NCBI GenBank assembly: GCA_947247005.1
Contig: OX365955.1
Location: 15,977,322-16,041,321 of the forward strand
Direction: 5' to 3'
From: Spisula solida
Lineage: Eukaryota > Mollusca > Bivalvia > Venerida > Mactridae
Length of the DNA stretch: 64,000 nt
The position numbers and the translations under genes are program-made. Below are positions 1 to 64,000 of this stretch, in pieces (within the stretch, counting starts at the first letter, position 1; each line of letters begins with the position of its first letter). The notes beneath the pieces were generated by a model. The model saw only the letters and a program-made list of their open reading frames with translations. It had not been told where the DNA came from and did no database searches.

Positions 1-880
1 CGAAACATCGCCGATGTGTCGGGAAACCTCTTGGATGCCTCGCTGAAATACGTTTTTTATCGCGGAAGCATCCTCGGTCATTCCCCGAGGCTGCAGATGG
101 ACACACATATAAAGTCGGGAACACATGGGGAATTCTCCCGATGCCCCGATTCCTTCCGATATCACAAATTGACTCATGACATCCCTGAAGCTTTCCCTAT
201 ACCACGAGGACCCTGTTCCCGATGTCTCCCGAAGCTCATTAATTTCCATCGGGAATACATCGCCGAGACAAAAGCTACTCAGTGCTTGCAAGACAATGTC
301 AGAGACAAGGCAAAATAAACTGACAATACAAGTATGTAAAACATGAAACATATATTTACAGAGCCAATAGCGTAGCAAAGACAGTAAGCACGGATCTGTC
401 AGAAGTCAGGACACCCGCTTGAAGAGAGTACATTCAATTGCACAAAAAGACAATGGAATGGACAAGCATTTTTAAAAACGTCTGACATCATGAGGTAAAT
501 TTTTCTATTATGGTATATTCATACATAGTCACAATATAGTCCGATCATCGAAATATTAAAGAAGCATAAGGGTTTGCTGGTTATTGCAGTGGTCAGTGAA
601 TAGGTAGCCCCGCCCTCCGTGCTTATCAGCGAATAGCGTTTGGCTATGAGTATCTGTATAGAATGTATGCATGTATTATTATCAGTTGAGTTACTGTGTC
701 TGTAAGAGTCTGCATGAATAAAGTATAATAACTAACACACCGTCTTCGGTCTTGAACAATCCCTTTACGGGTCCGAGTGTTTTGAATACAAATAGCTATA
801 TGCTATCAGGAACATTACAGTTATTTAGTCGGCCCTTTTCTTTTCGCTTATTACACACGATATGTAACAAATATACTTAC

Positions 881-1280
881 AGGGTAATGCGAGTCTGCGT
901 TGTGGTTTGTCTTGAAGATTAATCCGATGTTCATCCCGTTGGATAGATGAATCCCGTCTTTCATGAACATCTCCACTCACCACTTGCTGGTCATCTTCAG
1001 TTTCCGGCTTGTCCTGGCCATCTACGTCGTCATTGTCAGCATTGTACAACTGCTCCATCGCGTCCTCCAAAACCTCAACACGATTTTTGAGAAGGTAATT
1101 TTCATTGTGAACACTTTCCAACTTATCGCGCTGGTCACGAATTAAACTCTCGTGTTGTGACAATGTTTCAGACTGTAGAATTATAACACGTTCCAACTCA
1201 TTCAAACGTTCTTCAACAGTTATTCCACGCACAAATCCAACGATAAAGAAACACAAAATAGCCAAGGAACGTGCCATCAT
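881..1280 (-). CDS. First coding exon of a secreted coiled-coil protein (partial)
   Basis: The exon begins MMARSLAILCFFIVGFVRG, a clear hydrophobic signal peptide. A heptad-rich stretch follows (about residues 22-80, e.g. VEERLNELERVIILQSETL), then an acidic and polar linker. Reading continues to a strong donor: on the minus strand the exon stops at 881 and GTAAGT begins at 880, in phase 1. The open frame past 881 is therefore intron. The remaining exons must lie below base 1, since no minus-strand frame in 1-880 continues it. Signal peptide plus coiled coil in a first exon is typical of bivalve C1q-domain-containing proteins, but no C1q domain is visible, so that is only a guess. The start is the first Met after the upstream stops. 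A second GTAAGT at about 1320 may be a 5'UTR donor; its acceptor was not found. Confidence 0.55.
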
Positions 1281-4200
1281 CAGTAAGATTTTGGAAACTT
1301 AATGATCTGATGAAACACTTACCTCTGGTTGTCTTTATACGAGTGATCAGTCTGCTAGATAAGGAAGAAGTTGTCATGTATATATTAGCGTCCGAACAGA
1401 TCACGAACTATACTATCTGTCGGTCATGATCTTTATCTATCGTATAAAATAACTTTGATTATGTTTTCCATAAATTATAGTAGGCTCAGTCTACGAGGAC
1501 AATTTTGTTGTGCATGTATATTTTACTGTATAAAATGTATTTTTTCATTTTGTGTTACTAGCTAGATCTACTGAAACTCTCGGAAGCACCAACAGCACTT
1601 GGTAGGACTTGAACTTTCGAACTTTTACAGCTGAAACGAGGACTGGTGGGTGCTTGCAGACTATGAAGTTTCATTAATTGTGTGTCCCTTGTGTAATTTG
1701 CCTTTCGTGCACTGCTGTTTCTGTTGGGTGCTGCCCAGAACATAGTTTCGTATTTCTAAATAAATTATAAGATGATGGTGATAGGACTGATTTTAAAGCT
1801 CCAAAACGTATATACTAGTAATTAATAAAATGTCGTCAATTCTCACTATTTGTCATTTTGCTATTAACATTTCTCTCAAAACCTACAAATTTTAATAAAT
1901 ATGTTGTGGTAGGTAAAAATAGTACATGTATTTACTATTGTAAAATTCTATTCACCGTACAATAAAGGTTCGGTATTTTTAAATCGGCAAAAACCTTCTC
2001 AAAGTTGAGTGTGTCTAACATGTCTATTAATTAAGAAATCTGAAAACTGTAAATGTTTTTGTTAATTACATGACAACTGTACTTGTGATGTGCCATGTGC
2101 TAGTCTCGAATAGAAGAGAATTCAATGCAAGTTGCATTGCAACAGCATCAAATTACACATAATTGGTATATTTTAAAAATCTTTGCTATATAATTAAGGC
2201 AATAAATCATACGCTGTAATTTCAAGATCGTATATCCTATTACAGTGAAATATAAGTATTGACAGACACTGTTAACAAAATCTTAGAGTAGTGTAGGGAC
2301 CGTCATTAAATATATCGACTTGAAAATTATTTGATCATACATGTCTTATTTAAAAGAATTCCTAACAACCTTTTAAAACAATGTATTAACAACAGTCTCT
2401 TAGCTATATGTATGTAAATAATCCTTACAAATTAATGATATGTGTGTATATAGGTGCATTTTTAATATGTACTATTGCTGTGAATTTTTATTAGTCTAAT
2501 ATAAGTCTGTACTAGAATGGTCACATAATAATGTTTCTTAAATATAGTAAAACAATAGATGACTCGAACACTATCTAGGTCGAACACAAGTTTTCGCACC
2601 TTTCATTGACTCTTGAAATACATTGCTCGAATGCGGGTAGTCGGCGACATGTGTATTAAGGTTACAAGTTGTAATAATTACTGTAATTAACAATTGTTTG
2701 TGTACGACTGCATTGTATAACCAGTTTTTAAAAGACTTAACTTTATATAAATATATTAAATAGTTAATGAAGGCCGACCGGGAAATTGTAATTTAACTTA
2801 TTTTCGTTAATGAATTTCAGAAGCAACAACATATCAGAATAACATAATCCTGTTTTAAATTATAGTACTCGTACTTGTATATATATCAAAACTTTTTGTT
2901 TCATTTCCATTTATTTATAGGTAGTCGAACTTGACCTCGGTCATAAGAATATTCCGTGCGCTCCTTAACATAAATACACTATACATGTATAACAAGAAAC
3001 CTAAAATTAGTAAGATTTGTCAATTATCATATACATATTTCCGAGTATTCTTTGGATTTTTGAACATTCGAAGAGTTTGCCGAAGATAATAAATCAGACT
3101 CCATGTCAATTTTGTCAAACTATTATATTTTGTTATTATAAAGAATACTGTTACAAAAATGATACACATGCAATAGTTATGTAAATCAATTATGCAATAC
3201 ACACACACACGATTTGTACGGTTTAACATACTGCCATCAGTTCGAACTTATACACATACATATACTTGAGTACCATAGATGCCTCGAACAGGTAGATGAC
3301 TCGAACTATTTTCCCGGTCCGAAGGTAGTTCGAGGCATCGAAGTTCTACTGTATATTATACGAATGTAGTATGTTCCATACGAACTTAACATAAAGTTTA
3401 TAAAGTTATATAATAAACAGCATTGTACCGGTATTTATGACCTGCCACACTCATGTTCATTTTATGAAACAGGTAACATAAGTTCCAATTTTACATGAAT
3501 GGAAAATATGACATTATGCCTAGGTATGTTACAATAATTGAATTGAATGGGTAGATTATATTTGTATTAACATTAATCTAGATTTATACGCGACACCAGA
3601 ATAAAATAATTCTTATGTATCGCCATCTGTTGCATATATACTATAATTAGGCATTGATAATGTCTTTTACATCGCCGTATGTGTCAATTGTATTTTACAT
3701 TTTCAAAGTTGATATGAAGAGCTCAAACTAATAATATAACTTTTTAGCGAAATGGCCTTTAGTCATGGTATTATAGTTTTAGCTAACGTACGCCAATGGT
3801 ACGTCGATCATACGACGGACAAACGAACGTATTCGCCATATTAGCACATGGTTATGTTAACGACAATTATTGTAATCAATGTTAAACATACATGTATATG
3901 TTATATATTTTACATGGAGCAGATGTTACTGAAGTTCTTTCATTCATCAATCTGTATCACTTTCAAAACTAGATTAATGTTAATGCAAAAATGGTTTCAA
4001 TGATCACTGAAGAAGGAACACCTATGCTATTCAATTATTGTTGTAGCATACCTTTGTATTATGTCGTGGTATGTATATACAAAAATGTATTACAAAGTTG
4101 GCACATGTGTTACCTGGTTCTTATAGAATGAAAACGAGTCCGTCCATGAAAGGACCAATGTATGTTATTGTCGTACAGAGTTTGTTGTTGTTGTTGTTGA

Positions 4201-5448
4201 TGATGATTTGCGTATTACTGGGAGAGTTGTAAGTGCGTTTTATCGCTTCCTATTTGGCCGCCAATGATCTCCGGCTTCGAGGGAAGAGATAGAAACTTTG
4301 TGTGATGCAAGGAATATAATGAGCTACCCCTTAGTGTAGTTCCTGGGACTTTTCTAAAAAATAAACCATTTGTGTATTGGTTTTAATGATCGCCGCGATT
4401 CATGCATTGTAAGTGTCTTTGTATTTTACAAATCAACACAGTTTTCTTTATTGTTTCACTTCACATCTTCACCTGAGATTAAATGTTTTGAAATATTGCA
4501 GTAACTTAATGTTCAGATGTGCTTTTTGTTTTAAACATTTTCGAATAAGTTTTCGGATCTATATTTTCAATATTACACACGAGTCTTCAAAAACGAGGTG
4601 TAGATTAAGAATGAATACTTTTAAACATAGTTGCGTCAAAATAAAGATACGTCCATTATGAAGACAAACGATGCTAATCGTCAAGGTTTAACAGAATAAG
4701 AGTGATTAACAAAACAATCCACACTTGGTACACATGTGATGCATATTGTGTAAAGGGAAACAATCAATTTCCAATCTGGCTTAATAATCAAGGGACAGTA
4801 CTCTTTCAACCACTGTTTCATTTCTGAACATGAGTGACTGTCACAGAGGGCGTTGTTCAAGTGAAGAATGTTCCGGAATTCTTATTTTATGCAATGTGAG
4901 CTGGGCAAGGAAAACACAAACATTCCATTCACGAAAATAATGTTATCATGGTAACAATATAGTGATGCTTAATAAAAACTCATAATTGCAACAGTGAAAA
5001 TTTCTCTTTCAGGCACGCTACAACGAATATTAAACGGCATAATATTAATAAAATACTACTTCTGGAACTTGTTTGCTGCCCCTCTTTGCTTTAGCTTATT
5101 TATTTAGCGTTATTACCGTATTATATTTCAGTCTATAACCTTTATGTCAGGGTTATGCCTGTTGCCCAATCACATTGCAAATGCAATAAAGTAAATAATC
5201 AATAATTATATATAATAGCAATCACTTGTAAAAGTATAAGGGTTTCTTTTAAACACATTTTTTCTCAACATGCGGAATACATGACCATAGTCAATGTCGC
5301 TGCTAGTCTGTCCAACCCAGTATTACGAGGATTGCATGGTGAGGTAACAAGAGCGTGCTATATCCCCGAGAGTGCTCTATCATTGAGCGTGTTATATCCA
5401 AGATAGTGGTCTATCCCCCGCACTAACCAAGCGGTCTATGCACGAGCT
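1281..5448. other. Intergenic, AT-rich, no gene recognised
   Basis: About 4.2 kb of AT-rich DNA with no convincing exon. Bases 3263-3355 carry a TIR-like end (a cagtagaac-type word on the minus strand with repeated tcgaac words), as in pogo/Tigger-type elements. Bases 4240-4350 resemble 56030-56150 (shared words such as tgtgtgatgcaaggaat against tgtgtgatacaaggaat), so both belong to one old interspersed repeat. Nothing else was supported. Confidence 0.4.
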
Positions 5449-7632
5449 TTAAATATCTTCACTTAACAAATCTTCCTCACCCTGGTTGTTTATTCTATAC
5501 TTCTCCAAACTTATTTTCTGTGGTTCATGACTGATAACACAGAAATCATTGCCGTTTTTGTTGAAGCAAGTCAAACAAGGATTTGTTGTTTCAATGGCGA
5601 CTTTCTGAAGCAGTTTGCCAGTGTTTGGTGAAATCTGTTGTAAAACACCACCCCTATCACTTCCGGTACAAATATAGATGACGCCATCTTTATCTAGGTC
5701 AAGATGGAGGACATTTCCGTTCAATGTGTATTCAAACATAACCTCGCCTTTAATTGTGAACGAATACAACTTACATGGCTTAGAACATGCAACGTAAACC
5801 CTTTCCCTCTTTATATCCACGGTAATTTGGTCCACAGTGAGTTGTGTAGACCAGAAATTAGATTCCCGCGATTTCAAGCTTACGCTGTAATAGAAAGCTC
5901 GTGTTATGACGCCATCATGGGTCAAGGTCGCGAAATAATTCCTGGTGCTTAGACCAAAGTTACTTTCATTGTACTTAGTTATTACTGCTTCTTTAATGTC
6001 GCATTTAATCGTATGGTTCAATGTAAAGCTAAAAGGTTTTTTCTTGCGTTTCGGTGTGTACAAGTAGAACTCAATAAATCCACTACTGGGAAATAATATC
6101 GCTAGATTGTTACTGTCAATACTTATCAAGTACTTGGGATCTTTTTTTAAATCCTGTGTGTACATTTCCTCAAGGTTGTCCCCACTGATGAGGGAAAATG
6201 TGTAGGAAAACCAAGTCCGGTTTTTCACTTCAATCGCTAATGCTATGTTTTTGTCCAAGTAAACGGCGGCAATACATTGTTTGGTAATGTTAGCGTCTGC
6301 TATTTTTATCTGACCAGATTTTATTAGTTGTGGTACCATGGCAGACTCTGCAATTTCTGGTTTGGCGAACAATAAAGGTGGTAGCGCTTCTAAATCAGGT
6401 TTCACATCTTCTACATATAGTTCTCCCAATTGCTCTGTTGTGCTTACTATTTGATCAAGAGCTTCGTCAGTTTTTAACTTGATTGAACTACACACCAATG
6501 ATTCTTTCTCACTTTTAACCAGTTCATCATATTGCTGCAATTGAAACTTGAGCTTCAGGAAAGTACGACACATTTGGGAAGTCGTACCATGTTTCATGGC
6601 CGTATCGAGTGAAGCGCTTGATCCTTCAATGGCTACAATCAATTGTTTGCACTTGAATGTCTTATCGGCATTTCGTTTGCCATATTCGTCCTGGAATTCT
6701 TGTATCTTCTTCTCCGCAGTTTCCTCTAAGTACTTAAACATTCGCAGTACTTTGGCTTTCACCGTTTGAATTCGTTTTGGTATTTCTTCTGATTCTCGTT
6801 TGATTCCGTAATTGTTTGCTCTAATGGCGCCAATCATATCATTTAGTGCATTTTGAAGTTTTTTCATATTATCACCTAGTTTGTCCGTCTCTCCATTTGC
6901 TTGTAGTTTCATTCCCATATCTTCGAATTCGTTGATCAATTCGCAAGCCTTGTGACTCGCCATGACACACAAACTACAGAGCAACATGTCATGTTTCACG
7001 CAGTAGAAACGAGCTTCTTCAGTTTGATGCTCCAAACAACGGTTGTGTTTGTCAAAAGCGTTCACCGACTGTGGTCCACTTGTTACTCCTTCCATTGCGA
7101 CGATCCTGTGACTCAGTAATAGTTTTATTTTTGAGTGATTATCTACACATTCTTTGCATTGAAAATCTTCGCAGTCATGACAGTATTCCACGGCCTCACG
7201 AGTTAATCCCCTCTCAGAGCACGACCCGCAAGCCTTTTTGAAATTTACACTTTTCTTAGAGTTTTCAGAGTGGCTATTACGCCCGCCTGACATCACTGAA
7301 TCTAAATGTGGTAGAATATAATGGTTCAGTGGCAGATCCTTAACCATCGCATGCGGATGTTTCATGACATTCATAGGCACTGTAAAATGTCCACATATTG
7401 GGCACTCAATTTTATCCAGTCTGCCATCTTTTGTTGATGCTTTACTATCCGTGAGATAAAATCCTAGACAAGGTTCACAGAATGTATGTAAACATGCAAG
7501 TGCTCGCGGTGTCTCAAACGGCTCCAAGCACATTGGACACTTCAAAGTGCTGTCCGTCTCCATTCTTTGTGTATCGTCACCGCTAACTCTTTTTCTTCGG
7601 CCTCCATTGCCTCCTCGGCCCACTTTATTCAT
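5449..7632 (-). CDS. TRIM-type RING/B-box E3 ubiquitin ligase, intronless
   Basis: Single 727-residue frame. An N-terminal basic segment is followed by a RING finger at residues 32-80 (CPMC, then C47-x-H49, C52-x-x-C55 and closing CPIC 77-80). B-box 1 starts at CGSC 135-138 and continues with CHDC and CKEC. B-box 2 (RCLEH, FYCVKH, LLCSLC, SHKACE) spans roughly 200-240. A charged coiled coil lies at about 245-345, and the C-terminal ~290 residues are beta-rich, resembling the NHL/propeller-like tail of TRIM56/TRIM45-like molluscan proteins. The tripartite order is diagnostic of a TRIM ubiquitin ligase; substrate and pathway are unknown. Large intronless TRIM families in bivalves are often linked to innate immunity, which is inference here. 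All RING and B-box ligands that can be checked are present, with no frameshift. The next element upstream on its strand is a LINE remnant. Confidence 0.9.
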   Translation of the reverse strand: MNKVGRGGNGGRRKRVSGDDTQRMETDSTLKCPMCLEPFETPRALACLHTFCEPCLGFYLTDSKASTKDGRLDKIECPICGHFTVPMNVMKHPHAMVKDLPLNHYILPHLDSVMSGGRNSHSENSKKSVNFKKACGSCSERGLTREAVEYCHDCEDFQCKECVDNHSKIKLLLSHRIVAMEGVTSGPQSVNAFDKHNRCLEHQTEEARFYCVKHDMLLCSLCVMASHKACELINEFEDMGMKLQANGETDKLGDNMKKLQNALNDMIGAIRANNYGIKRESEEIPKRIQTVKAKVLRMFKYLEETAEKKIQEFQDEYGKRNADKTFKCKQLIVAIEGSSASLDTAMKHGTTSQMCRTFLKLKFQLQQYDELVKSEKESLVCSSIKLKTDEALDQIVSTTEQLGELYVEDVKPDLEALPPLLFAKPEIAESAMVPQLIKSGQIKIADANITKQCIAAVYLDKNIALAIEVKNRTWFSYTFSLISGDNLEEMYTQDLKKDPKYLISIDSNNLAILFPSSGFIEFYLYTPKRKKKPFSFTLNHTIKCDIKEAVITKYNESNFGLSTRNYFATLTHDGVITRAFYYSVSLKSRESNFWSTQLTVDQITVDIKRERVYVACSKPCKLYSFTIKGEVMFEYTLNGNVLHLDLDKDGVIYICTGSDRGGVLQQISPNTGKLLQKVAIETTNPCLTCFNKNGNDFCVISHEPQKISLEKYRINNQGEEDLLSEDI

Positions 7633-7887
7633 TTTGTATCCAAATTACGAGTAATACAATACAAACAAATAATGAGCAAGCCCCGTCGTTGTGTCTTGTG
7701 AAAGCCAACAATATCAGCTAGACATTTCTAAAGTACTCTAAGTCACAACAGTAGTTCACTTGTATCCAATTAATATACTCACGGTCAATGGAAACGCACC
7801 ACTTCGTTGATCTTGTATATAATTATATAGTATTAGAAAGTTTTAAAACAGTATTCTTGATGATTAAAATCCAATCAACATTCTATG

Positions 7888-8008
7888 CAGTCTGGGATTT
7901 AGTTTGGTTTTTGTACAAACTAATTGTTAATTAACAATAAAGTGAATGTATTGAGAAGTTTTAAATTACCGTATTCCTGGTTTTTAGCATCCACATTCAA
8001 ACATATGC
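7888..8008 (+). repeat. Left copy of 121-bp direct repeat flanking a LINE (target-site duplication)
   Basis: Identical in length to 9887-10007, with only two mismatches seen by eye (a g/a near the start and a g/t about 90 bases in). The two copies exactly bracket the retrotransposon remnant at 8009-9886, as a target-site duplication would, although 121 bp is exceptionally long. Confidence 0.85.
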
Positions 8009-9886
8009 AATTCAATTCAATTCAATATCTTTATTTCCACCATAAATGATGATATGATATATGTATATACAAGAACTATATAACATGAGTTATTATAACA
8101 CTATATACATGTACATAATAACAACAACTTATTTGTTATGTAAGCTATGGGGTATCTAGAGATAGGTATGATTTCTAATTCACTATTCATATGGGTGCAT
8201 AATGTATAATGCAAGTGTCTCACCGAGTACTCTAATTTGATATATTATCAATACACAAAGTAATTACCAGCTAGTCTTTAAACACCGATATACATATAAG
8301 TATGCGCGCTTGAGAAACACATCCCTCTCGTATATGTATTCGTCTGACGAGAGTATCTCGGCACCAAGAAGTGTGAGATAGAAACATTCGGGGGTCATTC
8401 TGAACAGTTCATGAGCAAGATTGGTGCTTATTTGAGTCACGTCAGAGTAGAAATTCCACCGTTCTTGTTGGTTTCCGATACATGCACATACACAATGAAT
8501 TTCCATATCATTAACGACTAATGTACACTTGTTGCACTGTTCATTACTGTTTTTATGTATTTTGCACCATAACTTAGATATGAGCAGCCTGATATGTTTA
8601 AGTAAATTTGCATTTAACACTCGGTACAGGATTGCTTTTGAAATAGTTGGATGTATCTGTCTAAAACGTGTAAAGTCCTCGTTGGACATGGTTCTCTCTG
8701 TCCAGGAGGAAGTTTCACGTGTCAATACCAATTGTTTTATGGTGGTTCTCCACTGTGTATTGGTTGGTAAAGATTCCGGAAGTATCAGACAGTCATTGAT
8801 AAAATTTCTTAAATTAAGAGAGCACAGTATATTACATACATCAGGAATAAATTCCAACTTAACATTTCTGTCTTGAACAAATTGAAAATACCTTCGTAAG
8901 AATATATTTCTAGCAACACATTTTGTGTTCATACTTAAGATTTGGTGCAAAAACATTAGTTTTCTTATAACAACATTTGAGTACAACTTGTTTAACCCTA
9001 ACATAGCTTCACACATATCAGATCTAGTACGAACATTGAAACCCTGTATTTTCTTAACAATATAATGCTGAGTTCTGTTAATGGTATTGATATCGGATTT
9101 AGTCAGATTATTCCACAGTTCACAACCATACAATATAATTGGAATAATTATTTTAACATAAAGTTGACATGAGATAAGGGGGTTTAAACCAAATGGATGG
9201 ACACCTTGTGCAGCCATTGCAAAAAACGCATTTTCCCCTTTTTGGCAACGTTCTTCTATTCTCTTGTTGCACTTCATGTTTGAATCTTGTCGGACTCCAA
9301 GATGGTTCACGTTATTAGACTGTTTAATGATATCGCGTCCGTACATAATTGCTACGTTGGGTAGATCTTTTTTCTTGGAGAAAACAATTACTTCAGATTT
9401 TGTAACATTTATGTCTATTTTCCACAATTTGCAGTATTGATACACTATGTCCATCATTCTTTGTATATTTAGAGGTGATAACGCTATCAAACTGATGTCG
9501 TCTGCATATGATGGATTTCCTGTCTTGGTGGTTAATACTGTACAGGCATTATTACTGTTCTCAAGGGTTCGCAATAGTTGGTCAACGTAGATAAGGTAGC
9601 AGAACGTGGATAAAACCCCGCCCTGACGCACTTATTTCCGTACATGAATGGGATTCGATAGTTCTCGATTAAATTTCACTATACATGTAAGATCTTCATA
9701 TGACGATTTGAGTGTTCGTAGTAATTTGCCAACCAAACCAAATTGACCAATTTTCACAAATAAACCGTCGTGCCATACTGAATTGAATGCGGCTTTTTGG
9801 TCCAGCATCGCAACGTATACATTACTGTTACGCTCAACTTGCTGGTAGACGGTTTCTTGCAGATTGAAGGATGTCGTTATGCAGCT
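8009..9886 (-). mobile_element. 5'-truncated non-LTR retrotransposon (LINE)
   Basis: On the minus strand this is the 3' part of a LINE ORF2, running from the reverse transcriptase palm (AAFNSVWHDGL, then VRQGGVL, then the catalytic YADD) through the thumb and a C-terminal Cys/His region (CNKC...HCVCAC). It ends in a 3'UTR with AATAAAG and a tail of ATTGA-type pentamers at 8009-8035. The element is bounded on both sides by a 121-bp direct repeat. 5' truncation, a simple-repeat tail and flanking duplications are hallmarks of target-primed reverse transcription. Clade (CR1/L2/Jockey-like) is not resolved. Confidence 0.9.
8264..9886 (-). pseudogene. Reverse transcriptase ORF2 fragment with one in-frame stop
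   Basis: Reading on the minus strand from 9886, the frame is open through the fingers/palm up to an in-frame TAA (plus-strand tta at 9632-9634), directly before VRQGG. It then stays open for 455 codons to 8264. The stop sits in the middle of the conserved block preceding QGG, so the copy cannot make a full reverse transcriptase. Catalytic YADD is intact after the stop. The first ~half of ORF2 (endonuclease and RT fingers) is missing. Confidence 0.88.
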
Positions 9887-10007
9887 CAGTCTGAGATTTA
9901 GTTTGGTTTTTGTACAAACTAATTGTTAATTAACAATAAAGTGAATGTATTGAGAAGTTTTAAATTACCGTATTCCTGTTTTTTAGCATCCACATTCAAA
10001 CATATGC
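9887..10007 (+). repeat. Right copy of 121-bp direct repeat flanking the LINE
   Basis: Partner of 7888-8008; see that entry. Homology stops sharply at 10007, where the left copy runs into the LINE tail. Confidence 0.85.
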
Positions 10008-10029
10008 GAGAAAGAAGTTCATGTTTTAA

Positions 10030-10915
10030 ATGCATTAAAACTACACTTGGTCAATGTTCTAACTACACCGAATTTAAATATAAATATCTCTGGAACCGTT
10101 GCATTGAACCACGTGATTTTTTTGTAAAAGGGTCTAAATCGATATCGTCTACGATAATAGATGTTTTTACAAGTCATTCGGTGGAATAGTGTGCACAGAG
10201 GCATGACGGTACAATATCCTCTTTCGTACGCGTGCTGTGAAATTTTTGGCGGGAATTCCATTCCACGTTGTAAATCGCTTCTTAGTTGATCGTCCTATCA
10301 GAAAAACATCACATGGCTAGTATGCCATTTGAAGAAAGGGTCATGGTTACGGGTCGTTGGTGTAGTGGTTTGAACTAACAGAGGATAAAAACACTCTTGG
10401 CAAATGTTTGTACTTTTGGTTTCAGTCCCTACACTAACAACGGCATCATATTGGTGTTTTTAGGTTGATATAAGCAATTAAATGATAAATGATGAACTGG
10501 TACAATGTTTGTGCTTGTATTTTACACCCATATTCTAAAACCAAAGATAACAAGATTATCATTAGCCGGTATATCCCCCGTCGCCACATGAACCACTACC
10601 TTAACTATCCACATGTCTTGTCCTTTCTTCAAATGGCATACGTACCCTAATTTGTTTGTCTGAAAGGACTTATTACTAATAAGCGATCTACAATGTGGAA
10701 TGGGTTTCCCGCCAACATTCAATAGCACGTGCACAAAAATCGATATTGTATATCGTCATGCCTCGGTGCTCAATATTATACAGACTGGGTTGCTAAAGCA
10801 TCCTACAAACAATTTAGACTTGTTTTCAAAACATAGTGTGAATTAATCCAACGGTTCCAGAAGTACTAAATGTTCTAGTCGGTGTAGTTAGAACATTGGT
10901 TAAGTGTAGTTAAGC
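10030..10915. mobile_element. Foldback (long inverted repeat) element
   Basis: The left arm (about 10030-10345) is the diverged reverse complement of the right arm (about 10610-10915). Matching pairs seen by eye: aatgttctaactacaccg (10053 area) with cggtgtagttagaacatt (10880 area); tctggaaccgttg with caacggttccaga; gaggcatgacg with cgtcatgcctc; and tatgccatttgaagaaagg (10322 area) with cctttcttcaaatggcata (10621 area). The arms are roughly 300 bp with a ~260-bp centre. No transposase frame is present, so it is non-autonomous (foldback or MITE-like). It begins about 20 bp after the LINE duplication ends. Confidence 0.75.
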
Positions 10916-13030
10916 ACAAAATGGTTCGCCTTATAGTCCCCCTTTACACATATAGTCTAATTTTCAGCAAATGCTCTTCAACCGTTGTTATTATTAAAAC
11001 TATTAGACTGTCCTTTAAACATGTTCAATCTCATGGATTTATTTAATGACATGTACAATGTAAGCTAAATACATGTAAGCAAATATAATAGTATTCATAT
11101 TTAACCATGTGGTGCGTTTTTATTGAATGTGAGTGTATATACGTACATGTATATGTATATATATATAACACCAAAGTAGTTAAAATATTTAACAGAACAT
11201 TTAAATAAATATTTTATTGACATGAATTAGAAATAGTATATTATACAAAAGGTTAATAAAAAAGCTCACATAACGGAACAGTAGTTTTAAAAAGGTACTA
11301 TTTTGGCAGTATGTGTAACTAGTATATTGTTCATGCGTACTTACTAGATCAGATTAATCAATAATAATAACTGAACCTAAAAGTAATGTCAAATGTCATG
11401 AGTATTTTGCTTTTTTATTCAGTTTACGGAAGAAATGTGTTTATAATGCCCGTTAAAGTGTTTCCAATTATTAAACTTAATCAGAAACCAAGACCAAATA
11501 TTTATGTCAACATAACAACACGGTACATGTACATGTATGTATTTATGTACGTTTCCTTTATTTGTCCGGTCATTACGTTGAGTGAATATTACATGTAATT
11601 CAAATAATATTATAATACAGTTTAGATATAACAGTTCAATAATATGTCATCCACTATAAATAAAGTCGTTATTATTATTATTATAATGAACAACAGTGTG
11701 TCAGTTATATAAAGATAATCTAGTTACAGTGTTCTGATACTGCTTCAAACATTACCCCATAAAATAGTGAGTGTCAGTCAAAATAGCTGTACCAATAAGC
11801 GAGATCAAGCTCTATGATCGATATCTCAACATTTTTTTCAATTATATACAGTAGTCAATTCACCAAACCAGTAAATGCCGCGAGTACTAGTCTACCCTTC
11901 TACTAGGAACCAGGAACTTCTCCACATGTGACTTTTTGTCATATTTACATGGAAGGGTATGTCTTGCCACGACTGGAAATCGCCGGGCTTATAAGCCAGC
12001 GCAATAACCACTGAACTACAACCACTGGACCACGAACGCGGTTTAAATTCGCCCTCGTATCGAACCCGTAACTGTTCGATTCAAAAGGGGAAAGGGATAA
12101 AAAAACAGACACTAGCAATACACGAGGTTCACAACATACGCGATAAAATAAAAAGTACATCATCAGAAATATAATTCAAACTTTGTACATTTTATAGAAG
12201 TACATCAGTAGATTAAAATACTGCGATCTTGTGCTCGTTTAAAATGATTCATATAAGTATTGTTATAAGTAATATGAAGACTACCCAGTCACATTAGCCT
12301 GATATCGGCGAACCAGCAGTTACCTGGAACTAACATTGCAGGGCGATACATGAACCTACATGCACCATGCTACCGATGGTATGTTGCGGCCTGGGATTTA
12401 ACCCGATACTTCTCGCAAAAGAATCGAATGCTTGAAATGAGAACAAAGTATATTCTCTGCGCCGCGGTCGACGTCTCCGAGGTCGTTTGTGTTGCCGCAC
12501 CGGTCCCTTGTGGGACGCTTATACCACAAGTATATCGAAGCGGCCTGTGTTCGCTTTAAAGAATAAAAGATTAAACGTTATCACTTAAGTTTTAATCTTT
12601 ACTTATCTGATAAAACTATCATTAATGCTGACTCGACAAATTTGAATCTTTTGTTTGGACCACCGGTTTGTTTAAAGTTTTGGTAGGTTTACGATTAAGA
12701 AACGGGGGGGGGGGGGGTGTAACCTTACACGAACGAGGTTGGCCGACTTTTTGATATTTCGTAAACACAATTTGATCGCAAATAGTATTTGTAGGGAACT
12801 AATGCTGTAAACGGTCTACATTCAGCGTTTTTATAATATCTTGACATTTATGTTAGGGCTGGGCCATGTTTATAAAACATCTTAGTAAAACATTGAGAAT
12901 TTCCTTAACTCTTTCTTAAGTGTATACATATCAGTTTAATTCTATCTTTAGAGTTCGCTATAATCGGGTCGGAGGCCGGAGGGACATCGACCGGAGTAAT
13001 TTATGTCTCTTTTGAAAGAAACATTGCTAC
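10916..13030. other. Intergenic, AT-rich, SINE fragments, no gene
   Basis: No exon supported. Bases 11955-12040 read on the minus strand look like a tRNA-derived head (ttcagtggttattgcgctgg). Bases 12305-12345 carry the word aaccagcagttacctggaact, which recurs at about 41235 and, inverted, at 27829, so it marks a dispersed SINE-like family. A 16-base G homopolymer lies near 12703-12718. Confidence 0.4.
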
Positions 13031-13033
13031 TCA

Positions 13034-14425
13034 TCGGCCGGTCTGCACACGATGTCTAGACATCGGTTATATATCGGATCATACACAGACATCGTCCAGT
13101 CTGCACACGATGCCTAGACATCGGTTATATATCGGATACACGGACATCGTCCGGTCTGCACACGATGCCTAGACATCGGTTATATATCGGATCATACACA
13201 GACATCGTCCAGTCTGCACACGATGCCTAGACATCGGTTATATATCGGATACACGGACATTGTCCGGTCTGCACACGATGCCTAGACATCGGGTATATAT
13301 CGGATACACGGACATCGTCCGGTCTGCACACGATGCCTAGACATCGGGTATATATCGGATACATGGACATCGTCCGGCCTGCACACGATGCCTAGACATC
13401 CGGTACATATCGGATACCCGGACATCGTTCAGTCTGCACACGATGCCAAGACATCGGGTATATATCGGATACACGGACATCGTATAGTCTGCACACGATG
13501 CCTAGACATCGGGTATATATCGGATCATACACAGACATCGTCCAGTCTGCACACGATGCCTAGACATCGGTTATATATCGGATACACGGACATTGTCCGG
13601 TCTGCACACGATGCCTAGACATCGGGTATATATCGGATACACGGACATCGTCCGGTCTGCACACGATGCCTAGACATCGGGTATATATCGGATACATGGA
13701 CATCGTCCGGCCTGCACACGATGCCTAGACATCCGGTACATATCGGATACCCGGACATCGTTCAGTCTGCACACGATGCCAAGACATCGGGTATATATCG
13801 GATACACGGACATCGTATAGTCTGCACACGATGCCTAGACATCGGGTATATATCGGATACACGGACATCGTCCAGTCTGCACACGATGCCTAGACATCGG
13901 GTATATATCGGATACCCGGACATCGACCGGTCTGCACACGATGCATAGACATCGGGTATATATCGGATACACGGACATCGGCCGGTCTGCACACGATGCC
14001 TAGACATCGGGTATATATCGGATGCACGGATATCGGCCGGTCTGCACACGATGCCTAGACATCGGGTATATATCGGATACACGGACATCGGCCGGTCTGC
14101 ACATGATGCCTAGACATCGGATATATATCGGATGCACGGACATCGACCGGTCTGCACACGATGCCTAGACATCGGGTATATATCGGATACACGGACATCG
14201 GCCGGTCTGCACACGATGCCTAGACATCGGGTATATATCGGATACACGGACATCGTCCAGTCTGCACACGATGCCTAGACATCGGGTATATATCGGATAC
14301 ACGGACATCGTCCAGTCTGCACACGATGCATAGACATCGGGTATATATCGGATACACGGACATCGTCCAGTCTGCACACGATGCATAGACATCGGGTATA
14401 TATCGGATACACGGACATCGTCCGG
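13034..14425. repeat. 55-bp tandem satellite, about 25 units, with 333-bp higher-order repeat
   Basis: The unit is 55 bp (some variants 58 bp by a catac insertion) and carries cacgatgcctagacatcggg, tatatatcgg and acggacatcgtccgg. A block of six units around 13360-13560 recurs 333 bp later (around 13694-13890) with the same private variants (ccggtacatatcgg, gatgccaagacatc, tcgtatagtctg), so the array has expanded in multi-unit steps. Open frames across it on both strands are artefacts of the repeat. Confidence 0.95.
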
Positions 14426-14830
14426 TGTACGGTTGAATTGTGACCCAGACAAACAAGACACTAAGATTATCATTTTTATATGATTTTAGTAGCTACTATA
14501 ATTACTAAGGACGGTTATTCTTCAATGTTTGAGAAGTAGGAGCTGCGAAAATGTTCAAGTTTAATTAAGTCAAACTATTAAAAGTTTTCCACTAAGATGC
14601 TTTATACATTAATAACGACCGCCCATGTGTTCGTCATATTTCCTTGTAATAAATGCATTGTGCATAACTATGCATGGGTATACAATAGTTTGCTACACGT
14701 CTCGTATGACTTCGTCTAAGGTATTGTTATTGAAGAAATACGTATAAATATCTTTTAAAAAGTTAAAGGATGTAAAGCGTAATGTCGTATACTCGTACGA
14801 GGGATGTTCAAAAATAACGTATACTATCGC

Positions 14831-15060
14831 CTCCTCAATAGCCTAGTGGTTGTCCGTCCGCGTAGAGTGCGGGAGGTCTCGGGTTCGATCCCAGGCTGCG
14901 TCATACCAAAGATGAATTAAAAATGGCACCAGTAATTTCCTAGCTAGACGCTCAGCAAAAATGGGAAACTGGCTTCAGTCTTCTCTCATACCTTCACGGC
15001 GATGGTTAACATCAGGAATGAGGTGTCGAGAGTGATTAATATAAGTTGAAAAGACTTGTT
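14831..15060 (+). mobile_element. tRNA-derived SINE
   Basis: A pol III-type A box (tagcctagtggttgtccg) is followed about 35 bp later by a perfect B box (ggttcgatccc at 14882-14892). A tRNA-unrelated body runs to about 15060. The head cannot fold as an intact tRNA with matching acceptor ends, so this is a SINE and not a tRNA gene. Confidence 0.65.
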
Positions 15061-15659
15061 TCACAATCGACCTTAAATACATTAGCATAAACTAACATAG
15101 ATGTTTGCTGTTTGTTAAAGTACGAAAATAATAAATATATGATTCGAAATCGTTCTGCGATCAGTATACTCTGTGTCACTATTCATGGAATGGGATGCTT
15201 GTGTTCTGTGGCTAGGTGTTGATGCGGTTGTATATGTACATGTACATTAACAGGTCAATGGTATTCGAACAAAAAGTTCCATTGTCTACATGTAGCATCA
15301 AGTTAATAGATAATCTTAATTTCGCTTAATTAAACGTACACCAAAACACTCATACGTGGCGTGCTAGTATTAATAGTAGTGTGGTCAAAATATATTTGAA
15401 TAAACCTTTGATATGATAGCTTTCTATTGATATAATTTTATGAAAATGTCCTTTGGGATCAAGCATTTTCTCATGACATTCAATTGTTATGGTTACACAT
15501 AGATCTAATATAAAACATCCTGTATTTGCCTACATAATTATGTATGTTAATGTAAAGTGCAAATATTATAAACTCATGCAAATGAGGTTAAACTGAATTA
15601 CAGTTAATTCATGGACCCTCTAATACGATAGTATATTCTTCGTCCCAGGTTAAATTGAT

Positions 15660-16140
15660 TCGAAAACCACATGTCAGATGTAGTAGCAACGGATTGGTTA
15701 AAAAACAGTCGAACGTTGCGAGCGCTTGTAAAACCAATAATCACGCGATAACTCCCCTGTTAGCGGTAATCGTCTGCTCTTCGTTGCGTGACGTCATCAA
15801 CCGTATACGCACATAATGTGATCATACATTATTACATAATGTACTCCATAGATACATCAGCTGACCATTATCGATCGACATTTCATCATATTTTCCTACT
15901 ATTGGTTTCCCGAACCATGATCATGAACAACAAGCAAGCGTAGATTAGTATAGGAACCGATAAAACACGCCTATTTGTTTACTATTAAGTATGGACAGGA
16001 AGCGTTTGTAATATTTATACTACGTTCTCAGTAACACGAGCCAGTATTAACCCACAGTCAGTGGATACAACCAGTCACAAGCAGTATTTGTGGAGATTTT
16101 TGTTACATTTTAAAAGGACTAACACACATTCTTTGATCAC
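15660..16140 (+). promoter_or_regulatory. Likely choline kinase promoter region with a consensus CRE
   Basis: The ~650 bp before the first coding exon contain a perfect palindromic cAMP-response element, TGACGTCA, at 15789-15796, and CCAAT-type words (attggt near 15695). Local GC is higher than in the surrounding DNA. No TATA box was assigned and the transcription start is unknown. Confidence 0.35.
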
Positions 16141-16335
16141 CAACAGATGCACTTTGAAAAAATTAAGATGTTACTAACACGGCGTTCTCAATTCATGTCA
16201 TTTCTAAAGTTTCGACGAGATAATATCTTGGAGATAAAACAACGTAATCTTGTGACACATAATTTGTTATCAATGGTCATTTTAGTACTTAAACGAATAC
16301 TATTTGTGTCACCTACGTGTAATGAGAAAAGAAAG

Positions 16336-19300
16336 ATGGATGGTGATTCGGTTCCTACAGCCACCAGACGACTGGGATACGAGATGTGCCGGGACTCGAT
16401 CGGTGATGTGTGGGCGGACATTAGGGAAGATGAATTCCAAATTACGGTATTAAGGTAATTTTAACGTTAACTTCCATATCTTCTGTTCACTTGTAAAAAA
16501 TGCCGAGCATAGTCTTTATTTTACAGTCAGCTTTCTGCTGAAATATGGCAGCCTTTAATATAAGTACCTCCACCGTAGTTTGAACCCGGGTTGCCAGATT
16601 AGACGACAAGCGCGCTAACCATTGAGCTATGGAAGCACATATGTATACATAGCCATGATTTTACTTATGTTATACGATTGGCTACTATTTACATTACACC
16701 ATTGTTTGTACTATTATTTCTGTGAACCGCTCATTCTGTTAACATGTATTCATTCAGATCGTCAGCTGCATAAATCGATACGTCACATCTCATACTGATG
16801 TTATCAATTGCCAAATGCATTCTGTTGCAATTTCCATGTTGACACTGTATATATACTTACATAGACTTTATTTATAGAGAAAGCTTATTTAGCATATAAT
16901 ACAACGCTAATCTACCATAAGGTCCCCCATAAAACAATAAAACTGAACAAGATATAAAACGAAATACAGTAGAGTAGTCATATGACTGTCAGTACACTAC
17001 AATGGTAAACGCATCAGTACACTACATCATAATACCAGTACACTACACCAGACTACCCGTACACTACACCACTATGTCAGTACATTACACTGGTAAATGC
17101 TTCTATAGGTACATTACACTGGTAAATGCTTCTATCGGTACATTACACTGGTAAATGCTTCTATCGGTACATTACACTTGTAAATGCTTCTATCAGTACA
17201 TTACACTGGTAAATGCTTCTATCAGTACATTACACTGGTAAATACTTCTATCAGTACATTACACTGGTAAATGCTTCTATCAGTACATTACACTGGTAAA
17301 TGCTTCTATCAGTACATTACACTCAGTGGTAAATGCTTCTATCAGTACATTACACTGGTAAATGCTTCTATCAGTACATTACACTCAGTGGTAAATGCTT
17401 CTATCAGTACATTACACTGGTAAATGCTTCTATCAGTACATTACACTGGTAAATGCTTATATCGGTACATTACACTGGTAAGCGTATTAACACACTACAC
17501 GTAACGCCAACAAACAATTACACTAAATTAGCATACCGGTTCATTCCACCAGCATAACAATACACTACAGTATAGTTTATCAGCATATTCTGCATTATAT
17601 CAGAATACCAGTACACTACACTAGTCAGCGTTTCAGTACACTACACCATACTACCAGTACACTACACCAGAATACCAGTACACTACACCAGACGACCAGT
17701 ACACAACACCAGCATACCATTACACTAGTGACTTAACCAGACTACCAGTACACTACACCAGAATACCAGTACACTACACCAGACTACCAGTACACTACAC
17801 CAGAATACCAGTACACTACACCAGACGACCAGTACACAACACCAGACTACCAGTACACTACACAAGACTACCAGTACACTACACCAGACTGCCAGTACAC
17901 TACAACAGACTACCAGTACACTACAACAGACTACCAGTACACTACACCAGACTACCAGTGCACTACACCAGACTACCAGTACACTACACAAGACTACCAG
18001 TACACTACAACAGACTACGAGTACACTACACCAGACTACCAGTACACTACAACAGACTACCAGTACACTACACCAGACTACCAGTACACTACACAAGACT
18101 ACCAGTACACTACACCAGACTACCAGTACACTACAACAGACTACGAGTACACTACACCAGACTACCAGTACACTACAACAGACTACCAGTACACTACACC
18201 AGACTACCCGTACACTACACCAGACTACCCGTACACTACACCAGACTACCAGTACACTACACCAGACTACCAGTACACTACACCAGACTACCAGTACACT
18301 ACACCATACTACCAGTACACTACACCAGGCTACCAGTACACTACACCAGACTACCCGTACACTACACCAGACTACCCGTACACTACACCATACTACCAGT
18401 ACACTACACCAGACTACCAGTACACTACACACTTTTAGATCTTTGTATTTTCAGTTGGTTATACATATATAATTAAACGGTTTTGCACTTCTAATGAGTA
18501 AGTTAGCAAATGTAACGAAAATCCAGGTCCTGAGGGCGAAGTTCATTTATAAAACATTATTATACATACATGAATTATACAACTAAAACCGCTTAAATTG
18601 TATTACTACAGTCATGGGTCCAACGTTTAACTGAATCAAGTCCAATGTTCAAACTGTACAAACTCGCACACATTTATAGAAAGTTCAGTAAACTGAATAC
18701 TGCATATATTCTGGCCTATACCATGTCTAGTGCTGCCTTCCCTGTCCGATATTTTTCTATCTTTTACATCTGATACGATCTCGAACCAAGACCCCTACCA
18801 GAGAACCAACACCACCCCGATCTCCATAGAAATACAGAGACTATGATGGAGATGGATAGGTCATGCGACCCAATTTAACTCATGGGTTGCTAATAGGTGG
18901 ACTTCAGTCGGAGATGGGTAGAAACATAGGGGGGAGCGGTCGACCTAAGGAGACATAGAGAAGATTAACAGCCCGTGAGATGACAAAGAAGGGATGGACG
19001 TGGTGTCAGATGGAATGTTGGACCGTAGACAGGAACAAATAGCATTCTTTCGGTGTGACTCTAGGTGCAACCCCCAGCGCGAAGAGTAGTAGTTTTAGTG
19101 AGATAAAATACCAGTTACTTAGCAGGAAATCGTAATAAACGTATTACATGTAATAGATTCGTAAAGATGTAAGTGAACATTGACCTCAAGCAGTTCAAAT
19201 GAGGGATTTACTATACAAACTCTACTAATAAAAGTACATTAACATGCACAAAACAGATATTTACCACATAACTATGTATATAGAAGACTTTGAGTTCACA

Positions 19301-22300
19301 GTGACTTAGCATGAAGGTGACATACGATATATTACGTAAAGGACTTGACTTGGCACTAAATGCGCCGTTCACATACTCATGCAAATAAATACTTTATTGA
19401 ATAAAAATATACCGGGGTATATTATGTTGAATAACTGAGCGTTGGATTAAGCAGCAGACTTTCGGAATTGGATGCCCGGTTTTGTATTACATGTTCCTGT
19501 GCTAGTTTTTTATGTATGTTCCGCGCCTTTTCGAGTGAAGTTGTATATTTTCTGTGCCTTTTTGTTTTCGCGTGTCCCGCGGTTTCTGTTGGGGTCGGTG
19601 CTACTTCCGGTAGTTTCGTATTTTGTTTAATTATTATAATATGGGTTTGTATCTGGATTTAAATGCCAATTCCGTTTATAATCGAGTTTTTCATTTTTAA
19701 ATAATCGATAATATGCCATAATTTCTCAGTATTTAATTTTTTGACCGGGGCCAAAAGGAGCTAGGAGTTAACTATTTATTCGTATTTGCCGGTTGTCCTC
19801 TTACTATTTCGTCCCAGCGGTTCGCATCCTACCGGGTTCGTTCATGAGTCTATGTACAGCTGTGGAGTTATGGATATATTGTTCTGTCCCCTGAGGTCAT
19901 TTATTGTAGTTTTAAGTCCCCTACCGGTTTTTGACCGGAGGGGACTATTGGTTTGTTGATATGGCAACATACATATTGACAATGGCTTTACACCGGTGGG
20001 GGACTTATGTATTGCTTGCAATTCAGTACGTCATATCTCGATTTGTTCAATTACGTCATTTTACTTAATGAAACTGGGTCACTCGTTTTAAGGTTTTCAG
20101 ATTTTTTGTTGCTGAAATCGGGCCTTTCAACGTTTTAATATTGTTACTTAACTTTTAGACTGTAGGCTGCTAAAACTATGTAGTTCAGCAGTTTTACTGT
20201 TGTTACTAGGTCATTCAGCGTGGGCTTTCTGCCTTTTGTTTGCTGAATCTTTTTTATTCAGTTTTTAACAATGAGACTAGGGGCGTTTAATTTTCTTGGT
20301 CGGTAGTGTGTTGGGCACTTCTTCGTTTTAAGATTTCTTACAGCTAAAGCGGGGCAATATAGTCCTTTTGCTGTGGAAACTGGGTCATTCAGCTTGTTAG
20401 TAGGTCATCCCACTATACGGGCCTTTCAACGTTTTAATACTGTTATTTAACTTTGAGACTAAAGGCTGCTATAACTATGTAGTTCAGCAGTTTAACTGTT
20501 GTTACTAGGTCATTCAGCGTAGGCATTCCGCCTTTTGGTTGCTGTATCTTTTCTACTGGGTCATTCAGCTAGTTATAATTTATTATACTTTTCGACAGCT
20601 TGGACTTGGGCGGATCTGCGCTTGTTTAGTTGGGCATTGTGCTTTGTGTGTTTTTAATGTTTTCTGTGCTCGGCTGGTTAAGTTGAGTGCTGCCTTCCCT
20701 GTCTGACTTAATATACTCTTTTTGGAGTCATATCAAGGTGTCTGACTTTCTTTTAAACTTTTTAATAGGCTTAAGAAGTGAAGTCAGAGTTACGAAACAC
20801 TAGACACAGTTAAGTAAGTCCGTAACTTATTGATGTAAGTACTAGCAGGTCAGTACTTATCTACGATGGCAGTCGAGCTACATTTTTATATTTTTACATA
20901 GCCAGTGTTATGCAATTTTTACAAAATATCGAAGTGTAGCAAGAGTGACATTGTGTTTTTCGGAAGGTTTTACGTCATGAAAAGCCATGCAAATGGCTAG
21001 AAAGTACATTTTTGCTAAACATGACACATTTTAGTGGAATTGTCGACATATGACGAGCGCATTTGGGACTATGCTTATTTTTATTGAAAAGCAGTCTTAG
21101 GTTATTAGAAATATAGGACATATTTATATATAGGAGCATCCATTTTTATTTTTTGCCAAAATTCAAGGCAAAATTAAGCCGTAAATGAACCTTATCCTTT
21201 GACGTCGACTTGATAACTTCGGTGGGTATGTGATGGCAAATATTGGGGATTGAACGAGTATGGTAGATTTTTCTTGGTCATACTGCATTGAAATATATAA
21301 TTACAAATTGGACTGTAAGGTAGCACTCTACAGAAACATCAGAAAATCACAGATTATATAATAATAATAAAGACTTTATTTATAGAGGGAACATACTTGA
21401 CACAACTGTCAATCTGCCGTAAGGCCCTCAACAGTAAAACATTGAAATAACAGAAACATGACATCAATAAATCTAAAGACCATGCACAAACTAGCAAGCG
21501 TATGGATATATAATGAAATTATAAAATTTAATATGTCATATAATTTGTTTAATGTTTAAAACTACAATCTCAATACATACCAACACAATTGTACATGTAC
21601 ATGAACTTAGAGGCATCAAAAACATGTCACAAGGACAACCACAACAATGCGTAAAATGAAGCTGAATAGCTACCACAAACACAACAACCTCCTATTCTGA
21701 CAACCTGTCGTCTAAACTATGTGGGATCTAGTTGATTCTGCAACGTTTTTGTGTCTGTAAATACCAAAGACGGATTTAATGGCAGTCTAGATCCAGTTTT
21801 AACCAGTTACCCTGTTGAATTACTACCGACCTGTCATTAAGATTGTCCTACATTTTAGCAAATCCTGAATCAGTTGGCTTGATTTTCTCAATTTACGAAC
21901 AATTCGAATTCGTCCTTGTACAAGTAATTTGATACATTCCACATATTTACAAACATGAATATCACTGGCACAGTTGTCAGAGTTCGCCCTGTCTAAAATA
22001 ACGATTTATTTTGTCGTAGAACGAATTTCTTATAAGTAGTTCAATTTCAGACCGATATAAAGAGTACACGAGAATAAAGTTTAAACACATCAGTTCATAC
22101 GTTTTACATTTTTTTAAAAAGATAATGTTTACATCTAAAATGATATAAAAGTTTATATCCGATGTGCCGGCTTCGCAGTGGGGCCTGGCAGACATCGGGG
22201 TAATAGTATACTTGCATGTAATAAAAACAAAGCTAAAGTGAATCATTAGTACATAAAATGGTTAATATATTCAGATAGCAGAGAAGACTGGCATGCCCAA

Positions 22301-25300
22301 TTGTGTTACCTCTGTAAATAAAAGATTCGATTATTATTACTATACATGTATATTATGTTACTCTTATAGCTCCATAGGTGAAAGTGAATCCATTGCAAGT
22401 ACATGCACATTGAAACACGATTATATCTTTGTAATTCTTCAACATAGTTCCTTTATCGCTCATGGATTACAAATATCTCTGGCCTCTTGGTCACGAAAAT
22501 TGGATGCCTCACGAGCGTGGAAGTCACGCGAAGAATTGGATGCCTCACGAGTGTGGAAGTCACGCGAATAACTGGATGCTCATTTCCGTCAGCACGTAAT
22601 CTCAAATTATTCGTGTGACTCCCATAGATACTCGCCAGGCATCCAAATGCTTGTGTGGCAGAGATGTAACCCTATGGTTGTTTTTGTCAATGTATCATGT
22701 AGTTGCTCGGTATTTTCATTAGTGTACATGTATTTATATGACTGTATACACCCGATTCATCATTTATTATAATGAATCCACCACGATGACTAGTGTTGAT
22801 CAGGATAGCCTCTCGGAATGATGTCATCAATTTTAACTACGGGGATAACATACATCAGGAACTTACACGTTTGGATAGCTTTGATCTGGTACATGTAAAA
22901 CATAATAGTAATGGTATTGATACAGGTCATAGACACTTTGTTGTTCATAGTTTACCCATGTAAAACAAAATACCGCTTATTTTTCTACGTCACGTCCGTA
23001 TTTTTTTGTTATCTTGAAAAAAGACGAAGCCGAAACGTCGATATAATGATTTTAAATAATAGTTAGTGTTGCTGATCCCGGTGTGTTCTACAGTTGTAAG
23101 CAGACAAGCTACATGTATTAGATTAATAGTACGTGTACTGTATCTAAATTGAATCTGTCAATGGGGGCATATTCGTAAAATGCATAAACATATGTTTAAT
23201 GAGACAATAAAAGATTATGGTTAATGACTAAGATGGATGCATTGTAGACTGTTTGCCTCGAGTGTGGTAGATGATCTGATTACATGCATGTGATCAACCT
23301 CGTATGCTAGCCTAAAAGATAACTGTATAATTGAAGAAAAGAAAGAAAAATCTTCATAAATGATACATTTACCTGTGCGCATAAATTGCAAATCAAGCAT
23401 ATTTAATTAATGAAAAATATCATTAAAATTGTGCGTGTAAGTAGATCGCTCTTTACGTGAAAACTCGGACGTCAAAGTATTTTATTTTGTTTACACAATT
23501 AACGTCTTTGATATTTGTTTTGAGTTTATTGCGTCTTTCAACAAGAGGTCTGATAATTATTGTTTACTGTATGAATTTGATCGTACAGTAAAGTTTAAAT
23601 TGGCAGGAAATGACTGTGTTTCGTGTGACTTTTATTAATATTGAACTAGTTATTACTACGCTTGTTTTGAAGTACGTAAATTGTCACATTTGACATGTTG
23701 TAAATACCAACACGTGACCTATGAGTTTATCAGTCAATATTAATGGTATAAATCACGCGCTGTGATGAATCATACAGTCATTTCACTACACTGTTGTACC
23801 ATGCAGCTTTGACATTCATATATTATCGTTCCTGGAAATCGAATATATCATGATTTACATTACATGTTCAACCCTCGATCGGTACTTTTCCCGCTGTTGT
23901 TAAGCATTTTTGTTTCATTTTTGGCTCACCATATGCTCGCAATGAAATCGAGTTGCAAAAATGGGACATGTAGGGCCAGATCAAAGAAAAAAGTTGAGAA
24001 CCCTCTAGATGCTTGCCCAATGTCTTTGACGATGTCTTTAAGAACTAAAAATCGACATCAGTGTTAACTATAAATAAAGACAATTAGACTTTAGGCATCT
24101 CTGGGAAATACCCTGGTCACAATCACAGGTAACTGTATCATTGATAAATTATTTTATAAAATTTATGTTATCTTAGAAATGTGCATTAGTACTAAGGTGG
24201 TCAGATTTTCATGGTATCATAAACAAGAATTGGCTTTCGATATCTTCATAAAGTAATTACATTCATTGACAACATCATTAGAACTACCTCCATGATAAAT
24301 CCTAACGAAATTGATCAACTAGTTAAAAAGTCATCTTATGAAATGTATACCACCAATAGAATCGAAACAAAATAAAAGAAAGTGGTTTCACGCCTTGTGT
24401 GTTTATTTTCTTATTTATGGACGGATTTTTAAAATAATGATATCAAAGTAAAGACGAAACTCTCTAGTTTCTGATTACTTAAATGTATTTAAAATAACAC
24501 CAATGTTAATGAAATGTTTATTAAAAACAAACTGCACCTCAGTGACTGTGTGGTCGATTTCCCGTGTTGTAAACCTTTCTAAGATGTTAAACTTAAAAAA
24601 AAAAGATAATAAAACAATACAATCCCAATTTTAGGATGGTGATCAAAACTTGAAGATCTCGTACATACTGTTGATACAAATATACATGCAGAGTTTCACA
24701 ATATGTTCATCTTGTGAAGCTTCCTGGTGTGAGCGTCATAAAGTCATCTTGGCCAACCCTCGTAAATAATTTACAGATTTAGCCTGGATGTTGAAATTGA
24801 GATGATCGATGTTTATTTATTTCAGAGGAGGTCTGACAAATTATCTGTACGTATGTTCGCTACCAGCCCATGTTCAGCCGCCAGATAACCTACCAAGGAG
24901 TGTATTACTTCGTATTTATGGTCACATAGCAACAGAATGCAAGATCGTCGTACAAAACTCTGTTATATTCGCCCTTATGTCAGAGAAACAACTGGGACCA
25001 AAGTTATTTGGTATGACGCCAGCTGCCAGGTTGGAAGAATTTGTGCCGGTAATTTATATTTATTCATACATGTATAGCATGCACAGTCAAATGCAAAGTT
25101 ATTTTCTCAAGGGAGTGGGTGTCCCCCCCCCCCCCCCTATCTCATAGGCCTGCCATACAATCTTGATAGATCTATATAATATTTATTTTAATAACCCATT
25201 GGCCAAAACTTCAGGGTGGGGTGCCCAAATATTCTGTCACCTCCCTAATAATGTATCTGTTCAAGTGTAAATAAGAAAGGGGTCATTTATAACAGGTGTT

Positions 25301-28300
25301 TACAGTGAGTTATGATATAGTCCAGTTAGGATATTGTGACAGTGACGTTGCAGTTTATGGGTACGCAAAAAATCACAACCATTGTCTAAACAGGTAGAGC
25401 GAAGTTTAGCTTGCTAGTTTAGCATTGAAATTATAGTTGTTTGTACAGTATAAGCCTTTATAATTGGTTTTACACCGTTATAGTGGACTCGACCGCTGCG
25501 TCAGTGGATTTGTATCCTGACTGGACTATACCTGAGGACATGAATTCTAGCCCAAAGGGATTCATGTGATACACAGTTGAACATACTGTAGATGTTTGTT
25601 TTGATGTTAATATATTGATCAGGCATTGTTACAGACACACTCTAGTTCAAGTAGTTTCCACATATTTACCTCCCTTGTTAAACATAGTTCCCACATATTT
25701 ACCCCCCTTGTTAAACATAGCTCCCTCATATTTACCTCCCTTGTTAAACATAGCTCCCACATATTTACCTCCCTTGTTAAACACAGTTCCCACATATTGA
25801 CTTCCCTTGTTAAACATAGTTCCCACATATTTACCTCCCTTGTTAAACATAGTTCCCACATATTTACCTCCCTTGTTAAACATAGCTCCCACATATTTAC
25901 CTCCCTTGTTAAACATAGCTCCCACATATTTACCTCCCTTGTTAAACATAGCTCCCACATATTTACCTCCCTTGTTAAACATAGCTTCCACATATTTACC
26001 TCCCTTGTTAAACATAGCTCCCACATATTTACCCCCCTTGTTAAACATAGCTCCCACATATTTACCTCCCTTGTTAAACATAGCTCCCACATATTTACCT
26101 CCCCTGTAAAACATAGCTCCCACATATTGACTTCCCTTGTTAAACATAGTTCCCACATATTTACCTCCCTTGTTAAACATAGTTCCCACATATTTACCTC
26201 CCTTGTTAAACATAGCTCCCACATATTTACCTCCCTTGTTAAACATAGCTCCCACATATTTACCTCCCTTGTTAAACATAGCTCCCACATATTTACCTCC
26301 CTTGTTAAACATAGCTTCCACATTTTTACCTCCCTTGTTAAACATAGTTCCCACATATTGACCTCCCTTGTTAAACATAGCTCCCACATATTGACCTCCC
26401 TTGTTAAACATAGTTCCCACATATTGACCTCCCTTGTTAAACATAGTTCCCACATATTGACCTCCCTTGTTAAACATAGCTCCACATATTTACCTCCCTT
26501 GTTAAACATAGTTCCCAAATATTGACCTCCCTTGTTAAACATAGCTCCCACATATTTACCTCCCTTGTTAAACATAGCTCCCACATATTTACCTCCCTTG
26601 TTAAACATAGCTCCCACATATTTACCTCCCTTGTTAAACATAGCTTCCACATATTTACCTCCCTTGTTAAACATAGTTCCCACATATTGACCTCCCTTGT
26701 TAAACATAGCTCCCACATATTGACCTCCCTTGTTAAACATAGTTCCAACATATTGACCTCCCTTGTTAAACATAGTTCCCACATATTGACCTCCCTTGTT
26801 AAACATAGCTCCCACATATTTACCTCCCTTGTTAAACATAGTTCCCAAATATTGACCTCCCTTTTTGTGTGGCGTAAACGCCACACAATGATATTACCAC
26901 TTTTTAGCTTACGACCAATTTAACGCATTAGGCCTCGGCAAATAAATAGTTCTATGATTTGAACAATATTACAAGCATGCAACACAGGTTACACGTATCA
27001 TTGGACCTGATTTGTTTACATTACCAACATTTACTTATATTAAGACCATCAATTATATCAGACTTTTATTTTTAGAGGATATTTATAGCAAATCATTCCG
27101 CAACGGACTATATTTTTACTACCAATGAATGTTCTCACTGGTGGCGGGAATCTAAAATAGTTCCCACGGTTTTCAATCGTATACTGTAACGTATGTAAAT
27201 CACTCCGCCGCTGCACATTGCAGACGATTACCTAATTATGTTGTATACAAACATTGATGCTATATATAGCTGGTGGGGGAACTGAAATAGTTCTACGTAC
27301 ATATCGATCGGCGGATTAACAATGTTACCGCGGTAAGCGTTATACGCACTAGTCAATTTCTACCCTGCTTTATATAAGACCTCATAATTTTCGTATCTAT
27401 TATCCGATTTTGAATATTTAAAGCTTGTAATGTAAGAATCCGTTCCGCGTAAAAGTAAGTTTAAAATATCCCGTTTTATACCAAATAAAAATTCAATCAA
27501 CGGTCGAAAATCATCAATTATTAAATTCAATATTCGATCGATTTTGTTCATTAAAGCTTGTTTTAAAAGCTAAAACTTTAAGGTTTTATAAAATGTAAAA
27601 CTTGTTTTTAAAGCATTAATCGGCCGATCGATATGTGTGAGCGACGCCATGTTTTCCCCTTTTACATACGTTAATATAGAGTGTCATATATACATTTAAT
27701 TAACATGCGTGGTCATACGGAGAATAAACAGTCACTTATCTTGACACTGGTCGAATTCTCCAAGTCGTTAAAAATGGTATTTGTAAATATCACTTCATTG
27801 ATGCTCAGCATAGTTACTTAAGTAAGTTCCAGGTAACTGCTGGTTCTCTTGGTGTCTTTAGCAGCACAAATGTTTGAGTAAGGGTGGGCTTATCAGAACT
27901 GTGACATAAAATTATGATACAACCTGGATTCGATATTGGATTTAGTGGCATCAGTACGCCACACATCAGTACTTTCAGTGCTTTGATTTAAATGGTCAGC
28001 CATCTTTGAAATCAACTTTTTACAATAAAATCATTTAATTTCAATGGGACAAAATTTCGTGGGGACGTAATTGCAAGGATTTCTGATTTCATGAAAAACG
28101 GCAATGTCAAAATTCAAACAAATTATCAGAATTCATTCAAAATTCAAACAGATATAATAATTGTTTTATATGAATATATAAATTTTACAAAAAAATGTAT
28201 TATTTTTTTCTCTCTTAATTACCTTTGGTTTATATATGCAAGTAAACTTCCCTAAAACTCAGTCTTATATACCTGACTAAGCTTGAAAGCAAGTGTGGTA

Positions 28301-31300
28301 GCCACTGTGATCTTGACATATTTATTTGTATAATTATTCATGGGGGATTTAAATTTGTGGTTGAGGTCATCCACGAAATTAAATATCCACAAATTTTAAT
28401 GATTTTACATTATGTTTAACAGGGAACAATCAGATCAGTGATTATCATGAACCATCTATAATATATTAATTAGCACTGCATAAAACTTGTATATTATAAT
28501 ATGTATAACCTTAATAACAATCAATATTCTGTCGTTATTTTTCACCACATGAAGAAACCTGGGAGACAACAGCTGTTCTAATTAAATATATCTGATGCAT
28601 AATTTATCACTATGGTTACGAAATATATAATTATCTGTATATTGAAACACAAATGTATGTGTATATAATTTACGTAAAGTTATGCAGGACTATTATATAC
28701 AACCTCTCCCTCAGCAACATCCATTGGGAAACACAAAGTTTGGCTGTTGTGCAGTTTTGTTGCTATTACATCACCTGTCTGCAACAACCACTAATTTGAT
28801 CTCACATCAGACTGTTTTTATTATACATGTATTTGACCTGTTAAGAGAGACCACCTGTCAAGAAAGACTACTTTTGCCATTTCTATGGGTGGTCTTTACA
28901 ATCAGGTTTGACTGTATTTATAATTATTTGTATTTTGCATATTTTTCAGGCTAAAGCTCTAGTTACAGAACAGTTACAGAACCCCACATTATCCCGTATG
29001 ATAGCACAGAAGTTAGCATTGTTTCACTCACTGGACATGCCACTGCCCAAGGAACCAAAATTTCTTAATGATACAATGGATGAGTAAGTAGGATTTTAAG
29101 GCTACAGTAGATTTTGCCTCCCTTTAATACTAGTTTATTTTCATGAGTTACCTTCCTTTGTTTATTATGTATACATACTTGGCTTCAGGAAGTTCATTGA
29201 CCGATAGAAACTGGTAAATGGTTTACTGCTTCATCGGTTCGGGGTTAAGCAGTTTTGGGGCGCCGGTTCACACAAGGCTAGCAGCTTGATAGAAAGGGGC
29301 AATGGGCTTACCATTTTCAGATGGATGATCAATTTGCCATTTTAACATATAAATATTAGCAACTTTTTAGGCCAAAATTTACCCTAGAGGATATGTTTCG
29401 TGAATTTTTTAAATCAGTAAAATTTGCAAATTATTAGCTTTTACTTAACCCAAAGTATATACTTAAATATTTAATTAATATCGTATTAAAATTAACCAAC
29501 CTAACAGTGTAACATTTGAGTTTATATACTATAGTAACTTAATTTCAACAAAATTTTGACCAAGTTTTGTTTGTTTTGATTCAAGCTTGATTCGTGTCCA
29601 ATAAAATAATATTTATCCTTTCAGATGGATGGAAAAGGTTTCAAAGATTTTACAAAAGAAACATAAAAATCAAGATGAACAGTTTATGAGAAAGTTTAGA
29701 GATTACAATTTAGAAGACGAATTACGGACATTAAAGTAAGCCATGCAAATTAAGTCTTATATATTATCCTCTATAATTAATCAATATTCATAGAAACAAA
29801 ATCAGCAGAATCAAATGTAAATTGAGGATTTTTATGCCCCAGTATCGATAGATCGGGAGGCATATAGTGATTCACCTGTCCGTTCGTTCGTCCGTCCGTT
29901 CGTTTGTCCGGTTAACCCAAATTGACCGTTTCTTCTAGCATCATAATGGCTTGCTACAAAGCTTCCATACTTGCATGGATGTTGTATATGAACACTCTCC
30001 ACATGCCTGTATCACCTGACCCCATTTTGACCTTCACCTTGACCTAATTTTGGACTTAGACTTATTTATGGACAAGGCTTCCACATGGGGCATAAGCGTT
30101 TATTGAACGCAGTCTTGTTTTAATATTGTTCACATTAAATCTAGTTAATACTGAATGTCGTGGTTTCCCATAAAACAGTAATTTAGTTGCCATGTAAATT
30201 TGTTGGTTTCCAATTTTTAAGTTTGCTAACAAGACCTAACTATTTGTGTTAATAAAATATGCCTGCAAATTTATCCCACACACACAGAGACAGGTCTTCA
30301 ATCATACTGTTGTCTATTGCTAATTGCCTTCTTGTATATACATGTAGTATTATGAGGTTAGTCCTTTGTTGTTAAGATGGAAGCTTATTTGACTGTTGTA
30401 TTTTCAGAGGGATTTTATCAAATGTTGAGTCACCGGTTGTATTCTCACATAATGATCTACAGGAAGGTTGGTACATGCTTCATACTACATATGTATGTAA
30501 TTAATATCAGGCCTGGGGGACAGCTATTTTTAGGTGGGGTGGGTGTGGATAGTGTACCCCATCCCAGTGAAGAGTTTTCGTTTTTAAATCATGCACTTTA
30601 AGCTTTTTAAATAAGAAGAAAAGGTATTAAAATTGTACTGCTATATCACCAAAAATACTGTGAATTACAAACAAATGTTTGAAATTGTCCCCAAGGTAAA
30701 GATTATCTTTCAATTGTGAATTTTCTTCCCTTTAAATTTTAACATATTGCGAAATTATTAAAATTATTCTGTTACATCAACAGACAATATAATCAGAATA
30801 ATAAACAGAATAATCCTCTAAATGATCATTGTTGAAACTAAATGGGGAAGTTATTTCTATATTCCTTATTTGTACATACATTCCTTATTTTCAGGAAATA
30901 TTTTGTATAATGATAAATTAGATGAAAACAAGCGAATGGTTGTGATTGATTGGGAATATTGTAGTTATAACTTTAGGTAAGTAAATACCTTTATATATAA
31001 ACTATAGTACAACCTCTATAGAGCAACACCCTTGGGGAGCCATAGATATTGGAGATTGTTCAGTGGTTGCTGCTCTACAGCTAGAGGTTTAATATTGAGT
31101 AAATATTAGATAAATTTTGAAGGTGTTGTTATAGGGAGGTTTTTGCTCTACAGAGGGCCGCTCTGGAGAGGTTGTACTGTACATGTAAACTCAATAAAAC
31201 TGGTCAGTTTATATTGTTTTGCTATTTTGTTATCAATAGTGCATAATTATATTCATGCAAAATTTTTCATACGGACACTTGATAAGGAAATGCAACCATA

Positions 31301-33459
31301 AATATAAATTTATTTTGGCCGATATGAAGTGAAAGGAAGCATGTTAGGCATTTTGGCCATTATGGCATATTTCACATGTACAGGACATAGGCCTACACTC
31401 CAAAATGCGTACATTTCATGCATCTATACATTGGCATAACATGTACTAACAACTGACTGTCTGGAATAACCCACTACATTGTGATTATCTTTGCTATGGA
31501 CATGCCTTTTATAAAATAAATATTTCTTTGTTCACCGATAAGTAAACAATTGCAACTAGAGTAATTAAATACACACCTTTCAACAATCGGCCCTAGTTTA
31601 GTTGATGAAACTACTTTTTTTCCTACGCCGCCGCTAGGCAGCGCCCCCTTTGCAAAAGTAAACCGGTCAGCCAGTAAAGTTGCGTAACTACCGATGCAGA
31701 TGTAAACTGGTCATGTAAAATATGATAATATTATATACTACAGAGCCTTGTCGCTAGATAATTGAGACCATGCTTCTGAATGAATGTCTCTATTGCATAA
31801 GTTTACCACCCGGTCAATAAATAGAACGATTTCACCATTACTAAATATAAACCATGTATATCATTAACTGGGTCACATGTTTTGCTGAGGGCAAAACATT
31901 GACTGATAAGCCATTATACATGTGTACGTTGTATGTGAAGGAATGATTTGTTTTTCAAATGGCATATTTGGAAGATTTCTAGTCTAAACTTCTAGATCAA
32001 TATGTATGATCATGCCAGAAAGCTATATCTTCTAGTACTAATAAATCTACAATTAAACTTAAGAAAAAATAAGATTGTGAAAAATACAGTTAAACCAAGT
32101 TTAATAATACTTCCTCTGCATTCATTGGAACAACTATAATGCTTCCGGCGCTTTGATTTAAGAGAGCAAACAAAGAGATACTAGTAAGTGTAAAATTGCA
32201 TCTTGAAGGAGAAGCTATATGTAAACAAATAAGGAAGAAATATTGCCTTTAATTTGGTTTTAAAACTGTTAGCTTCAAAAAATGTTATGCCTCATATTTT
32301 GATTTACATGTGTTGGTACATTTCAGGGGTTATGATTTTGGAAATCATTTTTTGGAATGGACATACAATTACAATTTCCCCACAGAACCATATTTTGAAT
32401 GTAAAAAAGAAAATTATCCATCAAGAGAACAACAGGTAAAGACAATATGTTTTTTCTATGCTTTTCATTTTATTAAATTTCCAAATCTGCTGAGCGGTTT
32501 ACTTAGCTGGCATCATCAATGCTTTTATGACATACATATTTTTGAAGTATTTTATTAGCTATAGCAAGGTATGTTATTTGACAGGGACATTGTTAAGTAT
32601 AATCTAAGGCGAGTAGTACCAGTGACTACACAATTACGGAAAATGCGTTCACCAACAGTCTTTAGTTTGTATACACAGCGTATTAATCTAATCACTGTAT
32701 GACTTATTGGTAGATTATACAATTCAACTTGTATGACTTATTGCAAGCAAAGTTATCTGTGATTTCCGGTCACTGTATGACTTATTGGGATACAATACAA
32801 TTCAATGTGTATGACTTATTGCGATAACTTGAAGTTGACTCGTTAATGCACTGTGGTATATCTGCCTATACTTAAATCTCAACATGTTGTATAATGTATT
32901 TCAGTATGAGTTTTTCCGTGTCTTTAAATCTCAACATGTTGTGTATTGTGTTTCAGTATGAGTTTTTCCGTGCCTATATACAAACGTCTGGCGGTGATAT
33001 TACAGACAAGGTATTGCAGGCAATGTATGTAGAAGCTAACACATTCGCTCTAGCCTCACATTTCCTCTGGGCATTGTGGGCCATTTTACAGAATGAAATG
33101 TCAAGTATCGAGTTTGGATTTCTAGTAAGTCAAAATTCCAATAATACAAAACTAAATTATTTTAGAATTTTTTTTTTGAATATTCTAAGTGACTTTTAAA
33201 GTCTACAATCAATTCTAGTTAGTCAAAATATCAATGATACAAAATTAAATTATTTAAAAAATGATTTTTTTAATATTCTAAGACAATTATTTTGTAACAA
33301 TTTGCAACCGATTATGATAAATGAACTTCAAGTTATTTCCTCGTTTAAAGACTTCAGTTACATAATAATGTTTCTGTTCATTTCTATATCAATTTTCAGG
33401 AATATGCTGAGTGTAGATTTGAAGGATACTTTGACATGAAACAAAATAATCATCCATGA
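16336..33459 (+). CDS. CHKA: Choline kinase (complete, nine coding exons)
   Basis: ATP-dependent phosphorylation of choline to phosphocholine, the first cytosolic step of the CDP-choline route to phosphatidylcholine. Exons: 16336-16454, 24826-25048, 28950-29083, 29625-29735, 30408-30466, 30895-30976, 32327-32435, 32957-33124, 33400-33459. All junctions are GT-AG with matching phases, giving 354 residues. Diagnostic segments are RGGLTNYLYVCSLP (40-53), LLRIYG, LGPKLFG, the catalytic HNDLQEGN (210-217), IDWEYCSYNFRGYDFGNH (233-250, Asp234 metal ligand) and FALASHFLWALWAI. GGLTN and LRIYG favour choline over ethanolamine kinase. The start is taken at 16336 (MDGDSV); an in-frame ATG at 16147 would add 63 residues with no family resemblance. 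Intron 1 (8.4 kb) and intron 2 (3.9 kb) hold minisatellites. The acceptor of exon 8 is tandemly duplicated. Vertebrate CHKA against CHKB orthology is not resolved. Confidence 0.93.
16566..16636 (-). other. tRNA-like sequence (degenerate, SINE head or tRNA relic)
   Basis: On the minus strand GCTTCCA opens and TGGAGGT closes a seven-pair acceptor stem (with wobbles). A D-arm-like tagctcaatggttagcgc and a B-box-like gggttcaaac are present. The T stem and anticodon stem are imperfect, so a functional tRNA is unlikely. It lies just inside choline kinase intron 1. Confidence 0.4.
16861..17000 (-). repeat. LINE 3'-tail-like repeat
   Basis: The segment starting gactttatttatagag and continuing through an aaggtcccc word matches 21371-21480 (gactttatttatagaggg, then ccgtaaggccctc). 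On the minus strand both read as a 3' end with AATAAAGTC, as in several LINE tails of this window. The coding part is absent. Confidence 0.4.
17060..17480. repeat. 29-bp minisatellite, about 14 units, in choline kinase intron 1
   Basis: The unit is ggtaaatgcttctatcagta followed by cattacact (29 bp). Occasional variants carry a 4-5 bp cagtg insertion or cggt for cagt. The unit shares gtaca-tacac words with the 21-bp array that follows, so the two probably share an origin. Confidence 0.93.
17590..18432. repeat. 21-bp minisatellite, about 40 units, in choline kinase intron 1
   Basis: The unit is cagtacactacaccagacta plus c (21 bp), with variants ccagaat, caagac and cccgtac. Because 21 is a multiple of three it keeps long frames open on both strands (235 codons minus, 172 codons plus). 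Those encode only the repeat and are not genes. Confidence 0.95.
18770..19090 (+). pseudogene. Decayed C-terminal end of an RTE-type reverse transcriptase
   Basis: One frame reads RLxWRWIGHATQF, then a degraded R-rich segment, then DGMLDRRQEQIAFFRC and ends NPQREE. This matches the order of the RTE-clade C-terminus (RRWRWLGH, basic GRPK region, W/A-DRxxW, C-terminal REE-type end). At least four in-frame stops interrupt it. A relic inside choline kinase intron 1. Confidence 0.6.
19440..20740. repeat. Interspersed repeat with an internal ~150-bp direct duplication
   Basis: Two stretches, about 20124-20250 and 20425-20550, share gggcctttcaacgttttaat, ctatgtagttcagcagttt and tgttgttactaggtcattca. 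They are a direct duplication about 300 bp apart. The end near 20650-20710 (ggctggttaagttgagtgctg and ccttccctgtctgactta) is the reverse complement of 59030-59070 and related to 38108-38130, so the whole is a dispersed family. No coding capacity seen. Confidence 0.6.
21361..21490 (-). repeat. LINE 3'-tail-like repeat, second copy
   Basis: See 16861-17000. An ataata simple repeat precedes the shared gactttatttatagag word; on the minus strand this would be a polyadenylation signal followed by a simple-repeat tail. Confidence 0.4.
22490..22600. repeat. 36-bp tandem repeat, three units
   Basis: Three copies of a unit containing attggatgcctcacgagcgt and ggaagtcacgcgaa lie in choline kinase intron 1. 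Confidence 0.7.
25650..26865. repeat. 33-bp minisatellite, about 37 units, in choline kinase intron 2
   Basis: The unit is cccttgttaaacatagctcc followed by cacatatttacct (33 bp), with alternating gct/gtt and atttac/attgac variants. Unit length is a multiple of three and most units lack stops in several frames. This gives spurious frames of up to 421 codons on both strands, none of which has any sequence beyond the repeat. Confidence 0.97.
26870..28940. other. Remainder of choline kinase intron 2
   Basis: AT-rich intronic DNA. Bases 27826-27850 carry the inverted SINE word gttccaggtaactgctggtt shared with 12310 and 41230. Nothing coding is seen. Confidence 0.4.
29833..30119. mobile_element. 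Short TIR element (TATGCCCC...GGGGCATA), copy 1
   Basis: Starts tatgccccagtatcgatag, with cgttcgtccgtccg runs and accttcaccttgacc. Ends ggggcata at 30087-30094 plus a further conserved 25 bp. It is near-identical to 53272-53573. No coding capacity; lies in choline kinase intron 4. Confidence 0.75.
31003..31182. mobile_element. ~180-bp MITE with ~20-bp TIRs
   Basis: The left end, tagtacaacctctatagagc, pairs with the right end, gctctggagaggttgtacta-type sequence (gctctggagaggttgtactg). A related end occurs near 52495. Lies in choline kinase intron 6. Confidence 0.65.
32872..32974 (+). repeat. 52-bp tandem duplication of the choline kinase exon 8 splice acceptor
   Basis: Two adjacent 52-bp copies (offset verified at ttaaatctc and tttcagtatgag) differ at about four positions. 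Each contains a pyrimidine tract, TTTCAG and the first 18 bases of exon 8. The functional acceptor must be the second (exon from 32957). Use of the first (32905) adds 52 nt, shifts the frame and ends at a TGA directly after the duplication. Confidence 0.9.
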
Positions 33460-33596
33460 AATACTGGGATAACAGTATAAGAAGAAAACCTTAAAGCAGG
33501 TTATGATGACTTATCTATCTACACAAGAGAGTTAGAGTTTACGCAAGAAGATTACACTGTGGATTGGAGTTTCAGTTCGGTTTCATGTACTCGTTA

Positions 33597-34968
33597 TTAA
33601 GGACGTTTGATACAGTTGTTTATGCGCATCATTTCTGCGCATATACCTTAAACGGGAATAGAGGCCGCGTTTGGCACTGGATTGTCATGAAAATTGGGCA
33701 AAATATTGTCGTGATACTATCTAGGGTTAGTATAAATATGGATAATTTGGGGTAAAAAAATAATTTCACTGAGCAAATAATATGAAAACACTCTGCGTGA
33801 AATAGCGGTTACATTTTCATTCATTTTTTGTGAAATTAGAAATTATTACTTGGGTTACCTGTACCAATTTATAATGAGTGTTTGTATTGCCTGGGACTAC
33901 ACAGATCCCCTTTTACTGATATATAGGGAATGAATTAATGATCTCTTGACTAAAATTGTGAAGATTATTCAAGTGAGCGATTCAAGGCCCATCTGTGTCC
34001 CCTTGCTATATGGAATGCGACGTCACTGACAAATTGGGGAAAAGGGGAGATAATTCAGTCATAATAGCACAAAGTGTAGCATGAAAACCTATGTTTTGTT
34101 TTAATTTTTAGATAAACTACACTTTAATCAACATCCTTAGCCAAGAATAAATTATGACAAGACTATGAGCAAAACATATATGCAAAATGTACTAATTTGG
34201 CCTTTTTTGCGCCATTTTCCGCCATTATACCGCAATTTTCATTGCAAAGAGACACAATTACGACGTAACTGCAGCTAAAATAATTCTTTTTACACGCCGA
34301 TTTCTTCTAAGTTTATATTTACTATACTTTCATGTACATAATATGCAAATGTGAGCACTCTTTTGGTATTAGAATATTTTTTACACGCAGATATTGCGTC
34401 GTTTTTACGCAATTTCACTAAGGTTTTTTATGATATAGGGGGACAATAATGACGTCAAAGCGCAAAAAGTAGTCCCGTGACCTATCTTTTTTATTTAATA
34501 TTTGTATTGAGTTCACTTTTATCAACAAAATTAGCAATAAAAAATATATTGGTCATCAATGTCGTTTTTGAGCTACGGCCGATTTTGTGTATTTTTTTAA
34601 AAAAAAATTCAGTCATTTTTCGGATATTTTGACAATTATTTTTTTGTCAAAAATGTGTGAATTTTCTTATCAATACCAAAAGTGTATAGGAATGTTTGAA
34701 TAATATGTGTTTGTTCATACAAACCCATGGAAATGATTTTAACAAGAAAAAATATCGATTTTAATGCAAAAATGAATACATTGCGAAATATCAGAAATTT
34801 TGGTCATTTTCTTGAATAGTGATGTTGCAAAAGGGCCCATGACCCCTTAAATAGTACTGCGACATACCTTTTTTATTTCACATATTGCTTCAGTATATAT
34901 TAAACTATAATTGTGCCTATTTTTTGGTATCATTTAAAAAAAATAATAACCCTATCAAACGTCCTTAA
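33597..34968. mobile_element. 1.37-kb TTAA-flanked TIR element
   Basis: TTAAGGACGTTTGATA at 33597-33612 is a perfect inverted match to TATCAAACGTCCTTAA at 34953-34968, i.e. a TTAA duplication plus a 12-bp TIR. TTAA target sites are typical of piggyBac-like elements, but the TIR does not begin with the usual CC. No transposase frame, so it is non-autonomous. It starts 138 bp after the choline kinase stop and probably supplies part of its 3'UTR. Confidence 0.7.
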
Positions 34969-35139
34969 CAAAGAGTGAACAGAGTTCCTGATGTCATTAC
35001 GTACTCTATTAATATTGCATTGCAAATATAACTAAATATTTCTTTTTACTTGCTTAGATCTGCATTTTATTGAACTTTTCTGATTGGTCACATCTGGAGT
35101 ATATGTATGGTGGGGACTAAGTTGTTTGTTACATAGTGG

Positions 35140-35690
35140 TCGAGTCGTATTGAGACAGTATGGTGGAGGCCAAGTTACTGGTACATTTTGACCATATGAT
35201 TGAGGCCATGGTATTGGTTTATTTTGACTATATGGCTGAGGCCATGTTACTCGTTTATTTTAAAAATAAGGTTGAGGCCAAGTTACAGTATATAATGACC
35301 GTATGGTTGAGGCCATGTTACTGGTATATATTTTGACAGTAAGGTTGAGGCCATGTTACTAGTATATTTTGACTATATCGGTTGAGGCCATGCTACTCGT
35401 TTATTTGAAAGTAAGGTTGAGGCCAAGTTATCAGTATATTTTGACAGTAAGGTTGAGGCCAAGTTACTCGTATATTTTGACCGTGTGGTGACGGCCAAGT
35501 AACTAGTATATTTTGAACATATGGTTGAGGCCAAGTTACTGGTATATTTTTTTAGTATGGTTGAGGCCCAGTTATCAGTATATTTTGACAGTATGGTTGA
35601 GGCCAAGTTATCAGTATATTTTGACAGTATGTTTGAGGTCAAGTTACTGGTATATTTTGACAGTATGGTTGAGGTCATGTAATTATGAAA
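35140..35690. repeat. 36-bp minisatellite, about 15 diverged units
   Basis: The unit is gtatattttgacagtatggt followed by tgaggccaagttactg. Unit variation (cgtgtggtgacgg, ttttttagtatgg, atgttactcg) is higher than in the other arrays, so it looks older. Confidence 0.88.
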
Positions 35691-35919
35691 TGAAACTGTA
35701 TGAGATAGTGTTAGTGATAATACAAACTCTGTGATAGATAGATATATTTGTATGGTGCTGGTAACTATTACTGATATTAAGTTGGAAATATCTTGAAAGA
35801 TCTCAGAATTCAAGCCATTACAAGATTCATGAGAGATCAGACTCGCTTGAATATTTTTAGTATTTGATATTTGAAATTATAATATACAGATTTGATTGGT
35901 TGTTATGTGTTAACCAGAA

Positions 35920-36030
35920 CCCAACCTGGTACCCGATGTTCACCAAGGAATAGTTTATAAGCCAACCTGGTACCCGGTGTACACCAAGGAATAGTTTATA
36001 AGCCAAACTGGTACCCGGTGTACACCAAAG
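35920..36030. repeat. ~41-bp tandem repeat, about 2.6 units
   Basis: Copies of ccaacctggtacccggtgta followed by caccaaggaatagtttataag. Confidence 0.75.
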
Positions 36031-39000
36031 ACATTAAAATAAGTTGGTTTTAGAAAATGACCCCTTTTCAGGTTCAGTATCAAGTACTAGAATTCAGTTT
36101 TTTATTAGAAAAGTTAGGTTTTGAATGTTTTCAACATACTAAGTAGAATATCGTTATTTATAAGGAATTTTTTATCTTTTAGTATTTGGTGAACATACCC
36201 GTATGAGAATCAATGTGAAAATAAGTAATATACAATGCACAAGGTACATAAATATTGAGGGACGGACACACTGTCTCGTAAAAATCCTAGAAGTTTTACA
36301 TGGGGTATTTTAAAGATGTTTTGCAGTATTGCAATGACATAAATACTTCATTATCCAAGCTTCCATTGAATTCACCATTTCATTTTTATGAATTTTTAAC
36401 TTGACCAATATACATGTACATATTAATTATGACCAATAGTTTATTTCATATAAATTATTTCCATTACAAGATACTGACCATTTACATTTGCGTTTCTTTT
36501 CAAACAATGTAACTTTTTGTACAATGTAATTCTTGCATGGTTTCCAAGTTGGTATGTTTTATGATAAAATTGTTTAGAAAAATATGTGAATTGCAATGTA
36601 TTAAATTTTCAACATTGTGCCATTTTAAATTGTGTTTACAGTGATGGTACACTGCTTATTCTGTATAATCATGCATACAGTATGACAGGGCTCTCCAAAC
36701 CCTACTCACTGTAGTAGAATAGGAAATTTGTTCATGAAAAATCATCATTATAATTTCTCATGTGTATACCATATGTTGTTCAGAAGTATTAGTGTCATAT
36801 TGGTTTTAGGGGCCAGTTTACATTAGTTGTTTTACATTTTAATCATTATTTGTGATAGATTGGCTTTTAACATAATTTCTGTTTCAAAATGCTGAGTCAG
36901 CTATACAGTAACCGAGTCACATGTTCTTCTTATTTAACTAGTATATTAGTTTATACTTGTATATAAGGAATTTATAAATATATTTAAAGATGATCAGTAT
37001 TTTATCCCTCAGTGTAGAAAGGAAATCCACTATTTTTGTCTTTCTGTAGTCATGTACGATTGGTTTCTTTAAATAGCTTATGTTTTTGAAAAATATAGAT
37101 TTTTTAAGATACAGCTAACTCTCGTTATCGAGAACTCTGTTATATTGAATTTTCTGTTATGTCGAAGTTTTTTTTCCCTTCTTTGTCTACCGGTATATGA
37201 AATCAGCCCACCTCTCTCGAAGATGTCTCGACAGTTTCGGCTCCCGCCCACAGAATTTCTTTTGTCAAACCAGTTTTAATTGTACTGATTTTTGTATAGC
37301 TCTATTTTATAGCTAGTATTATCTGAACATATCTACTTGTTCCTAAACCTTTAGGAATGCATATATTACAAGCTTCATGTGTGTAATATATAAATTGCAT
37401 GAGAAAGTGCTTTGCTGGTTGGTTAGATTAGTGTTTATTGTACACCTTCGACATATCTGTAACAGCTACGCTTATGTACACTGAAGTTACAATTTTGACA
37501 AGAAATCAACTGTTAAATTAGTGCTAATAGGTGCTAGACCAGTTTAATTTGCTCGGACTGTAACATTTTGTTTCCTATATTTGTATTTATTCTAATAATT
37601 TACCGGTAAATACACAATGTATTAGTTTATTTCATTTAATGTTTGTTTATTTATGTAACATCTACAACTTACTTATTAATATTGACATGTAATTGTACAG
37701 CAAAACATTAAATTGCCGACTTACAGAGCTAGAATATTGGGCCATATGTATGACAGAATCGCTGGCAGTGCCAGACAATTGTATACCCCACATTTGACCT
37801 TCAGAATTCTGACTGAAGGGTCAATTTCTCTTCAAGGTATTTTGACTATAAAATGGTCCTGTACTTTTGTCAAAAGGACTGTTTAGATTGAACTCAAAAG
37901 GAGACCCCTGAATCTTGTAGTTTAAAATTTAAATTAATGTTGTTTCTTCACTGGATGAACTTTTGTTTCAATGCGAAGTTTTGCTGTTTGTGTATATTTA
38001 CTGTGTATACCTGCTTATGAGGCAACCAAGATAAGACACACCTGGACATTGGACCGACAAATTAGGTTCTATACAGAGACCATCCTGTAAAAGATTGTTA
38101 CAAATCGGACAGGGAAGGCAGCACTCAACAGAAACAGCAGAGCACAAGAGAGAGCAGTATAGTGAGGTCTCGACAACAGTTTGTTCCCAAGCAAAATATC
38201 GTAGTAGCGAGTATGTTGGTATACTGAATTGATACAAAGAACGTTTAAAACATTTTTCCCCAATTAATTGATGTCAGTATATGACAAATTTCTAGCTCGG
38301 TATGAAAAATACCGAGTTAAATTTTTAAGTAAGGCATTCATTATTGTTGATGGTTTTGGAGCTTAAAATCAGATCTAGCAGCTTTTCCTAGTAATTGATG
38401 TTATAACGTGAAACTAGCCAGGTGGTCTTGTAAACAGGTATATACAGTAAAGATAAAGATGTGATGTGTTCATTGTTTGTATTGGTATCTTCTTGCCAAG
38501 ATAGTTGTTTTATTGACAATTGTATTATATATAAAATTAAAGTTATTTTTACATAAATTTATTTTTGCTTATTTTTATGTTCCATTTCACCTAGATCTGT
38601 TAATTGAAGCACTTATGGAAACTTATGTCTAGATTCTTTATTAAGGGGTCTTCAATATTAACAATTAGTCGGCTTATAAATTCCTACAAACTATATCTGT
38701 TCCCTATATGTTGTTGGAAAAAACGTTATAAGGAATTTAAATGTGTGCGCAAGTTTAAGACTTTCGTAAGTGCTTTGATAAAACATGTGTGAACACATAC
38801 TCAGTGTTGCTCATGTGAATGTTCAGTGTCGTCTAAGTGACTTGTGTACATCCATGATGATTATAAAATTAACATCATCTGAGATCTAAAGTCTTGTAGC
38901 ATTCCTAGTTAGCCCAGAGGATAGAGTACTTTCTTGTCGCCCGACGGATCCTGAGTCAAAGATTGCGTTAGGCAGGTTAAGTTAACGTTGGTATGGTCAT

Positions 39001-39470
39001 CTCCTCCACATGTGGAATTACTGACAGTTGCTTGCAGATGAGAAAGTTAGTACTGATTGATTACTGATTCCAGGAAAGCTGGTATTGTTAACCAGTATAT
39101 GACTGAAATACTATCGACAATTGGCGCAACAAAAATATGACTCAAGTCTTGCATCCTCCCAACTTAAAACCAGGACTTGTAATCACAAAACATCTCAGAT
39201 ATTTTTGTCTAAGACAAATGAAATTTTTAAGTTTGTTGAATAATTGAAAGTCTTACTTTTGTCTTAGATGGATTTTGTATGTATTTCAATATGAAAACAG
39301 TAATAATTGTATAAGATAAAAATTGAGGTTATTTTGTTCCAAGTGAAATATGTTTCTTCGAAGAAAATTTCTTTAGAAAATATCTGAGAAGTTCTGTGAA
39401 TACATGCACAGATCAATAATTTAAAACAGTAAATCTTGGAAAAACATGCAAAAATGACAAATGGTGTTTC
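36031..39470. other. Intergenic between convergent choline kinase and TADA3
   Basis: AT-rich, no exon supported. Bases 37105-37240 resemble a pogo/Tigger-type end (ctctcgttatcgagaactctg). Bases 38085-38180 (inverted) share the gggaaggcagcactca word with 20690 and 59040. Bases 38900-39130 look like a degenerate tRNA-derived SINE (tagcccagaggatagagta head). Confidence 0.4.
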
Positions 39471-39472
39471 AA

Positions 39473-39478
39473 ATTTAT
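39473..39478 (-). terminator. Candidate polyadenylation signal for TADA3
   Basis: An AATAAA on the minus strand about 1.2 kb past the TADA3 stop. A second AATAAA lies a few dozen bases upstream of it on that strand (plus-strand tttatt near 39513). Which is used cannot be told from sequence. Confidence 0.3.
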
Positions 39479-40289
39479 TCATAATTACAATTTCAAAGAC
39501 ATTATTTTACAATTTATTTTAAAACTGAACACAAAGTGTACACATAAAAACGTAATTATAAATCAAATCAATACACATTAAAATGTGATTAAATACACAA
39601 TAACACCAAAATGGTATCAACAATTTGCATTGAATTCAAAACTAAATTCATGGTAAAAAGAGTACTCTTGAGACCTCGACCCAATCTTGTGAAACCTTTA
39701 AACCCGAACCTCGGCTCAAATACTGTCACTTACCATCAGAGATTAATTCAATATGAGTAAAAATGTTCTCAAAATTGGTATCACAAATTGAAATTATTGT
39801 CATAAGAGTTTACTACAACAAAATCATAACAGCTCTGCATTAAGACTTACATCAAATTCATACTATGGTTAGATTCAATTTGAGCAGGGATTTTTATTCA
39901 AATGATGCTATATAGGAAATTAGGGCATGTTGTACAGAAGCTCTTTGAACTCAAGATAGTAATCAGTTACCAGGGCCTAATATCAATCTGGCTGTACAAA
40001 ATTGTCAAATATTTACATCAACAACTTAAGATGAAGACCATATAATATGAACCTCTTCAAAAGGAAGTATTAAACAATCATTAGCTGAAAGTCCAATATC
40101 CATCTAACAGTCAGTCCAGAGTCCACCAAAGGGTGTAAAGTCAACAAAGACACACATCATTGCTTTCCTAATTCATACAAACTGACACTTAGCTGAACCT
40201 CTTGAAACAGGATGTGACCCATCGATACTCTGGATACAATAAGTGTGTCAATTAAGTAAAGAGTTCATCTTTATCTATAACTATTGTAG

Positions 40290-40735
40290 TTTAGATCAGT
40301 TTAACCAAAGCAACCACCAGTAACCTGGACTAAAAAATGTCTGCTTAAACATACCTGTTCATCAAAGGTTAACATCTTTGTAACTAGTGTCGTTAAGATG
40401 AGATGAGCCAAAGCATCACAGGTTAACATCTTTGTTTGTAACTAGTGTTGTTTAGACAATGTTAACCAAAGCAACCAACAGTAACCTAGACCAAACATCC
40501 AGTGTGTATATTCATCACAGGTTAACATCTTTGTTTGTAACTAGTGTTGTTTAGATCAGTTTAACCAAAGCAACCATCAGTAACCTAGACCAAACATCCA
40601 GTGTGTATATTCATCACAGGTTAACATCTTTGTTTGTAACTAGTGTTGTTTAGATCAGTTTAACCAAAGCAACCATCAGTACCTAGACCAAACATTCAGT
40701 GTGTATATTCATCACAGGTTAACATCAATACTTTT
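40290..40735. repeat. 99-bp minisatellite spanning the TADA3 stop codon and 3'UTR
   Basis: The word atcacaggttaacatc recurs at spacings of 54, 99, 99 and 98 bp (ggtt at 40367, 40421, 40520, 40619 and 40717). Between copies, gtgttgtttagatcagttta, accaaagcaacc and gaccaaacatccagtgtgta are also repeated. The last copy, read on the minus strand, is the end of the TADA3 reading frame (GATGTTAACCTGTGA, residues DVNL then stop). The array therefore grew from, or into, the C-terminal codons. Confidence 0.9.
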
Positions 40736-43700
40736 AACAATCACTTCTCTATCTTTCAATGCTTTGATAACAGCATCTCTTTCTTTCTTTGTTGGAGTTT
40801 TCTTTTTCTGTTTGGCCAACTGAATTTTTCTGTAACTTTCCATTACCTGAAATGTGTAAAAAATACAATGTTTAAATTGTTTAAACTCCATAATAAGACA
40901 GTTACACTACACCATATTACATCACCGTATTGTGTCAACGTATGCTGTACCTACGAGAATTTTGGTAAGCACACTGATGTACATGTACGTAGAATAGGTA
41001 AGGGATAAGTTTAAAAATACCCTAAAGTACTCCAGCATAAACTCAGACATATCTAACATAACTATATACAGATGCATTTCGCTGCATTCACAGGATTTCC
41101 ATTACACAAACTTAGGTGGTTTAATGGAGTAATTTCTTTTTGTAGACCGGGGTAGTTTTGTTTTAAGTTCAAATGGTCGACAACATTTCAGTCATATGGA
41201 GACTACAAACTCATGTTATCCTGACACCGGACCAACCAGCAGTTATCTGGAACTAATTATACTGCTGAGCCTGAATAAAGGGAGATATAACAGTACCATC
41301 AATGGCTCGAGTATGTCACAGCCTGGAATCAAACCCACAACTTTACCTTCCCGAAGCAAACACTCTTACAACTCTCTGCCATTGCATTAGGTATTATAGA
41401 GTAAAGGATTAATCACATGGATACAGATTTATACATGCTGTAATGATTAAAAGATTTTTATTTATTAAAAAAATACTATAATTATGCACTTGACGTAGAA
41501 TAATGTTTGATACCTCTGAATCTGATACTGCTAGTTTTTTCTGCAGTTCTTGCTTTGCCATTTCATCTTTTGCAAGCTTATATAGTTTCTTGGTAGCAAT
41601 GATGTTATGTTGACATACAGCTTTAAGTTCTGCCTGTTTTACTCTCAATTCACGAAGAATTTCATCATTTTCATCATCTTCTTCTGACTCATCAAAATCA
41701 AGAATTCCTGAAAAATCAAACATCACTCATCAAAATCTAGAATTCCTGAAAAATCAAACATCACTCATCAAAATCTAGAATTCCTGAAAAATCAAACATC
41801 ACTCATCAAAATCTAGAATTCCTGAAAAATCAAACATCACTCATCAAAATCTAGAATTCCTGAAAAATCAAACATCACTCATCAAAATCTAGAATTTCAG
41901 AATTCACCGTTATTTGTGTGCAATTGGTAAAGTTGGTCTCAGCACGTGTAGCAACATGCACAACTAGGCAAGTACTAATGTGTCTTGCTCATTAAATCCA
42001 ACAAATAGTTTTAGAGAAATAGTGTGGAAAAATCTGTTAATTCACAGATGACTGATTGATTCCAATAAAGCCCTGATTTACTTCATATGTGAGAGTATTT
42101 TAAGTTTAGATAGCAACTAAGTATTAGTGAAATCAACCTCAGGGGTGTTCAGGTGTGTGGTAGGACCCATACAACCTTAAAACTGCAGAACCTACCCTGG
42201 TCCTCTAGCTCCTTTTTTATCCTTTTCTCCAAATGTACTGGATTACCCAGATTTAACTGTTTGGCCAGTTCCTTCGGTGAAATGGCAGCTGATTCATTGA
42301 AAGAGTCTGGAAAATAGAAAACAAACATGCATGTATTAAGCACCAAGAATTTAGAACTAGAATGGTTATTGACACAAAAACATACAAGGGTCGTTACTAC
42401 AGAAAAATTATCTTACCTAAATTCTATCCATGCTCTATCAATTGAGGTAGCAGGGATCGCTATTGAGTTAAATGTGATTCATACTTATTACGAAAATAAT
42501 TTCAAGGTGGTATCATAATAGAATTGTTCTTGTTCAAGGTATGCACACCAATGCAGAACAGGCAGATGCAAGGACTTTCTAGCATTAATACCAGTAGACA
42601 GACTGATATAATGCAGAATATGTATATATCCTCCAGCTCAGTGAACGTTGATCAGAACATAATGGGGAACAAGTTCGCATAACCATGCTAGGTAATAATG
42701 TGTCCTGTAATCAAACCAGTGGTACCACAGAGATAGTGCACATACATTTTGTCTATAGTTGGGTGGGCCGCAAAACATGACTCGAATACATCGCTTGTAT
42801 GCTACAGACCAAAAATACTTCTCAAATACTGCCCCTATATGCTACAGACAGGAAACATGACTCGAATACACCCCTTATATACTAAGTGTTTTGGTGTATG
42901 ATAGTTTATATAATATTTACCATTTTCAGGATAATCCTCGTCCATTTCTTCATCCATTGGTGTCATTATATTCTCTTCTATCAGCGCTGACACTAGTCTC
43001 TGTGTGAGTACACCAAATGGTGACTCATCAAGTATACTGTAATACATATAACATAATTATACAGAAAAACATCACATAAACAACAAATCAACAAGACCAC
43101 CTCATTGTTATAGATTTGCTTAATATTACAAGAGGGCCCAAAGGGCCCTAGGTCGCTCACCTGTTATAGCAGTACATGCAAGACCTGTGATTTGACCTAG
43201 TGACCTAGTTCTTGGCCCCATATGACGCAATATCTCACTTAACCTAAATTTTGTTGTGATGAGCATTGTGACCAAGTTTCATAAAGATTAGGTCAAAATT
43301 GTGACCTCTAGTGACAACACAAGGTTTTTCTATGATTTGACCTTGTGACCTAGTTTTTGACCCCGTATGACCCAATATCGAACTTGACCTAGATTTGGTT
43401 GTGATGATCATTGTGACCAAGTTTCATAAAGATTAGGTCAAAATTGTGACCTCTAGTGACTACACAAGGTTTTTCTATGATTTGACCTTGTGACCTAGTT
43501 TTTGACCCCGGATGACCCAATATCGAACTTGACCTAGATTTTGTTGTGATGATCATTGTGACCAAGTTTTATAAAGATTAGGTCAAAATTGTGACCTCTA
43601 GTGACTACACAAGGTTATTCTATGATTTGACCTTGTGACCTAGTTTTTGACCCCGAATGACCCAATATCGAACTTGACCTAGATTTTGTTGAGATGATCA

Positions 43701-46700
43701 TTGTGACCAAGTTTCATAAAGATTAAGTCAAAATTGTGACCTCTAGTGTCTACACAAGCAAATTGTTGACGGACGGACGACGGACGAAGAGTGATCACAA
43801 AAGCTCACTCTGTCACTTTGTGACAGGTGAGCTAAAAACCAATTTGATATAAAAACCAATTTGTAAGGGTCTGGAGTCCTGAAATTATCGCAAAGAATGT
43901 GGATATTGCATATAATAATAACACATGCATGTCAGTACTAAGACCCACTGAGAAAAATAGCTGGATCTGAGAAGGGATAATACTCCACATAGCCAAAACT
44001 ATTGAGACAAGTGTGTCTTTATAATGTATAAGACATTTTCAGTTTAATTTATAAACCACAAACCTTTGAGCAAACCAGCTTACTCACATAATTCTACATT
44101 CTGTGTGGGATTGAAACCTGCAGTACCAGTGGTGAGGGGCAAGTAATTTAAAGCTCACACATTAGAGTAGATCTGGTAAAAGCATTTAAGAATAGATATA
44201 CATTACATATACATGATATATACACCCCAAAACATGTATACCGAATATAAATACATTCTGATAAATAAATATACCCCATATACCCCACAATATGTATAGT
44301 GGATATATTTCTGTATACGACTCAGGTACACTAATATGCAGATTAATACAGTAGATACAAAAGCAGAATGGAATCTTGAGCATGTTTACTGGGTCTACTT
44401 TGATGTTATCCCATTTAAAGTCGGCTACACCTATACCACTTGATACCATTATCAATAACATTTCAATGACGGACAAAGGATACAAATTCATTAAATGTAT
44501 CTAACCTTGATTCTGCAGACTTTAACAATGCAGAGGCACCATTTGTATCAGCAACTCCATTCCTCTTCTCCCCTATTTTAGCACCTACAATAGAACAGTG
44601 ACATTTCAAATCAAACAAAAAATCATTCCAAATATCTCAGACAATAAGTTTTTGGGGTTTTAGAAATATAAAGATTATTGACACAAAAAGTTAAAATGTA
44701 TGTCCCCCACTACAGGTCAAAACTCTGGCAAAATTCAACAGACCTAAAATTTCCTGAAAATATGCACAACTGGGCTTGGTACCAAATATTCATGTGAAGT
44801 TTCATTGAACTCTGAACTGTTTTCAGAGGTTAAGGAGAACAAGCGCAGACAAACTTTGTGCCATCCATCCACCACCAGCACAAAATCTGTATGTCTCCCC
44901 CACATAAAGTAGGCGACATAAATATACTTTAATTAACAGAAGTGTTTCAAATCCCTGGATTATGTAGAAGTACTGGTCAGTTACTAAAGAAGCAGTCACT
45001 TGATGGATTCAACATAAATAATGTAAGTAATTTTATGGTAATTTATTGTGATCCCTTATCTACGTTATTTATCAACAAGATTCCATACTTTGCTTTTGTT
45101 CCTCCAGTAGGTCCTCTTCAGCCCATTTCTCCGTGTAGTGCATCCCCATGGACGGAACTTTCAGGTACTCGGCATCGTCTTCGTGAGATCGTAGTAATTC
45201 TTCAAGAAATTTCATGTCATCATTGGTGATATCAGCACAGTAAGGTTCCACTGAGGTCCAGAATTTGTTCACTGCATTGTTTTTAGGGAGTTTAGGGAGA
45301 TCAATGGGGTTAGGATCAATCAGGATGTCCTGTTCAGGTAGCTTCATCTATCAAAGTAAAAAAACCTTTCTTATTGACCTGTTTAGGTAACTTTACCTAT
45401 CAAAGTAAAAAAACTTGAGTAATTGAAAGATCTCAACTATGAAATTATATCCCACAGATTATTAATTTTCTTTTAAGTTTGCCTTTGAAATTCACAAATA
45501 TAGGACATTACAAAATTGCCTTTTTCACTAACTTGTTGGGTTGGAAACACTTAAAATTTTCCAGTGCTCTTGAACCAGGGACCTCTCGATTGGTAGTTGA
45601 GAACGCTATTCACTTGACCACCTAGCCACCTATCACCGTGGCCTGTGGGATATATGGTTAAAGAACAAGAAATAACTGACCTGTGTTAGTTTAGTCTTCA
45701 GTTTGGAGGCTGGAGGAAAGCTTGAAGCTTTACCAGATGTGTCTTTAAACTTCTTACTAGGCTTATCATCAGCAGCTTTTCCTCTTTTACTGGGAGTTTC
45801 TGGTTGCTGAAAATATTACAACATACAATAATCAACATTGAATGAATATCATACATAGAAGCAATAACCATCAAGCAGGCTTCGATTAATCTACTCGTCC
45901 GCTTGTCCTGCAAAATCTTTCCTTCTAAGTTCTTTATTTTTAATATAGCAGGACGAGTAAAAGTTTGGTGTTATCTCACAGGACGAGTGCTTTAAAATAT
46001 TTGTCGAGGCCTGCATGAAGAATAACATTCAACTGCCAACACAATGATGGGATGGGGGTATGTACTGTTTGCTGAATAGTTGTGTGTAAAGTAGACTTTA
46101 AATTAACTTTTTGTAAGTAGTTAGTACCAAGGCCAAGATTTGTGCAGGTAATATAAAAGCCCTAAAAACTCTTCATATGCAGAATTTTATGGATTTGTAT
46201 GGGTATGATCCCTGTCAGACTTGACCTCTGTTAAATAACAACAAGGCACTTACAACTTTTCCACCTTTGACTTTTCCAGCTGGTTTGATTTCACCCGACT
46301 TTTCTTGCCAATTTGTAAGTATTTGCATTTCATTCTCCAATACTTTAAGTCTTTTACCAGCATTGGCAAGCAGTGTCTCTAGATCGCCTTGTACCACATC
46401 AAGTTCCTCTAGACCGATAGTCTCCCCTTCACCACGGGATAGGACTGAAATATGTATACAACAATATGATATTCATAGACAGGAGTTGCACTTTAGGATG
46501 AATCTTCAGGGTTATTTTGATAATAGTACTTGATATTACAAAAATACTGCTAAATGCCTCAATAATTTACAGAAAAGATTAAATTACCCTTCAACTATAT
46601 GGTAATTACTAGGTTACACCATTATAAATGCAAAAAATAAATTGTACAGATAATTTAAAAAAACTCGCAAATACTGACAATGACAGCATTTGTAAAACGC

Positions 46701-47047
46701 AATATTACGTAGCCACCCAAAAATGAATCAAAAGAATAATTTGTCTAAAGCATTTGTAATAACAAATGATCTAAACATATTTATCGAAAGGTTTTTCTGC
46801 ATTTGTTTTCATCTATTACTAAGAATATAAACTACTAGTTATAACTATAAAGTCTACAAAATCACAATTTTATTATTGGTAAAAATATAGACACATCCAC
46901 TTTCAAGCCCTAAGATAAATCATTGATTCAAGGTGATCACTTACTTGTTGTATATCGTGGACATTGTTTCACATGATCTACAGGTTCCAAGTCAGGAAAC
47001 ATTAATGGACACTCATTATCCTGAGCACCTTTTCCCTTTCCTTTCAT
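40712..47047 (-). CDS. TADA3: Transcriptional adapter 3 (ADA3), complete, nine coding exons
   Basis: Nuclear adaptor that bridges ADA2 and the GCN5/PCAF acetyltransferase in SAGA/ATAC-type complexes. Exons in order: 47047-46945, 46444-46254, 45806-45681, 45347-45089, 44584-44506, 43036-42921, 42306-42196, 41707-41514, 40846-40712. All are GT-AG with consistent phases, giving 437 residues (human ADA3 is ~432). Recognisable segments are CPLMFPDLEPVDHVKQCPRY (13-32), GLEELDVVQGDLETLL, LTNWQEKSGE, PKNNAVNKFWTSVEPYCADI, KWAEEDLLEEQK, SPFGVLTQRLVSALIEENI, LEKRIKKELEDQG, ELRVKQAELKAV, and the basic C-terminus KKKTPTKKERDAVIKALKDR. An AG just upstream of the ATG (tttcacag near 47095) suggests a noncoding first exon. 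Oddities: five tandem copies of the exon 8 acceptor, and a stop codon lying inside a minisatellite. Confidence 0.95.
41200..41390 (-). mobile_element. tRNA-derived SINE in TADA3 intron 8
   Basis: The minus strand has a B-box-like gtgggtttgattcc after a tRNA-like head (agagagttgtaagagtgttt). Its other end carries aaccagcagttatctggaact, the same word as at 12310 and (inverted) 27829. Confidence 0.55.
41701..41900 (-). repeat. 38-bp tandem array of TADA3 exon 8 splice acceptors (five copies)
   Basis: Perfect 38-bp units start at 41701, 41739, 41777, 41815 and 41853, plus a partial at 41891. On the minus strand each reads tttgatttttcag followed by GAATTCT. The proximal copy joins the true exon 8 (from 41707). 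In the four upstream copies the sequence after the AG mimics exon 8 for seven codons (GILDFDE) and then hits TGA. Any decoy use therefore truncates the protein. Confidence 0.93.
43130..43838. mobile_element. Repeat element with GCTCACCTGT TIRs and 145-bp internal repeats, copy 1
   Basis: Begins agagggcccaaagggccc then ggtcgctcacctgt. Ends acaggtgagctaaaa after gacggacggacgacggacga. The interior is about four tandem units of 145 bp (aaggttttt at 43321, 43466 and 43611), each with several TGACCT half-sites. Lies in TADA3 intron 5; a diverged second copy is at 48011-49544. Confidence 0.85.
44697..44920. mobile_element. ~220-bp dispersed TIR repeat, copy A
   Basis: Starts tgtatgtcccccac and ends gtaggcgacata. 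Shares tggtaccaa, ttcatgtgaa and ttttgtgctgg-type words, inverted, with 60094-60300. Lies in TADA3 intron 4. Confidence 0.6.
45550..45645 (-). mobile_element. tRNA-derived SINE head
   Basis: The minus strand has an A-box-like ggtggctaggtggtcaagtg and, ~40 bp on, ccctggttcaag as B box. A related head occurs on the minus strand at 56265-56335 (gatggtcaagtgggtaacgc, then ccctggttcaaaac). Confidence 0.5.
45875..46014. mobile_element. 140-bp MITE (GCAGGCTTCGA / TCGAGGCCTGC)
   Basis: The ends are inverted copies, and cgtcctg/caggacg words repeat inside. The TIR resembles that of the larger element at 58123-58766. Lies in TADA3 intron 2. Confidence 0.6.
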
Positions 47048-47226
47048 GATGGTGTCACGTTAACTATGACCTTTTCAAACTTCAAGGCATATTACCTGTG
47101 AAATGCAACAACTACCAATCAGCAACTTAGTACCTGAAAAGAATGAAACATAAATTAAAGTCTCAATAAATAGTCATCGAAGCCAGAGTTACTGGCCATT
47201 CAAGCAAGGGGAAAACCAAATGGTCT

Positions 47227-47269
47227 CCGTAAGAATAGTGAAACAGCCCCGGAGTGGCTATTCTTACGG
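47227..47269. promoter_or_regulatory. Perfect 12-bp inverted repeat upstream of TADA3
   Basis: CCGTAAGAATAG (47227-47238) and CTATTCTTACGG (47258-47269) are separated by a 19-base loop, about 180 bp upstream of the TADA3 start. A third copy of the word, within a 19-base match tgccgtaagaatagccact, lies at 50194-50212, upstream of the ArsS gene. Confidence 0.5.
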
Positions 47270-47297
47270 CAGTTTTAAATGCAGTTATTTAATGAAT

Positions 47298-47914
47298 ATA
47301 TGAGCCAGTCTCCAGGAATACCTGCTATTTTGACAAAAATATTGACTTTAAGATTTTCAATAGTACTACAGGATAATGTTAAATAAGCAAATTGAAAAAG
47401 AAATTATGTTAATACATTGAGTTTTAAGGAAGTTACAGCTGATTTTGTAGAGTCCCTATTCGGAGCTTTTTGTGTGACGTCGCAAACGTCATTCAAACGT
47501 TATTCCACGTAACTCAAATAAGTATTTCATTATTACACCTTTTGATCAATTCTTGACATAAACTGTTCAAAATAGTACCAAATTCTATAATTATGTTTCA
47601 CTTTTCAAAATATATATCTAAATCGAAATTGTTTGCATTCAGAGAAAGGCTACTTCTGTTTTAAACAACTAAATCCTCGTTTTTCTCAATCGGAGTACTT
47701 TTCTGAAATTGGTCACCATGGCAACGAAGTATGTGTTTTCGACATAATTCATAGGAAAATTTAAAGCTAAGGTATAGTACTATATGGGGCAATTACTCAA
47801 AATAGAATCAATAGATATGTATTTTTCCTTATTTTAGAGCTTTATCAAAATCTTGTTACATATAGTAATTACATAATGTCATTATAGCAGGTTTTCCTGG
47901 AGACTGGCTCATAT
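47298..47914. mobile_element. 617-bp TIR element in the TADA3/ArsS intergenic region
   Basis: The left end, atatgagccagtctccagga, and the right end, tcctggagactggctcatat, are perfect inverted copies, and the match continues into tacctgctat / atagcagg. No coding frame. It carries an RFX-type X-box and a TGACGTC half-CRE. Confidence 0.75.
47712..47725 (+). promoter_or_regulatory. RFX X-box-like motif
   Basis: GTCACCATGGCAAC fits the RFX consensus (GTNRCC, short spacer, RGYAAC) with both half-sites. It lies 665 bp upstream of the TADA3 start but inside a TIR element, so function is uncertain. Confidence 0.35.
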
Positions 47915-48010
47915 ATATATACCGGTATGACACATTTGAAGCGATTACCTTTTATATTCTAAATATATTTATTGACATTTTCTTCAAAATTAATGAACAC
48001 ATTGTATAAA

Positions 48011-49544
48011 CAAGAGGGCCCAAAGGGCCCTGGGTCGCTCACCTGTCGTACTAGTGCATGCACACCCCTATGGTGACCCTACACATTTTCTGAATAAAAT
48101 TTAAGGAAATTCAGCCTCTATTGCAAATTTTTTAATGATTTGACCATGTGACCTTGTTTTTGACCCCAGATGACCCAAAATCGATTTTGGCCTAGATTTT
48201 GTTGACATGATCATTGTGACAAAGTTTCATAAAGATTAAGTTGAAATTGTAACCTCTGGTGACTACACAAGGTTTTTCTATGATTTGACCTATAATTTAA
48301 ACAAAATATTTTGGGAAAAATATTTTCCTCCATATAACTGTACAAATACATGCCATGAAGACAAAACAATACCTAAATACTTAAAAAATAAAAATTATGG
48401 TTCCAGTGGGGTTTGAACCCACGACCCTCAGGAAATGTCTACGCTCCCTACAGCGCTTTGATTTCCTCTTAACCATTACAATTCACACCCTGCTTAAAAT
48501 ACTAAAATATTTTGATATTTGACCTTTACAAAACTGCTGTGAACCCTGATACACATTTTCATTGGTTGATGAAAGTTTACTTGTATGTATACAGAGAGAG
48601 TTACAGCAGAGAGTTTAGTGACCATGAAGACTACATGTTGAAAGGTTTAAATGAGTACACACACGGTTTGAGGTTTAATATTTCATGGTTCTACACACTG
48701 GTCATTATTAATTTGTTACAATCAGTATGATAAACTGATAGTGCGAGAGTATTAATATATAATACAAGTCATTCTTTTAACACACACACGTTTTATATAC
48801 AATGCAGAGCCTAGACACGATGTAGTTTCGGGCGAGGCAATTGAAGAGTAGAAAATGTCAATTGACAGTGTGACCTTGTTTTTGACCCCAGATGACCCAA
48901 AATCGAACTTGACCTAGATTTTGTTGACAGGATCATTATGACAAAGTTCCATAAAGATAAAGTTGAAATTGTAACCTCTGATGACTACACAAGGTTTTTC
49001 TATGATTTGACCTATAATTTAAACAAAATATTTTCCTCCATATAACTGTACAAATACATGTTATAAAGACAAAACAATACCTAAACACTTAAAAAAAAAA
49101 AAAAAAAAAGTTCGGCTCCAGTGGGGTTTGAACCCACGATCCTCAGGAAAATATCAATTGACATTGTGATTTTTGTAATTGACATTGTGACTTTGTTTTT
49201 GACCCCAGATGACCCAAAATCGAACTTGGCCTAGATTTTGTTGACATGATCATTTTGACAAAGTTTCATAAAGATTAAGTTGAAATTGTAACCTCTGGTG
49301 ACTACACAAGGTTTTTCTATAATTTGACCTAGTGAGCTAGTTTTTGACCTCAGATGACCCAATATCGAACTTGACCTAGATTTTGTTGAGATGATCATTG
49401 TGACCAAGTTTCATAAAGATTAGGCCAAAATTGTGACCTCTAGAGAGGACACAACCCAATTGTTGACGGACGGACAGACGGACGACGGACGAAGTGTGAT
49501 CACAAAAGCTCACTCTGTCACTTTGTGACAGGTGAGCTAAAAAA
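48011..49544. mobile_element. Repeat element with GCTCACCTGT TIRs, 1.5-kb copy 2
   Basis: Same ends as 43130-43838 (caagagggcccaaagggccc, then gctcacctgt; end acaggtgagctaaaaa). The interior has repeated tttttgaccccagatgaccc units. It also has two minus-strand tRNA-like pieces (near 48395-48480 and 49110-49145) sharing ccagtggggtttgaacccac, whose reverse complement is a good B box. A 20-base A run is near 49086-49106. Confidence 0.8.
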
Positions 49545-50098
49545 CTGCAGTTCGAGAAGTCCTTTTGTATTCGGAAATCCTTTGTTATTATCATCAAACA
49601 TATAACTTTTATAAAGTTAACCGGCGAACAGGACAGAAATGACTAATGTCTTTGAAATATAATGTGATAATTAATCTTCTTCGTAGTAAAGTCATTATCA
49701 TAGTACTGTAACTTTGAGTGAAGAAATGACAGGTAATTTTTGACCTGTACCTTAACAAAAGAATGTTAATTAACTTTCGGTGTTAAATTCCTAGTCTGTT
49801 CCACAGAGCTGAATAGCAAACAGTAAATTTGTCGTATAACGCGTGGAAGAGTAAATTTTAAAAATTCCTAGATTTTGAACAACAGTTACTGTGTAGTTGG
49901 TGCATATAATCTAAACGGAAAATATACGCTTTATCACTATAATTACCACTACGGCTTCCTCCTTAATTTCGTGATTGGAGAAAAATCCTCGTCTTCCGAA
50001 GACTTAGAAAGAGTTACAGAACTTTGTATTCATGGAGGCAGAGATCGAGTTCCGGTCATAGACATTCAGAGATCGAGTTCCGGTCATAGACATTCAAA

Positions 50099-50104
50099 GT
50101 AAGT
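50099..50104 (+). other. Possible donor of an ArsS noncoding first exon
   Basis: A consensus GTAAGT follows a 27-bp direct duplication (agatcgagttccggtcatag plus acattca) at about 50040-50098. The acceptor in front of the first coding exon requires some upstream exon; this is the only good donor noticed in the preceding kilobase. Unproven. Confidence 0.25.
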
Positions 50105-50842
50105 CAGTTTTTATTATACATCGTAGGAGCGATAATTTAACACCAATTGTTAATTAACATTCTATTGTTAAGGTACAGATCGAACATTACTTGTGCCGTA
50201 AGAATAGCCACTTCCTTTTAAAATACACACTTTCGTTAAATCATGTACAATAATTTATCAACACTCAAATAAATAAAGGTGAAATAATCATTCTTCGTAT
50301 AATTAACAATTGGATATAACTCTTTAGGACATAACCGAATCCTAGCAAGGAATTGAAGGATAAAATTATAAAACAAAGGCGGTTATATCCGAAATTTCTA
50401 TCCGAATACTGTACAAGATTCAGTATTCGTATTTACAGGTTAACTAACACGTAAAAAGTTAACACAGAGAATAAGATGTTAGAAAATATATTATCATTTA
50501 TGAAAACTATATATTCAACCACAATGCAAACACATTATTTGCACAAATACCTGTTTTATAACAAAATATTTTTTGTGTTTTTCTTTAACCGGAACCCAAA
50601 TATTGATGACGTCATACACAAGTGGTTGTTCCCAGGTAGATGAATTTTGTTACTAAAACATGAAAATTGTCTAATTTAAGAAGTGTCATAGACTTCCAAC
50701 ACTGTACCGTGGTGTATCATGCATTTTTGCTGCTATTTAGTAAAACATTAATATGCAGGTTTTATTATTTAAGCCATAACATGATATTTTTCTACAAAGA
50801 AATTGCCAATACAGACCATCTTGTTTCAGAACAAACCACAAA

Positions 50843-53800
50843 ATGAGGATGTGGACTAGAAAATTATGGTCTCATGGACGAATTTGTCACCGTTATGGAA
50901 GTAGATCCATTTCCAGGACTACTGTAAACTATTCGACTGAATTACCAGACTACAACACATCTATAAATGTTCATGAACATAAGCTTACTAGACCAGGCTC
51001 AAGAAATCCTGATCAGAGTAAAAAATGGAAAGGGCTTCAAGATTTACATACAAGGACAAAGGTACATGCCACATATACATACAACCATAAAAAACAGATA
51101 TTTAACTAACGAAATATAAACAGATGTCAGTTTTCAGACAGTTGTTCTAACTTCATGTGGTTTTTCTTCTTCCTATTACTGTCAGTTGGGTTCTTCATAG
51201 AATGTTCGTAACTCAATGAAACTGAGGGTGGTGGTGGTGGAAACTTGTCAAAATCAGCAAGCAGACATTTACTAATGAGGGTGAATTATAAGGCCTACTG
51301 TACTGCGAGTGATGCATGGAGTGTGATTGGCTCAGTAAAAAACACATACAATTGCCGCTTGAAATAACAGGTCTTCAGGAGTCTGAGCATTCTTTGCTAA
51401 CTTGTGAAGAAATAGAAACAAACATATTGAAAAATCAATGACTCATTGCACAAGTTTCATCATAATCTTACATTAATGTTCCATGCCTGTGATTGCATGT
51501 ATTATAGGATATAATTTATAGGAATGTTTTTCATCATATGAAGCATGCGAAGTTGTGCACCGTTTGTTTTATCTGAGGCATAATTTACAAGTTTTGTCGT
51601 TTTTCAAAAACAGTCTGATAATTTTATAAATAGCAAAAGAAATTTGAATACATGTATTCTGGGCTGCTGACATTTTGTGAATGTTGCAGAGCTCTTGGAG
51701 GCCATACTTACTTACTTAATCTCCTGGATCCATGCCGGATCATAAGGTCGCCACAAGATTTCTCCATCCAGCTCTGTTCTTATCTTTGGCTTCTGTCTCT
51801 CCCCTGGTTGGAGCCCTTATAAGTGTCTAATTACTATCTCACACATACAGTTTCAGATTTAAAAATGATTTTCATATTTAGTAACAATCTTACGTTTTTA
51901 TTATGTTTTATGTAGGAATCTTTAATACCTTCAACACTAAAAGAGATGGACGAAAATGAAGAATTTAAAATCACTGCTGCTGAATTAAAAAGACTAGGAC
52001 AGAAGAAACTTACTAGGGAAGAGAGGAAGAGAAGACAAAGAGCTCTAGATGATCTTGGTGTGCCTGACTTTAAAGAGTTCTGGAAACAGAAAAGTCTAGA
52101 AGCAGGCATCAAAGGTTTGTTATTCATTTTGCGGGATTAAAATTTTACTGAAAAACAGATTTTGGTGTGTTTATGCAAGCTCAGTAAGCTTAGTTAATGT
52201 AGCACATTGATTGCTCATGTTATTAATTTGCTGGTGGTGGGCTCTGTAACAGTTTGCCTTTGTTGTATTCATGTGACATGACAACCATGTAACAATAATG
52301 GTTTGCGGGTGCTCATGTTACACTAGTTAGTTCATTATAATACCATGGCCGTCAAGGTTCTCTATAGAGTTGGAGTCAAGGTCTGACTCACTTTACTGTC
52401 TTTTATGAACATGTCTTTTATTATAAGTTACAATATGGATGATAAATATCATAAATAGACAGTTCCATCTTAAAACAGTTTATGTGAGTACGGTACAACC
52501 CCTCCAGAAATGCCCTGCCTTGAGCAACAACCTCTCTTTAGCACCATTATCATTCTGTTTCAGAGAGAAACTCAAAGTTTAACTTTGACGTTCCCCTAAC
52601 ATTTACAAGTGCAAATGAAAATTTATACTGATTCCAATTACTTTTTTCTACTTTTCAGTGAATGATGATGTATTGAGAAAGAAAACTATAGAACTATTTC
52701 AAGTGAACGTAGGATTGTATTGTAATCAAGCATGCAATCATTGTCACGTTGAATCTTCACCAAGAAAGAAGGAAATGATGAACCGTCAGACAGCAGATCA
52801 GTGTATTAACATCCTTGCTAACAGCCCCAATGTCCATACACTGGATCTCACTGGTAGGAAAGTTGTTCTTATTAACCCTTTACTCCATATACTCTACACT
52901 ATTCTGATAAAAAATTAGCTACAGTGTGTACCCATCTCATGCGCAGCTTCTTTGGACAAATTTTAAGGATGATCCTCCTTGATAAGGCATTTTCTGTAAT
53001 TGGATTGTCTCCCTTCTACACTCATTTTTGGAAGACATAGGGGGTTGAGTATGACCTACACATTACCTTGATCATATTGACCTGTATTAGCCCTAGTCCC
53101 ATCCCATAGCCCCCCCATATCAACAGTACTTTATTGGGACTGTGTGTACATTACAAATCTGCAAAGGTTTAATATAAAAATGAATCCAAGAGATAGGTAG
53201 TGTGCAATTTGATTGCAGAAATTGATTTATTCAACGTCATATCAATATTTTAATTTTAAACAGGGCTTTTTTATGCCCCCGTATCGATAGATCGGGAGGC
53301 ATATAGTGATTCACCTGTCCGTCCGTCCGTTCATCCGTCCGTCCGTTCGTCCGTCCGTCCTGGTTAACCCAAATTGACCGTTTCTTCTAGCATCATTATG
53401 GCTTGTTACAAAGCTTCCAAACTTGCATGGATGTTGTATATGAACACTCTCCACACACCTGTATCACCTGACCCCATTTTGACCTTCACCTTGACCTAAT
53501 TTTGGACTTAGACTTATTTATGGACAAGGCTTCCACAGGGGGCATAAGCGTTTATTGAACGCAGTCTTGTTTCATTATATAACAGTGGCTGTTATGAGGT
53601 CCCTTCCCCTGGAAAAAATTCTTTAAAATCATGCAGTTTTCCCCCGAAAATGAAAATTACCTTGACAATATCTTTCCCCATGTTTCCAAAATACTTATAT
53701 TGTTCCCCCTAATTAAAGGTAAGGCCCAATCCCCAAGGTTAAAAAATCCCTGATTTACCATGAAGGTCAAAGTCAAATGAAAATAGAATTACCAAAACCT

Positions 53801-56800
53801 TAAGCTTATACATTTGGCAAGCTTGCATTTGGCAAATCTGCCTGTAGAACCTGGTATGCACAAACATTGGCCTTTTTTATGAAATTTACAAAAGTATCAT
53901 CCAAAGGAATTCTCATGTAGATAGGCTAATTTTGTCTGACATTGTTTCAATTAAAGTTTTTTTCGCATAATTATACAAAATTTTAAATATTTTAGTTGTT
54001 TAAATGACACAGTTTCTGTTACATAGGTGGTGCTCCAGAATTGTGTTCCGAGTTTCGACATTTGGCTTCAAGTGGTCGAAGTTTGAATAAGTCTGTGATA
54101 GTTAGAACAAATCTAACAGCTTTGTTGGAACCAGGTATGTTGTAATATATAAATCCTGTTATTACAATATAAACCTCCCGTGTTTTGAATAGTCGGCCAT
54201 TTTGCAGGGCTCGGCAATTCTATACAGTATTGATAGTTATTATAAAGGAAATATTCATATAAAAAAGCATGTACGTGATAATCAAGAATACGGCAAGGGT
54301 AATTCGTATATGTGACAACTGCTTTTGTGGTCCTTTATCAAGTTCATGATTAGACTTTCTTGATATTATTTAACATACCATACAAGATATAGAGTTGCTA
54401 TTCAAAATGGCCGACAATGACCAGAACGAGGGAGGCAAATACTGCAGAAAAGTTAATTCTTTATAGAGCAGCAGATTGAGATTTGTATTATATCTGTATA
54501 GGACCCCTGTAGTATGTATGTATCTTTGTGTGAGGAATCAGTGACAGGGCATATCTATAAATCTATCTTTTACAGTGCTACGCTATTATTTCACATTTGT
54601 TGTAAGATTGCCCAGGTTAAAAACCTTCAGACCTGGTAAAGTTTATATTGACCATGGAGTCCCTAACAAATTTGTTTAAATTAATACTCTGTCTTGTTTA
54701 TTTCACATTAGATCAGGAAGACACTGCACAGTTTTTTGCTGACCAAGGTTTACAAGTTGTTGCCTCATTGCCATGTTACAGTGCCAAAAATGTAAACACA
54801 CAGCGTGGTAGTGGAGTGTTTGATAGAAGTATACATGCATTGTTGATGTTGAATGACCTTGGTTATGGTAAACAGGGAACTGGATTACAGCTGGATCTTG
54901 TATATAATCCATTAGGTATGTTATAGTACAGAGATTTTCACCTGTCCCTCCACCTTCTGTTAGCAAAATTTATCAGCTGATATATTGTCTATATTTATAA
55001 CCGCGGTTGTATGTTTCCATAAGGGCAGTGTTATTTAAGCTGCTCAACGTGTGATGAAAAAACAAATCTAAAGGACCAATATTGTACAATTTGCTCGCAG
55101 AAATTGATATATTCAACACAAGGACCTACTGTAAAATATTCATGCATAAAGGTTAGGATCAGGTCAATATCTCTGTATTATATACTCAAGGTGTTAAAGG
55201 TGTTTAATCACAATAGGAAGCTGTGGTTTGAAGATAAGAGGTGAGAGGTCCTGTGTTTGATTCCTGTCTAGGCCGCAGCTTACCGAGTACCTGCGATGCT
55301 TAACTCCTACCAGGTGAAAGAATGAGTACCTGATAGGGTATGAAGGGCTGCCAGCAGTGCCATGTTAGCTAAATTATGGGGGAAGTAATGTTAAGTCTGC
55401 TGAGTGGATGCATGTCTGAAAGAAGACTCTAATCTAAACCCGACTTTTATATTTACAATGTTTAAGTTTGAATACATTTTGTATTGTGTGATTCCAACAT
55501 GAGGAGAAGTGCTGCAAGCAAGCTACAATTTCTGACATTCAACAAAATGATCAGTTTCCTCTGTATTGGGGGGGAAATTGTCAAGCTTAATCTTCTAAAC
55601 TTTGTCTTGGTAAAAAATTTTCACAACTCAAATATTTATAATGTTTATACGCCTGTTGAAAACAAGAAGTATTATGGAAACACCCTTGGCAAGCGTGCGG
55701 ATGTGCGTCCAGTATTTTGTCTACTCTTCCTCAAATAATTTCGTCTGATCGTCCTCAAATATTCAATATTTATGGACATAATATCTAGGCCAAGTTCAGT
55801 TATAGGCCAAATCAGACCAGGCCTTCTTGGGCTATGGCCCTTAAATTACCCAATATATGTGATTGAAATTGGCTTAGGGATTATTTTATTTTCATTCAGT
55901 ATGCCCCAAGATGGGTGTATTGTGTGACATTTTGACTCTCGTTCATTGATACCTGAACCACACAAATTTTTATGTGAACAAATGTTTGTTTGTTTGTGAT
56001 CGACTGAGACAGTCCTAAGTGCGTGGTAATTCACTTTGTTCCCTGTTGATTTGGCCAATGACCTTAAGAATCGAAGGAAGAGACAGTTGTGTGATACAAG
56101 GAATCCGGGTGCAGTACCCATGCTTGTTCCAAACATACTCCATGGTTCTTTAACATGCCCAGTGAGTAGCACCGATATACTTGAGACTACCTCTGGGTTA
56201 CCAACCAGTTAATTTCTAGTTTGGAATCTCTGAAAAGCGTTACAGAAATGAACATGTTTCCAATCTGAGTTTTGAACCAGGGATTTCTCAATTCATAGTC
56301 TTGAGCGTTACCCACTTGACCATCATGCAATTAGAACAAATTATTGCTGGGAGTGGGACATTTGACTTTATTTCCACACATTTGTTTTACTCCAGGTGGG
56401 TTTTTACCCCCACCCCAGGCAGCCTTGGAAGAGAAATACAGAGAAGAATTGATGACAGTGTTTGGTATAGAGTTCAACCAGTTATATACTATAACAAATA
56501 TGCCAATCAAAAGATTCGCTGATTTCCTTTATAGAAGGTGACTTAATTTGTCCATTGTTCTCTTTTACAAAATTATTACATTTTGCTCATACAATTACAA
56601 TGTTGTAGTTTGATTAGTTTCACCATTTAACCAGATTATTCAATGGAAAAAAAACTGGTTCAGATTGATAATTTTGTAGGCGGTCAACAATTGGTTTCCG
56701 TGTAGATCGCAGGTAAAAAACAATGGAAGGAGATTCAAAGAAAATGTCGGATACAAAAAAACCAAGGAAAATACGATAAAATAATATGGCTGATTCCAAC

Positions 56801-59800
56801 TTGCCAATCTGAGACTTAGAAAATGTCTCACGCTCTGCAAAGGACACATCCAATTTTTGGTTGATGAAAGTGCTGACTAGACTACCACCTTAAACCTGAT
56901 AATAGATAATAATTATGCTGTTTGAAATATAGAGGATATTACATGAGTGTCTTTCCATATTGAATTTATTAAACGAGTTGAATAAAATAATAAAATGCGA
57001 GGCTCTGCCGAGCATTTTATCGATTTTTTCAACGAGTTTAATAAATTCAATGTGGAAAGTCACAAATGTAATGTTCTTTTTATCACATGTTAGCCTTTTC
57101 CGGCCGAAACATAAAATAGCTACTTATTTTTCACTATTATTAACGCGCAACTTTGACGACGTCGCCTATACTTTGAATGACGTCGCGTGATAGCTTTATT
57201 ACACTAGTGTATTATCAAAAATAAATAATGGCTTTATTACGCTACCGCGACGTCAAACATGTGATAAATTTATATATTACACCATTTGTTGTTTGTACTT
57301 TTTATACAGAAATGAGTTAGCTGACTATATGGGTTTGTTGGCTAGGAACTATAACCTGTCTACCATAGACAACATGATGTGTCGTAACTTACTCAGTGTT
57401 AATTGGGATGGTAGATTGTTTGACTGTGATTTCAACCAACAACTTGATATAGACATGACAACAACTGGTACGTGTTTAAACTGTTATAAACAGTATACTG
57501 TATAAGTACAAGGGGTGATCAACAAATACGTGGAAAAATGCCCTGAAATCTTTGTTACATGACCAATATTGAAGAAATTCGGTCAGATAATAGATTGGCG
57601 TATTACAAATACATAACTATAAAAAAACCATTAAACTCATGGTAATATTTGGTCGAAAAATATAAAAACCACAACGTCACTATGGCTTCACCGGCCCAAC
57701 GTCATTGCGACGTCGTTACATATAACAGTGTACATACTTATTCATGGCACAATTCATACTGTATTTGCATTGAATGATTCTCAAAAAATATCTGTACAAA
57801 CAGACACACTTCATAGACCTGTCAACTGAAATTCAATTTTTTTTTGCAACTTGTATGTAATTTATAAGAATTAGCTGCTGGAGAACATTAATGTTGATGA
57901 CGTAATTTGACGTTATTGACGTTGTATAGCCAATTCGCATGTCGGCATTGATTACACATGGCTATGCATGAGAGAATATGCAAAACAGACACATGTTTTA
58001 TGTGCTATTACATATTTGTTGCATTTTGCAATATTTTCATTGGTATTTTGATGGTAAAACAATTTTTGGAAATAGTAAGTAAGTAAGTAAGTAAGTAACA
58101 ACTTTATTTATAGTAGATAACACAGGCTTCGCGAAAGTCGCCGGACCGCCGGTCATGACCGGTGAAAATCAGTTTGGTCCGACAAAAATTATAGTTCGCC
58201 GGTCCGAATGTCTGTCAAACTTTTCGTATCGTCTGGTACGAAATTTATCGGTACGAAGCTTTATTTCCGGTAATTTAACGATGCGCATGCGCAGGTTGGT
58301 TGTTTAAAGGACGGAAAGAGAACTAATTTGCAAAAAGACGCTGATTTGACGAATACTTATACTGTACTCTGTCTTCAGTATGTTATTTTCCGAAACACAT
58401 TTTGTGAATACAAATCTCAACAAAAAAAGATTTTTGAGAAACAAGTTACGGAAACTAGCAAACAATAATGAATAAGTTTTTTTAAAAATCGACTTTTTGC
58501 AAATGTGTTCACTTTCCGTTATTTAAACGAACTTTATGATAAGAGTTAATTTCTCTTAGAAACTCTTCACTGTCGTAACCACAATACAATGTCGTTCCTC
58601 AAATACTACGGGAGTGCACAACCTGGGATAAATTGTTAAAACATTTGGTTTTTTTACTGTTTCCTATTAATATTGTTCGGTCCGGCCAAAATTGATTCGG
58701 TCCGGCCAAATTTATTTTATGCCGGACCGGATGTCCGGCCTTTTTTTCTCACTTTCGCGAAGCCTGGATAACATATTTGGTGTTATACCAATTTTCAATA
58801 TGGTCTACATAATAAACATATATACATTAAATACATGATAATATACAAACAAATTTATAAAGATAATGAAACAGTATTAGTTAAACTTAACAATATAGGA
58901 TACTCATGTATTGTTTAAAACGTTAACCTATAATTAAATAGCTAGTATACATACAAAATCAATAATCAACTGTGAACGAAAGTGCTATTCAATATGTATA
59001 TATATTATATAAAAACGATAATATTAAGTCAGACAGGGAAGGCAGCACTCAGCTGAACCAGCCGGGCACAGAAAACATAAAAGCGGCACAGACACTGTCC
59101 AACGTAAAAATCTAGCCACTACAAAAACACAGCATCCCGTCCCGAAAGTCTGCCACCTCAGTCAGTCAAACTAAAACAGAACGAGAGCTAGGTGCCAAGA
59201 AAATAACAACCGGACATTACACAGCACAAGGACAATCTACAACATATATATAATGTACATGCAATTTTAAAAGATACGAAGCAGCCTTGTGCTGGACTAT
59301 GAAATTGCAAAATGGCACATACAAAATGAACAAAGTTTAACAAGAAGGCACAATGGCGAAATATTTTTGTATTTTAACATTGAGATATGTATGCATAGAT
59401 TATTATGTAGTATTGCGTTTCCAATTCAAGAATTGTCTAATAAAAGAACTTGTGTTCTCTGCCTGTTATGTAATGGAATATCATTCCAAATAGATGCACC
59501 TGAATAGGAAAAAGATTTCTTAAAGAATTCCATGTTTGGATGTGGTACAACCAACTCTTTATTCGTTGTTGATCTTAGTCCAGGATTAGCTTTTAATACA
59601 AATTTATCACTTAGATATTTTGGGACTTTATTTTGCATTGAGTTATACATTAAAACAGCTTTTTTATATGGTATTCTTTCATGAATTGTCATCCAATTTA
59701 GTTTAATGAAGAGTTCTTCTGATGAATAATGAATGTAATGTTATATCATTGCATATCCATAACCCACCCTGTAGAAAATTATAATATTACTAATGCACAA

Positions 59801-60473
59801 ATGATACGCCATCGTTTGCTACAAAAAATGCTTGAAAATATGAAAAATTGGGCTGCATGACGTCGAGTGACCTTGCCATAGGAAACCGCGTTGGTTCCGA
59901 ATTTGGTCAATATTGATGATCAGCAGTAAATCAATTTTGAAAAAATTTATCTTCATGTATAGAAAGTTTCAACGACTTACAATGACAAATAAAGAAACTA
60001 CAGCACTTTTCCGCGTATTTGTTGATCACCCCTGGTAGATATATTCACGAGTCGAAAAGTTAGTGAAGTATGAATTAAGAGAAGTATGAATTATCATGTC
60101 TCCTACATATAGATTTTGTGCTGGATGTCTGTATGGTTGGAACTCATAAAGTTTGTCCGAGCTAGTTCAAATCTAACCATTGGTTCGATTTCCATGAAAC
60201 CTCACATGAATACTTGGTACCAAGTCTAGTTGTGCATGTTGTTAGGAATTTTAGGTTGCATGATTTTTGCGGAGTGATGGCCCTTTGTGGTAGACATACA
60301 TTGTTGTGTCAAAAACCCTTCAAGTTATATATTTACTTGTACTTACAGATAAAGCCAGTGTGTTTGATATAGAGTCCTGCTCTGATCTGGAACAAGCTGA
60401 GATACCGGTACAGAATCATTGTTATGGTTGTACCGCGGGAATGGGGTCCAGCTGACAGGGAACCACCATCTAA
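50843..60473 (+). CDS. arsS: Radical SAM selenoprotein of the ArsS (arsenosugar biosynthesis) family
   Basis: Exons: 50843-51061, 51916-52114, 52659-52853, 54027-54134, 54712-54915, 56396-56537, 57310-57467, 60349-60473. All are GT-AG with matching phases, giving 449 residues counting one in-frame TGA (60453-60455) as selenocysteine 444. Residues 1-35 (MRMWTRKLWSHGRI...) are basic and lack acids, like a mitochondrial presequence. Residues 74-139 are a charged extension (LTREERKRRQRALDDLGVPDF). The radical SAM core has CNQACNHC (161-168; Cys161/165/168 for the 4Fe-4S cluster) and LTGGAPEL. Then come VVASLPCY, RGSGVFDRSI, LVYNPLGGFLPPPQ, MCRNLLSVNWDGRLFDCDFN and the terminal HCYGCTAGMGSSU (432-444). 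ArsS acts on dimethylarsenic with SAM to give a deoxyadenosyl-arsenical on the path to arsenosugars; in this animal the substrate is inferred. The family is known to have Cys or Sec at the last position. An acceptor at 50829 (ttgtttcag) implies a noncoding first exon. Confidence 0.93.
53272..53573. mobile_element. Short TIR element (TATGCCCC...GGGGCATA), copy 2
   Basis: Near-identical to 29833-30119, with an expanded cgtc/cgtt run. Lies in the ArsS intron after the radical SAM cluster exon. Confidence 0.75.
55235..55445 (+). mobile_element. tRNA-derived SINE (diverged)
   Basis: A tRNA-like head with gtttgattcct as B box is followed by a body ending gaagactctaatctaaaccc. Lies in an ArsS intron. 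The A box is weak. Confidence 0.4.
56958..57060. repeat. ~100-bp imperfect palindrome
   Basis: The arm tttccatattgaatttatta and aacgagttgaa is mirrored by ttcaacgag and tttaataaattcaatgtgga. Around the centre, aaaatgcgaggctctgccga and gcatttta form a further hairpin. It would extrude or fold as a long hairpin. Lies in an ArsS intron. Confidence 0.7.
58123..58766. mobile_element. 644-bp hAT-like non-autonomous DNA element with 7-bp TSD
   Basis: Perfect 15-bp TIRs CAGGCTTCGCGAAAG / CTTTCGCGAAGCCTG are flanked on both sides by GATAACA (58116-58122 and 58767-58773). The interior is rich in ccggacc/ggtccggc palindromic words. TIRs beginning CAG with a 7-8 bp duplication suggest hAT, but no transposase is present. 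Confidence 0.85.
59426..59740 (-). pseudogene. C-terminal reverse transcriptase fragment (CR1/L2-like)
   Basis: Reads SSEELFIKLNWMTIHERIPY, KAVLMYNSMQNKVPKYLSD, RSTTNKELVVPHPN, KKSFSYSGASIWNDIPL. This is the typical end of CR1/Jockey-type ORF2 (LxWxxIxxR, YKxLxxxxPxYL, SFxxxGAxxWNxLP). The frame is lost after IPLHNRQ. 5' truncated, so not functional. Confidence 0.75.
60094..60300. mobile_element. ~200-bp dispersed TIR repeat, copy B
   Basis: Inverted relative of 44697-44920, sharing agattttgtgctgg, acatgaatacttggtaccaa and gttgtgca. It ends 48 bp before the Sec-encoding exon. Confidence 0.6.
60453..60455 (+). other. arsS: Selenocysteine codon (TGA) of ArsS
   Basis: In-frame TGA within HCYGCTAGMGSS-U-QGTTI, followed by five sense codons and TAA (60471-60473). 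The homologous position is Cys or Sec in the family. A SECIS-like hairpin lies 626 nt downstream. Taken as a stop it would remove the last conserved residues of the family motif. Confidence 0.92.
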
Positions 60474-60719
60474 TTGAGATCCTGTGTATGTAGCCAGGTA
60501 CCGTGACCTGATCGCGGTCCTCGGTATCTGACATATAAATACAGTTTGATCTCTTAGATCTGTTGTTGGTTTTGAAAGAAATTCTCAGTTGTAACGGAAC
60601 AAAAAGAAATCAATAGTCAGAAAAAGGAGCTTTAAAGCAATGTTTGTTCAGTTAACCTGGTATTGTTTTGGAGTCTTCCTGAGAGTATGTTTAATCAGTT
60701 TTCTGAAGATTTTTTGTTT

Positions 60720-61060
60720 ATTGCTGACAAAAGTTTTTCTGATGAGAATTGAATTGACTTTTATAGATTTTAATGATGATGGAAATTGAGTTTATTGCTG
60801 ATAAGAATTGAATTTGTTGCTGATTAATATTGAAATGATTGAATTCATTGCTGATGAAAATTGAGTTTGTTGCTGTTTTGAATTTATGATATTGCTGACA
60901 AGAATTGATTTTATTGCTGATGTGATTTGAATTCATTGCTGATGAAAATTAAATAATAAGCTGATGAGAATTAAATTCATTGCTGTTATAATTTAATAAT
61001 AAGCTGATAAGAATTAAATTTATTGTTGATGTGATTTGAAATAATTGTTTACATTGCTGA
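60720..61060. repeat. Degenerate ~20-bp AT-rich repeat between ArsS stop and SECIS
   Basis: Loose repeats of attgctgatgagaattgaat with variants (gctgataagaattaaatt) fill the 3'UTR between the stop codon and the SECIS element. Confidence 0.7.
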
Positions 61061-61080
61061 TAAGTATGATTATATGATTT

Positions 61081-61140
61081 GTTGTAGAGAATGAAGTCTT
61101 GAACTTAAATTTTATGGTGCTAGACTGATGCGAGTACAAC
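61081..61140 (+). promoter_or_regulatory. SECIS element in the ArsS 3'UTR
   Basis: The 60-base segment folds as a canonical eukaryotic SECIS. The lower stem pairs GTTGTA (61081-61086) perfectly with TACAAC (61135-61140). The internal loop is GAGA against GCGAG. The non-Watson-Crick core places ATGA (61091-61094) opposite TGAT (61126-61129), allowing tandem G.A/A.G pairs. The upper stem starts with A61095-T61126, then GTCT (61096-61099) pairs with AGAC (61122-61125); further pairs are interrupted by mismatches. The apical loop carries AAA (61107-61109), exactly 12 bases after the core, as the SECIS consensus demands. It is recognised by SBP2 to recode the upstream TGA. Confidence 0.9.
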
Positions 61141-61198
61141 ATTCAATGTTTTATTATTTGTTATTCATTATATTTATTCATGTTTTGCTAGTTGTAGT

Positions 61199-61955
61199 AC
61201 CGTATAGCGTGTTATTTCTGCTGGTAGAAAATTTTGCGATTTGGGCCTAAAATGGGTAGGTTTTATTTCTGCGGTTTTTATTTCTGCGACCTACCAGAAA
61301 ATCGGGAATTAATTTCTGCGGGTTTCAGAAACCGGAAGAAATTTCTGCGAATGGTAAATAACTACCGTATCTACTCTGGCATGATCAACAACATGATAAC
61401 ACTGCTTGTATGATTTATATTTAATTGTTAATTTTATACAGAACTCAGCTTTTTTCATTTTAGGAACATCAGAACAGAACAGAACATTTTCAGCAGTACA
61501 TGCACTACCGGTAAACTAAATCAATGCATTTAACGGCATATTATCCTCAACCCAGTCTATTATCCCCGCACCCCTAAATCCACATATGATGATGTCTGGC
61601 TGTGCTCGAATATCAGTACAAACTACAGTGCTGCAAATTGAACCAGTTGTCAAACTTACATCAACGTGTATTGAGGGTCAATACCGATATAACACATACC
61701 ATTCATTAATTGTTAAACAAACAAGCAAACAAAGACAGTCGATCACTATACGTGTGAAAAATACGACAGTAACAAAACACTAGAAAGATATAGATTAAAG
61801 GTATATTCCCAGTATATTGAAGCAAAATATGGAAGTTAAATTTTGCGAACAAAATTTTTACGGATGTTTAATTTTGCGGAATTTAATTTTACGGGACAGC
61901 CTCAAACCGCAAAAAACGCAGAAATAAAAACTCGCAGAAATTACCCGCTATATGG
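61199..61955. mobile_element. ~757-bp TIR element downstream of the SECIS
   Basis: The left end, accgtatagcgtgttatttc, is the inverted counterpart of the right end gaaattacccgctatatggt. Many tttctgcg and ttttgcg words lie inside. No transposase frame. It begins 59 bp after the SECIS, so the ArsS transcript may end near or inside it. Confidence 0.7.
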
Positions 61956-61989
61956 TAATTTTTATACTATTCAGTTATATTATTATGTG

Positions 61990-62345
61990 CCCCCATCTTT
62001 GATGAGGGGGTATATTGCTTTGCACATGTCAGTCTGTTTGTCTGTCTGTCGGTAGACCAAATGGTTTCCCTTCAATAACTCAAGAACGCTTTGCACTAGG
62101 ACCTTCACATTTTACATGGAGTTTGGTCAACAGAAGTAGATGACCGCTATTGAATTTGAGGTCAGTAGGTCAGAGGTCCCGGGCCATGGACCGAACCAGA
62201 TGGAGAGCTGTGGTAAAGGCCCTATGCTCCGACCGGAGTGAAGAGGACTAAGTAAGTAAGTAAGTAAGGTCAAAGGTCAAGGTCACTGTGACCTTTACCA
62301 TTTCTGATTTTTGGGCTGCCTTGGGGGCATACATGTTTTACAAAC
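61990..62345. mobile_element. TGCCCCC...GGGGGCA repeat with internal RTE insertion
   Basis: Starts gtgcccccatctttgatgag and ends ttgggggcatacatgtttta, with ctgtctgtcgg and gtcaaggtcactgtgacc inside. Related in design to 29833 and 53272 but a different family. Interrupted by the RTE end at 62178-62269. Confidence 0.6.
62178..62269 (+). pseudogene. RTE-type LINE 3' end (about 90 bp, extremely truncated)
   Basis: From 62186 one frame reads MDRTRWRAVVKALCSDRSEE, D, stop, the typical RTE C-terminus, directly followed by a (TAAG)n tail. Only the last ~20 codons were inserted. Confidence 0.75.
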
Positions 62346-62349
62346 GTCT

Positions 62350-63574
62350 TGTTATATTCAATATTATTATGTTGGTATATCTGTGAGTGTTGGACTCAGG
62401 TACGGAGTGTTTAAAACTATCTTGTCATGATTATTTACTATTCAATGTATTATTTATATAATAAGTCATATCTAGAGTTCAAACTATTTTTGCTAGTCTT
62501 ATTATTTTTATAACATTGATTTTGTTCACAATATTCAGGTAGGCCCTATAGATTATTTTGTTGATATTTTTTTGTGATTTTAATATTATAAGTCACCTCT
62601 CATCGACACTGTATATTTGTCGACGGATATATGTTGAGTAACATTTTTCATATCTTGCCCTTCAATCTATAAGACTTCGGGTTGTTTTTTAATCGTTTTA
62701 TTCGAGTTTTGGTCGGTAAACACAGTACGGTTTAAAACGGATTTTAACCTCTCCCAGAACGCCCCCCTGGCAGGAAACTTCGTGCGTCACGAGTTGTTAT
62801 TATGGAAATCATAAATATTTTTGCATAAGTGTGAAGTACGAACCCTATTCTAAACATTTCTGGTCATATTTTTCTAAAAATCCATCGAAAAATATTCGAA
62901 AAAGACTGTCCGGTAATATCTACTGTACGTCATTGAAATAGCGCCAAAATTGCCCCTGTTTGGGCCCCAATATTAGGTTGTTCACGTGGCCTCATATTTT
63001 GGAAAATCTATTTTTAGCAAACAGCTTGAACACAGATAGGTGTAAACACAAAAAATTCTGACTAAAAATCGATTTTTATCCAGTCACTTCCGGCAAAATC
63101 TGCCTGTTAACGGGGTGCCTGATAAACTTGGCGATTATCGGTCACCTGGTCATGTGACTAGTGATAATCCGTCACCTTACCATGTAATCTGACGGACTTC
63201 TTCTTATATGAGAGTCACCGGTTGCAATTCCGTGCCCGAGGGTGAGGTTTTTCTATTCTAAATGAGCTGGTGGTTGATCAGTTATTTTCTTCGACTTACC
63301 TGCGTCTACACGACGTCTATCAAGATGTCCGACGCCGTTGTTTATTCTCTATTTAACTTCAGGGGAAGCTTCGATTTCTGTCCGGTATTATCTCCTTTGC
63401 CAGTATGGAGGACAGAATTTTAGCTGTGTGAAGATTTTTGCCACACAGGGTTGTATTAGTCTGCTGAATGCAGACACCTCTAGTTAGAAATTGATTGTGT
63501 TCAGAACTCGAACAACAATTGCATAATATATTTGTTATAAAATTGTATACTTTTATCATTCGTATTGTATTTCA
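62350..63574. other. Intergenic, nothing recognised
   Basis: No exon, RNA gene or clear element was supported in this stretch, nor in 63783-64000. Confidence 0.4.
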
Positions 63575-63782
63575 TGATCAGTTCTTTGATTTATTGAATT
63601 ATATTATTGTATTTCAGTCCTTTGATTTGTTGAATTATATTATTGTATTTCAGTCCTTTGATTTGTTGAATTATATAATTGTATTTCGGTCCTTTGATTT
63701 GTTGAATTATATTATTGTATTTCGGTCCTTTGATTTGTTGAATTATATTACAAAAATGTATTGTATTTCAGTCCTTTGATTT
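63575..63782. repeat. 36-bp tandem repeat, about six units
   Basis: The unit is tcctttgatttgttgaatta followed by tattattgtatttcag, with a/g variation before tcc. Each unit ends in a splice-acceptor-like tttcag, but no exon is visible. Confidence 0.9.
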
Positions 63783-64000
63783 GTAAAATGTATAATGATT
63801 GTCTCCCTTATATGATGTTAATTGTGCCAATTATCTCCCTTTAGTGATCATGGTATATTTTAGTCATTCAAACCAATTACCTCCCTTAGATGAAATAATA
63901 ATTTTTTATTGTTTAAATTCACGTCGTTTGTAGATGAATTAGCCTATGTGCTTTGAAGAGATATTGTGAAGTCATAAATATTCATGGGGAATTTAATTTC

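What the first reader, a model, noticed from the sequence alone, without database searches (positions are those of the whole stretch)
60349..61140. Animal ArsS-family radical SAM selenoprotein: in-frame TGA plus a canonical SECIS
Seen: the last exon reads HCYGCTAGMGSS, TGA, QGTTI, TAA. 626 nt downstream, 61081-61140 has a 6-bp lower stem, an ATGA/TGAT core, an upper stem, and AAA exactly 12 nt past the core. Known: the ArsS family ends in a conserved GSSC-x-G or GSSU-x-G in which Cys and Sec interchange. Inference: this gene makes a Sec-containing radical SAM enzyme in an animal. Codon and SECIS are independent lines of evidence. A nuclear animal gene of this family with an SBP2-type SECIS would, to my knowledge, be little or not described.
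Basis: partly seen in the sequence, partly recalled or inferred. Interest (0 to 1): 0.95.

Follow-up and report, generated by a model that had tools for sequence, protein, structure and literature searches.

The report
Bivalve selenium enzyme linked to arsenic
A clam-like animal carries a nuclear gene for an enzyme of an arsenic-handling family in which a stop codon is almost certainly read as the selenium amino acid selenocysteine, and public protein copies of this gene from many other invertebrates appear to be cut short at that same place.

Summary
Window 50843-60473 (+) is an 8-exon nuclear bivalve gene for a 449-residue ArsS-type radical SAM enzyme (TIGR04167, 422 bits, cut-off 300). An in-frame TGA at 60453-60455 is followed by QGTTI and TAA. 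Of 130 homologues with the C-terminal motif, 76 end exactly before this position, 54 continue with Cys then [Q/E/G]-G, none has another residue. Of 2557 TGA triplets in the window only this one is followed by the family tail. The genome has tRNA-Sec, SepSecS and an SPS2-like gene with its own in-frame TGA. A SECIS-like hairpin lies at 61080-61141. Alone it is moderate evidence: Rfam 23.0 bits, gathering score 35; a pattern match in 1.4-3% of shuffled UTRs. No RNA data. The tree fits vertical descent in animals, with Cys forms in echinoderms and a priapulid. ArsS selenoproteins are known in bacteria; an algal "FeS oxidoreductase" selenoprotein is probably the same family. The metazoan survey I read does not list it. 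Likely function, inferred only: a mitochondrial selenoenzyme that adenosylates dimethylarsenite.

The parts
50843..51061 (+). coding exon 1 (ATG; Arg-rich N-terminus, mitochondrial presequence-like by eye)
   Evidence: GT donor follows; homologues share the region PDYNT..HEHKL
51916..52114 (+). coding exon 2
   Evidence: AG/GT borders
52659..52853 (+). coding exon 3, holds the radical SAM motif CNQACNHC (CxxxCxxC)
   Evidence: Pfam PF04055 at 29.0 bits, just under its cut-off 29.5
54027..54134 (+). coding exon 4
54712..54915 (+). coding exon 5
56396..56537 (+). coding exon 6, start of DUF3641
57310..57467 (+). coding exon 7, C-x9-G-x4-C part of DUF3641
60349..60473 (+). last coding exon: HCYGCTAGMGSS-U-QGTTI-stop
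60453..60455 (+). in-frame TGA, proposed selenocysteine codon (residue 444 of 449)
60456..60473 (+). conserved tail Q-G-T-T-I and TAA stop
   Evidence: tails of 54 Cys homologues; chance
60769..61047 (+). 22-nt tandem repeat in the putative 3' UTR between stop and SECIS
61080..61141 (+). SECIS-like hairpin: 7-bp stem I, ATGA/TGAT core, 12-nt spacing to AAA, stem II
61794..61799 (+). ATTAAA, possible poly(A) signal downstream of the SECIS (also AATAAA at 61923-61928)

Best explanation
A nuclear bivalve gene, single copy as far as the search reached, encodes an ArsS-family radical SAM/SPASM-like enzyme whose C-terminal motif GSS-U-Q-G contains selenocysteine. During translation the UGA at 60453 is decoded by tRNA-Sec under direction of a eukaryotic SECIS hairpin in the 3' UTR (61080-61141); ribosomes that fail to do so make a protein that lacks the Sec and the five residues after it. 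The enzyme most likely works in mitochondria: SAM bound at the CxxxCxxC [4Fe-4S] cluster gives a 5'-deoxyadenosyl radical that is joined to a trivalent methylarsenical (the reaction I recall for bacterial ArsS), and the C-terminal Sec, Cys in other lineages, acts at or near the active site as an arsenic ligand or redox group. Shown: gene structure, family, TGA, family-like tail, Cys-or-end alternation across homologues, parts of the Sec machinery in the genome. Inferred: Sec insertion itself, SECIS function, mitochondrial location, substrate, role of Sec.
Against: The SECIS is below Rfam's gathering score and not clearly better than chance by energy alone; the genome-wide SECIS_1 search did not report it (only 150 of 21677 candidates scored). 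No transcript evidence; three ATTAAA signals (60948, 60970, 61013) lie before the SECIS. The stop codon in other GSS-ending animals could not be read, because only their proteins are in reach. A profile search for an arsenic methyltransferase gave three weak hits, of which I looked at the best only, and it did not look like one (inconclusive). In 78 of 80 fetched bacterial relatives the motif was found and all 78 have Cys, none Sec.
Confidence: 0.92

Rival explanations
1. The TGA is a real stop: the animal protein ends at GSS, and QGTTI is a relic of an ancestral Cys form.
For: 76 of 137 database proteins end there; no peptide or RNA evidence; SECIS alone only moderate.
Against: Bivalves, an annelid, a brachiopod, a nemertean, hemichordates, amphioxus, copepods and a sponge all end at the same residue while other animal lineages have Cys at it, so a relic would have to keep five codons and a stop over very long time in this genome. 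The residue is Cys in 54 of 54 continuing proteins. A SECIS-like hairpin sits on the correct strand downstream.
Confidence: 0.04
2. The gene is a selenoprotein gene, but the functional SECIS is another element in the UTR and 61080-61141 is a chance hairpin.
For: Rfam's SECIS_1 model also missed the probable SECIS of this genome's own SPS2-like gene, so it is a poor guide here; pattern matches arise in 1.4-3% of shuffled UTRs.
Against: Within 60474-61400 the hairpin is the best candidate by a wide margin, -14.0 against -7.6 kcal/mol for the next, and the only SECIS hit at E <= 10 in the 64-kb window.
Confidence: 0.12
3. Contamination or recent transfer from an alga or symbiont that makes a Sec-type ArsS.
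For: Relatives in algae and bacteria.
Against: Seven introns, a 932-Mb assembly in 36 contigs with matches in this gene only, an Ada3 gene part 9 kb upstream, and a tree that puts the window with Mactra (100/99) inside bivalves.
Confidence: 0.01
4. The family's animal members have left arsenic chemistry and modify another substrate (for example a peptide or a tRNA), as other radical SAM/SPASM enzymes do.
For: The closest folds include peptide-modifying SPASM enzymes such as SkfB, SuiB and anSME (their roles partly recalled); no arsM-like gene over cut-off.
Against: The window protein and the starfish protein score far above the curated equivalog cut-off of ArsS, 422.1 and 409.4 bits against 300.
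Confidence: 0.35

Closest known systems
ArsS / rSAM_SeCys (NCBIfam TIGR04167), radical SAM domain selenoprotein of bacteria (example in the reviews: AAR34688.1)
   Same: Radical SAM CxxxCxxC, DUF3641, C-terminal GSS[C/U]xG. Listed as a prokaryotic selenoprotein, motif GxxU (PMC13188914, passages read), among the predicted ones (PMC9312934, passages).
   Different: Animal nuclear gene with introns, about 145 residues before the family match starts, tail Q-G instead of the G-G that is commonest in the bacterial loci fetched, and a candidate eukaryotic 3'-UTR SECIS.
Algal FeS oxidoreductase selenoprotein (FeSoxR; Fe-S oxr of Aureococcus)
   Same: Probably the same family: UniRef names the Ectocarpus, Triparma, Tribonema and Chrysophaeum homologues 'Fe-S oxidoreductase', and FeSoxR is in the abbreviation list of the algal selenoproteome paper (PMC7539508, passages); an Aureococcus Fe-S oxidoreductase is among its selenoproteins (PMC5917014, passages). 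The equation is my inference; their sequences were not seen.
   Different: Algae, not animals: the paper's list of 19 families also reported in animals does not contain it.
Radical SAM/SPASM or twitch enzymes (SkfB 6efn, SuiB 5v1q, anSME 4k36)
   Different: Sequence identity 16-20%; recalled to act on peptides; whether they have a Cys/Sec tail was not examined.
Known metazoan selenoproteins (21 families in six invertebrates)
   Same: TGA plus 3'-UTR SECIS mechanism.
   Different: Table 1 of PMC3473315 (read) has no radical SAM family, and 'radical' and 'Fe-S' do not occur in its text, although it covers Branchiostoma floridae, whose homologue P0034 ends at GSS here.

Membership tests
ArsS, TIGR04167 | score above curated cut-off (300 bits) | tested here: met
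   422.1 bits; 33 of the 33 homologues given match the family at E <= 0.001
ArsS, TIGR04167 | CxxxCxxC radical SAM motif and DUF3641 (PF12345) | tested here: met
   C161-x3-C-x2-C; PF12345 180.8 bits
ArsS, TIGR04167 | C-terminal GSS[C/U]-x-G | tested here: met
   GSS-TGA-QG in the window; 78 of 80 bacterial loci show the motif, all with Cys
ArsS, TIGR04167 | makes a deoxyadenosyl-dimethylarsenical from SAM (recalled) | not testable with these tools
   biochemistry
ArsS, TIGR04167 | arsenic methyltransferase partner in the genome (recalled) | tested here: inconclusive
   NF008823: three hits, best 47.9 bits, cut-off 263; the best looked by eye like a general methyltransferase, the other two were not looked at; an intron-rich gene would be missed
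Eukaryotic selenoprotein gene | in-frame TGA at a position that is Cys in homologues, similar on both sides | tested here: met
Eukaryotic selenoprotein gene | 3'-UTR SECIS with ATGA/GA core and AA 10-13 nt on (pattern recalled) | tested here: met
   61080-61141; statistical support moderate; presence in the transcript not tested
Eukaryotic selenoprotein gene | Sec machinery in the genome | tested here: met
   tRNA-Sec, SepSecS, SPS2-like gene with TGA; SBP2, eEFSec and PSTK were not searched
Eukaryotic selenoprotein gene | Sec present in the protein | not testable with these tools
   needs mass spectrometry
Rfam SECIS_1 (RF00031) | gathering score 35 bits | tested here: not met
   23.0 bits; the probable SPS2 SECIS of this genome was not reported at E <= 10 either
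Radical SAM/SPASM-twitch | auxiliary-cluster Cys motif C-x9-15-G-x4-C with CxxC (motif recalled) | tested here: met

The most novel reading that the evidence does not exclude
Marine animals carry, since before the split of sponges and bilaterians, their own selenocysteine-dependent arsenic-adenosylating enzyme and so can make arsenosugar precursors themselves instead of only eating them; the Sec selenolate binds the arsenic(III) substrate through a Se-As bond at the active site. The animal gene models that end at GSS (20 named ones) would lack this residue only because the UGA was taken for a stop.
Probability: 0.35. Interest if true: 0.85.

Novelty: new member of a known kind. Interest (0 to 1): 0.66.

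Why it matters
It would add a family to the animal selenoproteome that the metazoan survey I read does not list, a radical SAM enzyme among mostly thiol-redox proteins (my knowledge). It points to a systematic annotation error: the public animal proteins of this family that end at GSS stop one residue before their likely catalytic Sec. It also opens a testable route to whether bivalves and other invertebrates build arsenosugars themselves; a 2024 review says that their exact biosynthesis remains unknown (PMC11228943, passages read).

Tried and rejected
True stop with relic tail: rejected on the Cys-or-end alternation and tail identity. Foreign DNA: rejected. A SECIS-like match at 59666-59746 lies in the last intron and is taken as chance. 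My first pattern scan used a wrong register for the quartet, missed the candidate and reported one match on the other strand; one search corrects it. First exon borders were rough; one search corrects them. Calibration of SECIS_1 on this genome: one hit at E <= 10 (25.9 bits, E 3.36, another chromosome), with 150 of 21677 candidates scored; the window's hairpin was not reported there. I recognised no gene for that hit by eye in its 3-kb locus. The UTR after the SPS2-like gene gave a convincing hairpin about 0.7 kb past its stop that SECIS_1 did not report at E <= 10. The selD profile found that gene by four exons, all below the whole-protein cut-off. A search for Rdx (SelT/SelW-like) found nothing, perhaps because of introns. 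Viral contigs: no relatives. No DNA of animal orthologues was in reach, so UTR conservation could not be tested. PDB sequence search gave only weak radical SAM matches, best E 0.0006.

Full report
What the sequence shows. The finding's exon and hairpin are at the stated places. I joined eight exons on the + strand, 50843-51061, 51916-52114, 52659-52853, 54027-54134, 54712-54915, 56396-56537, 57310-57467 and 60349-60473, with AG and GT at their inner borders. They form one frame that breaks only at the TGA 60453-60455 and ends at TAA 60471-60473. The product has 449 residues with the TGA at residue 444. The window lies on contig 13 of a 932-Mb assembly of 36 contigs, and the DUF3641 profile finds three stretches in that genome, all in this gene, so it is single copy as far as that search reaches. 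Part of an Ada3 (histone acetyltransferase subunit) gene lies on the other strand about 9 kb upstream. The closest protein found is from Mactra antiquata, 80% identical over 98% of the query, so the animal is a bivalve near Mactra.

The codon. The protein search listed 120 of 7995 hits and a second, from the sponge protein, 120 of 7998, together 137 different proteins. Of these, 130 hold the C-terminal motif HCxGCxxGxGSS or a close variant. 76 end exactly there, 54 continue with Cys, then Q in 52, E in 1, G in 1, then G in 54 of 54, and 0 have any other residue; 7 lack the motif. Named GSS-ending animals include bivalves, the annelid Owenia, the brachiopod Lingula, the nemertean Lineus, two hemichordates, amphioxus, two copepods and the sponge Sycon; named Cys forms include starfish, sea urchins, a sea cucumber, crinoids and Priapulus. 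This is what gene prediction makes of a Cys/Sec family. In the window itself, 13 of 2557 TGA triplets are followed by [QEG]G, and only the one at 60453 by the whole tail with a stop. In 80 bacterial loci (the best 80 of 591, chosen for closeness to the eukaryotic proteins) the codon is TGC in 49 and TGT in 29, 2 did not match my motif, and none has TGA. Reviews list TIGR04167 as a bacterial selenoprotein family (PMC13188914 and PMC9312934, passages read).

The SECIS. Rfam SECIS_1 finds 61081-61140, + strand, at 23.0 bits (gathering 35): E 6.1 for the whole window, 0.86 for 9 kb, 0.079 for the 827-nt UTR, each time over 4227 families. Dividing by the number of families gives about 2e-5 for this one family in the UTR (my arithmetic). 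It is the only SECIS hit in the window at E <= 10. A canonical pattern finds it and one other place in the window, inside the last intron; 273 of 20000 shuffled UTRs match with stem I of at least 7 bp, 604 with at least 6. By folding energy 56 of 1000 shuffles do as well, and 7 of the other 137 tiles of the window do better. The minimum-free-energy z-score is -1.68. A genome-wide SECIS_1 search that scored 150 of 21677 candidates did not report it. So the hairpin has the canonical features but is only moderate evidence alone. The general model seems insensitive in this genome, since it did not report the probable SPS2 SECIS. Poly(A)-like signals lie on both sides: ATTAAA at 60948, 60970 and 61013 before it, ATTAAA at 61794 and AATAAA at 61923 after it. 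Without RNA I cannot say which is used.

The machinery. The genome has one tRNA-Sec over the cut-off (78.8 bits; 35 weaker matches below it; anticodon TCA), SepSecS exons in order plus a partial second set, and an SPS2-like gene (selD profile by four exons, each below the whole-protein cut-off) with an upstream exon that reads KG-TGA-GCKVP (its naming as SPS2 rests partly on recall). SBP2, eEFSec and PSTK were not searched. I take it that the animal decodes UGA as Sec.

Descent. A tree of 52 rows (IQ-TREE, PMSF) puts the window with Mactra (100/99) inside clams, all 44 eukaryotic rows together (100/99), and the 29 animal rows together with weaker support (83/92). The label 'ends at GSS' against 'Cys' needs 4 changes, far below the shuffled mean of 17. 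The label is read from protein ends; for all rows but the window and the bacteria the codon itself was not seen.

How it probably works. From family knowledge (recalled: bacterial ArsS joins deoxyadenosyl to dimethylarsenite), a [4Fe-4S] cluster on C161, C165 and C168 would cleave SAM. C380, C395, C433 and C436 fit a SPASM/twitch auxiliary cluster (motif recalled; positions). The C-terminal Sec is then left free to bind arsenic(III) or to shuttle electrons. The Arg-rich N-terminus (6 Arg in the first 40 residues) suggests mitochondria. None of this was tested. A search for the partner arsenic methyltransferase gave no clear gene, which is inconclusive for an intron-rich gene.

What is known. 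Table 1 of a survey of six invertebrates lists 21 selenoprotein families with no radical SAM enzyme (PMC3473315; passages, and part 1 of 7 of its main section), though its amphioxus has the gene (P0034). The algal selenoproteome paper names FeS oxidoreductase among algal families and not among the 19 also reported in animals (PMC7539508, passages), and Aureococcus has a selenoprotein called Fe-S oxidoreductase (PMC5917014, passages). The same name is given by UniRef to algal members found here, so I infer one family. A 2020 review names Fe-S oxidoreductase in a selenoprotein table whose columns could not be told apart in the text (PMC7435645, passages); a survey of Archaeplastida does not mention FeS or radical enzymes in the terms I searched (PMC6627142, passages). 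Ten literature searches in an open-access library showed no report of an animal ArsS selenoprotein among the listed titles and abstract starts; some lists were cut (20 of 3366, 30 of 7516), and subscription papers and supplements were out of reach.

Verdict. Almost certainly a real, vertically inherited animal ArsS-type selenoprotein gene: new for animals as far as I could see, known in kind from bacteria and probably from algae.

Noticed in passing
window 60769-61047: A 22-nt tandem repeat (ATTGAATTCATTGCTGATGAGA-like) fills about half of the putative 3' UTR between stop and SECIS and is rich in TGATGA, a possible source of SECIS-like cores.
   Followed up: partly
window 41412-41726, - strand: Part of an Ada3/TADA3 gene (PF10198, 58.4 bits); a neighbouring open frame at 45072-45344 (-) gave no Pfam match.
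   Followed up: partly
window 5452-7644 and 8267-9631, - strand: A RING/B-box (TRIM-like) open frame of 731 residues and a reverse-transcriptase open frame.
   Followed up: no
window 17625-18476, 25611-26923, 12909-14485: Long repetitive stretches that are open in several frames.
   Followed up: no
G000:C10:13309624-13310871 and 13353031-13364019: SepSecS exons occur in two neighbouring sets, one of them partial: a possible tandem duplicate of the Sec synthase gene.
   Followed up: no
G000:C12:12972195 (locus L090): Probable SECIS of the SPS2-like gene about 0.7 kb after its stop, not reported by Rfam SECIS_1, which suggests that the model is weak for this animal.
   Followed up: partly
G000:C14:17233161-17233225 (L084): The one SECIS_1 match reported in the genome (25.9 bits), with no selenoprotein gene recognised nearby by eye.
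   Followed up: partly
proteins P0070, P0123: The algae Triparma and Chrysophaeum also end at GSS, so Sec forms probably exist there too.
   Followed up: partly
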